From Acidimicrobiia bacterium (GTDB taxonomy: Bacteria > Actinomycetota > Acidimicrobiia > Acidimicrobiales > Aldehydirespiratoraceae): 64,000 nt of DNA. Below the pieces are notes generated by a model. The model ran no database searches, was not told where the DNA came from, and saw only the letters and a list, made by a program, of their open reading frames with translations. The first letter of the stretch is position 1. Each line of letters opens with the position of its first letter. Shown here one piece after another: positions 1-64,000 of the stretch. The position numbers were made by a program, and so were the translations under genes. The stretch spans positions 1-64,000 of the forward strand of contig JAJEEV010000030.1 of NCBI GenBank assembly GCA_022820805.1, read 5' to 3'.

Positions 1-2
1 GC

Positions 3-1916
3 GGTCCCGGCGGCGCGCAGCGACGCCCGCCGCGGCGCAAGAGCCGCCGGCGCCGGGTGCGCGAGGAACTCCAGCCGATGGACATCCCGACCTACACACC
101 CCGGCACGCGGCCGTGCCGGACGGTGTGGTCGTGGTCGAGCGGGCCTCGGCCGCTCAGGACTTCGGCCCCAAGCTGAACCGCACCGCCGCCGACGTGGTC
201 CGCTTCCTGATGCAGCACGGCGAGATGGTCACCGCCACCCAGTCGCTGAGCGACGAGATGATGGAGCTCTTCGCGGCCGAGATCGGTGCCGAGATCCGCC
301 TCGTCGATCCGGGCGAGGAGCAGGAGGCCGAGCTGCGCAAGCTCCTCGGCATCGACGGCGACGTCGACGGCGAGAGTGATGAGGCGGATCTCCGGCCGCC
401 CGTCGTGACCGTCATGGGCCACGTGGATCACGGCAAGACGCTGCTTCTGGACCGGATCCGCGACGCCAACGTCGTCGACGGCGAGGCGGGCGGGATCACC
501 CAGCACATCGGTGCCTACCAGGTCGAGCGCAACGGCCGGACCGTCACGTTCATAGACACGCCCGGCCATGAGGCGTTCACGGCGATGAGGGCCCGGGGAG
601 CCAGCGCCACCGACATCGTGGTGCTGGTCGTGGCCGCCGACGACGGCGTCATGCCCCAGACGATCGAAGCCATCAACCACGCCAAGGCCGCCGACGTTCC
701 CATAGTCGTCGCGGTCAACAAGATCGACCGGCCCAACGCCGACACGCAGAGGACCGTGGCCGGCGTGGCCGAGCAGGGCCTGGTTCCCGAGGCCTGGGGC
801 GGGGAGACCATCTACTGCGAGATGTCGGCGCTGACCGGCCAGGGCATCGAGGAACTGCTGGACCAGATCCTGCTGGTGGCCGAGGTCGAGGAGCTGCGGG
901 CGTCTCCCGACGGCCGGGCTGGTGGCGTCGTGCTCGAATCGAACCTCGACATAGGGCGAGGCCCGGTGGCAACGGTGCTGGTGCAGCGGGGCACGCTGCA
1001 GGTGGGCGACCCGATGGTCGCGGGGGCGGCCTGGGGTCGCGTCCGCGCCCTGCTCGATGACCGGGGCCAGAACGTGAACGCGGCTCCGCCGTCGACTCCG
1101 GTCCAGGTTCTGGGCCTGTCGGAGGTCGCCGTCGCGGGCGACTCGTTCGCGGTGGCCCCCAACGAGAAGATCGCGGGACGGGTGGCCGACACCCGCGAGC
1201 ACTGGCAGAGGCTGTCCAGCCTGGGCCGTGAGGCTCACGCCCTCTCGGGCGGAGCCAAGCTCGAGGACCTCTTCACCCGGATCCAGCGGGGCGAGACCGC
1301 CACCCTCAACGCAATCGTGAAGGCCGACGTGAACGGCTCTCTCGAAGCCGTAACCGAGAGCCTGCGCAAGCTCGAGACGGGAGACGTGCGCATCGCCATC
1401 GTGCACCGCGGGGTGGGCGGCATCACCGAGAACGACATCCAGCTCGCCTCGGCCTCCAACGCCACCATCATCGGGTTCAACGTGCGGCCCGACCGCAAGG
1501 CCCGCGAGGCCGCCGACGCCGAGAACGTCGAGATCCGCACCTACGAGATCATCTACAAGCTCCTCGAGGACGTGTCGGCGGCGATGGTGGGGATGCTCGC
1601 CCCCGACATCGAGGAGGTCGTGACGGGCGAGGCCGAGGTCCGCCAGATCTTCCGCATTCCCCGCGTCGGCGCGGTGGCGGGCTGCTACGTGCAGAACGGC
1701 ACCATCACGAGGGGGTCCAAGGTGCGGTTCCTGCGCGACGGGGCGATCATCTGGAAGGGGACCGTCTCGTCGCTCAAGCGCTTCACCGACGACGTCCGCG
1801 AGGTCCAGTCCGGGTTCGAGTGCGGCATCGGGCTGAGCAACTTCCAGGATCTCAAGGCGGGCGACGTCATCGAGACCTTCACCGAGCGCGAGGTGGCCCG
1901 GACCCTGGAGGGGTGA
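3..1916 (+). CDS. infB: translation initiation factor IF-2 (5' partial)
   Basis: GTPase that places initiator tRNA on the 30S subunit and promotes subunit joining. The reading frame is open to the left edge, so the N-terminus lies outside the window; the first visible codons give the Gly/Pro/Arg-rich stretch typical of the IF-2 linker, and the GTG at 57 is therefore internal, not the start. G1 (GHVDHGKT) lies about 139 residues into the visible part, followed by G3 (DTPGHEAF) and G4 (NKID), then the beta-barrel domains and the C-terminal fMet-tRNA-binding domain. rbfA follows 28 nt downstream, the usual bacterial order. All diagnostic motifs are intact. Confidence 0.97.
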
Positions 1917-1944
1917 GGATCCGGCACCGAGCCCGGGGCATCCG

Positions 1945-2385
1945 ATGACACGACGAGCGAAACGCTTCCAGCCCGACCATCGGGCCGGCCACCGCACCGC
2001 CCGGGTGGGCGAGCTCATCAGGCGCATCGTCGCCGAGTCCATGGAGGACCTCGACGACGACCGGCTGGCCATGGTGTCGGTGACGGGAGTCGACGTGGAC
2101 CGGGACCTGCACAGGGCGGTGGTGTGGTTCACGTCGCTGGGCGACACCGAGGAGGGCGACGTCGACATCGTCGAGGCGTTCGCGGAGCACGCCGGGGGGC
2201 TGCGGCGCGCCGTCGGGGATCAGGCCCGGCTGCGCCGCACGCCGGAGCTGGTGTTCCGCCCCGACGCCGTGCTGCGCTCGGCCGAGCGGATCGAGCGGCT
2301 GCTGGACTCCCACGGGCGGCGCGACGGGTCCCGGGATCCGGCAGGGCCCGGCGGCATGGACGGCGGCGCCGATCCAGAGGGCTGA
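1945..2385 (+). CDS. rbfA: 30S ribosome-binding factor RbfA
   Basis: Small KH-fold factor for late 30S maturation and 16S 5'-end processing. The 146-residue length fits the family, as do the basic N-terminus, the region around VGELIRRIVAE and the HAGGLRRAVGDQARLRRTPE segment where the RxxL/P..F core lies. A Gly/Asp-rich tail (last ~25 residues) looks lineage-specific. It sits between infB and truB and its stop is one base before the truB ATG, so the two are almost certainly co-translated. Confidence 0.94.
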   Translation: MTRRAKRFQPDHRAGHRTARVGELIRRIVAESMEDLDDDRLAMVSVTGVDVDRDLHRAVVWFTSLGDTEEGDVDIVEAFAEHAGGLRRAVGDQARLRRTPELVFRPDAVLRSAERIERLLDSHGRRDGSRDPAGPGGMDGGADPEG

Positions 2386-2386
2386 G

Positions 2387-3250
2387 ATGCCCGACGGCAT
2401 AGCGGTCATAGACAAGCCGGCCGGGTGGACCAGCCACGACGTGGTGGCCAGGGCGCGGGGGGTGCTCGGCACCCGCAAGGTCGGCCACAGCGGCACTCTC
2501 GACCCCGACGCCACCGGAGTCCTGGTGCTCGGCATCGGCCGGGCCACCCGCCTGCTGCGCTACCTGACCGAGCTCCCGAAGAGCTACGAGGGCGAGATCG
2601 TTCTGGGGATCGAGACCGACACCCTCGACTCGTCGGGACAGGTGACGGCTCGCCACGAGATGGCCGGCGTGACCGGGGCGCGGGCGCGCCGGGCGGCCGC
2701 GTCGCTGACCGGCGACATCCTCCAGGTGCCGCCCATGGTGTCGGCCGTGAAGGTCGGGGGACGAAGGCTGCACCAGCTGGCCCGGGAGGGGATCGAGGTG
2801 GAGCGCGAGGCCCGTCCCGTCACCGTCCACCGCTTCGAGGTCGCACCGGTTCCCGGCTGCGAGGGGGTGCTGCGGGCCGTCGTCGACTGCTCGTCGGGCA
2901 CCTACGTGCGGGTGCTGGCCGCCGACTTGGGCCGGGCGCTGGGAGGCGGCGCCCACCTGCGAGGCCTTCGTCGCACGGCCGTGGGCAGCTTCGGGCTGGC
3001 GGAGGCCCGCCCGGTGGAGTCGCCCGAGATCCTGCCCATGTCGAGGGCGGTCGAGCACCTGGACGGGATGCGAGTGGGCCTGGAGGTGGCCGCCGAGGTG
3101 GCCCACGGCCGTGTGCTGGCTCTCGACCGCCTGGGTGCCACGGGTGCCGGCCCCTGGGCGGTGCACGATTCCGAGGGCGGGCTGCTGGCCGTCTACGAGC
3201 GGTTCCGTACGGGCGCCAAGCCGGCCGTGGTCATCGCGGCGCAGGTGTGA
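2387..3250 (+). CDS. truB: tRNA pseudouridine(55) synthase TruB
   Basis: Isomerises U55 in the T-loop of tRNAs. The 287-residue protein has the TruB signature GHSGTLDPDATG with the catalytic Asp at residue 39, an early K-P-x-G-x-TS motif (residues 10-16) and the later CSSGTYVR motif of the active site. Length and motif order match bacterial TruB. The start is one base after the rbfA stop, giving an infB-rbfA-truB operon that continues with ribF, a common arrangement. Confidence 0.96.
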   Translation: MPDGIAVIDKPAGWTSHDVVARARGVLGTRKVGHSGTLDPDATGVLVLGIGRATRLLRYLTELPKSYEGEIVLGIETDTLDSSGQVTARHEMAGVTGARARRAAASLTGDILQVPPMVSAVKVGGRRLHQLAREGIEVEREARPVTVHRFEVAPVPGCEGVLRAVVDCSSGTYVRVLAADLGRALGGGAHLRGLRRTAVGSFGLAEARPVESPEILPMSRAVEHLDGMRVGLEVAAEVAHGRVLALDRLGATGAGPWAVHDSEGGLLAVYERFRTGAKPAVVIAAQV

Positions 3251-3329
3251 GGTAGGGGACTGGCCTCGGTAGCCTCACAACGCCGGATCAGCGCCCGGAG
3301 CACACTCACTATCCGCGCTGGAGGCATCT

Positions 3330-4277
3330 GTGGAACTGCTGCACGATCGGCGCGACCAACTTCCCGACACGGTGTCGGTGGCGGCCGCGGTCGGCGTGTT
3401 CGACGGCGTGCACCTCGGCCATCAGGCCGTGCTGCACCAGGTCCGGGAGACCGCGGAACGGCTCGGGGTGGCGTCGGCTGTGGTCACCTTCGACACCCAC
3501 CCCGCCTACGTGGTCCGTCCCGAGAACGCGCCCAAGCTGCTCACCACCCTCGATCAGAAGCTCGAGCTGCTCGAGGCCCAGGGACTCGACTACGGCTACG
3601 TGATCCAGTTCGACGAGGCCCGGGCGGGCACCCGGCCCGAGGAGTTCGTGGAGCAGGTCTTCCTCGACGCCCTCAACGCCAGGGCCGTGGTGGTGGGGGA
3701 GGACTTCCACTTCGGCAAGGGACGTACCGGCAACGTCGCCGAGCTCCAGCGCCTGGGCCGGGAGTGGGACTTCGAGGTGGTTCCCCTGGAGCTCATCCGC
3801 CACCGTGAGGAAGCCCGCGAGCCGGTGTCGTCCACCACGGTGCGCCGGGCCCTCGCCGGAGGCGACGTGGCTCGGGCCGCAAGGATGCTCGGCCGCTGCT
3901 ACGAGGTGCGGGGCACCGTGGTCCCCGGCGACCGGCGAGGGGTGACGGTCGGGTTCCCCACCGCCAACGTGCCGGTTCCGAAGTTCATGGCCTGGCCGGC
4001 CGACGCCGTGTACGCCGGATGGTGCACGCTGCCCGACGGCAGCCGGCGGGGCTGCGCCATCAACATCGGTCGTCGCCCCACCTTCTACGAGCACGCCGAG
4101 CAGTCGCTGCTGGAGGTCCACGTCATCGACTTCGACGGCGACCTGTACGGATGCGAGGTGCGAGTGGAGTTCGTCGACTTCCTGCGGAGCGAGCGCAAGT
4201 TCGAGGGGCTGGAACAGCTATCCGAGCAGCTTGCGGTCGACGTGGCCGACGCGCGGAGCCGGCTCGGCCTGGCGTGA
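3330..4277 (+). CDS. ribF: bifunctional riboflavin kinase / FAD synthetase
   Basis: Makes FMN from riboflavin and then FAD. The 315-residue protein has the nucleotidyltransferase motif GVFDGVHLGHQ near residues 22-32 (FAD synthetase half) and, after about residue 185, the riboflavin-kinase domain with GDRRGVTVGFPTANV containing the PTAN motif. GTG start, with a GGAG about 7 nt upstream. About 80 nt separate it from truB. Its stop overlaps the GTG of ribA as GTGA, so the two flavin genes are translationally coupled. Confidence 0.95.
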   Translation: MELLHDRRDQLPDTVSVAAAVGVFDGVHLGHQAVLHQVRETAERLGVASAVVTFDTHPAYVVRPENAPKLLTTLDQKLELLEAQGLDYGYVIQFDEARAGTRPEEFVEQVFLDALNARAVVVGEDFHFGKGRTGNVAELQRLGREWDFEVVPLELIRHREEAREPVSSTTVRRALAGGDVARAARMLGRCYEVRGTVVPGDRRGVTVGFPTANVPVPKFMAWPADAVYAGWCTLPDGSRRGCAINIGRRPTFYEHAEQSLLEVHVIDFDGDLYGCEVRVEFVDFLRSERKFEGLEQLSEQLAVDVADARSRLGLA

Positions 4278-4903
4278 CCGACCCGGTCGCACCGGGGGCG
4301 CCCCGCCCGGCGTCCGAGGTGGAGCACTTCGCCGAGGCGCTGGTGCCCACTCCCCACGGGGAGTTCCTGGCCCACGTGTACATAGCCGACGGTGGCCAGC
4401 AGCACATCGCCTGCGTGATGGGCGATGTGGAGGACCCTCCGCCGCCGCTGGTGCGGGTCCACTCCGAGTGCCTGACCGGCGACGTGCTGCAGTCGTTGCG
4501 CTGCGACTGCGGGGCGCAGCTCGACCACGCGCTGGCCTCCATCGCGGCCGAGAAGCGGGGCGTCCTGCTGTACATGCGGGGCCACGAGGGCCGCGGCATC
4601 GGGATCGGGCACAAGATCAGGGCCTACGCCCTCCAGGAGCACGGCCTCGACACCGTGGAGGCCAACGCGGCCCAGGGCCTGCCGGTCGACGGCCGCGTCT
4701 ATGACGCCGCGGCCGCGATCCTGGCCGACCTCGGCCTGCGCGGGGTGAGGCTGCTGACCAACAACCCGGCCAAGTGCGAGGGCCTGTCCAGCTGCGGGAT
4801 CGATGTGGTGGAGCGGGTTCCCATCGAGATCGGCGCCCGGCCCGAGAACCTCCGCTACCTGGAGACCAAGCGGTCCAAGCTGGGACACTCCCTGAGCGAC
4901 TGA
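4274..4903 (+). CDS. ribA: GTP cyclohydrolase II (stand-alone RibA)
   Basis: First committed step of riboflavin synthesis, opening GTP to the diaminopyrimidine. I place the start at the GTG overlapping the ribF stop (GTGA), giving 209 residues, the size of stand-alone RibA; the frame is open further upstream but that overlaps ribF. Visible are the three zinc ligands in CLTGDVLQSLRCDC, the catalytic stretch HEGRGIGIGHKI, and LTNNPAK near the C-terminus. There is no DHBP synthase (RibB) domain, unlike the common actinobacterial RibBA fusion. RibB, RibD and RibH are not in the window. Confidence 0.93.
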   Translation: MTDPVAPGAPRPASEVEHFAEALVPTPHGEFLAHVYIADGGQQHIACVMGDVEDPPPPLVRVHSECLTGDVLQSLRCDCGAQLDHALASIAAEKRGVLLYMRGHEGRGIGIGHKIRAYALQEHGLDTVEANAAQGLPVDGRVYDAAAAILADLGLRGVRLLTNNPAKCEGLSSCGIDVVERVPIEIGARPENLRYLETKRSKLGHSLSD

Positions 4904-4912
4904 CGACCGCGG

Positions 4913-7453
4913 TCAGCGGTTGAGCACAGCAGCCGACAGCCGGTCGGACTCGCGGGTCCGCAGCGCGACGTTGATGTCGAGTCGCTCCAGGTGCTGGGCG
5001 ACCTGCTTGGCCCCCTGGGGCACCGGGTGGGCGGCCACGAAGTCGTGGACCTGCCCGGCCAGCTCGGTCCGGTCGAGCGCGGTGACTCCCCCGAGCATCC
5101 GCGACAGCGAGTTGCTGGGGAAGGTGGCCACCACGTCGTCCCAGCGGCTGGTGAGGAAGTGCCACGCCTGCGGCCCGGCGTTGCGGTTGGAGAGGGCGCG
5201 GCGGATCAGGTAGGGGCCGTCCTGAGTGCGCACGGAGCCGTCGAGGGTGCCTTCCAGGATGGTGCGGACCAGCTCGGTGTCGGGGAAGTCGGCCAGCGCC
5301 GCCAGGTGGCGTTGCTCGGTCTGGGGGTCTGTCGCCGTCTCGTAGCGTCTCCGGATGCGGGCGAAGTCCTCGGCACCTCCGTGGGCTGCCACCACCGCCA
5401 GGGCCGCTGCGGCCAGTGTGGGATCCCGATGGTCGAGCCTGGCCCGGCATGCCGCGATCGTGGCCGGATGGTCGGCTATCGCACCTCTCAGCCTCACCAG
5501 CGTCGCTCGCAGCTCGCCGGTGCGCTCGTCCTCGTCGCCGGCGGGCGGGGGATCGAGTCCGAGGTCCGCGGCGGTCGCGTCGGATGCGGCTGCGACGAGT
5601 TCGCAGAAGCGTTGGGCCGCGCCGCCGTCCAGCAGCCGGCGGAGGTGGGCCAGGCTGCCCGCGATGGCCTGCCACACGGTGAGGTCGCGCTCGGAGGTGA
5701 ATCCCCCCAGCACGAGGTCGACGAATGCTGCCGCGTCGAGCCGGCCCGAGACGGTGGCGGCCCAGGCGTCGTCGACGAGGCCGTGGCGTTCGTCCGCGGT
5801 GCGGTCGCCCGGCCCTGTGCCGGCCACGGTGGCGAGGGTCTCAGCGTCGGGGTCGTCGCGGTAGAAGCCGGAGGCGCCGCTGTTGAGGGTCACTGCCTGC
5901 CCAGCCGCCACCGTCAGGGTTCGCCGGGGCTGGTCCAGCAGCAGGCGCAGCTCGTGCAGGTTGCCGCCGGGCTGGCTCAGCCGCAGCCGCAGCGGGACGG
6001 CCCAGCTCCGCTGCTGGGCCCGGTGGGGATCGAGGGTGAAGTGGCGCTGGGACAGCTCCAGGCCGTGCTCGCCGGCGACGGCGCTGACCGCCGGGTAGCC
6101 GCCCTGGTAGATCCAGCCGCCCATGATCTGTCCCACCGGCTGGCCCGAGGCCTCGGCCAGGGCGTTCCAGAGGTCCTCGGTGACCGTGTTGCCGTAGGCG
6201 TGGCGCCGCAGGTACAGGCGCACGCCGGCTCGGAACGTCTCGGCCCCCAGGTACTGCTCCAGCATGCGGACCAGGGCCGCCCCCTTCTCGTAGGTGATCA
6301 CATCGAACATGTCCTCGGCCTCGGCCGGGGAGTGCACCGGGTACTCCACTGCCCGGGTGGTGCCGAGGGCGTCGGTGGACAGCGCCGAGGCCCGGCTGCG
6401 GCAGAACGTCGACCACACCTGCCAGTCGGGCCGGTAGGCGTCGCTGCAGGCCGTCTCCATGAAGGTGGCGAAGGCCTCGTTGAGCCAGATCCCCTCCCAC
6501 CAGGCCATGGTCACCAGGTCCCCGAACCACATGTGGGCCAGCTCGTGGTTGATCACGTCGGCCACCCGCTGGAGTTCGGGTTGGCTGGCGGCGGTCTCGT
6601 CGACCAGCAGCAGGACCTCCCGGAAGGTCACGCAGCCGAGGTTCTCCATGGCGCCGAACGCGAAGTCCGGTATGGCCACGAGGTCGAGCTTGTCAGAGGG
6701 GTAGGGCAGGCCGTAGTAGGCCGAGAACCACTCCAGGGCGTGGGCCGCGACGTCGAGCGCGAACCCGGTCTGGTCGCCCCGGCCGGGCCGGTGGACCACC
6801 CGCACCGGCACCCCGCCGCAGTCGACCGGGTCGGTGACCTCCAGCGGTCCGACCACGAAGGCCACTAGGTAGGTCGACATCGGCATGGTGGTTGCGAATG
6901 TGACCCGCACCCGGCCGTCCTCCAGCGGCTCGCGACCGGTCTCTGCCGTGTTGGACACCGCCAGCAGGCCGTCGGCCACCACCAGCGTGGTGGCGAAGGA
7001 GGCCTTGAGCGCCGGTTCGTCGAAGCAGGGGAAGGCCCGCCTGGCGTCGGTGGACTCGAACTGGGTAGTGGCGATGGTGTGGGTCGCTCCGGTGTCATCG
7101 GTGTAGGTGGAGCGGTAGAAGCCGTGCAGTTGGTCGTTGAGCACCCCGGTGAAGGCGATGTCGAGCCGGGCCGGGCCCGGCTCGAAGCCTCCGGCTCCGT
7201 CTGGCACCGACAGCGCCAGGCGCTCCGACTCCTCGTCGAGGTCGAAGTCGAGTTCGACAGGCTCGCCTCCAGGGACGGTGATCTGGGCGCTTGCGACGTC
7301 CAGCTCCGCCGCGTTCAGCACGATCGTGTCCCGCGGCTCCGTGACCTCGATGTCGATGCCGACCCGGCCCGTGAAGGCCGCGGCCTCGAGGTCGGGTTCC
7401 AGCTCGATGTCGTAGTGCCGGGGAACGACGCCGCCGGGCAGTCTCGGACTCAC
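4913..7453 (-). CDS. pepN: aminopeptidase N (M1 family)
   Basis: Cytosolic zinc metallo-aminopeptidase removing N-terminal residues from peptides. The 846-residue length is typical of actinobacterial PepN. The exopeptidase motif GAMEN lies near residue 264, the zinc motif HELAHMWFGD near residue 300, and the third ligand Glu in NEAFATFME about 19 residues later. A C-terminal ERAP1-like helical domain follows. GTG start; a TACCGT -10-like box ends 6 nt before it, suggesting a leaderless transcript. Convergent with ribA, with only 9 nt between stops. Confidence 0.95.
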   Translation of the reverse strand: MSPRLPGGVVPRHYDIELEPDLEAAAFTGRVGIDIEVTEPRDTIVLNAAELDVASAQITVPGGEPVELDFDLDEESERLALSVPDGAGGFEPGPARLDIAFTGVLNDQLHGFYRSTYTDDTGATHTIATTQFESTDARRAFPCFDEPALKASFATTLVVADGLLAVSNTAETGREPLEDGRVRVTFATTMPMSTYLVAFVVGPLEVTDPVDCGGVPVRVVHRPGRGDQTGFALDVAAHALEWFSAYYGLPYPSDKLDLVAIPDFAFGAMENLGCVTFREVLLLVDETAASQPELQRVADVINHELAHMWFGDLVTMAWWEGIWLNEAFATFMETACSDAYRPDWQVWSTFCRSRASALSTDALGTTRAVEYPVHSPAEAEDMFDVITYEKGAALVRMLEQYLGAETFRAGVRLYLRRHAYGNTVTEDLWNALAEASGQPVGQIMGGWIYQGGYPAVSAVAGEHGLELSQRHFTLDPHRAQQRSWAVPLRLRLSQPGGNLHELRLLLDQPRRTLTVAAGQAVTLNSGASGFYRDDPDAETLATVAGTGPGDRTADERHGLVDDAWAATVSGRLDAAAFVDLVLGGFTSERDLTVWQAIAGSLAHLRRLLDGGAAQRFCELVAAASDATAADLGLDPPPAGDEDERTGELRATLVRLRGAIADHPATIAACRARLDHRDPTLAAAALAVVAAHGGAEDFARIRRRYETATDPQTEQRHLAALADFPDTELVRTILEGTLDGSVRTQDGPYLIRRALSNRNAGPQAWHFLTSRWDDVVATFPSNSLSRMLGGVTALDRTELAGQVHDFVAAHPVPQGAKQVAQHLERLDINVALRTRESDRLSAAVLNR

Positions 7454-7459
7454 GGCCCG

Positions 7460-7465
7460 ACGGTA
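7460..7465 (-). promoter_or_regulatory. leaderless -10 box of pepN
   Basis: TACCGT on the minus strand, ending 6 nt before the GTG of the aminopeptidase gene. The same TAnnnT-to-start spacing recurs before at least seven other genes here, which supports a functional leaderless promoter. No clear -35. Confidence 0.45.
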
Positions 7466-7483
7466 CCCGTGATGATGCTGTTG

Positions 7484-8938
7484 TCAGCCGTCGACGACCC
7501 GGTAGCGGTGGTTCAGGGGCCAGTACCGCCGGTCCGTCAGGTCCTCGCGCATCCGCTGCGCGACCTTCTCGGCCTCGTCGAGCAGGGCGGCCTCGTCGAC
7601 GGTGAGGACGCGGCCGCCGTCCACCACCAGCGAGCCGTTCACCAGCACGCTCTTGACGTCGGTCCCGGCCGCGTACCTCACGATCGATCCGACCGGGTTG
7701 TGCCGGGGCGAGAGTCGCGGGTTCTCGCCGTCGATCACGGCCAGGTCGGCGGCCTTGCCGACCTCGAGCGAACCGATCTCGTGGTCCCACAGCAGCGCCC
7801 GGGCCCCGTCGATGGTGGCCATGTCGAAGGCGTCCTCGGTGGTGAAGCCCACGGGGTCGTACAGCGGGATGCCCGCGGCCTGGCCGTGCATCATGTAGGC
7901 GATCCTGGCCACGGCCAGGATGTCGTTGATGACCGTGTCGCATCCGAGGCCGACGGTGACGCCGGCGGCCCGCATCCCCACCACGTCGGTGACGGCCGAC
8001 ACGATGTCGGTGCACACCACCGGTGCATGGGTGAGCATCGCGCCCGACTGGGCCATCATCTGCGCCTCGCGGGCGGTGGTGAGCATGGCATGGATGGCCA
8101 GGAAGCGCGGTCCGAGCACGCCGAGGTGGCTGAGGTGTTCGAGTGGCCGCCGCCCGAACAGCGAGACCGACAGCTCGATCTCCTCGCGGTCGCGGTTGAT
8201 GTGGGTCATCATCGCGGTGTCGTGGCGCTCCGCCAGGTCCCGGGCCGCACCGAACATCTCGTCGCTGACCGAACCGACGCTCGGTGCATGGATGTAGGGA
8301 CGCACCCGGCCCGCGCCCCGGGCCGCCCAGCGGGTGCAGAAGTCGTCGATGTGGGCGATGTTGTCGGCCCGCACGGCCGGGTCGTCGCGGTACTCCGAGC
8401 GTCCCTCGATCTGCTCGTAGTTGCTGGCGAGGCGGGAGGTGCGGTCGCGCTGCCCCACCGCCAGGGCGCAGCGGATGCCCATCTCCAGCGCGGTCTCTCC
8501 CACGGCATCCTCGTGGTCGGGCGTGCAGGTGGTGTCGGTGGTGGTGGTGACGCCGGCTCGGAGCAGGTTGGCCATGGTGACCCGTGTGCTGGTCCTGATC
8601 CCGTCGTCGCCGAGCACGTCCTCGGCCGGGATGTAGATCCGGGTGATGTTGGGAAGATCCTCGAAGGCCATGCCCCGAACCAGCGCCTGGGCCATGTGGT
8701 TGTGGGTGTCGATCAGCCCCGGGATCACCAGGTCTCGCGGTCCTCCCAGGCGCCGGCTCGCCGGGTAGGCCGCCTCGACCTCGGTCCTCGGTCCCACCGC
8801 GACGATCCGCGAGCCCGCGACGGCCACCGCGCCGTCGAGGAACACCCTGCGCTCGGGGTCGGCGGTGATCACCGTGCCGGTAGCCACGAAGTCAGCGGCC
8901 CCGGTTCGGCCGTGGTGGACGTCAGCGGCTTCTGTCAT
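7484..8938 (-). CDS. SsnA/AtzB-type amidohydrolase
   Basis: Metal-dependent hydrolase of the cytosine deaminase/chlorohydrolase branch of the amidohydrolase superfamily, acting on a small (probably heterocyclic) amine or amide; the substrate cannot be read from sequence. The metal motif is in PGLIDTHNHMAQ, a second His is in MMTHINRDREE, later HAPVV, and the metal-ligand Asp in GLGCDTVIND. The ATG at 8938 is preferred to the GTG at 8944 because the AAGGAG ribosome-binding site sits 5 nt upstream of the ATG and overlaps the GTG; 484 residues. It lies downstream of an orphan solute-binding lipoprotein gene on the same strand, so the two may serve uptake and hydrolysis of the same compound. Confidence 0.85.
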   Translation of the reverse strand: MTEAADVHHGRTGAADFVATGTVITADPERRVFLDGAVAVAGSRIVAVGPRTEVEAAYPASRRLGGPRDLVIPGLIDTHNHMAQALVRGMAFEDLPNITRIYIPAEDVLGDDGIRTSTRVTMANLLRAGVTTTTDTTCTPDHEDAVGETALEMGIRCALAVGQRDRTSRLASNYEQIEGRSEYRDDPAVRADNIAHIDDFCTRWAARGAGRVRPYIHAPSVGSVSDEMFGAARDLAERHDTAMMTHINRDREEIELSVSLFGRRPLEHLSHLGVLGPRFLAIHAMLTTAREAQMMAQSGAMLTHAPVVCTDIVSAVTDVVGMRAAGVTVGLGCDTVINDILAVARIAYMMHGQAAGIPLYDPVGFTTEDAFDMATIDGARALLWDHEIGSLEVGKAADLAVIDGENPRLSPRHNPVGSIVRYAAGTDVKSVLVNGSLVVDGGRVLTVDEAALLDEAEKVAQRMREDLTDRRYWPLNHRYRVVDG

Positions 8939-8985
8939 TCGCACTCCTTGCAGTGGCGCGCTGCGTATGGGCGAGGGTAGGGCCG

Positions 8986-9021
8986 ACGGCGGCCTCCCGG
9001 CTGACCGGGAGGCTCCGCCGT
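8986..9021 (-). terminator. hairpin after the binding-protein gene
   Basis: Strong hairpin: 9-bp stem (GCCTCCCGG at 8992-9000 with its complement at 9005-9013, loop CTGA) extended by ACGGCG/CGCCGT outside a small bulge. It lies just after the stop of the minus-strand lipoprotein gene and before the amidohydrolase. No U tract, so it may act as an attenuator or 3'-end stabiliser, leaving more of the binding protein than of the enzyme. Confidence 0.55.
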
Positions 9022-9028
9022 GTCAGCT

Positions 9029-10318
9029 CTAGAAGCCGATGCTCTCGTCGATGAACTCGTTGGTGACGATGTCGCCGGGCTGCATCGAGGGGTCGACATC
9101 GAAGCCGGCCGCGATGATCTTGGCGATTACCTCGGCGATCCGGCTCTCGTCCATGTTGCCGACCGTGTCGTCGGGGCCGTTGCCGACAAGGCCGTAGTCC
9201 TTCTGGGCCTGTACGGAGAAATCGGCCAGTTCGGGTGGGTAGACCCAGAAGCTGTCAATGGTCTCCACCGCGTCGACGATGATGGCATTGGCTCGGTCTG
9301 GATCGGTCGCGAAGTCCACCACGGCTTGCTGGACGATGGGCACGAATCGCTCCAGGCAGGGGCGAAGCGAGTCGAGGTCACCGGTACGGATCGACAGCGT
9401 CTGGGAGTAGATCCGCAGGCCGGCGTCGTGGATCAACTCGAACGCGATCGGCTTGGCCCACTCCTCGTAGACGACCTCGTAGCTGTAGGGGGACTCCGAC
9501 GCGAACCCCTGCTGGGCAATGGCCCCGCCCTCGGTGATGAACCGGGACGGCGCGCCGTCGTAGGACGGGTCGATCTGGTCGGCCGAGAGGACCCCTTCGT
9601 TGACGAACACGTCGATGAAGGTTCCACCGGCAAACACGTTCACGGTGAGTCCGGCCTCGCCGATGTCGGCGATGGTCTTGATGTCGGGGTGCGACTCGGG
9701 GTCCCACTGGATGATCTGAGGGTTCTTCTCCAGGGGTGCGGCCACCGACATCGTCGGGGTCTCGCGGTTGCGGATGATCGCCTGATCGATGCTCACGTAG
9801 GCGAGGGTGATGTTGTCGTCCACGTAGATGTGGGAGGAGCCGGAGGCGAAGCCGATGGCGGGGCCTCCGGCCCGGATCTGGATGTCGACACCAGTGTCGA
9901 CATCTCCGGCCATGAGGCTCCCGGACGTCCACTGGTTGTCGGCATCGATCATGTAGTCGGACCCGACCAACTGGTACAAGGCTCCGTGCTCGGACTCGGG
10001 GAACCAGTCGGTCTGGATGACCAGAGGGTCGGGGCATACGCCGGCCAGGACCAGGGAGTCATCAGCCATCTCCTCATCGCCGGTGTCGGCCGGCGCCTCG
10101 GTGGTCTCGGGCTCGTCGGCGGGTGCTGGCTCGTCGGCAGGTTCGGGGTCGGGGTCCGGTGCGGGCTCAGGGTCCGGTGCGGGCGCGGTGGTCGTCGTCG
10201 CAGTCTCCGCGACTGTCGCCGTGGCGTCATCGTCGGTATCGTCGTCGCCGCATGCAGCCGCGATCAAGCCCAATACCGCCAGCGCGCAAAGGGCGCGAAT
10301 CCATGACTTCTTACTCAT
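9029..10318 (-). CDS. NMT1/THI5-like ABC substrate-binding lipoprotein
   Basis: Exported solute-binding protein of the NMT1/SsuA-THI5 type, expected to capture a small nitrogen- or sulfur-containing compound outside the membrane. It has a signal peptide of about 22 residues ending in the lipobox LIAAAC, then an Asp/Thr/Pro/Glu-rich linker of roughly 60 residues before the binding domain, which contains GSDYMID, ADIGEAGLTVN and a C-terminal FWVYPPELADF segment. 429 residues. No permease or ATPase lies alongside, so the transporter partners are elsewhere or missing. A divergent XRE-cupin regulator lies about 110 nt upstream, and an amidohydrolase follows. Confidence 0.85.
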   Translation of the reverse strand: MSKKSWIRALCALAVLGLIAAACGDDDTDDDATATVAETATTTTAPAPDPEPAPDPDPEPADEPAPADEPETTEAPADTGDEEMADDSLVLAGVCPDPLVIQTDWFPESEHGALYQLVGSDYMIDADNQWTSGSLMAGDVDTGVDIQIRAGGPAIGFASGSSHIYVDDNITLAYVSIDQAIIRNRETPTMSVAAPLEKNPQIIQWDPESHPDIKTIADIGEAGLTVNVFAGGTFIDVFVNEGVLSADQIDPSYDGAPSRFITEGGAIAQQGFASESPYSYEVVYEEWAKPIAFELIHDAGLRIYSQTLSIRTGDLDSLRPCLERFVPIVQQAVVDFATDPDRANAIIVDAVETIDSFWVYPPELADFSVQAQKDYGLVGNGPDDTVGNMDESRIAEVIAKIIAAGFDVDPSMQPGDIVTNEFIDESIGF

Positions 10319-10346
10319 GCTGTCCTCCAGGTGGTGGTCGGGAAAT

Positions 10347-10382
10347 GTTGATATGACCTATACCAATCTTGATACCATCAAC
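10347..10382. promoter_or_regulatory. inverted repeat in divergent promoter region
   Basis: GTTGAT (10347-10352) and ATCAAC (10377-10382) form a perfect 6-bp inverted repeat around an AT-rich core that also carries TTGATA and TATACC. It lies between the binding-protein gene and the divergent XRE-cupin regulator, so it is a candidate operator for that regulator. Short arms and wide spacing keep this tentative. Confidence 0.35.
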
Positions 10383-10428
10383 ATTCGCTCGGCGCAAGCC
10401 GGATGGAATCGCGAGCCGGAACAAGCCT

Positions 10429-11064
10429 GTGAACTCTGAGAACGTTGCTGTCGGCGCTGGGGGAGCGAGGCTCGACAGGGTCGACGATGCGGAGCGAATC
10501 CGGCGGCTGGGGGCCAAGGTCCGCACCCTGCGAAAAGAGCGCGGCCTGACCCTGAAGGCCCTGGCCCAGTTAAGCGGCCTGTCTCACCCCTTCCTGTCCC
10601 AGGTCGAGAGGGGACTGGCGAGGCCGTCGATGAACTCGCTGCACCAGATCTCCGAGGCGCTGGGCACCAACGCGTCGTGGCTGCTCGCCGGGTCGGAGAA
10701 CACCCGGGAGGCGACCGTTGTCCGGGCGGCCGACACCTCGGTGGTGCCGGCCAGCGAGCTCGGGGAGATGGACGGTCTGCGCCGGGTGGTCGCCCCTGAG
10801 GCCAGCCCGTTCCAGGTCGTCGAGTTCACCGGCGCCCCCGACTCGTTCCGCGAGTACTGGGTCCACGACGGATTCGAGACGATCTACGTCATCTCGGGAG
10901 CGGTGGACGTCGACCTGGACGGCGAGATCTTCCGGCTCGAGCCCAGCGACTCCATCTCCTACGACACCCGCCAGCCGCACCGGCTGCGGGCCGCGACCGA
11001 CGAGACGGTCAAGCTGCTCATGATCGAGGCCTCGCCCGGCTTCACCAACGTTCGCCTCGGGTAG
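10429..11064 (+). CDS. XRE-family regulator with C-terminal cupin
   Basis: Transcription regulator with an N-terminal helix-turn-helix (RRLGAKVRTLRKERGLTLK, then LSGLSHPFLSQVERG; about residues 18-70) and a C-terminal cupin_2 sensor domain (WVHDGFETIYVISGAVDV, DTRQPHRL). Regulators of this architecture often control amine, amino-acid or nucleobase catabolism with the cupin binding an effector. I chose the GTG at 10429; an in-frame TTG at 10369 would add 20 residues inside the intergenic region, without a ribosome-binding site. It is divergent from the NMT1-type lipoprotein gene and probably controls it and the amidohydrolase. The ABC exporter begins 11 nt after its stop, with the stop codon inside that gene's -10 box. 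Confidence 0.85.
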   Translation: MNSENVAVGAGGARLDRVDDAERIRRLGAKVRTLRKERGLTLKALAQLSGLSHPFLSQVERGLARPSMNSLHQISEALGTNASWLLAGSENTREATVVRAADTSVVPASELGEMDGLRRVVAPEASPFQVVEFTGAPDSFREYWVHDGFETIYVISGAVDVDLDGEIFRLEPSDSISYDTRQPHRLRAATDETVKLLMIEASPGFTNVRLG

Positions 11065-11067
11065 CCT
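11062..11067 (+). promoter_or_regulatory. leaderless -10 box of the ABC exporter
   Basis: TAGCCT; its first three bases are the stop codon of the upstream regulator, and the GTG start follows 8 nt later. Same geometry as other leaderless boxes in the window. Confidence 0.4.
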
Positions 11068-11075
11068 GCGGCCCC

Positions 11076-12107
11076 GTGCCGCCCGCTGCCCGGAATGGGG
11101 ATCTGAATCCGGCCATCGAGGCTCAGGGCTTGGTCCGGACCTTCGGCGACAAGCGGGCTGTCGACGGTGTGGAGCTGCGCGTCGAGGCCGGGGAGATATA
11201 CGGCTTCCTCGGCCCCAACGGCGCGGGCAAGAGCACCACGGTGCGGATGCTGTGCACGCTGCTGAAGCCCACCGCGGGGCGGGCCGCGGTGGCCGGCCAC
11301 GACGTGGAGGCCAGTCCCGGCGACGTTCGCATCCGGATCGGGGTCGCCCTTCAGGACGCCGCGCTCGACGAGCGCCAGACCGGCCGGGAGATACTCGACC
11401 TGCAGGCCCGCCTGTACGGCCTGAGCGCAGCCGACCGGGCCGCCTCGATCGAGCGGGCGGTCGATCTGGCCGACATAGGCGACGCCATGGACGATCGGGT
11501 CAAGACCTACAGCGGCGGCATGAGACGCCGCCTCGACCTCGCGGCCGCACTCATCCACGGCCCCGAGGTGCTGTTCCTGGACGAGCCGACCACCGGCCTC
11601 GACCCGGTCAGCCGCACACAGGTCTGGGAGGAGGTCCGCCGGCTGAACCGGGAGCTCGGGGTGACGGTGTTCCTCACCACGCAGTATCTCGAGGAGGCGG
11701 ACGCGCTGGCCGACCGGGTGGCCATCATCGACGGCGGCCGCATTGTCGAGGAGGGGCGGCCGACCGATCTGAAGCGGGCCGTGGGCGCCGACGTCATAGT
11801 CGTCGACCTGCCGCCGGAGGCCATCGCGCCGGCTGCCGCGGTGGCTGAGACGGTGCCCGAGGTCGATGCGGTGACCCAGGGCCGCCGCGGCATCACCATC
11901 GCCACCGCGGACGGCGCGGCCACCGTCGGCAGCGTGGCTGTGGCCCTGTCGGCGGCCGGGCTGCACCCGAGGTCGCTCACCGTCCGCACGCCGTCGCTCG
12001 ACGATGTGTTCCTGCTGGCGACCGGGTACCGGATGTCGACGGTGGACCCGACCGCCGAGGCCGGCGCAGGAGCCGGTCTCGGCCGCGCCGGCGCCGCCGC
12101 GCCGTAG
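11076..12107 (+). CDS. DrrA-family ABC exporter ATPase
   Basis: ATP-binding subunit of an ABC-2 exporter of the daunorubicin-resistance (DrrA) type. Walker A GPNGAGKST near residue 48, signature YSGGMRRR near residue 147, Walker B VLFLDEPTTGLDP, and the typical C-terminal DrrA extension ending in SLDDVFLLATG. 343 residues, with an Ala/Gly-rich tail. The permease follows 23 nt downstream. The exported compound (drug, lipid or other hydrophobic molecule) cannot be told. Confidence 0.92.
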   Translation: MPPAARNGDLNPAIEAQGLVRTFGDKRAVDGVELRVEAGEIYGFLGPNGAGKSTTVRMLCTLLKPTAGRAAVAGHDVEASPGDVRIRIGVALQDAALDERQTGREILDLQARLYGLSAADRAASIERAVDLADIGDAMDDRVKTYSGGMRRRLDLAAALIHGPEVLFLDEPTTGLDPVSRTQVWEEVRRLNRELGVTVFLTTQYLEEADALADRVAIIDGGRIVEEGRPTDLKRAVGADVIVVDLPPEAIAPAAAVAETVPEVDAVTQGRRGITIATADGAATVGSVAVALSAAGLHPRSLTVRTPSLDDVFLLATGYRMSTVDPTAEAGAGAGLGRAGAAAP

Positions 12108-12130
12108 CGGCCCTCGGGAAGCGGCCGGTC

Positions 12131-12943
12131 ATGAGTGTTCAGAGCACTGCGCCCGTGGTGGCCGGCGGGGGCATGGTGCGCCCCGTCGGGTTCCTCACCG
12201 ACATCGCCACCGTGGCCCGCCGCTCCGTGCGCAGCCTGCTGCGCGAGCCCGAGGCGATGGCACCGGCGCTGATCATCCCGACGTTCTTCTTCATCGTCAA
12301 CATCGGCGCGCTGGAGTCCTTCGTCGAGCGCAACCCCGGAATCGACTACCGGGCGTTCCAGATCCCGGTGGCGATCATCTTCGCGGTCACCGGCATCTCC
12401 CGGGCGTCGGTGCTGGTCATCGACATCCAGTCCGGGTACCTCGACCGCATGCTGGTGACGCCGGTACGGCGGACAACGCTGCTGCTCGGCCTGATGGTGG
12501 CCGACATCGTGCTGGCCGTCGCGCTGTCGCTGGTCGTGATCGCCATGGGCCTGGTCTTCGGGGTCCGCTTCGGCACCGGGCTGCTGGGGATCCTGGTCTT
12601 CCTGGCCCTGGCGGTGGCCTGGAGCCTGGCCTTCACCGGCTTCCCGTACACGGTGGCGCTGCGCACCGGCAACCCGGCCGCGGTCAACTCGTCGTTCCTG
12701 ATCTTCTTCCCCTTCGCCTTCCTCACGCCCGCATACCTGCCGCGCGAGCTGATGACCGGCTGGATGCAGAACGTGGCCGCCTGGAACCCTGTGACCTACC
12801 TGCTGGAGGGCATGCGCTCGCTGCTGTCGCAGGGCTGGGACGGGGCCGCGCTCGGCAAGGGGGCGGCCGCCATCGGCGGCCTGGCGGTGGTCACATTCGT
12901 GATGGCGTTCCGGTCGCTGGCCCGGCGGGTGGCCACCGGCTGA
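12131..12943 (+). CDS. ABC-2 type permease (DrrB-like)
   Basis: Membrane partner of the preceding DrrA-type ATPase. The 270 residues contain about six hydrophobic segments: ALIIPTFFFIVNIGA, a central pair near LLLGLMVADIVLAVALSLVVI, GLLGILVFLALAVAW, SSFLIFFPFAFLTPAY and a C-terminal helix. The segment ending LLSQGWDG and the PAYLPRELM motif match DrrB-like permeases. The ATG start is 23 nt after the ATPase stop; the pair forms a two-gene exporter operon. Confidence 0.9.
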   Translation: MSVQSTAPVVAGGGMVRPVGFLTDIATVARRSVRSLLREPEAMAPALIIPTFFFIVNIGALESFVERNPGIDYRAFQIPVAIIFAVTGISRASVLVIDIQSGYLDRMLVTPVRRTTLLLGLMVADIVLAVALSLVVIAMGLVFGVRFGTGLLGILVFLALAVAWSLAFTGFPYTVALRTGNPAAVNSSFLIFFPFAFLTPAYLPRELMTGWMQNVAAWNPVTYLLEGMRSLLSQGWDGAALGKGAAAIGGLAVVTFVMAFRSLARRVATG

Positions 12944-12983
12944 TCAGCCGGCCGCTCCTCCCCTCGGAGCGGCACCGGCAAGA

Positions 12984-13095
12984 GGCCGAGCGGATGGACT
13001 CGACCCGCTGGTCATCTTCGCGAGGGGCAGAGCGAGGCCGTGGCCCGAGCGGCCCGTGAGCGAAGCGAACAAGAGCGGAATGACACCGCCGCACC
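12984..13095 (+). repeat. direct repeat, copy 1 (upstream of the PfkB kinase)
   Basis: About 100-nt imperfect direct repeat whose most conserved parts are GAGGCCGAGCGGAT at the left and GTGAGCGAAGCGAAC followed by AAGAGCG and AATGACACCGC at the right. A second copy lies just after the kinase gene (14165-14270). It is non-coding and lies in front of the kinase's likely start. Confidence 0.55.
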
Positions 13096-13172
13096 GCTGG
13101 GCGCTTGCGAGCAGTCCGCGCTCGCGGCAGGCGCACCGGCCTACTGTCTGGGCCGACACGCGGGGAGGCCGC

Positions 13173-14165
13173 TTGGAACCTGTGCTCGATGTTGTGGGCG
13201 TCGGAAACGCCATCGTCGACGTGATCGCGTCCGTGGACGACCCGTTCATCGCGGCACACCGGCTGGCCAAGGGGGCCATGACCCTGGTCAGCGCCGAGAG
13301 GTCGGCTGAGCTCTATGAGGCCATGCCTGCCGGCATTGCGGTCTCCGGCGGCTCGGCGGCCAACACCGTGGCCGGCGTCGCGTCCTTCGGGGGGCGGGCC
13401 GGCTTCATCGGCAAGGTGCGCGACGACCAGCTGGGAGAGGTGTTCGTGCACGACATCCGGGCGACCGGTGTGGCCTTCGACGTGCCGCCCGCGCCGGAGG
13501 GACCGCCCACGGCCCGCTGCCTCATCCAGGTGACCCCCGATGCCGAGCGCACCATGAACACCTTCCTGGGCATAGCGGCACTGCTGGGACCCGCCGACGT
13601 GGACACCACGCTGGTGACCTCCGCGCGGATCACCTACTGCGAGGGCTATCTGTGGGACGTGCAGGTGGCCAAGGACGCCATCCGGCTGGCCATGGAAGCC
13701 GCCGGAGAGGCCGGCCGAACGGTGGCTCTGGCGCTGAGCGACTCGTTCTGCGTGGAGCGGCACCGCGCCGAGTGGCTGGACCTGATCGAGGACCGGGTCG
13801 ATGTGGTGTTCGCCAACGAGGCCGAGATATGCGCCCTGCACTCGACCGACGATCCAGCCGCGGCTCGGGACCGGACCGCCGCGATGGCACGGACCGTGGT
13901 GGTCACCCGCGGCGCCCGGGGTTCCATCGTGGTCGATCCGACGACGCTGGAGGAGGTCCCCGCCGCACCGGTCGACCATGTGGTGGACGCCACCGGTGCC
14001 GGGGACCTGTACGCCGCGGGGTTCCTGTGGGGTCTCAGCCAGGGAGCGCCCCTGTGGAACTGCGCGCAGCTGGGAAGCCTGGCCGCGGCCGAGGTGGTGA
14101 GCCATGTGGGCGCGCGTCCGGTGGTGTCGCTGGCCGGGCACGCCGCCGCGGCCCCGCCCGCTTAG
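13173..14165 (+). CDS. PfkB-family kinase, adenosine kinase type
   Basis: Ribokinase-fold sugar/nucleoside kinase; the closest pattern is the bacterial adenosine-kinase group (VVGVGNAIVDVIA at the N-terminus, GGSAANTVAGVASFGG, VVFANEAEICAL, and the PfkB signature DATGAGDLYAAGFLWGL with catalytic Asp). It would make AMP from adenosine, complementing the adenosine deaminase gene near 45 kb. Start: TTG at 13173 with GGGGAGG 4 nt upstream; a GTG at 13182 is possible, and the frame is open to 13056 but that part lies inside a non-coding repeat. About 330 residues. The gene is flanked by two copies of that repeat, so it could have moved as a unit. Confidence 0.82.
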   Translation: MEPVLDVVGVGNAIVDVIASVDDPFIAAHRLAKGAMTLVSAERSAELYEAMPAGIAVSGGSAANTVAGVASFGGRAGFIGKVRDDQLGEVFVHDIRATGVAFDVPPAPEGPPTARCLIQVTPDAERTMNTFLGIAALLGPADVDTTLVTSARITYCEGYLWDVQVAKDAIRLAMEAAGEAGRTVALALSDSFCVERHRAEWLDLIEDRVDVVFANEAEICALHSTDDPAAARDRTAAMARTVVVTRGARGSIVVDPTTLEEVPAAPVDHVVDATGAGDLYAAGFLWGLSQGAPLWNCAQLGSLAAAEVVSHVGARPVVSLAGHAAAAPPA

Positions 14166-14270
14166 AGGCCGAGCGGATAGGCACTCGAATCCGGCGCATA
14201 CGGCTCGAGGCCGTGGACAGAGCTGCACGTGAGCGAAGCGAACAAGAGCGTGAATGACACCGCTGCGACG
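14165..14270 (+). repeat. direct repeat, copy 2 (downstream of the PfkB kinase)
   Basis: Second copy of the repeat at 12984-13095, sharing GAGGCCGAGCGGAT and GTGAGCGAAGCGAAC followed by AAGAGCG and AATGACACCGC with 1-2 base changes. It begins at the end of the kinase stop codon. Confidence 0.55.
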
Positions 14271-14298
14271 CGACCGGCTTTGCCTATTCGCGCGGCCC

Positions 14299-14304
14299 TA
14301 GGCT
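14299..14304 (+). promoter_or_regulatory. leaderless -10 box of the SRPBCC gene
   Basis: TAGGCT, ending 6 nt before the ATG at 14311. Confidence 0.4.
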
Positions 14305-14310
14305 CGGCGT

Positions 14311-14754
14311 ATGGTCACGATAGGGGTGTCGACGGTGGTGCCCGCCGCACCCGAGACGGTCTGGGAGGACCTGCGCCACATCGGCCGCCACGTCGACTGG
14401 ATGGCCGACGCCGACGCGATCCGCTTCGAGACCGAGGCGACCGAGGGCGTGGGCGTGTGCTTCGAGTGCGCGACCAGGGTCGGCCCCATCCGGCTCACGG
14501 ACCGCATGGAGGTGACCGAGTGGCGCGACGCCGAGGTCATGGGGATCCGCCACGCCGGGACCGTCTCGGGCACCGGCCAGTTCCGGCTCACTCCCTGCCA
14601 GGGCCCGGCCGGCGAGATCCACACCCGGTTCGAGTGGACCGAGACGCTGCACTTCCGGTGGTGGCTGGGGGGACCGCTCGGCGCGGCCGCGGCCCGTCCG
14701 GTGCTCAGAGCGGTGTGGGCGCGCAACCTCCGTCGCTTCGCCTCCCGGTTCTGA
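14311..14754 (+). CDS. SRPBCC / START-like protein
   Basis: 147-residue protein of the polyketide cyclase/dehydrase (SRPBCC) superfamily, a helix-grip fold that binds hydrophobic ligands. It shows the family opening (VPAAPETVWEDL, then IGRHVDWM), alternating beta strands, and the C-terminal helix with RPVLRAVWARNLRRF. The ligand and role are unknown. It stands alone, with its own leaderless-type promoter, between the kinase repeat and an AT-rich regulatory region. Confidence 0.75.
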   Translation: MVTIGVSTVVPAAPETVWEDLRHIGRHVDWMADADAIRFETEATEGVGVCFECATRVGPIRLTDRMEVTEWRDAEVMGIRHAGTVSGTGQFRLTPCQGPAGEIHTRFEWTETLHFRWWLGGPLGAAAARPVLRAVWARNLRRFASRF

Positions 14755-14891
14755 TCGCCGGGTCACCGTCCGGGTGGCCCGAAGCCTCCACCGCGGGCCC
14801 GGGAGCCGCCGGATCCGCCCGGCGCGGCTGCAGCAGTGGATTCTGCAACGCCATCTAATATGGTTCTGGAATATACAAGCATGTTTCATAC

Positions 14892-14924
14892 AATAATCAT
14901 TATTATCAGTAACGGTTATTATCA
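14892..14924. promoter_or_regulatory. AT-rich operator/promoter region before tetR
   Basis: In a striking AT-rich island, AATAAT-C-ATTATT (14892-14904) is a dyad and TTATTATCA occurs twice (14900-14908 and 14916-14924), a 16-nt repeat register. It sits just upstream of the TetR-family gene, so an autoregulatory operator overlapping the promoter is likely. Confidence 0.45.
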
Positions 14925-14957
14925 ACAGCGGTTGCTGTCAAGTTGGCACAGGAACGG

Positions 14958-15659
14958 GTGGTGAAGGCGAATGGTGAAGGAATGGACGACTCCCTGACGG
15001 GTTCCGACGCCATCGATGGCGTCTATCCGGAGTCGGTCGCCCCGGCGAAGGACTCCGACCGGTCGCAGGCGGTGACGCTGAGCCTTCTCGATGCCGCCGT
15101 CGAGGTGTTCGCCGAGAGCGGGTTCGAGGCCGCCCGCGTCGCTGAGATCGCGCGCCGGGCCGGACTCACCACCGGTGCCATCTACGCCCGGTGGCGGGGC
15201 AAGCGGGCCCTGCTCGTCGACGCTGTGGGCCACGTCTGGCCGCAGTTCGCGGACCTGCCCGCACACGGCTCGCACCGGCCCGCTCCCGAGACTCTGGCCG
15301 CGCTGGGCGCAAGCCTCATCGACGCCGGTGACGCCAAGTCCCGCGACGTGCTGCTGGAGGCGTTCGTCAGCGCCCGCCGCGACGATGAGTTCCGCGCCGC
15401 GGTCACCCGCTCCATGGAGCAGGAGGCCGACGGCCTGCGCCACCTCGTGGCCGGGGGCAAGGCTCAGGGACTCATCGATCCGGAAGTGAGCGCCCGCGTC
15501 ATGGTGGCGTTCCTGCAGTCACTGCGGCTCGGTATCCACCTGGTCGCCTCCGCGTCCGACCTCGATGTTCCGAGAGCCGACTGGGAACGGCTGATCGCCC
15601 GGCTGGCCGCGGCGGTGATACCCGCAGCCCCCTCGGGCCCGCCCGCGTCCGGCCGGTGA
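14958..15659 (+). CDS. TetR-family transcriptional regulator
   Basis: Probable repressor with the TetR N-terminal DNA-binding domain (LLDAAVEVFAESGFEAARVAEIARRAGLTTGAIY split over about residues 45-85, then WRGKRALL) and a C-terminal ligand-binding domain of no recognised specificity. The GTG at 14958 has an AGGA 5 nt upstream; an upstream TTG (14943) and a downstream ATG (14982) are possible. The first ~35 residues before the HTH look unstructured. The next gene downstream is a dienoyl-CoA isomerase, hinting at a role in acyl-CoA metabolism, but this is inference from position only. Confidence 0.87.
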   Translation: MVKANGEGMDDSLTGSDAIDGVYPESVAPAKDSDRSQAVTLSLLDAAVEVFAESGFEAARVAEIARRAGLTTGAIYARWRGKRALLVDAVGHVWPQFADLPAHGSHRPAPETLAALGASLIDAGDAKSRDVLLEAFVSARRDDEFRAAVTRSMEQEADGLRHLVAGGKAQGLIDPEVSARVMVAFLQSLRLGIHLVASASDLDVPRADWERLIARLAAAVIPAAPSGPPASGR

Positions 15660-15689
15660 TCCCGCCTCTGTGACCGCAGGGCGCACGGC

Positions 15690-15695
15690 TACGCT
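15690..15695 (+). promoter_or_regulatory. leaderless -10 box of the crotonase gene
   Basis: TACGCT, ending 6 nt before the ATG at 15702. Confidence 0.4.
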
Positions 15696-15701
15696 GCGGG
15701 G

Positions 15702-16541
15702 ATGGGGTACGAGTGCTTCGAGGTGGAGGAGTCCGACCACATAGCCCACCTTCGCCTGAGCCGGGGCGAGCAGCTCAACAGCATGATCCCGGAGTTCTGG
15801 TCGGAGCTGCCCGCCATCGTGGACGAGATCTCCGACTCGGGACGGGCGAGGGTGATCGTGCTGTCCGCGGAGGGCCGCCACTTCTGTGCCGGCATGGACC
15901 TGTCGGTGTTCGGCGGCGACTCGATGATCGAGGGCGACTCGACGGAGGTCGGCCGGCGCCGGGCGAACGTGCGGCTCAACCTGATGCACCTCCAGCGCTC
16001 GTTCACCGCGCTCGAGCAGGCCCGCATGCCGGTGCTGGCCGCGATCCACGGGGCCTGCGTGGGCGGCGCGGTCGATCTGGTGACCGCGGCCGACTGCCGC
16101 TACGCCACCGCCGACGCCTGGTTCTCGATACACGAGATCAACATCGGCATGGCCGCCGATGTGGGCACGCTTCAGCGGCTGCCCAAGCTCATCCCGCCCG
16201 GCGTGGCCCGCGAGTACGCCTACACCGGCCGCCGCATGCCGGCGCGGCGGGCCCACCAGTTGGGCCTGGTCAACGAGGTCTTCGATGACCGGGAGTCGAT
16301 GATGGACGCGGTGATGGGCACGGCCGCGGAGATCGCGGCCAAGTCGCCGCTGGCGGTCCACGGCACCAAGGAGGCTCTCAACTACAGCCTGGACCACACG
16401 GTGGAGGACTCGCTGCGCCACATTGCGCTGTGGCAGTCGGGAATGCTGCATCCCGGGGACCTCGCCGAGTCGTTCACGGCCCAGTCCGAGGGACGCCCTC
16501 CCGCCTACGAGGACCTGCCCGAGGTGCGCCGCGGCCTGTGA
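15702..16541 (+). CDS. delta(3,5)-delta(2,4)-dienoyl-CoA isomerase-like crotonase
   Basis: Crotonase-fold enzyme of 279 residues. The oxyanion-hole regions are HFCAGMDLSVF and HGACVGGAVDLVTAADCRYA. The following segment HEINIGMAADVGTLQRLPK matches the ECH1 dienoyl-CoA isomerase pattern, retaining the three acidic residues of that branch (Asp in GGAVDLV, Glu in HEIN, Asp in AADVG). This points to isomerisation of 3,5-dienoyl-CoA during oxidation of odd-position unsaturated fatty acids, rather than a plain hydratase. No other beta-oxidation gene is adjacent. Confidence 0.82.
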   Translation: MGYECFEVEESDHIAHLRLSRGEQLNSMIPEFWSELPAIVDEISDSGRARVIVLSAEGRHFCAGMDLSVFGGDSMIEGDSTEVGRRRANVRLNLMHLQRSFTALEQARMPVLAAIHGACVGGAVDLVTAADCRYATADAWFSIHEINIGMAADVGTLQRLPKLIPPGVAREYAYTGRRMPARRAHQLGLVNEVFDDRESMMDAVMGTAAEIAAKSPLAVHGTKEALNYSLDHTVEDSLRHIALWQSGMLHPGDLAESFTAQSEGRPPAYEDLPEVRRGL

Positions 16542-16559
16542 GCCGCAGCGCCGGCGAGG

Positions 16560-17165
16560 TCAGTTCTCCAGGACCGGCCGGTAGCTCAACTTCAGGTCGC
16601 CGAGGCGGACCAGCATCGAGGCGATCCAGCCGCCCAGCGCGGTGAAGTGCTTGTCGAGCTCCGCGCCGTCGGACAGGCCGGCCTCGTCGAGCTCGTAGAC
16701 GCCCTCGTAGCTCACATCGATGGCGTACTCGGTGGCGTCGGCGTCGTCGAGGTCCTCGGCGTACAGCGACTCGACCCGGGGACCTCCCCGCTGCAGGGAC
16801 TCGCTGCCGATGTCGGGGCTGGAAGGGGGGAGCACCCCCAGGACCATGGCCGGCTCGGGCGTCTCGGCCAGGCACTGGGCCCGCAGCAGGATCTTGATCT
16901 CGATGCGGGGCGGCTCGGCATAGCTCTCGCCCGCGTACCAGCTCAGGTAGGCCGCCTGCGACCAGGTGGGCCACACGCAGCTGACGTCGGCGCACACCCT
17001 GGGGGGCTGCCCCTCCCCGGGCAGGGCATAGGAGTTCTCCCAGGAGACGTCGCCCAGCAGCACATCGGTCTGGAAGCGCTCCTCGCCCGCCTGCCGCTCC
17101 AGCAGCGCGTCCTCGAACGCGTCCCGCAGGGCGCCTATCGCATCGGTGAAGACATGGTCGAGCAT
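16560..17165 (-). CDS. hypothetical protein
   Basis: 201-residue soluble protein that I do not recognise. It is acidic in its second half (AEDLDDADATEYAIDV), has Cys residues in RVCADVSCVWPTWSQ, and has no signal peptide or membrane segment. The ATG at 17165 is preferred; the longer open frame reaches into the LacI gene. It lies 13 nt downstream of the LacI-type regulator on the same strand, so it may be co-transcribed with it; function unknown. Confidence 0.65.
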   Translation of the reverse strand: MLDHVFTDAIGALRDAFEDALLERQAGEERFQTDVLLGDVSWENSYALPGEGQPPRVCADVSCVWPTWSQAAYLSWYAGESYAEPPRIEIKILLRAQCLAETPEPAMVLGVLPPSSPDIGSESLQRGGPRVESLYAEDLDDADATEYAIDVSYEGVYELDEAGLSDGAELDKHFTALGGWIASMLVRLGDLKLSYRPVLEN

Positions 17166-17178
17166 CGTCTCGTCCGCT

Positions 17179-18207
17179 TCATCGCGGTCGTGCTGACAGT
17201 ATCGCCTCTTCGCGTGGTGGCCCCGTAGTGGAGCGCACGACCAGCTCGGGCTGGAGGGTGTGACGGACCGGCTCGCCGGAGCCGTCGGACAGCCGCTGGA
17301 GCAGCGTGGCCACCGCAAGGCGCCCCATGGCCAGCTTCGGCTGGTTGACAGTGGTGAGCGACAGGTGGCGCAGTGCGGAGATGAAGGTGTTGTCGAAGCC
17401 GACGAGCGACACGTCGCCGGGCACGGCCATCCCGGCGTCGGCGAGGCGGTTGAGCGCTCCGGCGGCCAGAAGGTCGTTGAAGGCGAAGATGGCGGTGGGG
17501 GGATCGTCGTCGGCCAGCAGCCCGTCTATGACTGCGAGGGCGTCGGCCTCCCCGTCGCCTGCGGGCCGGATGTCGATCAGATGGCCGAGCCCGGCGGCCC
17601 GCATGGCCGACTCGTAGCCCGATCGACGCTTGGCGGCCGACACGTTGGCCCCTCCGTCCATATGGACGATGCGGGTATGGCCCAGCCCGACCAGGTGCTC
17701 CACCGCGAGCTCCGCCCCCCGGCGATCGTCGGTGCCGACGGTGTCGACGCCGGCGTGGGCCGGACTGCTGGCCACCATCACGCAGGGAGCGTTCATGCCC
17801 ACCCGCGTCGTGTCGCTGTCGTCGAGGCGGGCACCGACCAGAGCCGTCCCCTCCACCCGCAGCTGCAGGAGGGTCTCGACCGCCTCCATCTCGCGCCGGG
17901 CGTCGCGGCGGCCGTTGAGGATGAGCACTCTGAAGCCGTGCTCGGCGGCCTCGGCCTCTATCCCGTCGACCACCTCGCCGAAGAACGGGTTCCGGAGATC
18001 GTCGACGAGCACGCCGATCGTGTGGGTGCGCTGCTGGGCGAGGATGCGTGCTATCAGGTTGGGCCGGTAGCCCAGCTCGCGGGCGGCCCGCAACACCGAG
18101 CGCCGCTTCTCGTCGGACACCTGCGGCGAGTCGTTCATCACCAGCGACACCAGGGCGCGCGACACCTTCGCCCGCTCCGCCACGTCCTCCATGGTCGGGC
18201 GGTTCAT
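17179..18207 (-). CDS. LacI-family transcriptional regulator
   Basis: 342-residue regulator: an N-terminal LacI helix-turn-helix (TMEDVAERAKVSRALVSLVM, residues 5-24), hinge around YRPNLIARILAQ, then a periplasmic-binding-protein-like effector domain (IGVLVDDLRNPFF, DGIEAEAAEHGFRVLI, LVGFDNTFISALRHLSLTTV). It is divergent from the inositol operon across a 180-nt gap containing a perfect 16-bp palindrome of LacI-family type, so it most likely represses that operon and itself, with an inositol-related inducer. Confidence 0.92.
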   Translation of the reverse strand: MNRPTMEDVAERAKVSRALVSLVMNDSPQVSDEKRRSVLRAARELGYRPNLIARILAQQRTHTIGVLVDDLRNPFFGEVVDGIEAEAAEHGFRVLILNGRRDARREMEAVETLLQLRVEGTALVGARLDDSDTTRVGMNAPCVMVASSPAHAGVDTVGTDDRRGAELAVEHLVGLGHTRIVHMDGGANVSAAKRRSGYESAMRAAGLGHLIDIRPAGDGEADALAVIDGLLADDDPPTAIFAFNDLLAAGALNRLADAGMAVPGDVSLVGFDNTFISALRHLSLTTVNQPKLAMGRLAVATLLQRLSDGSGEPVRHTLQPELVVRSTTGPPREEAILSARPR

Positions 18208-18257
18208 GCCAGCTGCCGGCGCCCGGCTTGACAGGCCACGGGGCGGAACGATAAACC

Positions 18258-18273
18258 ATTAGAGCGCTCTAAT
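18258..18273. promoter_or_regulatory. LacI-family operator
   Basis: Perfect 16-bp palindrome ATTAGAGCGCTCTAAT centred on CG, as in LacI/GalR operators. On the plus strand it runs into TACAAT (18273-18278), a candidate -10 for the inositol operon. On the minus strand it lies between TTGTAT (18277-18272, -35) and TATCGT (18253-18248, -10; 18-nt spacer) of the regulator gene. Binding would block both promoters. Confidence 0.8.
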
Positions 18274-18330
18274 ACAATGCGGCGCGGTGGATCCGCGTCG
18301 AGGGATCCAGAGGAGGACATCAAGGGGGAT

Positions 18331-18390
18331 GTGCCTGCAAGACAGGGCGAGCCTGACCGGTCGCGGGACTCGGCGGTGAGCGGTCCGTGA
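18331..18390 (+). other. possible leader ORF overlapping iolE start
   Basis: A GTG-started 19-codon frame preceded by AAGGGGG ends in a TGA that overlaps the iolE GTG as GTGA, the same 4-nt overlap used between many genes of this operon. An alternative ATG frame (18329, 16 codons, AGGAGG upstream) ends at 18379, 7 nt before iolE. Since iolE has no good ribosome-binding site of its own, translation may be coupled to one of these. Confidence 0.35.
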
Positions 18391-19337
18391 AGACCGTTGC
18401 ACCCATCGCGCTGATCGACCGCGTCGCCACCGCGCCCATCAGCTGGGGCGTGTGCGAGGTTCCGGGCTGGGGCTACCAGCTTCCCGTCGACCGGGTCCTG
18501 GCGGAGATGAGTGCCGCCGGCTTCACCCACACCGAGCTCGGTTCCTACGGCTACCTGCCGACTGAGCCCGCTGACCTGCAGGGCATCCTCGACAGCAACG
18601 GCCTGAGTCTTCTCGGCGGTTTCGTGCCGCTGGTCCTGCACGATCCGAGCCGGGCCGGGCCGGCTCGCGAGGCGGCCCGCCGGTGGGCCCGGCTGATCGC
18701 CGGCGGCGGCGGCCGGTTCTTCGTCACGTGTGCCGTCAGCCATACCGACGACTGGCGCCAGGAGCCTCTGGGCGACGCCGGCTGGGCGGTGCTGTGCGCC
18801 GCGCTGGCCGACATCGACGACATTGCCGAGTCGTACGGGTTGCAGCAGGTGTTCCACTCCCATTACGGGTCCCTGGTCGAGACCGACGCCGAACTGGAGC
18901 GGGTCCTGGCGGGCTCGGAGGTGTCGCTGGTGCTCGACACCGCCCACATCACCATCGGGGGAACCGACGTGGTGGAACTGTTGGATCGCTACGCGCCGCG
19001 GGTGGGCCTGGTCCATCTCAAGGACCTGGAGCCCTCGCTGGCGGCGCGTCTAAGGGCGGGAGAGCTGTCGCTGATGCAGGCTGTGCAGCGCGGCCTGTTC
19101 CCGCCGCTAGGTCGAGGAGGGGTGCCGATCGCGGAGATCGTCACCCGTCTCGAGGAATCAGGACGAGACCTCTGGTACGTCCTGGAGCAGGACGCGGCCA
19201 TCGCGGAGGGTGACCTCTCCGCGGTCGCCGGGCTCAGGCGCAACGCCGACCTGAGCCTGGAGTTCCTGCGCAGTCTGGTGCCCGCCGGAGCGGGCAGCGG
19301 AGCAACCCACAACAACCACCGATTCCCGGAGGGATAA
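18387..19337 (+). CDS. iolE: inosose dehydratase-like TIM-barrel protein (IolE/MocC family)
   Basis: Xylose-isomerase-like TIM barrel of the IolE/MocC family, expected to dehydrate 2-keto-myo-inositol (scyllo-inosose) to the diketone used by IolD. The N-terminal APISWGVCEVPGWGYQ stretch is an IolE hallmark; metal-ligand positions are plausible in FHSHYGSLVE, LVLDTAHI and LVHLKDLE. 316 residues. GTG start: an in-frame stop at 18354 leaves no earlier start. First gene of the operon divergent from the LacI regulator; the binding-protein gene follows 4 nt later. Confidence 0.87.
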   Translation: MKTVAPIALIDRVATAPISWGVCEVPGWGYQLPVDRVLAEMSAAGFTHTELGSYGYLPTEPADLQGILDSNGLSLLGGFVPLVLHDPSRAGPAREAARRWARLIAGGGGRFFVTCAVSHTDDWRQEPLGDAGWAVLCAALADIDDIAESYGLQQVFHSHYGSLVETDAELERVLAGSEVSLVLDTAHITIGGTDVVELLDRYAPRVGLVHLKDLEPSLAARLRAGELSLMQAVQRGLFPPLGRGGVPIAEIVTRLEESGRDLWYVLEQDAAIAEGDLSAVAGLRRNADLSLEFLRSLVPAGAGSGATHNNHRFPEG

Positions 19338-19341
19338 CCAA

Positions 19342-20406
19342 ATGTCAAGACTATTGAAGCTGCTCGGTGTGGTGCTCGCCATCACGCTCGTCGCCGCATC
19401 GTGCGGTGACGACGGCGACGATTCCACCCCCGAGCCGGCGGCCCCCGCCGAGGAGGCGCCGGCCGAGGAGGCCGCACCGGCCGACGACGAGGCCCCGGCA
19501 ACCACCGCGGCCGCGGCCGACGAGGTCGTCGAGACCCAGGGCTGCGACCACACGTTCCACGTGATCACCCACGGCGACTCCGGCGTGTTCTGGTCAGTGG
19601 TCGAGGTGGCCGTAGCCGACGCTGCCGACGCCATCGGCTGTGACGTCGTGTACTTCGGCTCCAACAACGATGCTCTGGCCCAGTCCCAGGAGATCGAGGC
19701 CGCCATCGCGTCGGGCTCTTCGGGCATCGCCATCTCCCTGGCCGACCCGGCGGGCGTCAGCGACGCCGCTGCCGCAGTCGTGGCCGCCGGCATCCCGCTG
19801 TACACCCTCAACTCGGGCGTGAACAACTACAAGGACCTCGGCGCGGTCACCCACGTCGGCCAGACCGAGGTAGTGGCCGGCAACGGCGCCGGCGAGCGCT
19901 TCAACGCGCTCGGCGCCACCCACATCCTGTGCGCCCGCCAGGAGCAGTCCAACGTGGCCCTCGAGGAGCGCTGCGACGGCCTGGCCGAGACCTTCAACGG
20001 CGACGTGACCTCGGAGTTCGTCGGTCTGGACGCCAACCCCGACGAGCAGCAGAACAGCATCGCCGCCATCCTGCAGGCCGATCCGTCGATCGACGGCGTG
20101 CTCGGTGTCGGCCCGAACCTGCCGCTGCGGGCTCTGGCCGCGGGCGAGCAGGCCGGGCGCGAGCTGGTCATCGGCGGCTTCGACCTGTCCGGCGACCTGA
20201 TCGACGCCATCGAGGCCGGCGACGTGGCCTTCACCGTCGACCAGCAGCAGTACCTGCAGGGCTACCTCCCGGTCGTCCTCATGTACCTGCAGGCCACCAA
20301 CCAGAACACCGCCGGCGGCGGTCTGCCCATCCTCACGGGCCCGGGCTTCGTGGACACCGCGAACGCCTCCGTCGTCAAGGCTCTGGTCCAGCAGGGGACC
20401 CGCTAA
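19342..20406 (+). CDS. sugar/inositol ABC substrate-binding lipoprotein
   Basis: Type-1 periplasmic binding protein of the ribose/xylose/inositol class, tethered to the outer face of the membrane. Lipobox LVAASC near residue 21, then an acidic Ala/Glu/Asp/Pro linker to about residue 65 and the binding domain (VIGGFDLSGDLIDAIEAGDVAFTVDQQ split across its C-lobe, QGYLPVVLMYLQ). ATG with GGAGGG 8 nt upstream. 354 residues. It feeds the permease and ATPase downstream; from the operon the ligand is probably an inositol or inositol derivative (the MocB role). Confidence 0.9.
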   Translation: MSRLLKLLGVVLAITLVAASCGDDGDDSTPEPAAPAEEAPAEEAAPADDEAPATTAAAADEVVETQGCDHTFHVITHGDSGVFWSVVEVAVADAADAIGCDVVYFGSNNDALAQSQEIEAAIASGSSGIAISLADPAGVSDAAAAVVAAGIPLYTLNSGVNNYKDLGAVTHVGQTEVVAGNGAGERFNALGATHILCARQEQSNVALEERCDGLAETFNGDVTSEFVGLDANPDEQQNSIAAILQADPSIDGVLGVGPNLPLRALAAGEQAGRELVIGGFDLSGDLIDAIEAGDVAFTVDQQQYLQGYLPVVLMYLQATNQNTAGGGLPILTGPGFVDTANASVVKALVQQGTR

Positions 20407-20461
20407 CCAATCCGTAGCGGGGGGCGGCCGGTTGCGGCCGGCCGGCCCCTGCTAGTTTCCC

Positions 20462-20503
20462 CCCAGCGCGGGGCCCGCCCCTGCGGCGGGCCCCGGTGCT
20501 GGG
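20462..20503 (+). terminator. large hairpin between binding protein and permease
   Basis: An 11-bp GC stem (20469-20479 with 20485-20495, 5-nt loop CCTGC) nested inside an outer CCCAGC/GCTGGG pairing. No U tract follows. It lies in the 170-nt gap after the binding-protein gene, the classic place for an attenuator or mRNA-stabilising hairpin that keeps binding protein in excess over the membrane subunits. Confidence 0.6.
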
Positions 20504-20575
20504 CGGGATCACACGTGTCGTCCGGTCGCCACGGAGTGGATGGCCGGCCAAGTCGACTAGCCGTTGGGGGATCGA

Positions 20576-22930
20576 ATGGCTGACACGATCAACGAGCAGT
20601 CCGCCGCAGCGGCCGATGCCGGCGGCGACGAACGCTTGGCCCACCGGGGGCCGATACAGACGCTGCTGACCCGGCCCGAGATCGGAGCCCTGCTGGGCGC
20701 CGTGGGCGTGTGGCTGCTGTTCTGGCTGGTGTCCGCCCCCTTCGGCACCGTGGGGGGCACCGCCAACTTCCTCGACGTCGCGGCTTACCTCGGGTTGATG
20801 GCCGTGCCCGTGGCGCTGCTGATGATCGGCGGAGAGTTCGACCTTTCTTCGGGCGCCATGACCGGCGCGACCGCGATCATCGCGATCCTGCTGGCCAACG
20901 ACATCAACGGGGCCGGCCTGGGACTCCATATCGCGGTGCCGCTGTCTCTGGCCTTCGCGCTGGCGATCGGCTGGTTCAACGGCACCCTGGTGGAGAAGAC
21001 GTCGCTGCCGAGCTTCATCGTGACCCTCGGCACCTTCTTCATGCTGATCGGAGCCAAGCTCGGCTTCTCCAAGCTGTTCACCAACAAGGTGCTCGTGGAG
21101 GGCCTCGACGAGGCCGAGGGCTACGACTTCTGGAACGGGATCTTCGGCGCCGAATGGCTCCGCAACTCCCACCTCTGGGACACCCGCAAGTGGTCCAACC
21201 TCTGGCTGGTGCGCGACGAGGTCTGGGCTCTGCTGCTCATGGGCGGCATCGCGGCCCTCATGATCGGCACCTTCGAGCTGACCTACGCCCGGCGCAAGTC
21301 GCCGAACGTGTTGGCAGGAGCCGTCGCGGCCGCGGGTGCGGTGCTGGCGCTGGTCGGCCTGATCTACCTGCTGGCCCAGGACGGCAGGACCTCGCAGTGG
21401 ATCGGAGGGATCCTCGTGTCCGCCGGCGTGCTGGCCGGCGTCGCCGGCTGGTGCCGCTGGCGATACGCGGCTCCCACCCGCGACGAGCGCGGCACCTCCC
21501 CGGGCTGGTGGCAGTACCTGGTGAGCGGCCTCGCGGCCGTGGTCGTCGCCATAGTGGTCGCCGCGGTCATGAACGCCTCGGACTCGTCGCAACTCGGCTT
21601 CCTGGGCGGCTCGTTCGGCAAGTTCGTGTTCGCGCTGGGGATCGCGCTGGTCGGGGTGCTGGCCGTGGTGGCCGCACTCGGGCGCATCACCCCCGGCTAT
21701 CCCGCCCTCGGGGCGGTGCTGGTGGCGCTCCCGTCGATCAGCTTCCTGATCACGGTGCAGGCCGCCCGCGTCATCCTCTTCGGCGGGCTGGCGCTGCTGG
21801 GGATCGCGTTGCTCTGGTCGAGCGCGCGCCGGGTGAAGCCTTCGGTCATGGTCTCGGGGGCCGTCTCGCTGGCGATCGTGGTGCTCGCGTTCTTCATCCA
21901 GTCGGAGGCGGCCTCGCGCAAGCTGCGGGTCGAGCTGTTCACGGTGCTGCTGCTGGTGGCGCTGCTGCTCGCCGCCTCCGCGGTGGCCCGCCATCTCAGC
22001 GCGGTCCGCACCGCCGCGCCCCCACCGCCGCAGTTCGGCCGGTGGATGCACGTCTGCGCCGCCCTGGGAGTGGCGGGCGTCGTCGTGTTCACCGTGGTCG
22101 AGCTCGCGGACGGTGACGCGATCCTCTACTCGCTGATCTCGGGCGCGGTGAAGGGCGGGATCCTGGCCTTCGTCGCCTACGCGCTGGGGACTCTGGGCCG
22201 CACCCTGCTGACCCGGGACGAGGGCGTCGGCCGGGCCCTGATCACCACGGGAATCGGGGCGGTGATGCTCAGCGTCGCCTCCCGGCTGCTGTTCGTGACG
22301 GGCAGCGAGCTGGACAAGATCTGCAACATCGGCACCGACGGCGAGCTCAGGTGCCCCCAGACCCAGTTCGGCGTGGTCGTGCTGTCGTTCCTGGTCTTCG
22401 CGGCTGTGGGTTCATGGCTGCTGATGCGCACGCAGTTCGGCAGCTGGATCATGGCCGTCGGCGGCAACAAGGAGGCGGCCCGCTCCGTCGGGGTGCCCGC
22501 GGCCCGGACCAAGACGACGTTGTTCATGATGGTCTCCGGAGCGGCCTGGATCACCGGCATGCTGATCGCGTTCCGGCTGACCGCGGTGCAGGCCGACGTG
22601 GGCGACGGCAACGAGTTCCGCTACATCATCGTCGCGGTGGTGGGCGGCAACCTGCTGACCGGCGGGTACGGGTCGGCTCTGGGCGCCGGCATCGGCGCGG
22701 TGATCTGGGGGATGATCTCCCAGGGAATCGGCTTCGCCCAATGGAACAGCGACTGGCGGTTCCTGGTCCTCGGCGCCCTGTTGCTGGTGGCGGTGATGGT
22801 CAACAACTACGTGCGGGGACGGGCCGAGAAGGCACCGACCACTTCGAGCGCCACCAGACCCGACAAGACCGAGATCACCATCGTCGTGCCCGCTGAACCG
22901 GCGGCGGGTGCAAAGGAGGGCCAGCAATGA
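20576..22930 (+). CDS. oversized ribose/xylose-type ABC permease
   Basis: Membrane subunit of a CUT2-type sugar transporter. The N-terminal part (to about residue 225) has the family core, including [15 protein letters not shown] and [13 protein letters not shown], and the C-terminal part (about 596-760) the rest, including [19 protein letters not shown] and [17 protein letters not shown]. Between them is a ~360-residue stretch of many additional hydrophobic segments, making 784 residues against the usual 330-420. ATG at 20576 with GGGGGA upstream is preferred to a TTG 12 nt earlier. Its stop overlaps the ATPase start as ATGA. Confidence 0.88.
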
Positions 22931-23712
22931 GCACCGACTTCCTTGAGCTGAGGGGTATCTCCAAGTTCTACGGCAACATCATCGCCCTGACCGGAGTCAC
23001 CACAACGGTGAACCCCGGCGAGGTCACGTGCGTGCTCGGCGACAACGGCGCGGGCAAGTCCACCTTCATCAAGATCCTGGCCGGCGTGCACCAGCACGAC
23101 GAGGGCGAGCTGATCCTCGAGGGCTCCAAGGTCCGGTTCGCGCATCCACGGCAGGCCCTGGCCGCCGGCATCGCCACCGTCTACCAGGACCTGGCGATGG
23201 TGCCTCTCATGTCGGTCTGGCGGAACTTCTTCCTGGGCCAGGAGCCCAAGAAGGGCATGTGGCCCTTCCGGCAGATCGACATCGACGAGGCCAAGCGGAT
23301 CGCCAAGGAGGAGATGGCCAAGATGGGCATCGACATCCGCGACACCGAGCAGAGCGTCGGCACGCTCTCCGGCGGCGAGCGCCAGTCGGTGGCCATCGCC
23401 AGGGCCAGCTACTTCGGGGCCCGTGTCCTGATCCTCGACGAGCCCACCTCCGCGCTGGGCGTGAAGCAGTCCGGCGTGGTGCTGCGCCGCATCGTCGAGG
23501 CCCGCGACCAGGGTCTGGCCGTGATCTTCATCACCCACAATCCCAACCACGCCTATCCGGTCGGCGACCGGTTCGTGATTCTGCAGCGGGGCGTGTCGCT
23601 GGGCAACTGGGCCAAGGAGGAGCTGACGCAGGCCGAGCTCACCCAGCTGATGGCCGGCGGCGCCGAGCTGGAGGAGCTGCAGCACGAGCTGGCCGAGGCC
23701 AGCGCGAACTGA
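22927..23712 (+). CDS. sugar ABC transporter ATPase (single domain)
   Basis: ATPase subunit of the inositol/sugar importer. Walker [10 protein letters not shown] near residue 38, signature LSGGERQS near 148, Walker [14 protein letters not shown] near 168, and switch His in FITHNPNHA. At 261 residues it has one nucleotide-binding domain, like XylG-type short ATPases of actinobacteria and unlike the double-domain RbsA. The ATGA overlap with the permease couples their translation. Confidence 0.94.
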
Positions 23713-23779
23713 GGGTGAACGGGCTCCACCGGCACTCTGGGGCCGCCGGCGGCGGCCGCGGCCGGTCGGGTCAAGCTGG

Positions 23780-24745
23780 ATGACTGGACTCGAGTTGCTC
23801 ACGGTCGGGCGGGTGAGCGTCGACCTGTACCCGCAGCAGAGCGGCGTGCCGCTCAGCGGGGTGCAGTCGTTCGCGAAGTCGATCGGGGGTTCGCCCACCA
23901 ACGTGGCTGTGGCCGCGGCACGGCTGGGCCGCCGGGCCGCGGTGGTAACCAGGGTGGGGGACGACGGGTTCGGCGAGTACATCCGCGACGCCCTCGCCGA
24001 CCAGTTCGGGGTGGTCAACGACTACGTCTCGGTCGATCCCGACCTGCGCACCGCCCTCGCGTTCTGTGCCCTCGATCCGCCGACTGATCCGCCCCTGCTG
24101 TTCTACCGGGAGCCGCGCGGACCGGAGATGAACCTCACCATCGCAGACATTCCCGACGTGGCCTACACCGTCGGTGTGCTGTGGGTCACCGGGTCGCGCT
24201 TCGCTCAGGAGCCGTCCCGCTCGGCGGTGACGACTCTGCTGGAGCGCCGGGCCCGGGCCGAGCACACGGTGCTGGACCTCGACTACCGGGAGAGCTTCTG
24301 GTCGTCGCCGGCCGAGGCGTCCGAGCACATCGGCGCGGCCGTCGACCACGCCACCGTGGCCGTCGGCAACCGCACCGAGTGCGAGATCGCGGTCGGTTCC
24401 TCCGATCCCGACACCGCCGCCGACCGGCTGCTGGAGCGGGGTGTGTCGCTGGCGGTGGTCAAGATGGGGGCAGACGGCGTGCTGGTCGCCACGGCCGACA
24501 GCCGCGGCGCGGTAGCGCCGGTGCCGGTCGAGGTGGTGTGCGGGCTCGGCGCGGGAGACGCCTTCGGCGGCGCGCTGGCCGACGGGCTGCTGGCCGGCCT
24601 CGATCCCGCCGAGATGGTCACCAGGGCCAATGCGGCGGGCGCAATCGTGGCCGGCCGCTTGACGTGCTCCGACGCCATGCCCACCGCGGCCGAGATCGAC
24701 GCGGTGCTCGCGGGAGCCCCGCCGGCCGAGGCCGACGCCGCATGA
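23780..24745 (+). CDS. iolC: 5-dehydro-2-deoxygluconokinase (IolC)
   Basis: PfkB-family kinase phosphorylating 5-keto-2-deoxygluconate in inositol breakdown. The opening LLTVGRVSVDLYPQQ and GGSPTNVAVAAARLGRRAA, then FYREPRGPEMNL, match the IolC branch; the catalytic Asp is in CGLGAGDAFGGALADGL. 321 residues, without the C-terminal DUF2090 aldolase-like domain that some IolC proteins carry. About 67 nt after the ATPase gene; the stop overlaps the next ATG as ATGA. Confidence 0.93.
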   Translation: MTGLELLTVGRVSVDLYPQQSGVPLSGVQSFAKSIGGSPTNVAVAAARLGRRAAVVTRVGDDGFGEYIRDALADQFGVVNDYVSVDPDLRTALAFCALDPPTDPPLLFYREPRGPEMNLTIADIPDVAYTVGVLWVTGSRFAQEPSRSAVTTLLERRARAEHTVLDLDYRESFWSSPAEASEHIGAAVDHATVAVGNRTECEIAVGSSDPDTAADRLLERGVSLAVVKMGADGVLVATADSRGAVAPVPVEVVCGLGAGDAFGGALADGLLAGLDPAEMVTRANAAGAIVAGRLTCSDAMPTAAEIDAVLAGAPPAEADAA

Positions 24746-25698
24746 GCACCGCCGCGCCCTGGCTCGTGTGGGTCGATCGCCGGCCGTCGCCGGAGGTCAC
24801 CGTCCCCGACGGCATCGAGTTGACCGACGACCTGTCCGCCGCCGACGGAGCGGTGGTCGGCGCGCAGGACTCCTGGGACGCAGCCGCCTGCCGGCGCCTG
24901 CCGAGGCTCAAGGTGGTGGCCCGGGCCGGGATCGGCTACGACAACGTGGAGGTGGCCGAGTGCGCCGCCGCCGGCGTGGCCGCGTGCAACGCGCCCGACG
25001 CGCCCACCGTGTCCACCGCCGAGCACGCCCTGGCCCTGCTGCTGGCGGTGTCCAAGCGGGTCAAGCCGTCCGAGCGGCGGCTCCAGGGCGGTCTCGGCGA
25101 CTACCGGGCCACCCACCGGGCCCTGGAGTTGGACGGCCGGACGCTGGGACTGCTCGGATGCGGGCGCATCGGCAGCCGCGTGGCCCGCTACGGGGCCGCC
25201 CTCGGCATGATCGTCCTGGTGCACGATCCGTACCTCGACCCGGCCAAGGCCCGAGAGGTGGGCGAGCCGGTGCCGCTCGACGAGCTCTGGCGCCGCAGCG
25301 ACGCGGTGTCGCTGCACGCGCCCGCCACCGACGCCACCCGCCGCATCGTCGACGCCGGTGCCATCGCGGCCATGAGGCCGGGCGTGATCATCGTCAACTG
25401 CGCCCGGGGATCGCTGATCGACCAGGACGCGCTGCTCGCGGGGCTGGAGTCGGGCCACATCGCGGGCGCCGGCCTAGACGTGACCGAGCCCGAGCCCCTG
25501 CCGGAGGGACATCCGCTGCTCGGGCGTGACGATGTGATCGTCACCCCGCATGTGGCCTCGTCGACCACCGCCGGGACGGTCCGGCTGCTCGACCAGGCAT
25601 TGGGCCAGGCGGCCGAGTGGCTGGGCGGCGGGACCCCCGAGCACCTGCTGGACCCGACCGCGGCCGATCCCGCCGTGGACCGCCGGAGGATCCCATGA
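24742..25698 (+). CDS. D-isomer 2-hydroxyacid dehydrogenase (CtBP/PGDH-like)
   Basis: NAD-dependent 2-hydroxyacid dehydrogenase of 318 residues. Rossmann motif LLGCGRIGSRVA near residue 139, catalytic Arg in NCARGSLID, Glu in DVTEPEP and His in VTPHVAS. The ATG at 24742 overlaps the iolC stop (ATGA); the longer open frame upstream is out of phase inside iolC. Such enzymes are not part of the standard iol pathway, so this may handle a side-chain acid or a keto intermediate of a modified inositol; the substrate is unknown. Confidence 0.88.
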   Translation: MSTAAPWLVWVDRRPSPEVTVPDGIELTDDLSAADGAVVGAQDSWDAAACRRLPRLKVVARAGIGYDNVEVAECAAAGVAACNAPDAPTVSTAEHALALLLAVSKRVKPSERRLQGGLGDYRATHRALELDGRTLGLLGCGRIGSRVARYGAALGMIVLVHDPYLDPAKAREVGEPVPLDELWRRSDAVSLHAPATDATRRIVDAGAIAAMRPGVIIVNCARGSLIDQDALLAGLESGHIAGAGLDVTEPEPLPEGHPLLGRDDVIVTPHVASSTTAGTVRLLDQALGQAAEWLGGGTPEHLLDPTAADPAVDRRRIP

Positions 25699-25756
25699 GA
25701 TCGCACCCAGCCGTATTGCGGGCATCCGCTCGCCCGACCCCGTTGCGCCGGAGACC

Positions 25757-26935
25757 ATGATGAGCAAGAAGCGACGTCTCGGTGTGGCCGTGATCGGCTT
25801 CGGCTGGATGGGCCAGGCCCACGCCCGGTCCTACGCCCGGCTGCCCATGATCTTCGACGGCCTGGGGTACCGGGCCGAGCTCGCGGTGTGCGCCGACACC
25901 CTGGAGGAGCGCCGCGCCGTCGCGTTGAACGACTTCGGCTTCCGTGAGGCCACCGACGACTGGCGGGCCGCGGTGGACCGTCCCGACGTGGACGTGGTCG
26001 CCATCTGCGCGCCCAACATGATGCACTGCGAGATGATCGAGGCCGCCGCCGCGGCCGGCAAGCACGTCTTCTGCGAGAAGCCGGTAGGGGGCACTCCCGC
26101 CCAGACGGCCCGGGCCGAGAAGGCCTGCCGAGACGCCGGGGTGATAACCGGCGTCGGCTACAACTACCGCTTCGTGCCGCTCGTGCAGCACGCCCGCAAC
26201 CTGATCGAGGCCGGCGACCTCGGCGAGATAACCAACTACCGGGGCCGCTTCTTCTCCATGTACGGCGCCGACCCCCTCGGCCTGCTCAGCTGGCGCTTCC
26301 GGCTCGAGCAGGCCGGGCACGGCGTGTCCACCGACATCCTCAGCCACGCCGTGGACCTGGCCATGATGATCAACGGCCCCATCACGAGGGTGGTCGGCAC
26401 CGGCGAGACGTTCATCAAGGAGCGGCCCCTGCCGTCGGCGTCGGGCACCCACTACGACCGGGGCGGGCCTGACGACCCGGTGGGCGTGGTCACCAACGAG
26501 GACTACTTCGGCGCGATGGCGGTGTTCGCCAACGGCAGCCGGGGCACCTTCGAGACGAGCCGCACCATGGTGGGGCCCCAGAGCCAGCTGGCCTTCGACA
26601 TCCACGGCACCGGCGGCGCGCTCAGCTGGAACTTCGAGACCATGAACGAGATGCGCCTGTTCAGGCTCATCGAGGGCGACAAGGGCTACACCACCGTCTA
26701 CGCCGGAGAGCGCCACCCGTACCATGCCGGCTTCGTTCCCGGCGAGGCCAACTCGATCGGCTTCGAGGACGTGGTGACCATCCAGGACCACGAGTTTCTG
26801 GCCGCGGTGGCCGAGGGCCGGCCCCACTCGGCGGGGATGGAGCAGGCTCTGGCGTACGTGAGCGTGCAGGCGGCGTTGCTGCGAAGCTGGGAGACGGGCT
26901 CATGGACCGACGTGGTGTCGGTGCGGATCGACTGA
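25757..26935 (+). CDS. Gfo/Idh/MocA oxidoreductase (MocA/scyllo-inositol type)
   Basis: NAD(P)-dependent dehydrogenase of the Gfo/Idh/MocA family, about 392 residues. N-terminal VAVIGFGWMGQAHARSY, the conserved Lys in CEKPVGGT, and the substrate-side pair in GHGVSTDILSHAVDLAMM. In the rhizopine system MocA oxidises scyllo-inosamine-type substrates, and IolX/IolW act on scyllo-inositol; this copy differs from the shorter IolG copy 5 kb downstream and may handle a second stereoisomer or amino/methoxy derivative. Two adjacent ATGs (25757, 25760); GGAG lies 6 nt before the second, which may be the true start. Confidence 0.88.
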   Translation: MMSKKRRLGVAVIGFGWMGQAHARSYARLPMIFDGLGYRAELAVCADTLEERRAVALNDFGFREATDDWRAAVDRPDVDVVAICAPNMMHCEMIEAAAAAGKHVFCEKPVGGTPAQTARAEKACRDAGVITGVGYNYRFVPLVQHARNLIEAGDLGEITNYRGRFFSMYGADPLGLLSWRFRLEQAGHGVSTDILSHAVDLAMMINGPITRVVGTGETFIKERPLPSASGTHYDRGGPDDPVGVVTNEDYFGAMAVFANGSRGTFETSRTMVGPQSQLAFDIHGTGGALSWNFETMNEMRLFRLIEGDKGYTTVYAGERHPYHAGFVPGEANSIGFEDVVTIQDHEFLAAVAEGRPHSAGMEQALAYVSVQAALLRSWETGSWTDVVSVRID

Positions 26936-26969
26936 TGGGCCCAGCGTCCCGGGCAGAGGGGAGGTCACC

Positions 26970-28850
26970 ATGGACACCATCAGGCTGACCGCAGCGGGAG
27001 CGGTTGTGCGATACCTGGCCGCTCAGCGCATCGAGGTCGACGGCGACATAGTGCCGCTGTTCGCGGGGGTGTTCGCCATATTCGGCCACGGCAACGTCAC
27101 CTGCCTGGGCCACGAGCTCGAGCAGGCTCAGGACGCGCTGCCCACCTGGAGGGGCCAGAACGAGCAGGGGATGGCTCTGGCCGCCTGCGGGTTCGCCCGG
27201 GCGTCCAAGCGGCGCCGGATCATGGTGGCGGCCAGCTCGATCGGGCCCGGGGCCACCAACATGGTGACCGCCGCCGCGGTGGCCATGGCCAACCGGCTGC
27301 CGCTGCTGGTGCTCTCGGGCGACACCTTCGAGCATCGTGTCGTGGATCCGGTGCTCCAGCAGGTCGAGCACTTCGGGGCGCCCGCCACCACCGTCAACGA
27401 CTCCTTCCGGGCCGTGGTGCGCTACTGGGACCGGATCACCGCCCCCGAGCAGGTCGTGCAGTCGCTGCCCCACGCCCTCAACACCATGCTCGACCCCGGC
27501 GACTGCGGCCCGGCGTTCATCGCGCTGCCCCAGGACGTTCAGGCCCAGGCCTACGACTACCCGGTGCGGTTGTTCGACGAGACCCTGCACCGCATCCGTC
27601 GGCCCCGACCCGACGCGGGCGAGCTTCAGCGGGCCGCAGCCGCTCTGGTCGCCGCCGAACGGCCCCTGCTGATCGCGGGCGGGGGAGTCCGCTGGTCGTT
27701 GGCCGAGCAGCAGCTGGCCGCCTTCGCCGAGGCCCACGGCATACCGGTGGTCGAGACCACCGCGGGACGGACCTCGCTTCCGGCCCACCATCCGCTCAAC
27801 TGCGGCCCGATCGGCGTGACCGGGTGCACGTCGGCCAACGCCATGGCCGCGGACGCCGATGTGGTGCTGGCGGTGGGCACGAGGATGCAGGACTTCACCA
27901 CCGGCTCCTGGACGGTGTTCGGTGACGAGTCGGCCCGCATCGTCGGGCTGAACGCGGCCCGCTTCGACGCCACCAAGCACATGTGCCTGCCGCTGGTGGC
28001 CGACGCCCGCGAGGGGCTGATCGAGCTGGGCGCGGCTCTCGACAGCTACCGGGCCGGCGCCGATTGGACGGCCCGGGCTGCCTCCGAGACGGCCCAGTAC
28101 CACGCCTACATCGACAAGATCGCCGCTCCGGTGGCGGTCGGCACCGACGCGGGCGGCGGGTCCCCGGACCCCTACGCCGACCTGCCCACCTACGCGCAGG
28201 TGGTCGGTGCGGTCGACCGGGCCGCGGACGACTCGACCTACGTGGTGGCCGCCGCGGGCGGTCTGCCCGGGGAGCTGGTCAACGGGTGGCGGGCCAGCGC
28301 GGTGCACTCTTTCGACTGCGAGTACGGGTACTCGTGCATGGGATATGAGATCGCCGGCGCCTGGGGGGCCAAGATGGCCATGCCCGAGCGCGAGGTGATG
28401 GTGCTGGTGGGCGACGGGTCCTACCTGATGATGAACAGCGACCTCTACAGCACGGTCATCACCGGTCACAAGCTGATCGTGATCGTCTGCGACAACGGCG
28501 GCTACGCGGTGATCGACCGCCTCCAGGTGAACCAGGGCGGAGCGTCGTTCAACAACCTGTTCGCGGACTGCCGCACCGAGCGGCTCGTCGATGTCGACTT
28601 CGCGGCCCACGCGGCCTCGATGGGCTGCATGACCGAGACGGTGGGCACCATCTCCGAGCTCGAGGCGGCCATCGAGCGGGCCCGGGACGCGGATCGCACC
28701 TACGTGATCGCCCTCAAGACCCATCCCCACAGCTGGACCGAAGGAGGCTCCTTCTGGGAGGTCGGGGTGCCCGAGGTGAGCGCCAGCGAGTCGGTGAGGG
28801 CAGCCCGCGAGGCCATGGACGCGGGCCGGGCCAACCAGAGAGTGTGGTGA
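26970..28850 (+). CDS. iolD: trihydroxycyclohexane-1,2-dione hydrolase (IolD)
   Basis: Thiamine-diphosphate enzyme that opens the inositol-derived diketone ring to 5-deoxyglucuronate. 626 residues, the IolD length. The ThDP-activating Glu is in RGQNEQGMA near residue 70; FAGVFAIFGHGNVTCLG and the C-terminal ThDP motif VGDGSYLMMNSDLYS followed by CDNGGY are characteristic. GGGGAGG lies upstream of the ATG. The stop overlaps the GTG of the SDR gene. Confidence 0.95.
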   Translation: MDTIRLTAAGAVVRYLAAQRIEVDGDIVPLFAGVFAIFGHGNVTCLGHELEQAQDALPTWRGQNEQGMALAACGFARASKRRRIMVAASSIGPGATNMVTAAAVAMANRLPLLVLSGDTFEHRVVDPVLQQVEHFGAPATTVNDSFRAVVRYWDRITAPEQVVQSLPHALNTMLDPGDCGPAFIALPQDVQAQAYDYPVRLFDETLHRIRRPRPDAGELQRAAAALVAAERPLLIAGGGVRWSLAEQQLAAFAEAHGIPVVETTAGRTSLPAHHPLNCGPIGVTGCTSANAMAADADVVLAVGTRMQDFTTGSWTVFGDESARIVGLNAARFDATKHMCLPLVADAREGLIELGAALDSYRAGADWTARAASETAQYHAYIDKIAAPVAVGTDAGGGSPDPYADLPTYAQVVGAVDRAADDSTYVVAAAGGLPGELVNGWRASAVHSFDCEYGYSCMGYEIAGAWGAKMAMPEREVMVLVGDGSYLMMNSDLYSTVITGHKLIVIVCDNGGYAVIDRLQVNQGGASFNNLFADCRTERLVDVDFAAHAASMGCMTETVGTISELEAAIERARDADRTYVIALKTHPHSWTEGGSFWEVGVPEVSASESVRAAREAMDAGRANQRVW

Positions 28851-29713
28851 CGGTGGGACCGCCCATGGGGCAATCGGCGCCGGCCTTCGCCGGCGGCATC
28901 GCATTGATCACCGGCGGATCCCAGGGACTCGGCTACGCGGTGGGGGAGCGCCTGGTCGCCGAAGGGGCCGGGGGGCTGCTGCTGGTGGGCCGCGACCGCG
29001 AAAAGGGCGAGGCGGCGGCGGCCTCGCTGGCCACCAGCGGTTGCCGGGTGGAGTTCGCGGCCGCCGACCTGGCCGATGCCGACGGCTGCAACCGGGTCCT
29101 GGAGGCTCTCGATGAGGCCTTCGGCACCTGCCACAGCTTCGTCAACTGCGCGGCCATCACCGATCGGGGCACGGTGTGGGACACCACGCCCGAGTTGTGG
29201 GACGCCATGCTGGCCGTGAACGTGCGGGCGCCGGGCCTGCTCAGCCAGGGCGTGGCCGCGATCATGGCCCGCGAGTCCGTCGAGGGGGCCATCGTGTTGA
29301 TCGGCTCGATCGCCGGGCGGGGCGGCCCGCCCAAGCTGCTGCCCTATGCCACCTCCAAGGGGGCGCTGGTGGCCATGACCCGCAATCTGGCCTTCGCCCT
29401 CATGCGGCACCGGATCCGGGTGAACCTGCTCTGCCCGGGGTGGATGGACACGCCCGCCGAGGATGTCGTGCAGCGCACCTTCGACGGCGCCGCCGACGGC
29501 TGGCTGGAGCGGGCCGAGGCCGAGATGCCCTTCGGGCGGCTGATCAAGCCGCCCGAGATTGCCCGCACCATCGTGCATCTGGCCACCGCAGACTCCGGGA
29601 TGATGACCGGCGCGGTGGTGGAGTGGGACCAGACGGTGCTGGGCGCGGGCGACTCCGTCTTCCCGGCGCCGGAGCTGGGTCAGTGGCCGCCCGATGCCGG
29701 GAGCGGTCCGTGA
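28847..29713 (+). CDS. SDR-family oxidoreductase
   Basis: Short-chain dehydrogenase/reductase of about 288 residues with cofactor motif TGGSQGLG near residues 24-31, the structural Asn-Cys-Ala-Ala motif (FVNCAAIT), the catalytic Ser in LIGSIAG and YATSK further on. The GTG overlapping the iolD stop is taken as the start; an ATG 18 nt later is possible. The substrate is not evident; in this operon it may oxidise a polyol or a demethylated inositol. The stop overlaps the next GTG (GTGA). Confidence 0.88.
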   Translation: MTVGPPMGQSAPAFAGGIALITGGSQGLGYAVGERLVAEGAGGLLLVGRDREKGEAAAASLATSGCRVEFAAADLADADGCNRVLEALDEAFGTCHSFVNCAAITDRGTVWDTTPELWDAMLAVNVRAPGLLSQGVAAIMARESVEGAIVLIGSIAGRGGPPKLLPYATSKGALVAMTRNLAFALMRHRIRVNLLCPGWMDTPAEDVVQRTFDGAADGWLERAEAEMPFGRLIKPPEIARTIVHLATADSGMMTGAVVEWDQTVLGAGDSVFPAPELGQWPPDAGSGP

Positions 29714-31176
29714 CCGCGGCCGTGCGTGACTACGGCCTCACCGGGTCAGACTCGCTGCTGGCGGTGGAGCGGGGACTGGTGGAGGCCGAGTGGTTCCGAC
29801 CGCCCATCGACCCCGAGCGGCTTCGGGCCCTCCAGGCGCGGACCAACGCCCGGGCGGCCCGCGACACCATCCTGTGGCTCGGGCTTCTGGCCGTGTTCGG
29901 CTATCTGGCCTTCCAGACGCTGGGGAGCTGGTGGGCGGTGCCGGCGTTCATGGCCTACGGCGCGCTCTACGGCGGGGCCGGCGACTCCCGCTGGCACGAG
30001 TGCGGCCACGGCACCGCGTTCCGCACCAGGTGGCTCAACGATGTCGTCTACTACGTCGCGTCGTTCATGCTGCTGCGCCAACCGACCCTGTGGCGCTGGT
30101 CCCATGTTCGCCACCACACCGACACGATCGTGGTGGGCCGCGATCCCGAGATCATGTTCCCCCGACCGTCGTCGCTGCGCCGGGTGCTCGGCGTGTACCT
30201 GCCGGTGGCGATCCTGCCGAAGGCGGTGTGGCGCACCCTCAAGCACGCCGCGGGCCGCGTCGACGCCGACGCCCGCGACTTCATCCCCGAAGACGAGCTG
30301 CCCAAGCTCAAGTGGGAGTCGCGGGCCTACATCACGGTGCTGGGCGGCACCGCGGTCTGGTGCATCGCCATCGGCTCGATCGTCCCGGCGCTGTACATCG
30401 GGCTGCCCACTTTCTACGGGGCCTGGCTCATGGTGTTCTTCGGGGCCATGCAGCACGCCGGACTGCGCGAGGACGTGCTCGACCATCGCTACAACTCCCG
30501 CACCGTGTACATGAACCCGATCCTGCGGTTCCTGTACTCCAACATGAACTACCACGTCGAGCACCACATCTTCCCGACGGTGCCGTACTACGCCCTGCCC
30601 GCTCTCCACGAGGAGATCAAGGAGCATCTGGCCCCGCCGGACCGGTCCACGATCAGCGCCTACCGGCGGATCTTCGCGACGCTGCGCCGCCAGTGGCGCG
30701 ACCCGTCCTACGACGATCCCCGTCCCGACGTTCCCGACGTCTCCGGCGCAGACCGGTCGTTCGTGAACACCGGGCTCACCGCATGGGCCGGGGACGTGCA
30801 CGACGGGCTGGTCGATCTCGGGCCGGCCGAGGGTCTGGCCCCCAACTCGGCCCGCCGCGTCGACCACGGCAACGCCACCTATGCCCTGTTCCGGCTCGAT
30901 CCCGACGACCTGGCCGGAAGTGACGAGGCCGTGAACGCCGAGGCCGCCTCCGGCTTCGTGCTCAGCGACGGGCTGTGCACCCACGGCCAGGCCCATCTGG
31001 CCGAGGGCGCGGTGCTCGACGGCCTGATCGAGTGCCCCAAGCACAACGGGTGCTTCGACCTGTGCACGGGCGAAGCGCTGCGATACCCGGCCACCGAGCC
31101 GATCACCCTTTACGACGTGGCTGTGCGCAACGGTCGTGTCGTGTCGCGCTTCGTGCCGCAGGAACCCGACGCGTGA
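29710..31176 (+). CDS. MocD-MocE-like fusion: desaturase-family oxygenase with C-terminal Rieske domain
   Basis: 488-residue fusion. The N-terminal part is a membrane-type di-iron fatty-acid-desaturase-family protein with the three His boxes: HECGH (residues 96-100), HVRHH (132-136) and HVEHH (282-286), plus hydrophobic segments between them. The C-terminal ~100 residues form a Rieske [2Fe-2S] domain with C423-T-H425 and C442-P-K-H445, 16 residues between the pairs. In rhizopine (3-O-methyl-scyllo-inosamine) catabolism MocD is a desaturase-family oxygenase and MocE a separate Rieske ferredoxin; here both are one chain in an inositol operon. I infer O-demethylation of a methoxy-inositol. No MocF-type reductase is seen. 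GTGA overlaps at both ends. Confidence 0.85.
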   Translation: MTAAVRDYGLTGSDSLLAVERGLVEAEWFRPPIDPERLRALQARTNARAARDTILWLGLLAVFGYLAFQTLGSWWAVPAFMAYGALYGGAGDSRWHECGHGTAFRTRWLNDVVYYVASFMLLRQPTLWRWSHVRHHTDTIVVGRDPEIMFPRPSSLRRVLGVYLPVAILPKAVWRTLKHAAGRVDADARDFIPEDELPKLKWESRAYITVLGGTAVWCIAIGSIVPALYIGLPTFYGAWLMVFFGAMQHAGLREDVLDHRYNSRTVYMNPILRFLYSNMNYHVEHHIFPTVPYYALPALHEEIKEHLAPPDRSTISAYRRIFATLRRQWRDPSYDDPRPDVPDVSGADRSFVNTGLTAWAGDVHDGLVDLGPAEGLAPNSARRVDHGNATYALFRLDPDDLAGSDEAVNAEAASGFVLSDGLCTHGQAHLAEGAVLDGLIECPKHNGCFDLCTGEALRYPATEPITLYDVAVRNGRVVSRFVPQEPDA

Positions 31177-32183
31177 ACAGTCCTGTCCGTATCGGCCTGC
31201 TGGGCTGCGGGCGGATCGGCTCGATGCATGCCGAGCTGCTGGCGCGGCGGGTGCCCGACGCGGCCCTCACCGCAGTGCACGACCTGATGGGCGACTCGGC
31301 GGCCCGCGTGGCTGCGGCGTTCGGGGCCCGCCGGGCGGCCAGCACCGCTGAGCTGATCGAGGCCGACGACGTCGACGCGGTGGCCATCTGCAGCTCGACC
31401 GACACCCACATCGACCTACTGATGGAGGTAGCCGCCGCCGGCAAGCCGGCCTTCGTGGAGAAGCCTCTGTCGCTGGACCTGGCCGAGGTGGACCGGGGAA
31501 TCGCGGCCGCGAACGCGGCCGGGATCGACGTCCAGGTCGGGTTCAACCGCCGCTTCGACGCGGCTCACCGCCATGTGCGCGACCGGGTGGCCGCGGGCGA
31601 TGTCGGCGAGGTGCACTTGGTGCGCATCTCCAGCCGCGACCCGGATCCACCGCCGCTCTCCTACATCGAGGTCTCCGGCGGCATCTTCTGCGACATGACC
31701 ATCCACGACTTCGACATGGCCCGCTTCGTGACCGGAAGCGAGGCGGTCGAGGTTTACGCCACCGGGGCGGTACGGGTCGATCCGGCCATCGGTGAGGCCG
31801 GGGACCTGGACACCGCGGTGGTGGTGGTGACCCACGCCAACGGAGCGATAACCACCATCGACAACAGCCGGCGGGCGGTGTACGGCTACGACCAGCGGTT
31901 GGAGGCGTTCGGGTCGGCCGGGATGGCGGCCTCGGACAACCCGACCTCGGCCACGGCCCGCTACTGGGACACCGACGGGCCCCACGGCAGGCCGCTCCCG
32001 TACTTCTTCCTGGATCGCTACATCCCGTCGTATGAGGCTGAGTGGGACGCGTTCGTGGCCATGGTGCGGGGGGCTCCGTCGCCGGTGACCCTGGCCGACG
32101 GGCGGGCGCCGCTGGTGATGGGTCTGGCCGCGTGGGCCTCGGTCCGCGAGGGCCGCCCGGTAGCCGTCGCGGAGATCGGCTGA
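31173..32183 (+). CDS. iolG: inositol 2-dehydrogenase (IolG, Gfo/Idh/MocA family)
   Basis: NAD-dependent oxidation of myo-inositol to scyllo-inosose, the substrate of IolE. 336 residues, the IolG length. N-terminal IGLLGCGRIGSMHAELL, catalytic Lys in VEKPLSLD, and the signature CDMTIHDFDMARF with the Asp/His pair. GTG start overlaps the stop of the fusion gene (GTGA). The RmlD-like gene starts 5 nt after its stop. Confidence 0.93.
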   Translation: MNSPVRIGLLGCGRIGSMHAELLARRVPDAALTAVHDLMGDSAARVAAAFGARRAASTAELIEADDVDAVAICSSTDTHIDLLMEVAAAGKPAFVEKPLSLDLAEVDRGIAAANAAGIDVQVGFNRRFDAAHRHVRDRVAAGDVGEVHLVRISSRDPDPPPLSYIEVSGGIFCDMTIHDFDMARFVTGSEAVEVYATGAVRVDPAIGEAGDLDTAVVVVTHANGAITTIDNSRRAVYGYDQRLEAFGSAGMAASDNPTSATARYWDTDGPHGRPLPYFFLDRYIPSYEAEWDAFVAMVRGAPSPVTLADGRAPLVMGLAAWASVREGRPVAVAEIG

Positions 32184-32188
32184 CCGGC

Positions 32189-33157
32189 ATGCGCGCCTAT
32201 GTGACCGGCGGAACCGGCTTCGTCGGATCGAACATCGTCAAGGTGTTCTCCGAACGCCACGGCGCCACCGTGCACTGCCCGGTCCACCGGTTCGTTCCGG
32301 CCGGCACGCCCGGCTTCAGCACCGAGCGCCTGGACCTTCTCGACGACGGGGCCGTTCAGGCCAGCGTGGACGAATTCGACCCCGACGTGATCGTGCACTC
32401 GATGATCCTCAACGACTTCGCCGCCATGTACACCGACCGGGACCTGGCCTGGCGCAGCTACGTCGGCACCACCGAGAGCCTGGCCCGGGCCGCCGACCGC
32501 GCTGAGGCCAAGCTGATCCTGGTGTCGACCGACTGGGTGTTCGACGGCACCCAGCCCGGCGCCGACGAGGACACCCCGCCCAACCCGGTGAACCTCTACG
32601 GCGTGCTCAAGATGGCCAGCGAGCGGACCGCCCTGCTGAGCGCGGAGCGGGCCGCGGTGGCCCGGGTGTCGGCGGTGAGCGGCATGCACTGGCTGCGGGA
32701 CTCCACGCCCCGTGTGCAGGACGGCGGCTTCGGCTACCTCGTCACCTCGATCGTGGAGGCCCTCGAGGCCGGCGAGGCGTTCGCGGTCTGGGAGGCCGAC
32801 AACATCAACATGGTGGCCAGCCCGTCGCTGGCCAGCGAGTGCGCCGAGGTGATCTGGCGGATCGCGGCCGACGCATCGGCCACCGGGGTCTTCCACTGCT
32901 GCGGCGCCGATTCTGTGGGCCGCATGGAGCTGGCCCGCTTGGCCTGCGAGGTGTTCGATCTCGACGTGGCGATGCTGGCCTCGACGGCTCCCGACACCGG
33001 CGCGACGGGCGCGGTGGGGGAGTTCCCCATCCCGTACGACACCAGCCTCGCCGTGCGGCGCACACGGGAGGTCCTCAACTACGAGCCGCCGGGCGTCCGG
33101 GAGCTGCTCGCCCGGTTCCGCACCGAGCGGTCCACCGGCGACCTGGCGGGCCGTTGA
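32189..33157 (+). CDS. RmlD-like NAD(P)-dependent reductase/epimerase
   Basis: Extended SDR of 322 residues similar in pattern to dTDP-4-dehydrorhamnose reductase: TGGTGFVGSNI at residues 6-16, VSTDWVFDGTQPGADED with the catalytic Thr, and YGVLKMASE with the Tyr-x3-Lys pair. RmlD-like proteins are not part of the canonical inositol pathway; this one may reduce or epimerise a ring ketone, giving access to other inositol stereoisomers. ATG 5 nt after the iolG stop. Confidence 0.85.
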   Translation: MRAYVTGGTGFVGSNIVKVFSERHGATVHCPVHRFVPAGTPGFSTERLDLLDDGAVQASVDEFDPDVIVHSMILNDFAAMYTDRDLAWRSYVGTTESLARAADRAEAKLILVSTDWVFDGTQPGADEDTPPNPVNLYGVLKMASERTALLSAERAAVARVSAVSGMHWLRDSTPRVQDGGFGYLVTSIVEALEAGEAFAVWEADNINMVASPSLASECAEVIWRIAADASATGVFHCCGADSVGRMELARLACEVFDLDVAMLASTAPDTGATGAVGEFPIPYDTSLAVRRTREVLNYEPPGVRELLARFRTERSTGDLAGR

Positions 33158-33197
33158 TGGCATCGGTCAGGCCTGTCCGGCACGCGGCACGGCTTCT

Positions 33198-33255
33198 CCA
33201 GAATCTTGGAGCGATTTACCCGCGCATGCGACCGGTTTCCCACCCGAGATTCTGG
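33198..33255 (+). promoter_or_regulatory. inverted repeat before iolB
   Basis: CCAGAATCT (33198-33206) and its perfect complement AGATTCTGG (33247-33255) flank 40 nt. A competing smaller hairpin, CTCCA/TGGAG, overlaps the left arm. Located in the only sizeable gap late in the operon, so it may be an attenuator or processing site. Confidence 0.35.
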
Positions 33256-33278
33256 TGCTCGACAGAGGAGGCAGTCCT

Positions 33279-34142
33279 ATGAGCAGTTCGTCGCTGATCC
33301 GCCCGGTCCCCGGCCCGGGACGGATCCTGCACGTCACCCCCGAGTCCGCGGGCTGGGACAACGTCGAGTTCGGGGTGGTCGAGGTGACCGCCGACGCGCC
33401 GTGGACCGGGATCCAGGCCGACCGCGAGACGGCTGTCGTGCCGCTGGCCGGCGCGGGCCGGGTGATCGTCGGCGACGGCGACATGGAGGTCGAACTGAGC
33501 CGGGAGTCGGTGTTCACCGAGATGGCCCGGATCGTGTACCTGCCGCCCGGGACGCCCTTCCGGATCGAGTCCGGGTCGGGCCTGCAGGCGTCGGTCGGCT
33601 CGGCTCCGGCCGAGGGCCGCTACCCGGTGCGGGTGTTCGAGCCCTCCGAGATGCGCATCGAGATCCGGGGCGGCGGGCAGGCCTACCGCCAGGTGGTCCA
33701 CTCGCTGTCGCATCCTCTCCCCGCGGAGCGCCTGATCCTCTACGAGGTGTACGTGCCCCGGGGCACCTGGTCGGGCTGGCCGCCGCACTGCCACGACGGC
33801 CGCGACGGATCGCCCTACCTGGAGGATGTGTACTACTTCCGTCTGGACCGGCCCGAGGGCTATGCCATGCATCGCAACTGGCGTGACGACGAGCGCTACG
33901 ACGACGCCATGGTCGTCACCGACGGCGACGTGGCGCTGGTGCCCAAGGGCTACCACACGTCGGTGGCCTGCCCGGGCTCGAACATGTACTTCCTGAACTA
34001 TCTGGCCGGGGAGCTCACCGACGATGATCGCCGCACACCGCCGTGCTTCATGGCCGAGCACACCTGGATCGAGGCCGACTGGACGGCGGGGGAGTGGGGC
34101 CTGCCGGTGGTGACCCCCGGCGGCCCACGAGCACGCTCGTGA
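33279..34142 (+). CDS. iolB: 5-deoxy-glucuronate isomerase (IolB)
   Basis: Cupin-fold isomerase converting 5-deoxyglucuronate to 5-keto-2-deoxygluconate. About 287 residues. The metal-binding cluster is WPPHCHDG followed by YLEDVYYFR, and the later His in KGYHTSVACPG completes it. The ATG at 33279 is chosen because GAGGAGG lies 7-8 nt upstream; the open frame starts 24 nt earlier. The stop overlaps the aldolase GTG (GTGA). Confidence 0.94.
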   Translation: MSSSSLIRPVPGPGRILHVTPESAGWDNVEFGVVEVTADAPWTGIQADRETAVVPLAGAGRVIVGDGDMEVELSRESVFTEMARIVYLPPGTPFRIESGSGLQASVGSAPAEGRYPVRVFEPSEMRIEIRGGGQAYRQVVHSLSHPLPAERLILYEVYVPRGTWSGWPPHCHDGRDGSPYLEDVYYFRLDRPEGYAMHRNWRDDERYDDAMVVTDGDVALVPKGYHTSVACPGSNMYFLNYLAGELTDDDRRTPPCFMAEHTWIEADWTAGEWGLPVVTPGGPRARS

Positions 34143-34990
34143 GCCTGGACGGGATATCCGACGGCGGGCGCTTCGGGGTGCTCGCCATCGACCATCGGGA
34201 CTCGATGCGGGCGGTGCTGGCGCCACGAGATCCCGGTTCGGTGAGCGCCGCCGACATCACCGACCTCAAGCGGGAACTGGTCGGCGCTCTGGCCGGCGGG
34301 GCCACCGGCGTGATGCTCGAGCCCGAGTACTCGATCCCCCAGCTCCTCGACGGCACCCTGCCCGCAGGTGTGGGCTTCACCGCCGCGCTGGAGGCTCAGG
34401 GCTACGCGTCCGACCCCGAGGCGGCGCCCACCGAGATCCTGGAGGGCTGGTCGGTGCAGGCCGCGGCCGACTCCGGGGCGTCCGCGGCCAAGCTGCTGGT
34501 GTTCTACCGCCCCGACCGCCCCGGCCACGCCGCGGCCCAGGAGCGGGTGGCCGGCGAGATCCTCGCCGAGTGCCGCCGGGTGGGGATCCCCCTTGTGCTG
34601 GAGCCGCTGTTCTACGGCCTGGACGACCCGTCGGCCCGCCGGGGTCTGGTGACCGAGACCGTCGAGCGCTTCGCGGCCATGGACCCCCACCTGCTGAAGC
34701 TGCCGTTCCCGGTGGAGGCGGCCCACGAGCCCGACCGTGCGGTGTGGGCCGCGGCCTGCTCGGAGATCGCCGAGCGGTGCCACATGCCGTGGACGCTGCT
34801 GTCGGGTGGCGGCGGCTACGAGTCGTACCGCGACCAGGTGGAGTCGGCGGTGGCGGCCGGCTGCTCGGGGTTCATGGCCGGGCGGGCTCTGTGGGGCGAG
34901 GCGGTCCTGGCCCCGCCGGCCGACCGGGCCCGGATCATCGCCGATGTGGTAGCCCCCCGCCTTGCCGAGCTGCGCACCATCGTCGGCTGA
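34139..34990 (+). CDS. LacD/tagatose-bisphosphate aldolase-like protein
   Basis: Class I aldolase-type TIM barrel of 283 residues with the LacD-like opening FGVLAIDHRDSMR, a Schiff-base-type Lys in AAKLLVFYRP, and the C-terminal LLSGGGGYESY and GFMAGRALWGE phosphate-binding loops. Coupled by GTGA to iolB as the last gene of the operon, it most likely replaces IolJ and cleaves 2-deoxy-5-ketogluconate-6-phosphate to dihydroxyacetone phosphate and malonate semialdehyde. This is inference from family and position. Confidence 0.83.
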   Translation: MSLDGISDGGRFGVLAIDHRDSMRAVLAPRDPGSVSAADITDLKRELVGALAGGATGVMLEPEYSIPQLLDGTLPAGVGFTAALEAQGYASDPEAAPTEILEGWSVQAAADSGASAAKLLVFYRPDRPGHAAAQERVAGEILAECRRVGIPLVLEPLFYGLDDPSARRGLVTETVERFAAMDPHLLKLPFPVEAAHEPDRAVWAAACSEIAERCHMPWTLLSGGGGYESYRDQVESAVAAGCSGFMAGRALWGEAVLAPPADRARIIADVVAPRLAELRTIVG

Positions 34991-35000
34991 GTACCCTGAT

Positions 35001-35044
35001 CCCGTAAGCACGGGCGTTGAGCGTCTGGACCGGCGCCCGGGCGC
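35001..35044 (+). terminator. possible terminator structures after the inositol operon
   Basis: CCCGT-AAGC-ACGGG (35001-35014) is a small perfect hairpin just after the aldolase stop, followed by a 12-bp perfect palindrome GCGCCCGGGCGC (35033-35044). No U tract; termination here is plausible but unproven. Confidence 0.35.
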
Positions 35045-35069
35045 GATGCGGGTGGCGATTCGAGCGGTC

Positions 35070-35075
35070 TAGGTT
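35070..35075 (+). promoter_or_regulatory. leaderless -10 box, membrane-protein copy 1
   Basis: TAGGTT, exactly 8 nt before the GTG at 35084. The paralogous gene downstream has the same element at the same distance. Confidence 0.45.
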
Positions 35076-35083
35076 GGCCCGCC

Positions 35084-35692
35084 GTGGGTAGCGGAGTGGA
35101 GCGCTTGGACGCCCATCGATGGGCGGTCGGGGCTGCCGTGGGCATGAAGGCAGCTCTACTGGTGGCGTTGGTGGTGGCGCTGACGGTGCCGCTGGAGCAT
35201 CTCGAGAGCAGGGTCATGGCGGTGCGGTTGCCGCTGTTCACGCTGGTGGCGGCGGCCGTGCCGCTGGTGTGGCGACGGCGGCGCTTCTCGCCTTATCCGG
35301 CTGCGGCCGACACCCTGCTGGTGGCGCCGTTCCTGGTGGACACGGTGGCCAACATCGCCGGTTTCTACGACTCCTTCGGCTTCACCGACGATGTGGTCCA
35401 CGCGCTCAGCGGGATGCTGGTGGTACTGGCCTTCCACGCCTGGAGGTTCCGCCAATTCAGCGACCGGGGAGGCTCTCGGTGGGACTCGTGGCTGCTGGGC
35501 ACCGGCGTCGGGGCCCTGGCCATCGTCTGCTGGGAGGTCCTCGAGTGGGCCGCGGTCGAGGCCGGCTTCGATTTCGGAGTCCCGCTCACCTACGGCGACA
35601 CTGTCGGCGACCTAGCCACATCTACCGCCGGAGGAATGCTCGGCTCCTGGCTAGGCGTCCGGTTCCTCGGCGCAGGACACCCACGCGCATGA
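35084..35692 (+). CDS. membrane protein, tandem paralog 1 (YjdF/DUF2238-like)
   Basis: 202-residue integral membrane protein with about five hydrophobic helices. Conserved polar motifs inside the membrane region (FGFTDDVVHALSG, CWEVLEWAAVE, LTYGDTVGDLATSTAGG) resemble the YjdF/DUF2238 family, whose function is unknown. A paralog of similar length and sequence follows 24 nt downstream, with the same start context, so the gene and its promoter were duplicated together. Confidence 0.75.
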   Translation: MGSGVERLDAHRWAVGAAVGMKAALLVALVVALTVPLEHLESRVMAVRLPLFTLVAAAVPLVWRRRRFSPYPAAADTLLVAPFLVDTVANIAGFYDSFGFTDDVVHALSGMLVVLAFHAWRFRQFSDRGGSRWDSWLLGTGVGALAIVCWEVLEWAAVEAGFDFGVPLTYGDTVGDLATSTAGGMLGSWLGVRFLGAGHPRA

Positions 35693-35702
35693 CCTGCCGA
35701 TC

Positions 35703-35708
35703 TAGCGT
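35703..35708 (+). promoter_or_regulatory. leaderless -10 box, membrane-protein copy 2
   Basis: TAGCGT, exactly 8 nt before the GTG at 35717. Confidence 0.45.
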
Positions 35709-35716
35709 TGCGCGCT

Positions 35717-36349
35717 GTGAGTAGCAGAGCGGAGCGCCTGGACGACCATCGATGGGCGGTCGGTGCGGCCATGGGCATGAAGGCGGCTCTGGCGCTGGCG
35801 TTCGTGGTGGCGCTCACGGTGCCGCTGGACCAACTCGAGGGCAAGGGCATGGCCTTCCGGTTCCCGCTGTTCATGCTGTCGGCGGTGGTGGTGCCGCTGG
35901 CGTGGAGGCGGCGCTTCTCGCCCTATCCGGCCACCGCGGATGTGCTGGTGGTGGCACCGTTCCTGCTCGACACTCTGGGCAACCTCGTTGGCCTGTACGA
36001 CGCCTACGACGCCACCGACGACGTGCTCCACACCGTCAACTGGGTGCTGCTGGTGGGCGCCTTCCACGCGTGGCGGTTCCGCCGGGGTGGTTCGGCCGAC
36101 GCCATGTCACGCGCCGACGCCTGGCTGCTGGGCACCGGCCTGGGCGCGCTGGCCATCGTGGGCTGGGAGATCGCGGAGTGGATCGTGGCCGAGACCGGTG
36201 CCGGCGGCGGCCTAGCCCTCACCTACGGCGACACCGTCGGCGACCTGGCCCTGTCCACCGCCGGAGGCATGCTCGGCTCCTGGCTGGGAGTTCACTACCT
36301 CCGAAGCAGTGATCACGGCCGTCGGTCCGGGCCTCCCGAGCCGACTTGA
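35717..36349 (+). CDS. membrane protein, tandem paralog 2 (YjdF/DUF2238-like)
   Basis: About 210 residues, closely similar to the preceding gene: both open with an ERLD-x-HRWAVGAA motif, share the SPYPA/T-AD-x-L segment and end in LTYGDTVGDLA-STAGGMLGSWLG. GTG at 35717 is chosen by alignment with copy 1; a TTG 9 nt earlier is less likely. Divergence is greatest in the middle loop (ATDDVLHTVNWV instead of FTDDVVHALSG). The C-terminus gains a short polar tail. Function unknown. Confidence 0.73.
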   Translation: MSSRAERLDDHRWAVGAAMGMKAALALAFVVALTVPLDQLEGKGMAFRFPLFMLSAVVVPLAWRRRFSPYPATADVLVVAPFLLDTLGNLVGLYDAYDATDDVLHTVNWVLLVGAFHAWRFRRGGSADAMSRADAWLLGTGLGALAIVGWEIAEWIVAETGAGGGLALTYGDTVGDLALSTAGGMLGSWLGVHYLRSSDHGRRSGPPEPT

Positions 36350-36424
36350 GCGGGCTGCGATCCGCACAGACCTGACCTCGGCCGTCCAACCCACCCGGAC
36401 AGTCACCACGCCTCCAGCGTCGCC

Positions 36425-36532
36425 TAGCGGGGGTTGTGCATGGTGGCAGATGGGGGAGGGCGGTCGGTGTCTTGTCGGGCGTCGGTCTGCGTTGGGTAGC
36501 GGGGGTTGTGCGTGGTGGCAGCTAGGGGAGGG
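36425..36532 (-). repeat. 36-nt direct repeat at the 3' end of the HNH gene
   Basis: Two near-identical 36-nt units (36425-36460 and 36497-36532), 72 nt apart, with three mismatches. Each begins TAGCGGGGGTTGTGC and ends with a GGGGAGGG run. The second overlaps the last codons and stop of the minus-strand HNH gene. Confidence 0.6.
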
Positions 36533-38003
36533 GAAACAGTGGCTCGTGCTTGAGGAGGCTCGGCTGGCCGGGCTCCGTCCGTTCCAGCCGGGGCGCATCC
36601 CTCCGCACCCCTTCGAGCGCTGGCGTCCGCTGGGTGCCGCGCCGGTGCGCAGGTCCGTGCGCGGGTGGCGGTTCGGGGGCGTGTGCGGGTCCGTGGCGGA
36701 TTCGCTCGGGCGGTGCGATGGTGTAGAGGCCCCGTCTGTCCGGCACGACCCGCCAGCCGTGGTGGTGAACCTTCTGGTGACACGCCCAGCACAGCAGCAT
36801 CATGTTGCTGATGTCGGTGCGCCCGCCCTGCGAGACCGGCCTGATGTGGTGGCCGTCGCAGATCCACATGTCAGCCTCGCAGCCCCCGCAGGCCCCGTAG
36901 CGGGCCCGAAGAGCGTTCATCTGAGCCTTGGTGGCCAATCGCTTGGCGTGGCCGTGCCATAACGGCAGCCCCTCTGAGCTGAACACCACGCCCTTGATCT
37001 GAGCGTTGCAGAAATGCTCCTCGAGCACACTGCGGGGGATGACACCGCCCCCGGCTACCTCCGCGAAGGCGTCGGTGCCGTCGGCGCTCAGATGCTGCAC
37101 GATCGTGATGTCAGCCGAGGGCTTCCGGCCCCCACCCCTACCGACGGACTTGTCGCCGCAGTCGCATGTCTCGTCACTCCCGCAGCCGGACTCGCCGCGT
37201 TCGCCGCCATCATCGCTTGTAGCGCCGGTCGCTTTGGCGTAGGTGCTGCCGTGCGAGGTGAGCGTGTCCAAGGCGTCGGCCATGCGCTGGTTGGGGCTGC
37301 GCTTGTCGCCTCCCGGACCGTGAAGGTCCAGCCGGCGCAGCCGCTCGGACTCCTGGGCGAACCGCTTGCGAACCTTGGCGCCGGTCACCGGGTCCAGCTC
37401 ACCCCGCAGATGCACCATGCCGTCGTCGCCGTCCCAGAAACTCAGCCGCCGTCTCGCCCGCTGGCGGCGGTACCGCTCCTCGCCGTCATCGACCTGACGC
37501 CGCGCCGCCCACCGGCCCGCCTCCCGGGTGAACTGATCCGCCGACAACACCGCAGCCTGAGCCAACAGATCCTCGTCCTGCTCCACCTGCTCGGCACTGG
37601 TCCTCTCGGAAGCGGTAACGAGGGTCTTGGCGTTGGCCACAGAGATCCCACCGCTGGCCAGCGCGTCGCGCGCGGCAGGCATCTCCTGGAGCCTCTCGAC
37701 CGTCTTGACCTGACTTACCGCGTCGCGCTTCGAGAGGCCCGCAGCCTGCGCCAACACCCCCACACCGCCATCTCCATGGTGCTCGCGAACTGCCAACCCC
37801 GCAGCCGCATCGGCCTGTAGCACGGTTAACTGCCCGCCGAAGGTCTTGCACTCCGTCAGAACCACCCGCAGATCCGCAGTCGACGTAGCTGGATCGTTCA
37901 CCAGCCCGATCAACTCCGCTAGCCCTGCCCGCACCCGCTGTGCCGTGTTCGCAACCATGTGCAACATCGTGCCAGAGGGGTGTGACATCCGACAGTCATT
38001 CAC
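36522..38003 (-). CDS. DUF222-HNH endonuclease-like protein
   Basis: Protein of the actinobacterial DUF222 (13E12-repeat) family with a C-terminal HNH nuclease motif. DUF222 covers roughly residues 20-330; the HNH core follows around residue 390 with CGGCEADMWICDGHHIRPVS and, further on, MMLLCWACHQKVHHHGW (His-His, Asn and the Cys pairs). A Gly/Ser/Cys-rich segment around residue 270 interrupts DUF222. The start is uncertain: ATGs at 38003, 37988 and 37958 are all possible and none has a clear ribosome-binding site. These genes are abundant, mobile-looking and of unproven role. The 3' end runs into a direct repeat. Confidence 0.88.
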   Translation of the reverse strand: MNDCRMSHPSGTMLHMVANTAQRVRAGLAELIGLVNDPATSTADLRVVLTECKTFGGQLTVLQADAAAGLAVREHHGDGGVGVLAQAAGLSKRDAVSQVKTVERLQEMPAARDALASGGISVANAKTLVTASERTSAEQVEQDEDLLAQAAVLSADQFTREAGRWAARRQVDDGEERYRRQRARRRLSFWDGDDGMVHLRGELDPVTGAKVRKRFAQESERLRRLDLHGPGGDKRSPNQRMADALDTLTSHGSTYAKATGATSDDGGERGESGCGSDETCDCGDKSVGRGGGRKPSADITIVQHLSADGTDAFAEVAGGGVIPRSVLEEHFCNAQIKGVVFSSEGLPLWHGHAKRLATKAQMNALRARYGACGGCEADMWICDGHHIRPVSQGGRTDISNMMLLCWACHQKVHHHGWRVVPDRRGLYTIAPPERIRHGPAHAPEPPPAHGPAHRRGTQRTPALEGVRRDAPRLERTEPGQPSLLKHEPLFPLP

Positions 38004-38107
38004 ATGTAAATGAGCTATCTTATATGTTCAGATCTGGAGAACTCGGCGCGTCACTCGTCCCATCGGGACTATGTCGATGCGGGGCAGATTCGCCAAGTCG
38101 CGGCCGG

Positions 38108-38512
38108 TCACGGCTTGCTTGCTTGTCTGTTGTGACGGGCTGGGGCGTGGAGGCGCACCCCCAGCGCCCTCTCCAGGTTTGACAGGTAGGTGTTGAAAGC
38201 CTGCCGGCCGGTGGCGGTGGCCTGCACCCAGGTGCGGGGCTTGGCCCCCTCGAACTCCTTGGTGATGGCCAGCAAGCCGGCGGCCTCGAGCTTGCGCAGA
38301 TGGATGGTCAGGTTTCCGCCGGTCAGTTCCAGGGTCCGCTGGATGAACCCGTAGGCCAACCGGTCCGGCTCCGGCACCGACACCAGCAGCGTCATGATCC
38401 GCAGCCGGGTCGGCTGGTGGATCGTCTCGTCGAGGACGATCGCCTCGCCGCCCGCGGGGGAGGGCTCGGTGGCGTCACTCATGGCACCGGCAGTCGGGGC
38501 CTCGTCGGTCAC
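38108..38512 (-). CDS. winged-helix transcriptional regulator
   Basis: 134-residue one-domain regulator with a winged helix: HQPTRLRIMTLLVSVPE, then LELTGGNLTIHLRKLEAAGLL as the recognition helix region and KPRTWVQATATGRQAF as the wing. It belongs to the ArsR/MarR-like HTH_34 group, without metal-binding Cys motifs. Start GTG at 38512, 7 nt after the stop of the membrane-protein gene; an in-frame ATG at 38482 is possible. Co-transcribed with that gene, whose promoter carries overlapping palindromes that this protein probably binds. Confidence 0.83.
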   Translation of the reverse strand: MTDEAPTAGAMSDATEPSPAGGEAIVLDETIHQPTRLRIMTLLVSVPEPDRLAYGFIQRTLELTGGNLTIHLRKLEAAGLLAITKEFEGAKPRTWVQATATGRQAFNTYLSNLERALGVRLHAPARHNRQASKP

Positions 38513-38519
38513 CGGCGGT

Positions 38520-39152
38520 TCACCATTCGCCGGTCCTGCGGATCCATGCGTGAGTGAGCACGAACGTGGCCAGGTTCAACACCCCCGACACGGCCATCGC
38601 CGTCTCATCCAGCAGGAAGTGCGGGATGTAGAACGAAGCCGCGAAACCGGCGCCGGTGGCGACGAACACGGGCCGGGTCAGGACCCCGAACAGTATGTAC
38701 GCCAGGGCCACCAGACCTATGGCGGCACGCACCGGAGGCTCCCACTGATCGACGTCGAACAGTCCTCCGGCGAACAGGATCAGACCTCCGCCCACCGTGA
38801 ACGTCGTCCAGTAGAAGAACACCCGCATTCCGGCCCTGCGGGCGGCGGCTCCGGCGGCGAGGCGCTCGCTGGCCCGGTGCCCGATGATACCGCTCCCTGC
38901 GCCGCCGGCCACACCGAGGAATCCCCACAGCGGCCCCGGGAACCACGGGTAGCTCTCGGCGAAGCCATCGGCCAGGGTGTACACCGCGTACATCGAGAGG
39001 TATCCCACCGAGGTGACCACGCCCCACAGCAGCATGATCGCTGCGCTCCCGGCGACGTACAGGGAGCTCCGGGCGTGGTCCATGGTGGCGTGGATGGACT
39101 GCCAGCTCTCCTCGGCGCTCATGGCGTTGGCGCCCTCATCGAATGCCTGCAT
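38520..39152 (-). CDS. hypothetical multi-pass membrane protein
   Basis: 210 residues with a soluble N-terminus (about 30 residues) and five to six hydrophobic helices (AGSAAIMLLWGVVTSVGY, PLWGFLGVAGGAGSGIIG, VFFYWTTFTVGGGLILFAGG, AIGLVALAYILFGVL, FYIPHFLLDE region). The start at 39152 is fixed by a strong AGGAGGT 7 nt upstream. It forms an operon with the winged-helix regulator downstream, a pairing seen for small membrane proteins controlled by one-domain regulators. Function unknown. Confidence 0.75.
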   Translation of the reverse strand: MQAFDEGANAMSAEESWQSIHATMDHARSSLYVAGSAAIMLLWGVVTSVGYLSMYAVYTLADGFAESYPWFPGPLWGFLGVAGGAGSGIIGHRASERLAAGAAARRAGMRVFFYWTTFTVGGGLILFAGGLFDVDQWEPPVRAAIGLVALAYILFGVLTRPVFVATGAGFAASFYIPHFLLDETAMAVSGVLNLATFVLTHAWIRRTGEW

Positions 39153-39169
39153 CTGCTCGACCTCCTAGG

Positions 39170-39190
39170 TTTGTAATACAAACTAGTTTG
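39170..39190 (-). promoter_or_regulatory. overlapping palindromic operator
   Basis: TTTGTAATACAAA (39170-39182; symmetric but for the central A) overlaps CAAACTAGTTTG (39179-39190, a perfect 12-bp palindrome). It lies immediately upstream of the AGGAGGT of the membrane-protein/regulator operon in otherwise GC-rich DNA; probably the regulator's own binding site. Confidence 0.6.
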
Positions 39191-39247
39191 CACCACCAAG
39201 GCAGCGATGTCAAGCTGGCAATTGAGCCGTAGCCGGAGGGTGGGGGT

Positions 39248-40177
39248 TCAGTAGCCGAGGGCTACGTCGACCAGGCCCAGCAGTTCCTCGCCGGCCAGCC
39301 AGCGACCCACGTTCTCGCGCACCCGGTTGGTGATCAGGGGCAGGCCCATCTCGCGGGTGTTGCCGATGTGGGGCGTGATGACGCAGTTCTCCAGACCCCA
39401 CAGCTCCGAGCTGTTCGGCAGCGGCTCGGGGTCGGTCACGTCCAGCACCGCCCCGGCGATCACCCCGGACCGCAGCGCGGCGCCCAGCGCGTCGTGATCG
39501 ACATGGCCGCCGCGGGCCGCGTTCACCAGCCAGCACCGTTGCCCCATCGCCTCCAGCAGGGCGGCGTCCACCACATGGCGGGTCTCGTCGGTGAGCGCCA
39601 GTGCCACCACCACCGCGTCCGCTCCGGTCACGGCCTGGTGCACGTCGGCCAGCGCGAAGGTGCGGGCCGCGCCCGCCACGGGGTCGGCGGTGCGCCGCAC
39701 CACGGTCACCTGGCAGCCCCACGGCTCCAGCAGTCGCAGCAGCGAGCGGGTGATGCCGCCGCCGCCCAGCACGGTGATGCGGGCTCCCAGCAGGTTGCGC
39801 CCCGACTCTGCGCACCACGAGTCGGCCGCGGCGAAGACGTGGAAGTCCCTCAGGCCCATCAACAGCGCGGCCATCACCCACTCGGCCACCGGGTCGGCGT
39901 ACACACCCTTGGCGCAGGTCCACACCAGGCGCTCGTCGAGGTGGTCGACGAAGGGCTCGATGCCTGCGTAGGGAAGCTGCACCCACTGGACTGCGGGGGC
40001 CGCGGCGATGAGTTCGGGGTACAGGTTGGCCGCATACGGGTCGGCCCAGATCATCGCCTGAGCGTCGGCCAGGCCGGCTGTGCCGGCCACCTCACCGCCC
40101 GCATCGCGCACCGCGCCTGTGAAGGCCTCGTGCATCACGGGCCGGGTGTCGGGTACGACCGCGATCAGACCACTCAC
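39248..40177 (-). CDS. D-isomer 2-hydroxyacid dehydrogenase
   Basis: 309-residue NAD-dependent 2-hydroxyacid dehydrogenase. Cofactor motif VLGGGGITRSLLRLL near residue 135, catalytic Arg in NAARGGHVD, the Glu of the conserved EP in DVTDPEPLP, and His in ITPHIGNT. It is more divergent than the copy in the inositol operon and lacks a catabolic neighbour; the glyoxylate/hydroxypyruvate reductase type is possible. Substrate not assignable. Confidence 0.88.
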   Translation of the reverse strand: MSGLIAVVPDTRPVMHEAFTGAVRDAGGEVAGTAGLADAQAMIWADPYAANLYPELIAAAPAVQWVQLPYAGIEPFVDHLDERLVWTCAKGVYADPVAEWVMAALLMGLRDFHVFAAADSWCAESGRNLLGARITVLGGGGITRSLLRLLEPWGCQVTVVRRTADPVAGAARTFALADVHQAVTGADAVVVALALTDETRHVVDAALLEAMGQRCWLVNAARGGHVDHDALGAALRSGVIAGAVLDVTDPEPLPNSSELWGLENCVITPHIGNTREMGLPLITNRVRENVGRWLAGEELLGLVDVALGY

Positions 40178-40243
40178 TGCAGCCCCTGAGAATAGGCGAC
40201 CGTCAACGGCAGTCGGGGGTCACGACTTCGGCACGGTGCTGGC

Positions 40244-40870
40244 CTACGGCGGTCCGAACTGGCGGTCGCCGGCATCGCCGAGGCCCGGCAGGATGAACCC
40301 GTTGGAGTCGAGTGACTCGTCGACAGCACCCACGCAGAGGGCGTCGGCCACCGCGGCCTGCTGCACCCGCTCGATCCCCTCGGGGGCGGCCAGCACGCAC
40401 ACCGCGGTCACACGGGCCGCTCCGGCGGACCGCAGCAGCCCGCAGGCGTGAACGAACGACCCGCCGGTGGCCAGCATCGGATCCAGGACCAAGGCATCGC
40501 GGCCGTCGAGGTCCTCGGGCAGGGTGCTCGCATACTCCCGGGCCACCAGGGTGCTCTCGTTGCGCCTGAGGCCCACGAACGCCACCTGCACATCGCCCAG
40601 GAGCTCCAGCGCGGCGTCGAGCATCCCGAGACCGGCCCGCAGCACCGGCACCACCACCGGTACACGCTCGAAGCGCATCCCGGTGGCGGGGCCCATCGGG
40701 GTGGTGATGTCGGTGGGCACGAGCGGGGCGTGCCGCATCGCCTCATACACCAGTACGGAACTCAGATCCCGCAGCAGCCGCCTGAACTCATGGTTCGGCG
40801 TGGACGAGTCGCGCAGGCGGGTGACCCGCTCGGCTACCAGGGCATTGTCGACGACGTGGACTTCGGTCAC
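40244..40870 (-). CDS. upp: uracil phosphoribosyltransferase
   Basis: Salvages uracil with PRPP to UMP. 208 residues, the family length. PRPP motif ALVLDPMLATGGS near residue 127, N-terminal STPNHEFRRLLRDLS, and the uracil-binding C-terminus FILPGLGDAGDRQFG. GTG start overlaps the stop of the upstream M16 peptidase gene by 4 nt (GTGA), an unusual coupling of a housekeeping salvage gene to a secreted protease. Confidence 0.95.
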   Translation of the reverse strand: MTEVHVVDNALVAERVTRLRDSSTPNHEFRRLLRDLSSVLVYEAMRHAPLVPTDITTPMGPATGMRFERVPVVVPVLRAGLGMLDAALELLGDVQVAFVGLRRNESTLVAREYASTLPEDLDGRDALVLDPMLATGGSFVHACGLLRSAGAARVTAVCVLAAPEGIERVQQAAVADALCVGAVDESLDSNGFILPGLGDAGDRQFGPP

Positions 40871-43800
40871 GGCCTTCTAGCTATCTCGATGCGTCCGCCC
40901 TCACCGTAGAGCGCGGCAGCGATCGCCCGCACGTCCTCGAGGGTCACGCGGACCAGCTCCGCCCGGCGCCGCGCCTGGGTGAGCACGTCCTCGTCGCCGA
41001 CGTGGGGTCGCGACAGCAGTGCGCTGATCAGGTTCGAATTGCGCACCCGGTTGTAGTCGGTCGTCAAGATGGCGGTCGCCTGGTCGAACTCCGCCTGAGT
41101 CAGCCCGTTGGCGGCCACATCGGCGAGGATCTCCAGCATCCTGGCGTGGATCTCCTCGAACCGGTCCGGGTCGAGCGTGGCGAAAACCGTCGAGTCGAAG
41201 AGATGGCCCGGGGCGGTGATGCCGTTGATGTCGGCCCCCGCAACGTATGAGGAGCCCAGTTCCTCGCGGATCACCTGGAACACGCGCTCGTCCAGCGCGG
41301 TGGCGAGCACATCGGCCGCCACCGCCTTCAGCGGGGTCACATCGATGGGCGCCTCGTGGTAGATCTGCAGCACGGCGCTCTCGCCCTCGGCGAGCTGGAT
41401 CTCGCGTTGCACCAACCCGGTGGGCATGGGCCGCCGGCGGTTGACGTAGGTGTCGGACTCGCCCGCCGGAAGCGTGCCGATGTAGTGGCGGGCCAGACGC
41501 TCGATCTCGGCTGCGTCGATGTCCCCGGCGACGGCCACCACCAGATCGTCGACCGAGCCGAGTCGGCTCTGATACATCGAGAGCAGCTGCTGCGGGTCGA
41601 GCGAGTCGATCTGCTCGCGGCTGGCGATGACGCCATGCCACTCCTCGCCGTAGCGGGCCTCCAGGTAGGCGACAGCCGCCTGCCACCTGGGGTCTCGCTG
41701 CGACAGCTCCAGCCTCGTCTCGGCCGTGTTGAGCGCGTCCGCAAAGGCCTGGTCGTCCACCCGCGGCGCGGTCACCAGCAGGTGCAGGAGCTGGAACATT
41801 ACCTCGATGTCGTCCACCGACGACGCGGCGGCGAAGCCCTCGACCGCCTCGCCGATGAACGGATTCACCGCCACGGTCCGATCCTCGAGGAACCGGTTGA
41901 GCTGCGACCGTGACAGGTCGCCGAGGCCGCTTCCCTGCACCGCGTTCACCGCGATGGCCGCCAGGGGACGGTCACCGGGTTCGAGGATCGACCAGCCTCC
42001 GAGGGACTGGGCTTGCAGGTTGATAGTGCCCTCGGCGATGTCGGAGGGCACGAACATGACTCGGACCCCGTTGGCGAACTCCCATTCGTATCCGTCCTCG
42101 AAGAGGTCGACCGCGCCCTCCGAGACCGGATCGGCGGGTTCGGGAGGATCCATCAACCGGTCGATGGCGACCGTCTCCACGGGAGGCGCCCCCGGCGCGG
42201 CCGATGCCCAGGCAGTGTCGAGTTCCTCGACCGTCGGCACGCTCGACGGGTCGGGGCCGACCGCGATGGCCAGCAACCCGCCCCGCTCCATCTGCCAGCG
42301 GAAGTGCTCGGTCAGCTCCTCGGGGGTGAGCACCGACAGCAGCCTGGCGGTCCTGGTCACCGACCCGGTGACGCTGTCGATGTCAGCACCGAAGAAGAAG
42401 TGATCCTGGTAGAGGCCGGCCCACTGGCCGTCCTGGGTGGTGGGTGCGCTGTCGAGCCGGAACTGCAGGGACGACACCACCTGTCTGATGGCCCGAGCCA
42501 GATCGCCGCCGGTGAAGCCGTGCTCCTGCGCGGTGAGCAGCACCGAGAGGTAGTCCCTGGAGGCGGTGTCGAGGTTGTCGCCCTGCCAGTTCGTCCCGTA
42601 GTACCTGAGCCCGCGGTTGTAGGTGAACGAGAAGAAGCGGGGCGGGTCGACCTGGCTCAGCTCGCCCCGGTGGTAGGCGTCGGTGAGGCGGTTGGCGATC
42701 ATCACCTCGATGAGAGTCTCCATGGTGGTGAGCCGGTCGCCGCCGACGGTGCTGAGGTCGTGGGGGTCGATGGGAATGTCCAGCGAGATGAAGGTGACGC
42801 CCTCCCTCTCGTCGGTCACCACGTGGCTGGAGGACGGCGCCGGCGGGATGTACGCACTGGGGGGCTGGCGTCCCTCGCCCGCCGGCAGCGAGTCGAAGTG
42901 CTCCTCCACCAGCGCCTCGAGGTCATCGACGGACATGTCGCCGACGGCCACGATCGCCATGTTGGCCGGCACGTACCACTGCTCGTAGTAGTCGCGCAGC
43001 ATCTGCGGCGTCAGAGAGGTCACGCTCTCGAGCGTGCCCACCGGGTCGCGTCCCTCATACGGGGTGCCCTGGGTGTAGATCCGGTCGAACTCGCTCGAGA
43101 TGAAGCCGTCGACGCTCTCGCGCCTGAAGCGCATCTCGTCGAGCACTATGCCCCGCTCGGACTCGACGGCCTCGTCGGTGAGGGTGGCTTCGCCGGCCAT
43201 CTGCGACAGGGCGTAGAACACGAACGGTGCCTTGTGGGGCTCGTCGAGGCGGACGGCGATCTGGTAGACGGTCAGGTCGTGGCCGACATAGGCGTTGATG
43301 TCGGGTCCCAGCTCCACGCCGATCTCCCGAAGCGCCTCTCCGAGCGAGTTGCCGGGGAAGTCGGTGGTGCCGTTGAAGAGCATGTGCTCGATGAAGTGCC
43401 CGATGCCCACGTTCTCGTCGGTCTCGTCGACCGATCCGACGTTGACCAGCAGCCGCACCGCGAGGTTCTTGCCCGGATCGTCGTTGTGGCGCAGGTAGTA
43501 GGTGAGGCCGTTGTCGAGGGTGCCGATGACGACGTCGGGGTCGACCGGCAGCAGGGTGTCGTCCTGGGCCGGCTCGTAGCTCGTCTCCCGCGGCCATGGC
43601 AGGACCACCCGGCGCAGCGTGCGGGCCAGGAACGTGGCCATCTGGCCCCGGGTGACGTTGCTGTCCGGGCAGTAGCGGGCCGGGTCGGTCTGGCATCCCT
43701 CGGTGACCGCCCATCCGGCGAGCCGGTCGATGGCGTCGGAGTAGGGGTGCTCGGTGGGGACGTCGACGAACCAGGCCCTCTCGGCCGGAGGAATATCGAA

Positions 43801-44262
43801 CGCCCGGACCAGGATGGCGGCCATCTGGCCGCGGTCGATGGGAGCGCCGGGACAGAATCGCAGCGGGTCCGTGGCACATGCGGTGACGATTCCCAGCTCG
43901 ACCAGGCGTTCGGTGTGCGGGGCCCACCAGGCGCTCGGGTCGATGTCGGCGTAGACGGACGAGCTGACGGCGGCCGGGTCGGCGCGGTCGATGACCCTGA
44001 CGAGCCAGACCGCCATCTCCCAGCGCCGCAGAGGTTCCTGCGGGCAGATCTCGTCGCTGTCGGAGCAGCCGGTGCCCGCGAACACATCGATCCCGCTCTG
44101 GTCCCCGAGCTTCACGAGCGCATCGATTGACGGCTGATGGACGCTGGCCTCCTGGCTCTGCGCCGGTGCCGTCTGGGCGGCCGCACCGGGCACATGGACG
44201 AGAATCGAGGCCGCCACTGCAAGGGTGGCTAGCAGGGCGACTCGGCGGAGGGCGAAGGTCAT
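40867..44262 (-). CDS. secreted M16 (pitrilysin/insulinase) metallopeptidase with SLH-like repeats
   Basis: 1131 residues. Signal peptide (about 1-30, ending PGAAAQ), then three SLH-like repeats to about residue 220, each with a conserved Cys pair (for example PLRFCPGAPIDRGQM and ARYCPDSNVTRGQMATFLAR), which should anchor the protein to the cell envelope. The M16 catalytic domain follows: inverted zinc motif HFIEH near residue 286 with the downstream Glu in ESERGIVLDEM, then the inactive-type second M16 half to the C-terminus. It degrades peptides outside the cell. CAGGAGAC precedes the ATG. Confidence 0.92.
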   Translation of the reverse strand: MTFALRRVALLATLAVAASILVHVPGAAAQTAPAQSQEASVHQPSIDALVKLGDQSGIDVFAGTGCSDSDEICPQEPLRRWEMAVWLVRVIDRADPAAVSSSVYADIDPSAWWAPHTERLVELGIVTACATDPLRFCPGAPIDRGQMAAILVRAFDIPPAERAWFVDVPTEHPYSDAIDRLAGWAVTEGCQTDPARYCPDSNVTRGQMATFLARTLRRVVLPWPRETSYEPAQDDTLLPVDPDVVIGTLDNGLTYYLRHNDDPGKNLAVRLLVNVGSVDETDENVGIGHFIEHMLFNGTTDFPGNSLGEALREIGVELGPDINAYVGHDLTVYQIAVRLDEPHKAPFVFYALSQMAGEATLTDEAVESERGIVLDEMRFRRESVDGFISSEFDRIYTQGTPYEGRDPVGTLESVTSLTPQMLRDYYEQWYVPANMAIVAVGDMSVDDLEALVEEHFDSLPAGEGRQPPSAYIPPAPSSSHVVTDEREGVTFISLDIPIDPHDLSTVGGDRLTTMETLIEVMIANRLTDAYHRGELSQVDPPRFFSFTYNRGLRYYGTNWQGDNLDTASRDYLSVLLTAQEHGFTGGDLARAIRQVVSSLQFRLDSAPTTQDGQWAGLYQDHFFFGADIDSVTGSVTRTARLLSVLTPEELTEHFRWQMERGGLLAIAVGPDPSSVPTVEELDTAWASAAPGAPPVETVAIDRLMDPPEPADPVSEGAVDLFEDGYEWEFANGVRVMFVPSDIAEGTINLQAQSLGGWSILEPGDRPLAAIAVNAVQGSGLGDLSRSQLNRFLEDRTVAVNPFIGEAVEGFAAASSVDDIEVMFQLLHLLVTAPRVDDQAFADALNTAETRLELSQRDPRWQAAVAYLEARYGEEWHGVIASREQIDSLDPQQLLSMYQSRLGSVDDLVVAVAGDIDAAEIERLARHYIGTLPAGESDTYVNRRRPMPTGLVQREIQLAEGESAVLQIYHEAPIDVTPLKAVAADVLATALDERVFQVIREELGSSYVAGADINGITAPGHLFDSTVFATLDPDRFEEIHARMLEILADVAANGLTQAEFDQATAILTTDYNRVRNSNLISALLSRPHVGDEDVLTQARRRAELVRVTLEDVRAIAAALYGEGGRIEIARRP

Positions 44263-44400
44263 TGCTCAGTCTCCTGGGGATGGGGGAGGGGCTCTGCGGC
44301 TGCAGGCCCGGACGATCGACGCGGCAGCGTAACAAACACGTCAGTCAAGTAAGGCCGGATCAGAGTTGTAGGTCCTATTTCAGCCGGTCACCGGGCATTT

Positions 44401-45507
44401 CTAAGCGGGCGGCTCGCTCTGGGCCGCCTCGAGCGGCGCGTACTGGGGCTTGATCACGCCCTCGATGATCTGGAGCCGCTCCCTGAACGGCAGGAAGCTG
44501 GACTTCATGGCGTTGACCGTCAGCCACCGCAGCCGGGCCCAGTCGTAGCCGAAGGTGTCGGCGAGGGCGGCCATCTCAGAGGTCATGGACACGTTCGACA
44601 TCAGGCGGTTGTCGGTGTTGACGGTCACCCGGAACCGCAGCTGGACCAGCATGTCGATCGGGTGGTCGGCCACCGAGGCGAACACCCCGGTGTTGACGTT
44701 GGATGTGGGGCACACCTCCAACGGGATCCGGCGGTCCCTGATGTAGTGGGCCAGGCGGCCCAGGGTGCGGTCCCCGTCGTCGCCGGTGACGATGTCCTCG
44801 ACGATGCGTATGCCGTGCCCGAGACGCTCGGCGCCGCAGAATTGGAGCGCCTTCCAGATCGAGCGGGGCCCGTAGGCCTCGCCCGCATGGATGGTGATGT
44901 GGAAGTTCTCCCGCTGGCAGTACTGGAATGCCTCCAGGTGGTCGTCAGGGGGGAAACCGTCCTCGGGTCCGGCGATGTCGAAGGCCACCACGCCGTCGTC
45001 CCTCCATCGGACCGCGGCCTCGGCCACCTCGGCCGAGCGGTGCAGATGGCGCAGCGCGGTGCAGATGGCCCGGATGGTGAGCCCTGTGCCCCGGCTGCCC
45101 TGTGCGAAGCCTTCGAGCACCGCCTCGATGGAGTCGTCGAGGGTGAGTCCCCGCTCGACGTGAAGCTCGGGGGCGAAGCGGACCTCGGCGTACACCACGC
45201 CGTCGGCGGCCAGGTCCTCGGCGCATTCCCGGGCCACCCGGACGACGGCGTCGGCGGTCTGCATCACGCCCACGGTGTGGGCGAACGTCTCCAGGTACAG
45301 CGTCAGGTCCTTGCGGTTGGCGCCGCGGCGCATCCAGGCGGCCAGCCGGCCGGGGTCGGTGGTGGGCAGGTCGCGGTAGCCGGTCTCGTCGGCCAGCTCG
45401 ATGATCGTGGAGGCCCGCAGACCCCCGTCGAGGTGGTCGTGGAGGACGACTTTGGGGGCGCGGCGGACGCGCTCGACGGTGGGCGGTCCGATCTCGGTGG
45501 CATTCAA
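44401..45507 (-). CDS. add: adenosine deaminase
   Basis: Zinc enzyme converting adenosine to inosine. 368 residues. Zinc His pair in LHDHLDGG, substrate/zinc motif TIHAGEAYG, GHGIRIVED, CPTSNVNTG and the final zinc Asp in VTVNTDNRLMS. The reported start is a TTG; no clear ribosome-binding site, so the N-terminus may differ by a few residues. Divergent from the helicase gene across only about 37 nt. Confidence 0.94.
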   Translation of the reverse strand: MNATEIGPPTVERVRRAPKVVLHDHLDGGLRASTIIELADETGYRDLPTTDPGRLAAWMRRGANRKDLTLYLETFAHTVGVMQTADAVVRVARECAEDLAADGVVYAEVRFAPELHVERGLTLDDSIEAVLEGFAQGSRGTGLTIRAICTALRHLHRSAEVAEAAVRWRDDGVVAFDIAGPEDGFPPDDHLEAFQYCQRENFHITIHAGEAYGPRSIWKALQFCGAERLGHGIRIVEDIVTGDDGDRTLGRLAHYIRDRRIPLEVCPTSNVNTGVFASVADHPIDMLVQLRFRVTVNTDNRLMSNVSMTSEMAALADTFGYDWARLRWLTVNAMKSSFLPFRERLQIIEGVIKPQYAPLEAAQSEPPA

Positions 45508-45544
45508 GGGATTCGGGATACCGCAGGGTAGCCTTGTGGTCCTG

Positions 45545-46771
45545 ATGACCCTTTCTGATCAGATTGTCGATGTCGAGACGCTCCAGGAGGCCGGCTTCGA
45601 CTCTCCCGACACCGGTGCCGTGACGTTCGCCGAGCTGGGTCTGCGCGACGAGATCGTGGTCGCGCTGGCCGCTCGAGGCATAACCGTGCCGTTCCCCATC
45701 CAGGTGCTCACCATCCCCGATGCGCTGGCCGGTCACGACGTGTGCGGCAAGGCCAAGACGGGCTCGGGCAAGACGCTCGCCTTCGGGCTGCCCGTGCTTC
45801 AGAGGCTGCCCCGGGCCGAGCCCGGCGCGCCCACCGGGCTGGTGCTGGCCCCGACACGCGAGCTGGCCAACCAGATCTGCGACGAGCTGGCCGTGCCCGC
45901 GGCCGCGGTCAAGCGCCGCGTGCTGGCCGCATACGGCGGTGCCCCGATCGACAAGCAGATCAACAAGCTGCGCAAGGGCGTGGACCTGGTGGTGGCCACC
46001 CCGGGCCGGATGATCGACCTGATCGACCGCAAGGTGGTCAGCGTCGGCTCGGTGCGCCAGGTGGTGGTGGACGAGGCCGACCGGATGGCCGACATGGGCT
46101 TCCTGCCCCAGGTCGAGTGGATCCTGCGCAACGTCAAGAGCGGTCACCAGACCCTGCTGTTCTCGGCCACCCTCGACGGCGCCGTCGACTCGCTGATCCG
46201 GCGCTACCAGACCGATCCCGCGATGCACGCCGTCGCGCCCCGCGAGATCACCGTGGCCGAGATGGTCCACCGTTTCGTGGGCGTCCACAAGCTCGACAAG
46301 GTGAAGGTGGCCGCGGCCATCGCCGGCTCGGTGGGGCGCACGCTGATGTTCACCCGCACCAAGGTGGCCGCCGACCGGTTGGCTCGCGACCTGCGCCGCG
46401 AGAACGTGAAGGCTGCGCCCATTCACGGCGACCTGCGCCAGACCGCCCGCGAGAAGTCCCTGCGCGAGTTCATCGCCGGGGAGCTCCCGGTGCTGGTGGC
46501 CACCGACGTGGCCGCCAGGGGGATCCACGTCGACGATGTCGACATCGTGGTGCAGTTCGACCCGCCTGCCGACCACAAGACCTATGTCCACCGGGCCGGG
46601 CGGACCGCCCGGGCCGGCGAGTCCGGTGTGGTGGTGACCCTGTCGCTGTGGGACGAGGAGCTCGACGTGAAGCGGCTCCAGCGCCGGCTCGAGCTCGACG
46701 AGCCGATCGTGGAGATGTTCTCCAACGACGCCCGCCTGAGGGATCTCCTCGGCTGGGAGCAGGCCGGCTGA
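45545..46771 (+). CDS. DEAD-box RNA helicase
   Basis: ATP-dependent RNA helicase of the RhlE/CshA-like class, 408 residues from the ATG at 45545. Q-motif region TFAELGLRDE with PFPIQ, motif I AKTGSGKT, Ia APTRELANQ, II VDEADRM (DEAD-box, with D-E-A-D intact), III FSATLDG, and VI VHRAGRTARAG. No C-terminal RNA-binding domain. A GTG at 45536 would add three residues. TAGCCT 10 nt before the ATG suggests a very short leader. Confidence 0.95.
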   Translation: MTLSDQIVDVETLQEAGFDSPDTGAVTFAELGLRDEIVVALAARGITVPFPIQVLTIPDALAGHDVCGKAKTGSGKTLAFGLPVLQRLPRAEPGAPTGLVLAPTRELANQICDELAVPAAAVKRRVLAAYGGAPIDKQINKLRKGVDLVVATPGRMIDLIDRKVVSVGSVRQVVVDEADRMADMGFLPQVEWILRNVKSGHQTLLFSATLDGAVDSLIRRYQTDPAMHAVAPREITVAEMVHRFVGVHKLDKVKVAAAIAGSVGRTLMFTRTKVAADRLARDLRRENVKAAPIHGDLRQTAREKSLREFIAGELPVLVATDVAARGIHVDDVDIVVQFDPPADHKTYVHRAGRTARAGESGVVVTLSLWDEELDVKRLQRRLELDEPIVEMFSNDARLRDLLGWEQAG

Positions 46772-46862
46772 GCCCCGCCGGGCTCCCCTGTGGCTCCTGG
46801 GGTCGCGGGGGAGCAGATCGGGCCGGCTGGTGCGATTGCGCCGCGTGGCCGTGATCTGGTTC

Positions 46863-46868
46863 TAGACT
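46863..46868 (+). promoter_or_regulatory. -10 box of the SAM riboswitch transcript
   Basis: TAGACT about 12-22 nt upstream of the riboswitch aptamer; fits the TAnnnT consensus used elsewhere here. Confidence 0.35.
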
Positions 46869-46879
46869 GGTCGGCGACC

Positions 46880-47000
46880 TAGCGGTCAAGACATCACGAG
46901 CGGTTCGGCCTCCGGGCCGGGCCCGGCAACCTGGGAACGGACACCCAAGGTGCCATCCCGCCTCCGGGCGGGGATGTGGCGTCGGCCCGGCCGGCGCAAC
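46880..47000 (+). promoter_or_regulatory. SAM riboswitch (SAM-I/SAM-IV clan)
   Basis: The 338-nt leader before metX has the SAM-aptamer core: ACATC (46891-46895) pairs with GATGT (46973-46977) to close the junction; ACGAG follows; GGCAACC (46925-46931) and GGTGCCA (46949-46955) flank a CCTGGG/CCCAAGG stem; and CCCGCC-TCCG-GGCGGG (46957-46972) is a perfect P4-type hairpin. Actinobacterial position suggests SAM-IV, but I cannot separate it from SAM-I by eye. SAM binding should shut off methionine synthesis genes downstream. Confidence 0.85.
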
Positions 47001-47060
47001 CAAGTGTCCTACGGGCACCCCCCACGTCACTGGCCTCCGAAGTGTCCGGTCCCCAACAGG

Positions 47061-47083
47061 GCCGCCCTCGACGCGAGGGCGGC
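47061..47083 (+). terminator. hairpin between riboswitch and metX
   Basis: Perfect 9-bp stem GCCGCCCTC / GAGGGCGGC with loop GACGC, ending 13 nt before the AAGGAG of metX. There is no U tract, so it could be part of a translational expression platform or a Rho-type pause rather than an intrinsic terminator. Confidence 0.5.
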
Positions 47084-47108
47084 TGGATCGGATCACAAGG
47101 AGCGACGG

Positions 47109-48332
47109 TTGAGCGCAGGTTCCCGCATCGAGCCTCCGACTCCCGCGGCCGGGCGAGCCGGCCCCGGGGGGCGCTTCCCGGCCGGGCTGCCCAACACCGG
47201 CGCCTGGCAGGTCGGTGACCCCGCCGGCGACCGCAGGTTCGTGACCGTCACCGACGCCCGTCCCTTCGCGCTGGAGTGGGGCGGACGCCTTCCCGAGGTG
47301 CGGGTGGCCTACGAGACGTGGGGCGAGCTCGACGAGCAGGCGTCCAACGCCGTGCTGGTGTGCCACGCCCTGACCGGCGACTCCCACGCGGCCGGCGACA
47401 GCGGCCCGTCACATCCCACTCCGGGCTGGTGGAGCGAGCTGATCGGGCCGGGCAAGGCGATCGACACCGACCGCTACTTCGTGGTGTGCAGCAACGTGCT
47501 GGGCGGCTGCCAGGGGACCACCGGGCCGGCCGATGTCGACCCGGTCGACGGGCGGCGCTACGGGCCCCGATTTCCGGTGGTGACCATCCGCGACATGGTC
47601 CGCATCCAGGCCCGGCTGGCCGACCATCTCGGGATTCGGCGCTGGCTGGCCGTGGTCGGCGGCTCGATGGGGGGGATGCAGGTCCTGGAGTGGGCCGTCA
47701 TGTACCCGCAGCGGGTGAAGTCGATCCTGCCGCTGGCCACCTGCGCGTCGGCCAGCGCGCTGCAGATCGCCTGGAGCGCGGTGGAGCGCCTGGCCATCGC
47801 CACCGATCCGGGCTGGTACGACGGCGACTACTACGACAAGCCGGAAGGGCCCTGGATGGGCCTGGCGGTGGCCCGTCAGATCGCGCAGGTCACCTACCGG
47901 TCCGGCGAGTCCTTCGAGCGCCGCTTCGGGCGCCGGATGTACGACCCTGCCGGGGATTTCGACCTGTGGGGCCGCTTCCAGATGGAGTCCTACCTGGACC
48001 ATCACGGCCAGAAGCTGGTCCGCCGTTTCGACGCCAACACCTACGTGCTGCTCAACCGGTCGATGGACCTGCACGACATCGGGCGGGGCCGGGGCTCGGT
48101 GCCCGCGGCGCTGGGCCGCATCCGGGTGCCGGTGCTGACCGCGTCGATCACCAGCGACCGCCTGTACCCGCCGCACGAGCAGCAGGAACTGCAAGAGGGG
48201 ATCGTCGCCGGCGGCGGCGACTGCCGGCGGGTGATGCTGCACAGCGAGGAGGGCCACGACGGGTTCCTGCTCGAGCACGACCTGCTGCGGGATCCCGTGG
48301 TCAGTTTCCTCGACGAGGTGTCCGATGCCTGA
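47109..48332 (+). CDS. metX: homoserine O-acetyltransferase
   Basis: Alpha/beta-hydrolase acylating homoserine for methionine synthesis. 407 residues from the TTG at 47109, chosen because AAGGAG lies 6 nt upstream; the frame is open further left but that is the riboswitch leader. Family motifs VLVCHALTGDSHAAGD, nucleophile Ser in VVGGSMGGMQVLEW, Asp in ASITSDRLYPP and His in EEGHDGFLLEHD. Controlled by the upstream SAM riboswitch. Its last 8 nt overlap the next gene. Confidence 0.94.
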   Translation: MSAGSRIEPPTPAAGRAGPGGRFPAGLPNTGAWQVGDPAGDRRFVTVTDARPFALEWGGRLPEVRVAYETWGELDEQASNAVLVCHALTGDSHAAGDSGPSHPTPGWWSELIGPGKAIDTDRYFVVCSNVLGGCQGTTGPADVDPVDGRRYGPRFPVVTIRDMVRIQARLADHLGIRRWLAVVGGSMGGMQVLEWAVMYPQRVKSILPLATCASASALQIAWSAVERLAIATDPGWYDGDYYDKPEGPWMGLAVARQIAQVTYRSGESFERRFGRRMYDPAGDFDLWGRFQMESYLDHHGQKLVRRFDANTYVLLNRSMDLHDIGRGRGSVPAALGRIRVPVLTASITSDRLYPPHEQQELQEGIVAGGGDCRRVMLHSEEGHDGFLLEHDLLRDPVVSFLDEVSDA

Positions 48333-49602
48333 GCGCGCCGGCGGGACGCCAGGCGGCGGTAGCTCGCGCGAGTCGGGCGCGTCCGGCGGCAGCAGTGGCT
48401 CGCGCGGGTCGGGCGACGCGCTGCACGTCCAGACCCGGGCGATCCGCGCCGGGCGCGACGACAACCAGAACGCGCTGGCCCCGATCCTGTGGGCCACGTC
48501 GACGTTCACCGCCGACACCGTGTCCGAGGCCCACGACATGGCCGTCGACACACATTCCAGCCGGTTCTACACCCGCTACGGCAACCCGACGGTGAAGGCC
48601 TTCGAGGACGCCGTGGCCGACCTCGAGGGCACCGAGTCGGCCCGGGCGTTCGCCTCGGGCATGGGCGCGCTGAGCGCCATCGTGCTCGGGCTGTGCTCGA
48701 GCGGCGACCACATCGTGGCCCAGCGCCAGCTCTATGCCGGCACGCAGCTGCTGCTGCAGACGGCGTGCCCCCGCTTCGGCATCGGCGTGACCTTCGTGGA
48801 CGGCACCGAGCCCGGCGCCTTCGCGGAGGCTGTCCTGCCGGGACGAACTGTGCTGGTGATCGCCGAGACGCCCGCCAACCCCAAGCTGGCGGTGGCGGAC
48901 CTGGCCGAGGTGGGAGCCATCGCCGGCCCCATGACGGTGGTCGACTCGACGTTCGCCACGCCCTTGGGTCAGCGGCCCGCGGACTACGGGGTCGATCTGG
49001 TGGTCCACTCGGCGACCAAGGCCATCGCGGGCCACAACGACGCCACCATCGGGGTGGTGGCCGGCAGCGAGGAGCTGCTGGCGTGGCTGTGGAACTACGC
49101 GGTGCTCCACGGTGCGGTGGCCTCGCCGTTCGACGCGCTGAACGCGCTGCGGGGGATCCGCACCCTGGCGGTGCGCCTCCGGCAGCAGACCGAGACCGCC
49201 GCCGCGCTGGCTGGGGCACTGGAGGGCCATCCGATGGTCGAGGCCGTGCACTATCCGGGTCTGGCCTCGCATCCCCAGCACGAGCTGGCATCCCGGCAGA
49301 TGGACCTGGCCGGCGGTCTGGTCACCTTCGACCTGTGCGACGGTTACGAGGCCGGCCGGGCCTTCGTGGAGGAGGTCCGGGTCGTGCGGTTGGCGACGTC
49401 GCTGGGCGGGCCCGAGAGCATCGTCACCCATCCCGCGTCGACGACCCATGTGAGCCTGCTGCCCTCCGAGCTCGAGGCGGCCGGCATCGGCCAGGGGACG
49501 GTGCGGTTCTCGGCCGGGCTCGAGCACAGCGACGACGTGGTCGCGGACGTGGTCGAGGCCCTGGACCGGGTTGCCGCGATCGTCGGCGGCCCCTCCCGGT
49601 AG
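48325..49602 (+). CDS. O-acetylhomoserine sulfhydrylase / cystathionine gamma-synthase family
   Basis: PLP-dependent trans-sulfuration enzyme of 425 residues. N-terminal 30 residues are Gly/Ser-rich and probably disordered. Conserved SRFYTRYGNPT, FASGMGALSAI, VVDSTFATPLGQRP, PLP-Lys motif VHSATKAIAGHND and the C-terminal SLGGPESIVTHPAS. It takes the acetylhomoserine made by MetX and adds sulfide or cysteine; MetY and MetB roles cannot be separated by eye. ATG overlaps metX by 8 nt. Confidence 0.92.
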   Translation: MPERAGGTPGGGSSRESGASGGSSGSRGSGDALHVQTRAIRAGRDDNQNALAPILWATSTFTADTVSEAHDMAVDTHSSRFYTRYGNPTVKAFEDAVADLEGTESARAFASGMGALSAIVLGLCSSGDHIVAQRQLYAGTQLLLQTACPRFGIGVTFVDGTEPGAFAEAVLPGRTVLVIAETPANPKLAVADLAEVGAIAGPMTVVDSTFATPLGQRPADYGVDLVVHSATKAIAGHNDATIGVVAGSEELLAWLWNYAVLHGAVASPFDALNALRGIRTLAVRLRQQTETAAALAGALEGHPMVEAVHYPGLASHPQHELASRQMDLAGGLVTFDLCDGYEAGRAFVEEVRVVRLATSLGGPESIVTHPASTTHVSLLPSELEAAGIGQGTVRFSAGLEHSDDVVADVVEALDRVAAIVGGPSR

Positions 49603-49605
49603 CGT
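49600..49605 (+). promoter_or_regulatory. leaderless -10 box of the acidic membrane protein
   Basis: TAGCGT overlapping the stop of the preceding gene, 8 nt before the GTG at 49614. Confidence 0.35.
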
Positions 49606-49613
49606 CGGGAGTC

Positions 49614-50492
49614 GTGCGTTTCGGCAGAGCCTGGTTAGCGGTGCCGGTACTGGCGGTGGCGCTGCTCGTCGTGGTGGTCGGGTCGGCGTCGGCTACCGGC
49701 GGCGACGACCTCCCGGTGGTGGTGAGCGCTGAGGTGTCCGGCTCGCTGGGAGTGGTCAGCACCGCCCAGTCCGAGGTTGAGACCAATCCGGAGACCGAGC
49801 CGCGCCTGGTCGGCCGGGAGAGCAGCTCGCGCGTCGATGCGGTGGTGATCTCGCTGTGGTCGATCGCGGCGGGGATGACGGTGATGCTGGGGCTGTTCCT
49901 GTGGCACACGAGCCCGCGCCGCCGGCTGCGACTGGCCCGTCGCCGTTCGACGGAGATGTACGAGGCCGAGCACGAGCCGCCCGAGGCCGCTGCCGCAACG
50001 GCGTCCGCCGAGGAGGGGACTGCCGAGGTCCCGGAGCCAGCCGAGGAGGGGAGTACGGAGGTCTCGGAGGCTGTCGAGGAGGGGTCTGCCGAGATCCCGG
50101 ACGCCTCGGACGTCGAGGAGGGGTCTGTCGAGATCCCGGACGCCTCGGACGTCGAGGAGGTCCCCCAAGTCGTAGAGGCCCCGGCCTCCACGGAGCAGTC
50201 TGAGCCCGAGGTGGTGCTTCCGCCGGTCGAGGAGGAGCCTGTGATCGCGTCGGATCTCCCGCCGGTCTGGGAGGATGAAGTCGAGCAGTCCGACGGCGAG
50301 GATGAGGGCGAGCAGTCCGACCGGGAGGACGATGCCGCGCAGGCCGGCGAGGGGGAGGGCGCACGCGCCGGTGAGGAGGCTGAGCCCGCCCGAGACAGCC
50401 GGACGGACGTGCCCCCACGGCCTGGAGAAGCCGCTCGTGAGGGCGCGTCGAGGCTCTGGCTGAGACTGCGGCACACGCTCGGTCTAGATTGA
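49614..50492 (+). CDS. single- or double-pass membrane protein with acidic repeat tail
   Basis: 292 residues from the GTG at 49614. An N-terminal hydrophobic segment (VPVLAVALLVVVVGSASA) is a signal or anchor, a second one (ISLWSIAAGMTVMLGLFLW) lies around residues 80-100, then an Arg-rich stop-transfer patch (SPRRRLRLARRRS) and a ~170-residue tail very rich in Glu/Asp/Ala/Val, with repeats of the VEEGS-x-EIPDASD type. The last ~35 residues become basic. No family recognised. The tail would lie in the cytoplasm. It follows the metX operon directly. Confidence 0.75.
   Translation: MRFGRAWLAVPVLAVALLVVVVGSASATGGDDLPVVVSAEVSGSLGVVSTAQSEVETNPETEPRLVGRESSSRVDAVVISLWSIAAGMTVMLGLFLWHTSPRRRLRLARRRSTEMYEAEHEPPEAAAATASAEEGTAEVPEPAEEGSTEVSEAVEEGSAEIPDASDVEEGSVEIPDASDVEEVPQVVEAPASTEQSEPEVVLPPVEEEPVIASDLPPVWEDEVEQSDGEDEGEQSDREDDAAQAGEGEGARAGEEAEPARDSRTDVPPRPGEAAREGASRLWLRLRHTLGLD
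50073..50150 (+). repeat. 39-nt tandem repeat in the acidic protein
   Basis: Two adjacent 39-nt units (50073-50111, 50112-50150) differing at one base, coding for 13 residues each; a third partial unit begins GTCGAGGAGG. In-frame, hence likely to expand and contract. Confidence 0.75.
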
Positions 50493-50497
50493 CGGTC

Positions 50498-50725
50498 GTG
50501 GCCGAGGGCTTCGACGTAGACGCGATGATCGAGCGGTTCCGCGAGCGAGCCGCGGGCGTGAAGCGCCGCAACCTTCCCCCGGTGGCGGGTGATGAGCGGA
50601 GGCACTTCCTCGAGCAGGCCCAGCAGGACTTCCAGGACTTCGCCATGATCGGCGACGCGGAGGCCTCGCTCGAGGACGGCATCCTGCGGATCACCATCGA
50701 CCTTCGCCCTCCGGAGGAGCGCTGA
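50498..50725 (+). CDS. small conserved hypothetical protein
   Basis: 75-residue acidic protein from the GTG at 50498 (a TTG 9 nt earlier overlaps the upstream gene). It contains FDVDAMIERFRERAAGVK, an amphipathic helix, and ends with EDGILRITIDLRPPEE, a likely beta strand. No family name known to me; the compact, charged composition looks like a real protein. It lies directly before the tRNA-Gly gene. Confidence 0.65.
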   Translation: MAEGFDVDAMIERFRERAAGVKRRNLPPVAGDERRHFLEQAQQDFQDFAMIGDAEASLEDGILRITIDLRPPEER

Positions 50726-50755
50726 TCCAGCGTGGCCGCAGGCGGGCCGCGCCGG

Positions 50756-50761
50756 TAGGAT
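50756..50761 (+). promoter_or_regulatory. -10 box of tRNA-Gly
   Basis: TAGGAT, 10 nt before the first base of the tRNA. Confidence 0.45.
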
Positions 50762-50771
50762 CGGCCTTCCC

Positions 50772-50844
50772 GCGGACGTAGCTCAGTTGGTAGAGCGCAA
50801 CCTTGCCAAGGTTGAGGTCGCCGGTTCGAAGCCGGTCGTCCGCT
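50772..50844 (+). tRNA. tRNA-Gly (anticodon GCC)
   Basis: 73 nt cloverleaf. Acceptor arms GCGGACG and CGTCCGC pair completely; the D-loop has AGTTGGTAGA; anticodon stem CAACC/GGTTG with loop TTGCCAA gives anticodon GCC; T-arm GCCGG-TTCGAAG-CCGGT (stem with standard TTCGA). Discriminator T, and no encoded CCA. Confidence 0.97.
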
Positions 50845-50847
50845 CTG

Positions 50848-51426
50848 ATGAGTGCAGGGGGAGCCGCTGGCGTGCGCTCTCTCGCAACGCTCGGCGTGGA
50901 GTTGTACCTGCTCGGTGACTACTGGCAGCCGGACTGCGACGAGCGCACCGATATCGGCCGGCTCGTCCACCGGGCCAAGGACCAGGGCGAGGCTGCCGCC
51001 GCCGGAGAGCTGGCCGTCCGGTTCGCAGGCCTGGCTGAGGCTCTGGCTGACACCGCTGACGGCTCCGAGCGCCTAGTGGTGCCGGTTCCGTCCACGCTGC
51101 CGGTAGCCGATGCCGTCGGCGAGCTGGCGCTGGTCGACGTGCTGGCCCGTGGGCTGGCCGGGGCCGGGGCAGGGGAGCTTCGGCGGGATCTCGTGGTCCG
51201 AACGGCCGCCACCCCGCGCCTGCGTCACGTAGAGCCCCAGCATCGGACCGAGACAGCGGCCGCGGCCGGCTACCGGGCCTCCGATGCCGCCGCCGGGCGC
51301 CACGTCGTGGTGGTAGACGACGTCATCCTCACCGGCGCGACGGTGGGAGCCGTAGCCGCCTGCCTGCGCGACGCCGGAGCTACCTCAGTCACCGCCGCGG
51401 TGGCCGCCGCCACGAGACGGCACTGA
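50848..51426 (+). CDS. phosphoribosyltransferase-fold protein (ComF-like)
   Basis: 192 residues from the ATG at 50848, only 3 nt after the tRNA-Gly gene. The C-terminal part has the PRPP-binding motif HVVVVDDVILTGATVGA and the preceding LVVPVPSTLPVADAVG and VRTAATPRLRHVEPQHR, as in ComF/amidophosphoribosyltransferase-like proteins. The Cys-rich zinc motif of ComF is absent and the N-terminus (VELYLLGDYWQP) is unlike it. Role unknown; possibly uses PRPP in salvage or DNA uptake. Confidence 0.75.
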   Translation: MSAGGAAGVRSLATLGVELYLLGDYWQPDCDERTDIGRLVHRAKDQGEAAAAGELAVRFAGLAEALADTADGSERLVVPVPSTLPVADAVGELALVDVLARGLAGAGAGELRRDLVVRTAATPRLRHVEPQHRTETAAAAGYRASDAAAGRHVVVVDDVILTGATVGAVAACLRDAGATSVTAAVAAATRRH

Positions 51427-51474
51427 CGGCCGGCCCGTCGCTGCTCCGGGTCCGTCCCCAGGCCCGTCGCCGGT

Positions 51475-51480
51475 ACGCTG
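51475..51480 (+). promoter_or_regulatory. -10 box of tRNA-Cys
   Basis: TACGCT, 9 nt before the first base of the tRNA, the same layout as for tRNA-Gly. Confidence 0.4.
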
Positions 51481-51489
51481 CGAGTCCCT

Positions 51490-51564
51490 GCGCCGGTGCC
51501 CGAGCGGACCAAGGGAACGGCCTGCAAAGCCGTAAAGCCGCGGGTTCAAATCCCGCCCGGCGCT
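51490..51564 (+). tRNA. tRNA-Cys (anticodon GCA)
   Basis: 75 nt. Acceptor arms GCGCCGG and CCGGCGC pair fully; anticodon stem ACGGC/GCCGT with loop CTGCAAA gives GCA; T-arm GCGGG-TTCAAAT-CCCGC. The discriminator T is followed directly by CCA (51565-51567), so CCA may be encoded here although not in the neighbouring tRNA-Gly. Confidence 0.97.
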
Positions 51565-51748
51565 CCATCGTGGGTTCGCAGATGGGACATTTTGGCCTCC
51601 GCGGCCTGCGCGTAGGTGCGCACCGACAGCGTGACGAGGGACTGGAACAGCACGCCGAGCAGGGACTCGTCGCGAGACACCGCGGGAGTGCCGTCGCTGC
51701 CATCGAGCAGCGCTTCGGCAGTCACCGAGAGCAGGCGATGTGGCGTCA
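51546..51748 (-). pseudogene. truncated DUF4143-type ATPase fragment
   Basis: On the minus strand about 60 codons are open and read like the C-terminal part of a DUF4143 AAA-type ATPase: LLSVTAEALLDGS, DESLLGVLFQSLVTLSV, RTYAQAAEAKMSHLRTH. The Walker domain and start are missing, and the frame ends in a stop that lies within the tRNA-Cys gene. It is not the same sequence as the intact DUF4143 gene next door, so this is the remnant of a second copy, cut off at the tRNA 3' end. Confidence 0.6.
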
Positions 51749-51751
51749 GTC

Positions 51752-52972
51752 TTACAGCCCTGCGAGGGGATCGACCTCGGTGAGCAGGTCGGTGGCGGCC
51801 ACGGCGGTGATGCGGTCCGCGAGGTCGAAGCGGTGGGTGCCTGCGTGCGCGATCACGAGATGGTCGAGGCTCAAGTCGGCTATGGCGTTGTGCATCGACT
51901 TAGTGGTTGAGGGCCGCTCGGTCCGCTTGATCTCGAACCCGATCACCCGGCCACCGATCTCGAGCCGTAAGTCAAGCTCGGCGCCACTGTGGGTCGACCA
52001 GAACGCGGCCGCGGTGTCACCGAAGCGTGCTAGGAGCTGCTCGAGCACCATTCCCTCCCAGCTCGAGCCGAGCTTGGGGTGCCGTTCTAGGTCGAGGCGG
52101 GTGCCGATGCCGAGCAGCCGGTGCAGCAGGCCGCAGTCGCGGACATAGACCCGGGGAGCCTTCACCTGCCGCTTCGAGATGTTCGCGAACCAGGCCGGCA
52201 GCTGGCGCACGACGAGGGCGTCGGTCAGCGCATCGACGAGGCGGCGCACTGTCGCCTCGGAGACGTCGATCGACCGGGCAATCGCCGCGCCGTTCCAGGT
52301 CTGGCCGTGATAGTGGGCGAGCATCGTCCAGAAGCGGCGCATGGTCGTGGCCGGGAAGCGGAATCCGAACCCGGCCAGGTCCCGCTCCAGGAACGTCGCT
52401 ATGTAGTCGTCTCGCCATGCGTTCGATGCCTCGTCGTCAGCGGCCAGGAACGACTCCGGCAGCCCGCCGCGCACCCACAGGTCGTCGAGCCGGGAGGCGC
52501 CGATGTCGCTGAGCCGGAATCCGGCGAGCTCCACCAGCGTCACCCGCCCTGCCAGCGACTCCGAGCCGAGGCCGACCAGGTCTGGCGAGGCGCTGCCGAG
52601 CACCACGAAGCGCCCCGGGCGGCGGCTCTCGTCCACCAGCACCCGCAGCGACTCGAACAACTCTGACATCCGCTGGGCTTCGTCGATGACGATGGTCGCG
52701 CCTGTGTCGCGCAGAGCGAGCATCGGCTCGGCCAGCCGCGCCAGGTCCCGGTAGTCCTCCAGGTCGAACACCGCGGCAGGAGACGGATCGACGACGCGCC
52801 GCACCAGCGTCGACTTGCCGGCCTGGCGCGGGCCTGTCAGCAGCGTCACCGGCGAGCGCGCCATCGCCGCCCGCAAGGCGGCGGCATCGTCCGGTCGTTC
52901 CACGAACGGCCTGCCCGCCGGGGCTTGCTCGCTCGCGTCCATCACGGTGTCGGCGCTTGGCTCATCGGCCAT
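51752..52972 (-). CDS. AAA ATPase with C-terminal DUF4143 domain
   Basis: 406 residues. Walker [13 protein letters not shown] near residue 50, Walker [11 protein letters not shown], a sensor region in [12 protein letters not shown], a winged-helix-like middle ([19 protein letters not shown]) and the C-terminal DUF4143 nuclease-like domain ([23 protein letters not shown] with the E-x-K motif of restriction-type folds). Such proteins are common in actinobacteria, often in toxin-antitoxin or defence contexts, with no proven role. AT-rich promoter with a 49-nt dyad upstream. Acquired next to tRNA-Cys. Confidence 0.9.
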
Positions 52973-52979
52973 GCGAACA

Positions 52980-53028
52980 TCTTAACCTTGAAAAGCTGTT
53001 TGTCTATAACAGAATTGCAGGGTTAAGA
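52980..53028 (-). promoter_or_regulatory. nested dyad operator/promoter of the DUF4143 gene
   Basis: TCTTAACC (52980-52987) and GGTTAAGA (53021-53028), and inside them CTGTT (52996-53000) and AACAG (53008-53012), share one centre at 53004. A minus-strand TATAGA (-10) lies near the centre, about 30 nt before the start, so a bound protein would cover the promoter. Confidence 0.5.
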
Positions 53029-53112
53029 CTGCTCCGGCCGAGATCGGCGCCATCGCCATGACCGCGCGAGAATGGGTTACGGAACTGCGGGGTCGTCTGG
53101 AGGAGCAGGCAT

Positions 53113-53343
53113 TTGACAATGCGGGCCATCGCAGCCCTCGTGTGTGTCGCGGCGATCCTCGTAGCGCCGTCCGCGCCGGCTGGCGCTCAAGGCCCGAGGT
53201 TTCCTGATGTGCCGGCGGATCACTACGCCTTCGGTGCGGTCGAGTGGGCTGCTGAGGTCGGGGTGACGACCGGTTACCCCGACGGCACGTTCAGGCCGGC
53301 TCAGGCTTCGCGATCATCAGGCGGATCCACTCGCCGGGGGTGA
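53113..53343 (+). pseudogene. truncated SLH-domain protein
   Basis: A 76-codon frame with a clear signal peptide (IAALVCVAAILVAPSAPAGAQ) followed by most of one SLH repeat (FPDVPADHYAFGAVEWA, GVTTGYPDGTFRPAQA). The repeat stops being recognisable after FRPAQ, and the last ten residues are Ser/Gly/Arg-rich and unlike an SLH domain. The rest of the gene is gone; the following DNA belongs to a convergent gene. Probably a decayed surface-protein gene; a short functional secreted peptide cannot be excluded. Confidence 0.6.
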
Positions 53344-53382
53344 CCGGATCGTGGCCGTAGGCCGGTGATTCAGGAACGAGAG

Positions 53383-55026
53383 CTACGAGCAGTACAGGTG
53401 GTAGGGGACTTCGTGGGGTTGTGCTGGCAGTTTGATGGTGATGCCCTCGACGTTGGCGCCTTCGACTTGGATGCGGGTCGCTGAGTTGGCGTCGGTGGTG
53501 AACCCGCCGGGGCCGTGCCAGCCGGCGAAGGTGCAGCCCTCGGAGGTGTTCAGGTGCACATCGAGGGTGAATGATCCGTCCGATATTGCGATGAAGAATG
53601 TTCCGTCGGCTGCGGTGAGTGTGTATCCGCTTGTGGCCGGGTCGCCTTGCCAGGCCCACACGCCGATTCCTTGCAGGGGAGCGGCGTCGGGTCCGACGAC
53701 TGTGCCCTGGATCCGGTGACGGGGATGGCCGGGGGAGTCGGCTCTGGGGTGGCAGGAGGAGGTGATGGCCGCCTTTCCGAACACTTCCTGCACCAACGCG
53801 GCGAGGGCGGGGTCGTAAGCCTTGAGTTCGGGGCGGGTGTTGATCCCGTTGTCGAGCGGGCCCGGCAGCCCGTTGAGGTCGAACCAGGATGTGACTCCCT
53901 CGGCCCAGTACTCGTCGGGGTTCACCGCGGCATAGGTGAACGCCCACAGCCCCCTGGAGAGGGCGTCGTGGTAAGCGCTCTCGAGCCTCTGACGGAACTC
54001 TCTACCGCCGGGTTGCAGCTCCACACCCATGTTGAGCACAGCGTGAGCGATCTCGTGGAGGGCGACGTCTTCGTGGGGGAATACGTCAGTGTCGTAGCAC
54101 AGCAGGTTCTCTTCTGCGACCGCGATGGCGCGGTTGTTGGGGTTGGGTCCGAGTCCTCCCCCTTTGTTTCTCGTGTCCCAGTCGACGCCGGGAAAGACCT
54201 CATACAGGTCCCTGAACTCCGGGAGCTCGGTGACGACAGAGCCCTCCGCCATTATCGCGAGACGGATGTCCTCCGCGATCAACTGTGCCAGCACGCCAGG
54301 ATTGTCGACGAGCAGCTCGTCGATTAGCCGCTTCGCCGTATCCAGGGCCTCGTCAGGAACTTGGGCGGAGGCGACGATGGCAAGCCCGCCCGCATCCCGG
54401 AACTTCCCATAGAACGGGTCCAGGCCGTGCTCGGCCCGCCAGCGGTGAACCACTACGACCTCGAACCCCTGCTCAGCGGACAGTCCGTCAGGGTCGCGAG
54501 CCACGACAGTTACCGCAGCAGTGCCCTCGCCGATCCCCGATACCGACACGGTGCTGTCCGAGACTGCCGCGGCCGCGACCGCAGCGTCCGAGGACGCGGC
54601 CTCATACACCAAGTCGTCGCCGTCACGATCACTGAAGAACTGCGACATGTCCAGAACGAGACTCTCCCCCGTGAACGCCTCCTGAGCCGGCACCAGCACC
54701 GCAGTCGGCGCAACATTCTCCGTTGCCGTTGTCACAGGGGGTGCGGTGGTGGTTACGGGGCGTGCGGTCGTGGTGGTCACAGGGGGCGTGGTCGTGGTTG
54801 TGGGGGGATCCGTCACCGACGGCAGAGCGTCGTCAGCACGGTCAGCGCCGCCGGCACCGCACGCAGCGACGACTCCCGCCGCAATTGCGACCGCCAAGGC
54901 AGCGACGACGCCCGCTCGCTCGCGAATGCATCCGAGCGCTCCACCGCTTCGTGAAGGGTATAATCCTGACCCGGTCGGGTTGGGTTCAGTGCCACTTGAG
55001 TCTCGGGGATCCCTCGTTGCTGCCAT
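53383..55026 (-). CDS. secreted lipoprotein with zinc-metallopeptidase-like domain
   Basis: 547 residues. A hydrophobic segment ends in a lipobox-like GVVAAC near residue 57; the 35-residue extension before it suggests the true start lies downstream, though no in-frame start is evident. Then come a Thr-rich linker, an Ig/cadherin-like domain (about 95-195, with SQFFSDRDGDDL), and a domain with the zinc motif HEIAHAVLNMG (near residue 325) and a downstream Glu in EYWAEGVTSWF that could be the third ligand. A C-terminal carboxypeptidase-regulatory-like beta domain (GTVVGPDAAPLQGIG) closes it. Likely a surface protease; family not recognised beyond HExxH. Lower GC than its surroundings. Confidence 0.72.
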   Translation of the reverse strand: MAATRDPRDSSGTEPNPTGSGLYPSRSGGALGCIRERAGVVAALAVAIAAGVVAACGAGGADRADDALPSVTDPPTTTTTPPVTTTTARPVTTTAPPVTTATENVAPTAVLVPAQEAFTGESLVLDMSQFFSDRDGDDLVYEAASSDAAVAAAAVSDSTVSVSGIGEGTAAVTVVARDPDGLSAEQGFEVVVVHRWRAEHGLDPFYGKFRDAGGLAIVASAQVPDEALDTAKRLIDELLVDNPGVLAQLIAEDIRLAIMAEGSVVTELPEFRDLYEVFPGVDWDTRNKGGGLGPNPNNRAIAVAEENLLCYDTDVFPHEDVALHEIAHAVLNMGVELQPGGREFRQRLESAYHDALSRGLWAFTYAAVNPDEYWAEGVTSWFDLNGLPGPLDNGINTRPELKAYDPALAALVQEVFGKAAITSSCHPRADSPGHPRHRIQGTVVGPDAAPLQGIGVWAWQGDPATSGYTLTAADGTFFIAISDGSFTLDVHLNTSEGCTFAGWHGPGGFTTDANSATRIQVEGANVEGITIKLPAQPHEVPYHLYCS

Positions 55027-55150
55027 GCCAGCACCACCCTATGGCCATCAGTTGTCCCGGGTGCCGAGACGGTGTTCGGCAGCCTGACCGTTGGGCTCGC
55101 TGGTGGCCCGTGTTCTGTGGTGGGGGAACTGGCGGGTTACTCGCCTCGTG

Positions 55151-56812
55151 TCAGTTGACGCGAATCGACCCGTTACCGCCCCAGCAGATTATGGCGTGGT
55201 CGGTCCGTAGTGCGCAGGACTGAAAGGCTCCGCCTCCGGCGGCGATGTCGGTGAAGGTTCCTCGCGGTGCGTCGAGGCTGTCTCTGTGGTCCCAGCCCCA
55301 GCATGTGATGGTTGCATCCGTGCGCAACCCACAGGACAGTGCCAGGCCGGCGGCGATGTCGGTGAAGGTTCCTGGGGGCGCTTCGGCCTCGCCGAGACTG
55401 TTGCTGCCCCAGCATGTGATGGTCGCATCGGCGCGCAGCCCGCAGGAGTGTCGGCTTCCGGCGGTGACGGCGGCGAAGCTTCCTGCGGGCGGGTCGGCCT
55501 GACCTTCGAGATTGCGGCCCCAGCAGGCGATGGTTCCGCTGGTGTGCAGCCCGCAGGAATGTTGAGAACCGGCGGTGACGGCGGTGTAGCTTCCTGCGGG
55601 GGCGTCGGCGCGATCATTGGTGTTCGAGCCCCAGCATGTGATGGTTGCGTCGGTGCGTAGTGCGCAGGAGTGATAGGGGCCGGCGGTGACGGCGGTGTAG
55701 GCCCCTGCGGGCGCGTCAGCCATGCCGCGGTAGTTGCTGCCCCAGCATGTGATGGTTGCGTCGGTTGCCAGCCCACAGGTATGCCATCTGCCGATGGTGA
55801 CGACGCTGAAGGTTCCTGTGGGCGGGTCGGCCTGGCCTTCGCTGTTCCAGCCCCAGCATGTGATCGTTGCGTCGGTTCCCAGCGCACAGGAATGCCACTT
55901 GCCGACGGTGACGGCGCTGAACGTTCCTGGGGGCGGGTCGGCTTTGCCGTTGGCGTTGGAGCCCCAGCATGTGATAGTGGCGTCGCTTCGCAGTCCACAG
56001 GAGTGTTGCGGGCCGACGGTGACGGCGCTGAACGTTCCTGGGGGCGGGTCGGCTTTGCCGTTGGCGTTGGAGCCCCAGCATGTGATGGTTGCGTCGGTTC
56101 CCAGTCCACAGGAGTGATAGGGGCCGCTGGTGACGGCGCTGAATGTGCCCGCGGGCGCGTCAGCCACACCGCGGTAGTTGCGGCCCCAGCATGTGATGGT
56201 GGCGTCCGTTCCCAGTCCACAGGAGTAGTGCCGGCCCGCGGTGACGGCGGTGAAGGTGCCCGCGGGCGGGTCGGCCTTGCCGTCGGCGTTGGAGCCCCAG
56301 CAGGTGATGGTGGCATCGGTTTCTAGCCCGCAGGAGTGCTCGTTGCCTGTGGTGACGGCGCTGAAGGTTCCTGCGGGCGCGTCGGCCTGACCTTCTTGAT
56401 TGCTGCCCCAGCAGGTGATGGTGGAGTCGGTGCGCAGCCCGCAGGAATGCTCGTTGCCGGTGGCGACGGCGCTGAAGGTTCCTGCCGGCGCGTCGACCTG
56501 ACCCGGATCGTTAAATCCCCAGCATGTGATGGTGGCGTCGGTTCCCAGCCCACAGGAATGAAGGTCGCCTGCGGTGACGGCGGTGAAGGTATCTGGAGGC
56601 GGGTTGGCCTGGCCTTCGCTGTTCCAGCCCCAGCATGTGATGGTGGCGTCGGTTTCCAGCCCACACGAATGCGAGGCTCCAGTAGCGACAGCCTCGAAGG
56701 TCCCTGTGGGCGGGTCGGCCTGACCTTCATGGTTGAGGGGGCCCCAGCATGAGACCGTTCCGTCGGTGCGCAGCCCACAGATGTGGCCACTGCCTAAGGC
56801 GACAGCCTGCAT
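55151..56812 (-). CDS. RCC1-repeat protein, C-terminal part
   Basis: About 15 RCC1-type repeats of ~37 residues, each with the core CGLRTDATITCWG (with variants) and a G-x-F-x-AV-TAG strand. The frame continues upstream in the same register through two more repeats (to 57001) to a TGA codon, beyond which lies the SLH/RCC1 part of what was plainly one gene. As it stands, this piece has no signal peptide of its own and the ATG at 56812 is internal. It would form beta-propeller-like blades on the cell surface if read through; otherwise it is a decaying remnant. Confidence 0.75.
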   Translation of the reverse strand: MQAVALGSGHICGLRTDGTVSCWGPLNHEGQADPPTGTFEAVATGASHSCGLETDATITCWGWNSEGQANPPPDTFTAVTAGDLHSCGLGTDATITCWGFNDPGQVDAPAGTFSAVATGNEHSCGLRTDSTITCWGSNQEGQADAPAGTFSAVTTGNEHSCGLETDATITCWGSNADGKADPPAGTFTAVTAGRHYSCGLGTDATITCWGRNYRGVADAPAGTFSAVTSGPYHSCGLGTDATITCWGSNANGKADPPPGTFSAVTVGPQHSCGLRSDATITCWGSNANGKADPPPGTFSAVTVGKWHSCALGTDATITCWGWNSEGQADPPTGTFSVVTIGRWHTCGLATDATITCWGSNYRGMADAPAGAYTAVTAGPYHSCALRTDATITCWGSNTNDRADAPAGSYTAVTAGSQHSCGLHTSGTIACWGRNLEGQADPPAGSFAAVTAGSRHSCGLRADATITCWGSNSLGEAEAPPGTFTDIAAGLALSCGLRTDATITCWGWDHRDSLDAPRGTFTDIAAGGGAFQSCALRTDHAIICWGGNGSIRVN

Positions 56813-57001
56813 GGGCGCTCCCGCTGGCGCGACCGTCTGACCGAGACTGTTGCGGCCCCAGCATGTGATGGTTCCGTTGGTGCGCAGTCCACAGGAGTGG
56901 CTGCCGCTGGCGGTGACGGCGGTGAAGGTGCCTGTGGGCGGGTCGGCCTGGCCCGAGGTGTTGCGGCCCCAGCATGTGATGGTTCCGTTGGTGCGCAGTC
57001 C

Positions 57002-58252
57002 TCAGGAGTGGCCGCCGCTGGTGACCTCGGTGAAGGTTCCTGCGGGCGCTTCCAGCGGGCCACGATTGTAAGTGACCCCGGGCTCGACGTAGTCGCTGCC
57101 CCAGCATGTGATCCACCCGTTGGTGCGCAGCCCGCAGGCGCGGTAGGCGCCGGCGGTGATGGCGCTGAAGCTGCCAGCAGGAGAATCCGTCTCGCCGTTG
57201 GAGTTGGAGCCCCAGCATGTGATGGTTCCGTTGGTGCGCAGTCCACAGGTGTATCGCAGCCCGGCGGTGACGGCGGTGAAGGTGCCTGAAGGCGCATCCA
57301 ACAGGCTCCGGCCCTGGAAGCGAGGATTCCAGCCCCAGCATGTGATGGTCCCGTCGGTGCGCAGCCCACAAGAATGGTAGAAGCCGGCGCTGACGGCCTT
57401 GAATTCTTCTGTGGGCGCATTGGCCTGACCGTCGGCGTTGGAGCCCCAGCATGTGATGGTCCCGTCGGTGCGCAGGCCACAGGAATGCGACGTGCCGGCG
57501 TCCACGGCACTGAACCTGGGGGGTCCCGGCGTTTGGACCAGGCCGAGGGCTCGGGCCAGGAACGTGGCCATCTGGGCTCGGGTGACCGACCGGTCCGGGC
57601 AGTACCGCAAGGGGTCCTGCTTGCAGCCGGCGGTGATCCCGGCCGCGGCCAGCGCGTCGATGCGCTCGGCATGAGTACTGCCGTCGGTGTCGGCGAACCC
57701 CGCGGGCTCAGCTTCGGCCAAGTCGAAGGCCCGAACCAGGAATGTGGCCATCTGGGCTCGGGTGACGGCCCGGTCTGGGCAGTAGCGCAGGGGCTCCTTC
57801 TTGCAACCCACGGTGATCTCCAGCTCCGCGAGGCGCTCCACATGGGGCGACCACCACTTCTCGGGATCCACGTCGTCGAATCGCGTCACACCGGTCGCGG
57901 GCGGCTCGCCGTCATCAAGGGCCCGTATGAGCCACACCGCCATGATGGCGCGCTCGATCGGCTCGTCGGGGCAGAACCTGTTCTCGCCGCAGAGCGAGCC
58001 GTCGAACAGTCCGACTTGCGCGAGGGCACTGATGGCTGGCGCATGCACCCCTTCTGTGACGTCCGAAAAGCCGTCCTGTTGGGTCTGCGCAGCCGCGCCG
58101 TCAGACGTAGTGCGGAGCAACGGGTCTGCCGAAGTCGAGGGTTCCGGTTCAGCGGCCAGCTGGCCGGTCACCACCAAAGAGGCCACCATGGTCACCACGG
58201 CAGCTACCGCCATCCTCGTGTTCGTGGTGCTGCGGCGTTTCATCGGACACAT
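57002..58252 (-). CDS. secreted SLH-like/RCC1-repeat protein, N-terminal part (ends at internal TGA)
   Basis: From the ATG at 58252: signal/anchor segment (AVAAVVTMVASLVVTGQLAAE), three SLH-like repeats with paired Cys (ENRFCPDEPIERAIM, PLRYCPDRAVTRAQMATFL, PLRYCPDRSVTRAQMATFL), then four RCC1 repeats. The frame ends with TGA (57002-57004) exactly where every other repeat has the Cys of HSCGL, a TGT-to-TGA change. The longer start at 58366 is rejected because it is antisense to a plausible plus-strand gene remnant. Same SLH type as the M16 peptidase, so probably envelope-anchored. Confidence 0.8.
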   Translation of the reverse strand: MCPMKRRSTTNTRMAVAAVVTMVASLVVTGQLAAEPEPSTSADPLLRTTSDGAAAQTQQDGFSDVTEGVHAPAISALAQVGLFDGSLCGENRFCPDEPIERAIMAVWLIRALDDGEPPATGVTRFDDVDPEKWWSPHVERLAELEITVGCKKEPLRYCPDRAVTRAQMATFLVRAFDLAEAEPAGFADTDGSTHAERIDALAAAGITAGCKQDPLRYCPDRSVTRAQMATFLARALGLVQTPGPPRFSAVDAGTSHSCGLRTDGTITCWGSNADGQANAPTEEFKAVSAGFYHSCGLRTDGTITCWGWNPRFQGRSLLDAPSGTFTAVTAGLRYTCGLRTNGTITCWGSNSNGETDSPAGSFSAITAGAYRACGLRTNGWITCWGSDYVEPGVTYNRGPLEAPAGTFTEVTSGGHS

Positions 58253-58265
58253 ATTGTTGCCGGAG

Positions 58266-58390
58266 TCGGGTACCGGTTCCAGGGAGCGGGTTCCTACGCG
58301 GTGGATGCGTGGGGCCCCGGCAACCCGTTCACCGGCAAGGGTCTGCTGATTGCGTGGGCCGATCAACTGGCCCGGTCGGAGGAACCTTGA
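58266..58390 (+). pseudogene. possible 3' remnant of a plus-strand gene
   Basis: A frame ending in TGA at 58390 gives a protein-like C-terminus (YRFQGAGSYAVDAWGPGNPF, then TGKGLLIAWADQLARSEEP) with no start codon and no upstream homologous sequence, being cut at the RCC1 gene start. I do not recognise the family. It could be chance, but the composition looks coding. Confidence 0.3.
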
Positions 58391-58655
58391 ACCTCACCTG
58401 GGCAGGCTCTGGTGCATCCAGGCTGGGTGAACCACCTGTTTGCCCATGCGAGGGCGCCTCGGCGCGCAGCTGGCGGCCGTTACGGCAATAGCTTTCGAGG
58501 GGAATGTGAATCTACGCGCTAGCGGGTCTTGAGGGTGTCGGCTCTGAGTCGTCGGTCTCGGTGGGCTGGTTGAGGACATGGTGGGTGTCCTGGGATTCTT
58601 GGAGGCTGTGTTCGAGGTCCGCTAGCAAGCGGCGCGCCTCGCGCTACTCCGAGGG
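58391..58655. other. gene-poor stretch before mazEF
   Basis: No convincing gene. A minus-strand frame without a start (about 58510-58640, with LLADLEHSLQESQ) looks slightly protein-like and may be another relic. No repeats or RNA structures stand out. Confidence 0.3.
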
Positions 58656-58661
58656 TATACT
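58656..58661 (+). promoter_or_regulatory. -10 box of the mazEF operon with possible operator
   Basis: TATACT, ending 7 nt before the antitoxin ATG. It lies in the near-symmetric GGTATAC...GTATGCC, the sort of short palindrome that antitoxins use for autorepression. Confidence 0.5.
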
Positions 58662-58668
58662 CACTGGT

Positions 58669-58890
58669 ATGCCTGATGCGACTACCATCAAGGTTTCCGT
58701 CCGGACGCGGGATGCCTTGCGCCAGCTCGCCGACCGCGAGGGGCTCACCTTCGACGCTCAGATCGAGAGGCTGGTCCGGCGCGAACGTCGCCGCATCATC
58801 GGGGCCCAACTCGCAAGCGCTCCGCTGGATGCCGGTGACGAGGCCGTGCTCGATGCGTCGGCGAGCGACGTTGCTGATGCGAGCGGGTGA
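58669..58890 (+). CDS. MazE-type antitoxin
   Basis: 73-residue protein from the ATG at 58669: a ribbon-helix-helix-type N-terminus (TIKVSVRTRDALRQLADREG) for operator binding and an acidic C-terminus (DAGDEAVLDASASDVADAS) of the sort that wraps the toxin. Leaderless. It overlaps the mazF start by 14 nt, the normal antitoxin-first coupling. Confidence 0.82.
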   Translation: MPDATTIKVSVRTRDALRQLADREGLTFDAQIERLVRRERRRIIGAQLASAPLDAGDEAVLDASASDVADASG

Positions 58891-59200
58891 CGTCGTCCGC
58901 TGCGACTTTGGGACGCCGGCGCGAGGCGAGCCCGGGTTCGCCCGACCGGCCGTCGTCGTCACCTCCGATGATGTGCTCGAGTTCCGGCAGCACGCGATCG
59001 TGGTCGTCCCCTGCACGACCACGCGGCGAGGATGGTTGAGCGAGGTGGACATCAGCGGATTCGGTGTCGCCCAGGCGCACCTGCCCACGACCATCAGCGT
59101 CGACCGCATCGTCGAGACCACGGGCACGAACATCGGGCCCGTCGCGCTGCAACAAGTCCGAGAACTCCTCGCCGACCTGCTTGGACTGCCAGCGGGCTGA
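58877..59200 (+). CDS. mazF: MazF/PemK-type endoribonuclease toxin
   Basis: 107-residue toxin expected to cleave mRNA when free of its antitoxin. The MazF opening MRAGDVVRCDFGTPARGEPG with RPAVVVTSDD, then IVVVPCTTTRRGW and SVDRIVETTGTNIGPV, matches the family. I start at the ATG at 58877 inside the antitoxin's last codons; the longer open frame is out of phase with the antitoxin. Intact. Confidence 0.9.
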   Translation: MRAGDVVRCDFGTPARGEPGFARPAVVVTSDDVLEFRQHAIVVVPCTTTRRGWLSEVDISGFGVAQAHLPTTISVDRIVETTGTNIGPVALQQVRELLADLLGLPAG

Positions 59201-59270
59201 ACTCGACCGGCTGCTCGGGCCTCCCCGCCGGCGAGGAAGCTCGGCAGCCCTGCGTTGAACACGGCAGGCG

Positions 59271-60539
59271 TCAGCCTGCGGCGCGGCGGTGCTGGAGGAA
59301 GGGGAGGTCGGCGACGGTGGCCGGCGCCGCGAACACCGTGCCGGTGCCGGGAATGGCCCAGTCCACGAAGACCTCGGTGCCGGGCTCGGCGAGCGTCTTG
59401 TCGAGGTGACCGAAACCGATCAGCCGACCGACCGACGGGCCCCAGGTGACGCTCGACGCCCGGCCGGCGCGGCTGCCGTCGACGGAGACCGGCTTGGCCA
59501 CCCATTCGACACGCGGCGACACGTTCGGCGGGACGCCGTGGTCGAGGTGGGCCGCGACGATGGCCCGCCAGTCGATGTCGAGCCCGACCAGCGCCCGCGG
59601 CGGCCCGCCCGCCTCGGCCTCGGCGATGAGGGCGTCACGGCCGATGAAGGACTCCTTCGACAGATCGACGAAGGGCCCCATCCGCAGCTCGAACGGCGAC
59701 GAGTAGCACTCGGGATCCGCCGCCGACACCGTGTGCGAGCCGGTGGGGTCGGGTCCAGCATTGGCGTAGTCGGGCCCCGGTATCAGCAGGCCGGCCTCGA
59801 CCCGGGCCACGTCGATCGCCCACTCGCCGCAGGGCCGCAGCCCGAGGTCGGCGCCGGCCTCGGCGACGGCGTCCCACACGGGAGCACCGCTGCCGGCCGG
59901 CATCAGGATCTCGTAGCCGAGCTCGCCGGTGAAGCCCTGCCGGGCCAGCTCCACTTCGACGCCGCCGATCCGGGTGCGGTCCATGCGCGAGAAGTCGAGG
60001 TCGGACCAGTCGGCCCCCGTCGCCCGCTCGATCACGTCGCGGGCCCGGGGGCCCTGCACCATGAGGATCCCGTAGTCGTCGGTCTCGTCGAGGACCTCGA
60101 CGTCGTAGCCCTCGGCCTTCTCGTCGAACCAGTCGCAGGTCGGGTCCCCGGTGAAGCGGTAGCTCGAGTCCGACGCCCGGAAGACGAGCCCGTCGGAGAC
60201 GACCTTTCCGTCGTCGTTGCACCACGGCGTGTACTGGACCGTGCCCACGTCGAGGTTGTCGATGTTGCGGGGCACCAGCTGGTCGACCAGCGCCGCGGCG
60301 TCCGGCCCCGAGATCGTGCACTTGCACAGCGGTGACATGTCGCCCATCGCCACTGTCTCGCGGATCGCGCCGAGCTCGGCGTGGAAGTCGTCGTACACGT
60401 CGACGACGTGGTTGAGGTCCCAGTTGAAGTACCACGGAGTCTGGCTGTGCCGTGCGGTGCGGGTGTGCAGCGGGGTGCCTACGACGCCGTCGGGCCGGAA
60501 GCGGCTGGCCCGGGCGTCTCGCCACGACGGTTCACTCAT
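59271..60539 (-). CDS. GcvT-family folate-dependent demethylase/aminomethyltransferase
   Basis: 422-residue protein of the aminomethyltransferase (glycine-cleavage T protein) superfamily, which moves one-carbon units to tetrahydrofolate. ATG at 60539 with AAGGAG upstream. Recognisable are MGDMSPLCKCTISGPDAA with VDQLVPRNIDNL, YGILMVQGPRA, the folate-site region GFTGELGYEILMP, VARVEAGLLIPGPDY and the C-terminal barrel. The N-terminal TARHSQTPWYFN segment and length differ from true GcvT and recall stand-alone demethylases (DmdA, LigM groups). No other glycine-cleavage gene nearby. Divergent from a nucleobase permease, so an N-methyl or O-methyl substrate imported by it is conceivable. Confidence 0.82.
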   Translation of the reverse strand: MSEPSWRDARASRFRPDGVVGTPLHTRTARHSQTPWYFNWDLNHVVDVYDDFHAELGAIRETVAMGDMSPLCKCTISGPDAAALVDQLVPRNIDNLDVGTVQYTPWCNDDGKVVSDGLVFRASDSSYRFTGDPTCDWFDEKAEGYDVEVLDETDDYGILMVQGPRARDVIERATGADWSDLDFSRMDRTRIGGVEVELARQGFTGELGYEILMPAGSGAPVWDAVAEAGADLGLRPCGEWAIDVARVEAGLLIPGPDYANAGPDPTGSHTVSAADPECYSSPFELRMGPFVDLSKESFIGRDALIAEAEAGGPPRALVGLDIDWRAIVAAHLDHGVPPNVSPRVEWVAKPVSVDGSRAGRASSVTWGPSVGRLIGFGHLDKTLAEPGTEVFVDWAIPGTGTVFAAPATVADLPFLQHRRAAG

Positions 60540-60663
60540 GCGGTTCTCCTTCCGGGCCACTAGGGATGGATCCATGTGTCTACCAGTGCCGAGGATCCTC
60601 GGGACAATCTCTGCCGTCGCTCCGAGCCCGGCGGGAGGGGGCCGGACTAGGCTCGTCGGGTGA

Positions 60664-60687
60664 GTTTGGCGAACTATTTGGCGAACT
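60664..60687 (+). repeat. tandem 12-nt repeat in the divergent region
   Basis: TTTGGCGAACTA occurs twice head to tail, just before the presumed permease start (GTG at 60689) and about 125 nt from the divergent GcvT-family gene. Candidate binding site for a local regulator. Confidence 0.5.
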
Positions 60688-60688
60688 A

Positions 60689-62426
60689 GTGGCTGCCGGT
60701 AGCGCCGAACAGCCCATCCGGTTCGAGCCTGAGGAGCCCTGCGCTCCGTCGGTCGCACTGCTGGTCGGGTTCCAGGGGGCCGCGCTGGTGGTCGCGCCCA
60801 TGGTCCTCAACGTGGCGATCGCGATCCGCTCGTCGGGGCTCGACGACGACTATCTGACCTGGAGCGTGTTCGCCGCCAGTGATCTGTGCCGCCATCACGG
60901 CGCTGCAGGCGTGCCAGATGCGGCGTTTCGGCGCCGGCCACGTGGTGCTCGCCTGGCCGGCGGCGATGTTCATCGCGATCATGGTGTCGACGGTCACCGC
61001 GGCGGGTCTGGCGACGTTCGCGAGCCTGATGATCGTCTGCAGCCTGATGCAGGTCGCGCTGGCCTGGTGGCTGCCGACGCTGAGGCGGATCGTCACGCCG
61101 ACCGTCGCGGGCACGGTGACGATGCTGATCGCGGTCAGCGTGCTCACCATCGCGTTCGACACGGTCGGGGACCTGCCGGACGACGCCCCGAGGGCGGCCG
61201 GCCCGACCATTGCGGGAGTGACGCTGCTGGTGTCGGTGATCGTGGCGATGAAGGCGAGCGGACGTTGGCGTCTGGTGGCGCCGTTCACCAGCATCCTGGC
61301 CGGATGCGCGGCGGCCGCGGCGTTCGGTGTGCTCGACGGGGACCGCATCGCCAGCGCCGGATGGTTCGGCATCCCCGACGTGCCGGCCCTGAGCGTCGAT
61401 CTCACCCCCGGCAAGGAGTTCTGGGTGTTGCTGCCCTCGTTCGCGATTCTCACCCTGGTGCTCGGGCTCAAGACGATCAGCGACGGTGTGGTGATCCAGC
61501 AGGGCTCCCGTCGACAGCCGCGGGCCATCGAGTTCCGCCAGATTCAGGGCATGGTCAGCGTCAACGGCGCCGGCATGCTGCTGGCCGGCATCGCCGGCAC
61601 GCTGCCCACGATGGCCAACTCCTCCTACAGTCTCTCGCTCATCAACCTCACCGGCGTCGCCGCCCGCCGGGTGGGTGTCGCCGTGGCCGCCGTCATCGTG
61701 TCGCTGGCCCTGTTCTCCAAGTTCACTGCCGCGCTGCTGACGATTCCCGGACCGGTGCTGGGCGCCTTCCTGATGCTCGCGATGGGGATGCTCTTCGTCA
61801 GCGGCTGCCAGACGGTGCTGCGTGAGGGCATCGACCCCCGGCGCATGCTGGTGGTGGCGCTGGCGAGCGCGTTGGGCCTGGGCTTGCACGGGCACCCCCT
61901 GACCCGTGACATCTTCGGCGACGAGTACGGCGAACTGCTCGGCAACGGCGTGACGATCGGCGCCATCACCGCGATCGCGATGACGCTGCTGATTGAGACG
62001 ATGAGCACGCGCCGGTCGCGCCTGGAGGCCACGCTCGATGCGGCCTCGATACCGGTGATCGACGAGTTCCTCGTTCGGCTGGCGTCCGGGCTGGGTTGGA
62101 ACGAGGCCTCCACGATGCGGCTGCGGTCCGCCGGCGAGGAGACGCTGGCCAGCCTGCTGTCGCAGGGCGACACGGCCGCGGGCTCGCCGAGCCCGCGCCT
62201 GGTCGTCGCGGCGCGACCGCAGGCCAAGATGGTGGAGCTCGAGTTCGTCGCCACCACACGCCAGGAGAACATCGAGGATCAGCTGGCGTTCCTGACCGAC
62301 GAGATCGCGGTGCCGTCCGTCAATGACCTCTCGCTGCGGCTGCTGCGGTTCCACGCGTCCGCGGTGCGCCACCAGAAGTTCCACGGCGTGGACATCGTCA
62401 CCGTGCACGTCGAGGGCAGCGGCTGA
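60689..62426 (+). CDS. NCS2 xanthine/uracil-type permease with C-terminal ATPase-like domain (frameshifted)
   Basis: Membrane symporter of the nucleobase-cation (NCS2) family. The N-terminal ~63 residues (SVALLVGFQGAALVVAPMVL to TWSVFAA) are in one frame, and the rest, beginning VICAAITALQACQ at 60879, in another; the join needs one base removed or two added near 60878, so the gene is frameshifted unless the assembly is wrong. The second part holds about ten more helices and the motif TMANSSYSLSLINLTGVA. After about residue 390 comes a soluble domain (GWNEASTMRLRSAGEETLASLL) resembling the HATPase fold of anti-sigma kinases. An uninterrupted start at 60879 would lack helix 1. Confidence 0.72.
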
Positions 62427-62492
62427 CCTCGACCTGCGTGTGGGGGTGCCGACTCGGGTGACCCGCCGTCTGCTGGTGAGTGGTCGATTCTG

Positions 62493-64000
62493 CTAGGCGG
62501 TCGGGTCTACGAGGCGGCCCACGAACAGCAGCGCTCCGGTGTCCTGATGGACGATGGCCCACAGGAATGGGCGGTCGGCGACGATGGTGAGGTCCGGTGG
62601 GGGAGGCAGGGAGGTCCGGCCGACCAGCGCAGTGGCAGCGGCCGCCTCGGTGCCCTTCTCGTCGACGATCACCTTGGCGCTGTGGAGCGCGGCGGTGAGG
62701 AAGATGCCCGGGGCGATGCCGTCGAAGCGGGCGCCGGGGCAGAACCCCTGCGGACAGAGCCATCCGAACAGGTCGGCGGGCGGCAGGGTCTGCTCCCACT
62801 TCGGCATGGTGACGTCGACCATGCCGGCCTGGGCGGCCCCTGGCAGCCCGGTCAGGCCTTGGGCGCCGAGCGACTCTTCGACGGCGGCGAGCCCGGCAGG
62901 GTCGTGGGGGACGACGAGCCACATGGCCAGTTGGCCGCCCTGGTAGGGCAACTCGACGGCGTCGGCGCCCTCGAGGCGGACGAAGCGGCGCTCCGCCGGT
63001 CTCTGGTCGCGCATGAACGGCACCGTCACCGCCTGGCCGTCGCCGGTGGTGAACTGGCCGTCGGCGGTCAGCTCGTGCGGGAACGGAGCGACCCAGTCGG
63101 CCTTCAGGTACACGGTGTTGACGAGGACCAGCTGCGCGTTCTGGACGGTGTCGCCGTTGACGATCATGGGTATGAGCCCGCGGGTGCTCTCCGACACCCA
63201 CCGGTTGATGACGCCGGCCGCGGCGGCGCCATCGGCGGTGTCTACCGGCTCGATGACGGCTCCGTACTGGTTGGCGGCGGTGCGTTGGAACTCGGTCCGC
63301 ATCGTGAAGTCGTCGTCGGGGAATAGCCGGTTGGCCACCTCCAGGGTGGTGGGCTCGACCGAGGCCTCGGCCAGGCTGAGGTCGACGGCGTTGGCCGCGC
63401 TGTGGGTGCCGTCGCCGGGGAATCCGAATATCTGGTCGAGCGCCGCTCCGGAGTCGGGTGAGGCCCCGGCTCGGGCGAGGCTGAAAGCGACCCCGATGCT
63501 CATCGGGCTGGAGACCGCGTTGCCGGTCAGGTGCCGATGGAAGTCCCATCCGGCTGTGTTGACCCCGTCGACCCAGTCGCGGGCGGGAGCGTCGGGATCG
63601 GCCGGAAGCCGGCCGGTCACCGGCTCCGGCACCGTGGTCGTGGTGGTGTCGGCTTCTTCGCTGGCCGGGTCCTCGATGGTCTCGGGATCGGCCTCCGGCT
63701 CCGGTGTCGTCGTCGTGGTCGGGGTGTCGCCTTCCTCGGTGACCGGGTCTTCGGTGGTGTCGGGTTCTGGCGCAGGCTCCGGTGTCGTTGTCGTGGTTGT
63801 GGTTGTGGCGTCGGTTTCTTCGGTGGCCGCGTCTTCGATCGTCTCGGGAACTGTCGTCGTGGTGTCGGCTTCCTCCCCGGTCTCGGTTTCCGGCTCCGGG
63901 GGCGTAGCCGTGTTCCCGGCCTCGCCCGCGGCGGGGTCATCGATTGGCTCGGGATCCTCCGCCGGCGCCTCGGTGGTCGTCGTCGCGCCGGCTGGTTCGG
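62493..64000 (-). CDS. serpin with Thr/Glu/Pro-rich N-terminal linker (5' partial)
   Basis: Serine-protease-inhibitor fold at the C-terminus: SSPMSIGVAFSLARAGA, VANRLFPDDDF, LVLVNTVYLKADWVAPF, the hinge VIVDEKGTEAAAATA before the reactive loop, and the terminal DRPFLWAIVHQDTGALLFVGRL. Upstream, and continuing past the right edge, is a linker over 120 residues long made of repeated EPE/TTTT/ETIEDPA units, as in lipoprotein tethers. The GTG at 63632 is thus internal; the true start and presumed lipobox lie beyond the window. It should trap target proteases at the surface. Confidence 0.88.
   Translation of the reverse strand, partial: EPAGATTTTEAPAEDPEPIDDPAAGEAGNTATPPEPETETGEEADTTTTVPETIEDAATEETDATTTTTTTTPEPAPEPDTTEDPVTEEGDTPTTTTTPEPEADPETIEDPASEEADTTTTTVPEPVTGRLPADPDAPARDWVDGVNTAGWDFHRHLTGNAVSSPMSIGVAFSLARAGASPDSGAALDQIFGFPGDGTHSAANAVDLSLAEASVEPTTLEVANRLFPDDDFTMRTEFQRTAANQYGAVIEPVDTADGAAAAGVINRWVSESTRGLIPMIVNGDTVQNAQLVLVNTVYLKADWVAPFPHELTADGQFTTGDGQAVTVPFMRDQRPAERRFVRLEGADAVELPYQGGQLAMWLVVPHDPAGLAAVEESLGAQGLTGLPGAAQAGMVDVTMPKWEQTLPPADLFGWLCPQGFCPGARFDGIAPGIFLTAALHSAKVIVDEKGTEAAAATALVGRTSLPPPPDLTIVADRPFLWAIVHQDTGALLFVGRLVDPTA

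Follow-up and report, generated by a model that had tools for sequence, protein, structure and literature searches.

Plants and algae commonly contain methylated inositols and sugars, and to our knowledge the bacterial removal of methyl ethers outside aromatic compounds is poorly known. The closest described system is the MocDEF rhizopine demethylation system of rhizobia, which was reportedly set out by Bahar and colleagues in 1998. An excerpt of one source gives MocD as the oxygenase that converts 3-O-methyl-scyllo-inosamine to scyllo-inosamine (PMC2593844), and mocDEF of rhizobia is treated in part of another (PMC10107442). A LacI-type arrangement of desaturase, MocE, reductase and PanB genes occurs in Rhizobium and Sinorhizobium, and in S. 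meliloti 1021 (SM_b20817-20820) the genes of this same arrangement are named mocD, mocE and mocF in the excerpt of PMC11387232; the term MoCF in an excerpt of PMC2964644 denotes the molybdenum cofactor and is irrelevant to MocF. Among the listed matches of the open-licence literature, searched by title and start of abstract, there was no description of a fused MocD-MocE or of an O-methyl-inositol demethylase from Acidimicrobiia, and a biochemical study of a fused member was likewise absent from the open-licence literature searched.

The locus considered here lies in a window of 64,000 nucleotides (the whole stretch of DNA that was analysed) from an Acidimicrobiia bacterium, and shares with rhizobial MocDEF a desaturase-family oxygenase, a MocE-type Rieske ferredoxin, and a tie to inositol catabolism. 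It differs in that oxygenase and ferredoxin form one chain rather than two, the reductase lies outside the operon, the Rieske half scores under the MocE cut-off, LacI stands for MocR, and neither a moc-box pair nor, among the scanned operon ORFs, an aminotransferase was seen. The LacI-type rhizobial operons, although alike in the oxygenase half, have separate genes, their own reductase, a PanB-like gene, and mostly no iol genes. Triple fusions of oxygenase, Rieske domain, and FNR have the two halves arranged in an identical order (43-46% identity), but carry an extra C-terminal FAD/NAD reductase and form a separate clade (100/100).

The fused gene and its operon

The fused gene (Table 1) is a single stop-free reading frame in translation, with a larger open frame extending upstream of it (from 29176, 666 aa); the GTG at 29710 is the favoured start, judged from the point at which alignment with the closest homologues sets in. 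As the earlier note had read, three desaturase His boxes (HECGH at residues 96-100, HVRHH at 132-136, and HVEHH at 282-286) and a Rieske pair (C423/H425 and C442/H445) are present in the same chain, and GTGA overlaps with the SDR gene and iolG are visible in the DNA at its two ends. The protein passes the Pfam models PF00487 (FA_desaturase; 135.3 bits against a cut-off of 29.7, residues 73-309) and PF00355 (Rieske; 36.8 bits against 20.3, residues 413-468), and neither the box histidines nor the four Rieske ligands vary across the alignment (53 of 53 chains), in which triple fusions were represented by their first two domains only and which did not include L008, L056, or the second copy from L067.

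Table 1. Features of the fused gene and of the surrounding operon in the window
Feature	Coordinates	Strand	Remarks
Fused gene: membrane desaturase-type oxygenase with C-terminal Rieske ferredoxin	29710..31176	+	488 aa; di-iron site predicted
Oxygenase half	29710..30744	+	residues 1-345; Pfam match 73-309; His boxes at 96, 132, 282
Rieske ferredoxin half	30808..31176	+	from about residue 367; ligands C423, H425, C442, H445
SDR dehydrogenase	28844..29713	+	NF004847, 337.1 > 240 bits; 4-bp overlap with fused gene
iolG, inositol 2-dehydrogenase	31173..32183	+	TIGR04380, 397.2 > 355; 4-bp overlap with fused gene
iolD	26970..28850	+	TIGR04377, 847.5 > 715
Gfo/Idh oxidoreductase, levoglucosan-dehydrogenase-like	25550..26935	+	293.4, under cut-off 650; start uncertain, domain from about residue 75
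2-Hydroxyacid dehydrogenase	24181..25698 (ORF as called)	+	domain matches begin at residue 213; true start probably far downstream
iolC kinase	23780..24745	+	TIGR04382, 333.7 > 300
ABC transporter ATPase, sugar type	22927..23712	+	
ABC transporter permease	20564..22930	+	BPD_transp_2; start uncertain
Periplasmic binding protein	19342..20406	+	Peripla_BP_4
iolE-like TIM barrel	18387..19337	+	TIGR04379, 152.6, under cut-off 290
LacI-family regulator	17179..18207	-	divergent from operon
RmlD/epimerase-like reductase	32042..33157	+	domain from about 32189
iolB	33255..34142	+	TIGR04378, 223.5 > 205
DeoC/LacD-type aldolase	34043..34990	+	

In the AlphaFold model of the fused protein (pLDDT 85.1, pTM 0.84), the Rieske half is folded like the dioxygenase ferredoxins, CarAc among them (TM to target 0.82-0.93 in the structure search), and the oxygenase half, within the best 50 of 365 matches, finds only chains of the chloroplast FtsHi complex (8xks and 8xqw; TM to target 0.55). 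Ferredoxins of aromatic dioxygenases are separate soluble carriers serving a Rieske oxygenase; CarAc and the ferredoxin of naphthalene dioxygenase are like the Rieske half in sequence as well as fold, but the carrier here is fused to a desaturase-family oxygenase.

The reading of the two halves as MocD-like and MocE-like is likewise supported. The oxygenase half shares 48% identity with a rhizobial gene from an operon of the LacI-desaturase-MocE-reductase type, and MocE (TIGR02377) is the best NCBIfam hit of the Rieske half, even though its 71.6 bits fall short of the cut-off of 136.15; the separate MocE of the same genome scores 146.7 bits and is 44% identical to the Rieske half over 80 residues. 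In the wider tree, the oxygenase half falls in the same family as oxygenases annotated, rather than biochemically studied, as MocD, in a clade of its own apart from seven other PF00487 proteins, three from the window genome and four from R. pisi, whose functions are not established. Within the operon, iolG, iolD, iolC, and iolB all pass curated NCBIfam cut-offs, and the protein under the IolE cut-off may be either a divergent IolE or another TIM-barrel isomerase.

Linkage to inositol genes and spread of the fusion

A total of 81 loci were read, comprising L002 and the best 80 of at least 586 confirmed relatives. The frame runs from oxygenase to Rieske domain without a stop at 54 of these, a stop separates two genes at the other 27, and the same two-domain fusion recurs in one clade at 32 of the 81. 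An assembly artefact or chance fusion was rejected, given that the fusion recurs across loci and is also found on large contigs (L014, 3.8 Mb; G157, 5.0 Mb). Another 20 loci, in Verrucomicrobiota, Acidobacteriota, Bacteroidota, Kiritimatiellota, and Chloroflexota, encode the triple fusion of oxygenase, Rieske domain, and reductase in one chain of 760 aa, and some of these adjoin genes for a rhamnose transporter or isomerase or for rhamnosidase-like, GH141-like, or GH2 proteins.

Within the Acidimicrobiia clade, the fused form is tightly tied to inositol catabolism: iol genes lie in the fetched stretch at 27 of 37 fused loci, and in much of the clade the fused gene adjoins IolD/SDR and IolG genes. 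By genome, IolD occurs in 8 of 9 carriers of the fusion, as against 46 of 296 genomes of the class overall (Fisher p 1.6e-6, kinship ignored), with the co-occurrence spanning 6 of 6 genera and with G031 the fused genome that gave no IolD match. Counted by locus, iol genes lie in the fetched stretch at 3 of 35 separate-gene loci and at 0 of 20 triple-fusion loci. Whether the fusion is found mostly outside inositol operons, an outcome that the earlier note had named as refuting its reading, depends on scope, since the clade has iol genes at most of its loci and all fused forms examined have them at 27 of 59 (Caldilineaceae L067 and Verrucomicrobia L081 lack them); the fused form is restricted neither to the inositol operon nor to the phylum.

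The 10 clade loci without iol genes include a second fused copy in the window genome (L002/L090), flanked by macro-domain and NAD-synthase genes. The stretch is short at L010, L031, and L032, and, on the downstream side, at L018 and L034, but at L021, L023, L025, L033, and L090 each flank spans about 8 kb or more. Conversely, a relative at E 1e-60 is missing from 37 of the 46 genomes of the class that have IolD, and the fused gene is therefore not part of the core inositol pathway. In another family of the class, a separate oxygenase-MocE-reductase set sits within an iol cluster (L133); the close separate-gene relatives in rhizobia mostly have no iol genes in the stretch.

Proposed function and alternative readings

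On the strength of its sequence and setting, the fused protein is moderately probable to be an oxidative demethylase of some O-methyl-inositol, i.e., a MocD-type monooxygenase, membrane-bound and di-iron, whose ferredoxin is part of the chain; its iron content, the route of the electrons, the demethylation, and the substrate are all predictions. A ferredoxin reductase encoded elsewhere would take electrons from NAD(P)H and hand them to the Rieske [2Fe-2S] cluster, and thence they would move, within one chain, to the di-iron site, which would hydroxylate the methyl carbon of an O-methyl-inositol. The resulting hemiacetal would break into formaldehyde and free inositol, the latter to be degraded by the neighbouring dehydrogenases, IolG, IolE-like dehydratase, IolD, IolB, IolC, and aldolase. 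The absence of a local reductase (MocF), as first supposed, holds for the 22 distinct window ORFs scanned by Pfam or NCBIfam, with no flavoprotein ferredoxin reductase among them; it does not extend to the genome, where three candidates lie outside the operon, two of them within a separate, split MocD/E/F-like locus. Reductase_C flavoproteins are encoded in 7 of 9 fused genomes, with none detected in G008 and G031. The window genome also encodes a mycothiol-dependent formaldehyde dehydrogenase (666.4 > 512.9 bits), a common gene, whose product could oxidise the formaldehyde.

The linkage to iol genes agrees with demethylation but would agree as well with any other oxidation acting on an inositol derivative, and hydroxylation, desaturation, and demethylation are all known among desaturase-fold enzymes. 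A hydroxylase of a deoxy-inositol of the quercitol type or of a C-methyl-inositol, whose product would enter the same pathway as inositol or inosose, is in keeping with the linkage, and the extra operon dehydrogenases (SDR, Gfo/Idh, RmlD-like, and 2-hydroxyacid) suggest substrates beyond plain myo-inositol; we nevertheless regard it as unlikely, given that the sole function described for a relative, in the excerpt of PMC2593844, is methoxy-cyclitol demethylation. An enzyme for O-methyl sugars or glycosides that shares only the transporter and dehydrogenases with inositol is a poorer prospect still. It draws on some triple fusions beside rhamnose and glycosidase-like genes and on the separate rhizobial operons, which lie with genes for a TIM-barrel isomerase, LacI, and a PanB-like protein and mostly lack iol genes; against it stand the placement of the fused gene between the SDR gene and IolG with 4-bp overlaps in the window, and the adjoining IolD/SDR and IolG genes in much of the clade.

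The earlier note had also entertained rhizopine (3-O-methyl-scyllo-inosamine) as the substrate, as in rhizobia, and the MocD/MocE-like halves and inositol operon would suit it. This is not supported because the regulator is of the LacI type where MocR would mark a rhizopine locus and the window has, at up to 3 mismatches, no pair of the moc boxes that would also mark one; neither aminotransferase nor MocR appears among the operon ORFs scanned, and the clade consists of Acidimicrobiia and other Actinomycetota, mostly metagenome bins going by record titles, all of which makes a rhizopine demethylase very improbable. Retention of moc boxes is, though, not a given in a genome of 70% G+C from a different phylum. 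In R. pisi DSM 30132, presumably the same type strain as CECT 4113 of PMC10107442, one MocE exceeds the cut-off and no moc-box pair occurs within 3 mismatches (against 2 and 3 for the reversed control pattern), and the best pair across six rhizobial stretches agrees at 17 of 22 positions, no candidate being clearly set apart. A true rhizopine mocDEF was accordingly not recognised in the collections, and the LacI-type operons may or may not be rhizopine genes. Hardly to be expected is a lipid or carotenoid desaturase or hydroxylase placed in the operon by chance: PF00487 membership and weak matches to DesB, CrtR, and DesA would allow it, but these scores (48.5/500, 34.6/475, and 27.6/500) are far under the cut-offs, the operon setting is conserved, and the seven other PF00487 proteins used for comparison, on very long branches of unsure exact placement, lie outside the family. 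Clustering with lipid desaturases, raised at the outset as a possible refutation, is not seen, the oxygenase half lying far apart from them. Least probable of all is aromatic or hydrocarbon oxidation, one option suggested for Pseudomonas syringae mocDEF lacking other moc genes in an excerpt of PMC5132102; the Rieske half does resemble aromatic dioxygenase ferredoxins, but such ferredoxins serve many oxygenases, and the operon encodes inositol rather than aromatic breakdown.

Implications for the MocD family

In the oxygenase-family tree, which left out 18 near-duplicate rows and the seven other PF00487 rows (all 105 rows being in the wider tree), the two-domain label changes 3 times, changes forced by starred branches in which gain and loss are not separable; in the Rieske-half tree, which bears on co-inheritance of that half and has 98 rows and, at 101, too few columns, the window row falls in no starred set. 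MocD-type oxygenases may be enzymes for methylated sugars and cyclitols in general. A bolder proposal, which we advance tentatively and as rather doubtful, is that they form a wide family, so far unrecognised, of membrane di-iron enzymes that O-demethylate methylated cyclitols and deoxysugars, to which a Rieske domain would have been joined on three separate lines, namely one in the iol operons of Acidimicrobiia, one in Caldilineaceae, and one in a clade of Verrucomicrobiota, Acidobacteriota, and Bacteroidota with a flavin reductase added to give a self-sufficient 760-aa enzyme; three joinings are the simplest reading of a tree that cannot tell joining from splitting.

In Acidimicrobiia, the one-chain oxygenase-ferredoxin of the inositol operon offers a ready candidate for methyl-ether removal. 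The triple-fusion relatives, in turn, may be able to work without partner proteins and would thereby make the idea of a MocD-family demethylase directly testable.

The fused gene and its operon

Pfam matches to the membrane desaturase family (PF00487; residues 73-309, 135.3 bits) and to the Rieske domain (PF00355; residues 413-468, 36.8 bits) lie in one chain, and the three histidine boxes (96-100, 132-136 and 282-286) and four Rieske ligands (C423, H425, C442 and H445) listed in the earlier note were confirmed at those positions and are invariant in 53/53 aligned chains. The GTGA overlaps described there are likewise present in the DNA at both ends of the gene; the GTG start is placed where homologues begin to align, the same frame being open further upstream. 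Overall confidence in the AlphaFold model is high (pLDDT 85.1, pTM 0.84, 53 sequences), with weak stretches at residues 348-359 and 403-411; its Rieske part matches dioxygenase ferredoxins (e.g., CarAc), and among the 50 matches listed, those to its oxygenase part are all FtsHi-complex chains of chloroplasts (TM to target 0.55).

The operon genes run in the order IolE-like TIM barrel, binding protein, permease, ATPase, IolC, 2-hydroxyacid dehydrogenase, Gfo/Idh, IolD, SDR, fused gene, IolG, RmlD-like reductase, IolB, and aldolase and, judging from strand and spacing, probably form a single transcript. IolG, IolD, IolB, and IolC score above curated cut-offs, and the IolE-like protein falls below its own (152.6 of 290).

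Coordinates and loci of the features discussed
Feature	Location	Strand	Remarks
LacI-type regulator	17179-18207	-	Faces run of + strand operon genes
Fused oxygenase-Rieske gene	29710-31176	+	Stop-free ORF, 488 residues
Second fused copy, window genome (L090)	G000:C25:14095-15531		Longer stretch of L002; 76% identical
Caldilineaceae bin fusion	L067:8001-10495		Two tandem copies
Triple fusions	L037, L039, L042-L046, L048, L050, L052, L055-L057, L061, L075, L076, L079, L083-L085		

Distribution of joined and separate forms

Relatives were sought in genome contigs; at least 586 were confirmed, and the best 80, together with the second copy of the window genome, gave 81 loci, with both halves in one open frame at 54 and a stop between them at 27. 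The open loci comprise 32 from one clade (labelled Acidimicrobiia, or just Actinomycetota or "bacterium"), 20 in which a reductase-like domain is added as a third (most about 760 aa long), a Caldilineaceae locus, and a Verrucomicrobia two-domain fusion (L081). Pfam scans of two triple fusions, L044 and L050, confirmed the oxygenase-Rieske-NAD-binding make-up; the remaining 18 were assigned by the length of the open frame and by tblastn matches to the reductase part of L044.

In a tree of 80 oxygenase halves, from which 18 near-duplicates and seven other PF00487 rows were dropped, the fused proteins of the Acidimicrobiia clade fall into a single group of 34 rows (bootstrap/SH-aLRT 100/99), joined at 100/98 by four rows from the class that are not fused (L063, L109, L110, and L111, the last cut by a contig end). 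The triple fusions constitute another clade (100/100), inside which L081 falls, and the Caldilineaceae pair is set apart (100/99). A clade of 16 (100/93) holds the rhizobial and related separate genes and takes in L108, from the same class as the window; the oxygenase half is 48% identical over 333 residues to the oxygenase from a LacI-desaturase-MocE-reductase operon in S. meliloti. A quick tree of the full 105 rows puts the seven other PF00487 proteins outside the family on very long branches, which leave their exact place unsure.

On S. meliloti pSymA and on Shinella and Fuscovulum plasmids (L088, L115, and L116), a "sterol desaturase family" protein replaces the MocD-like oxygenase near MocE, with a MocF-like reductase also near in L088 and L115. 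A URO-D-family gene shares the stretch with the fused gene in L028, L045, L076, and L085 (PF01208 in L045, the sole one scanned).

Linkage to inositol genes

Linkage was scored for any of IolD, IolC, IolB, or IolG when the match covered half or more of the reference protein and reached 40% identity (55% for IolG). Such genes occur in the fetched stretch of 27/37 Acidimicrobiia-clade fused loci (the window, L002, L006-L035, L070, L102-L104, and L106; L100 was omitted as a copy of L012), 3/35 unfused loci (L078, L089, and L133, a longer stretch of L108; contig-cut L111 is included), and 0/20 triple fusions; Fisher tests were run on these counts, their p values being only a guide because the loci are related. 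Of the ten fused misses, L010, L031, and L032 have short stretches, as do L018 and L034 in part; those of L021, L023, L025, L033, and L002 (the last viewed in its longer form, L090) are not short. L090 has no iol genes nearby and is flanked by macro-domain and NAD-synthase genes. A fusion found mostly outside inositol operons, which the earlier note held would refute its proposal, is thus not what the Acidimicrobiia clade presents, and appears only when all fused forms are lumped (27/59).

Across 296 genomes of the class, 13 have a match at E 1e-60, nine are counted as fused (G242 in two pieces, at contig ends), and IolD is found at E 1e-100 in 46 (above cut-off in 43). IolD is present in 8/9 fused genomes (the exception being G031; p 1.6e-6) and, at genus level, in 6/6 with the fusion vs. 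31/149. As 37/46 genomes with IolD lack any relative at E 1e-60, the fused gene is accessory, as expected of an entry step for special substrates. In L133 (G123:C15), from another family of the class, separate oxygenase, MocE, and reductase genes lie within an iol cluster; the grouping of its oxygenase with the rhizobial clade hints at transfer.

Electron supply and candidate substrates

The electron-donor reductase reported missing locally was indeed not found in the window ORFs that were scanned; the genome encodes three Reductase_C flavoproteins elsewhere, and at least one is present in 7/9 fused genomes searched. G008 and G031 have none and would therefore need a reductase of another kind if the demethylase reading is right. 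Contigs C10 and C7 (L091 and L092), which carry two of the three, overlap at their ends by 141 identical bases and together look like one separate-gene MocD/MocE/MocF-like locus. It would run from a Gfo/Idh gene through a separate oxygenase (47%), a PanB-like gene, a GntR-like regulator, and a reductase to ABC transporter genes (binding protein, permease, and ATPase), and on to MocE (146.7 bits, above cut-off), another reductase, and Gfo, the GntR-like and binding proteins being assigned by reading the sequence. With this split locus and the fused gene, the window genome therefore holds both kinds.

PanB-like genes recur near the oxygenase (L026, L027, L028, L059, L064, L078, L086, L087, L091, and others), in rhizobial operons and three Acidimicrobiia iol operons, with PF02548 in all three scanned (L026, L059, and L091); the enzyme might use formaldehyde or methylene-tetrahydrofolate from demethylation. 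A mycothiol-dependent formaldehyde dehydrogenase, a common gene, scores above cut-off in the window genome.

Given that mocDEF is involved in rhizobial rhizopine catabolism (PMC10107442), that MocD is described as converting 3-O-methyl-scyllo-inosamine to scyllo-inosamine (PMC2593844), and that the fused gene lies in an inositol operon, its product is predicted to demethylate an O-methyl-inositol oxidatively. Rhizopine, also proposed in the earlier note, is an unlikely substrate: the window is without a moc-box pair, its regulator is of LacI type, and no aminotransferase was found among the operon ORFs scanned. The protein may hydroxylate another inositol derivative instead. Speaking against too narrow a view, mocDEF-like genes in P. 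syringae are described as occurring without the other moc genes and as having an open role, with aromatic compounds among the possibilities (PMC5132102).

Among the open-licence papers listed, none was recognised as describing the fused form; its component parts are already known, and what is new is the joined form in an iol setting, together with the separate fusions. Among the triple fusions, RhaT (L039, L075, and L079; partial match in L052) or RhaA (L055; about 6 kb off in L056) accompanies 6/20 loci, L052 counted, and the stretches also hold alpha-L-rhamnosidase-like and GH141-like genes (L044), GH2 genes (L039), aldose epimerases (L045 and L075), and TIM-barrel genes. The neighbours scanned were a chosen set of 20 proteins, 19 of which came from triple-fusion loci; two of the 20 matched no family. 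These neighbours would suit a MocD-like family that demethylates methylated sugars and cyclitols.
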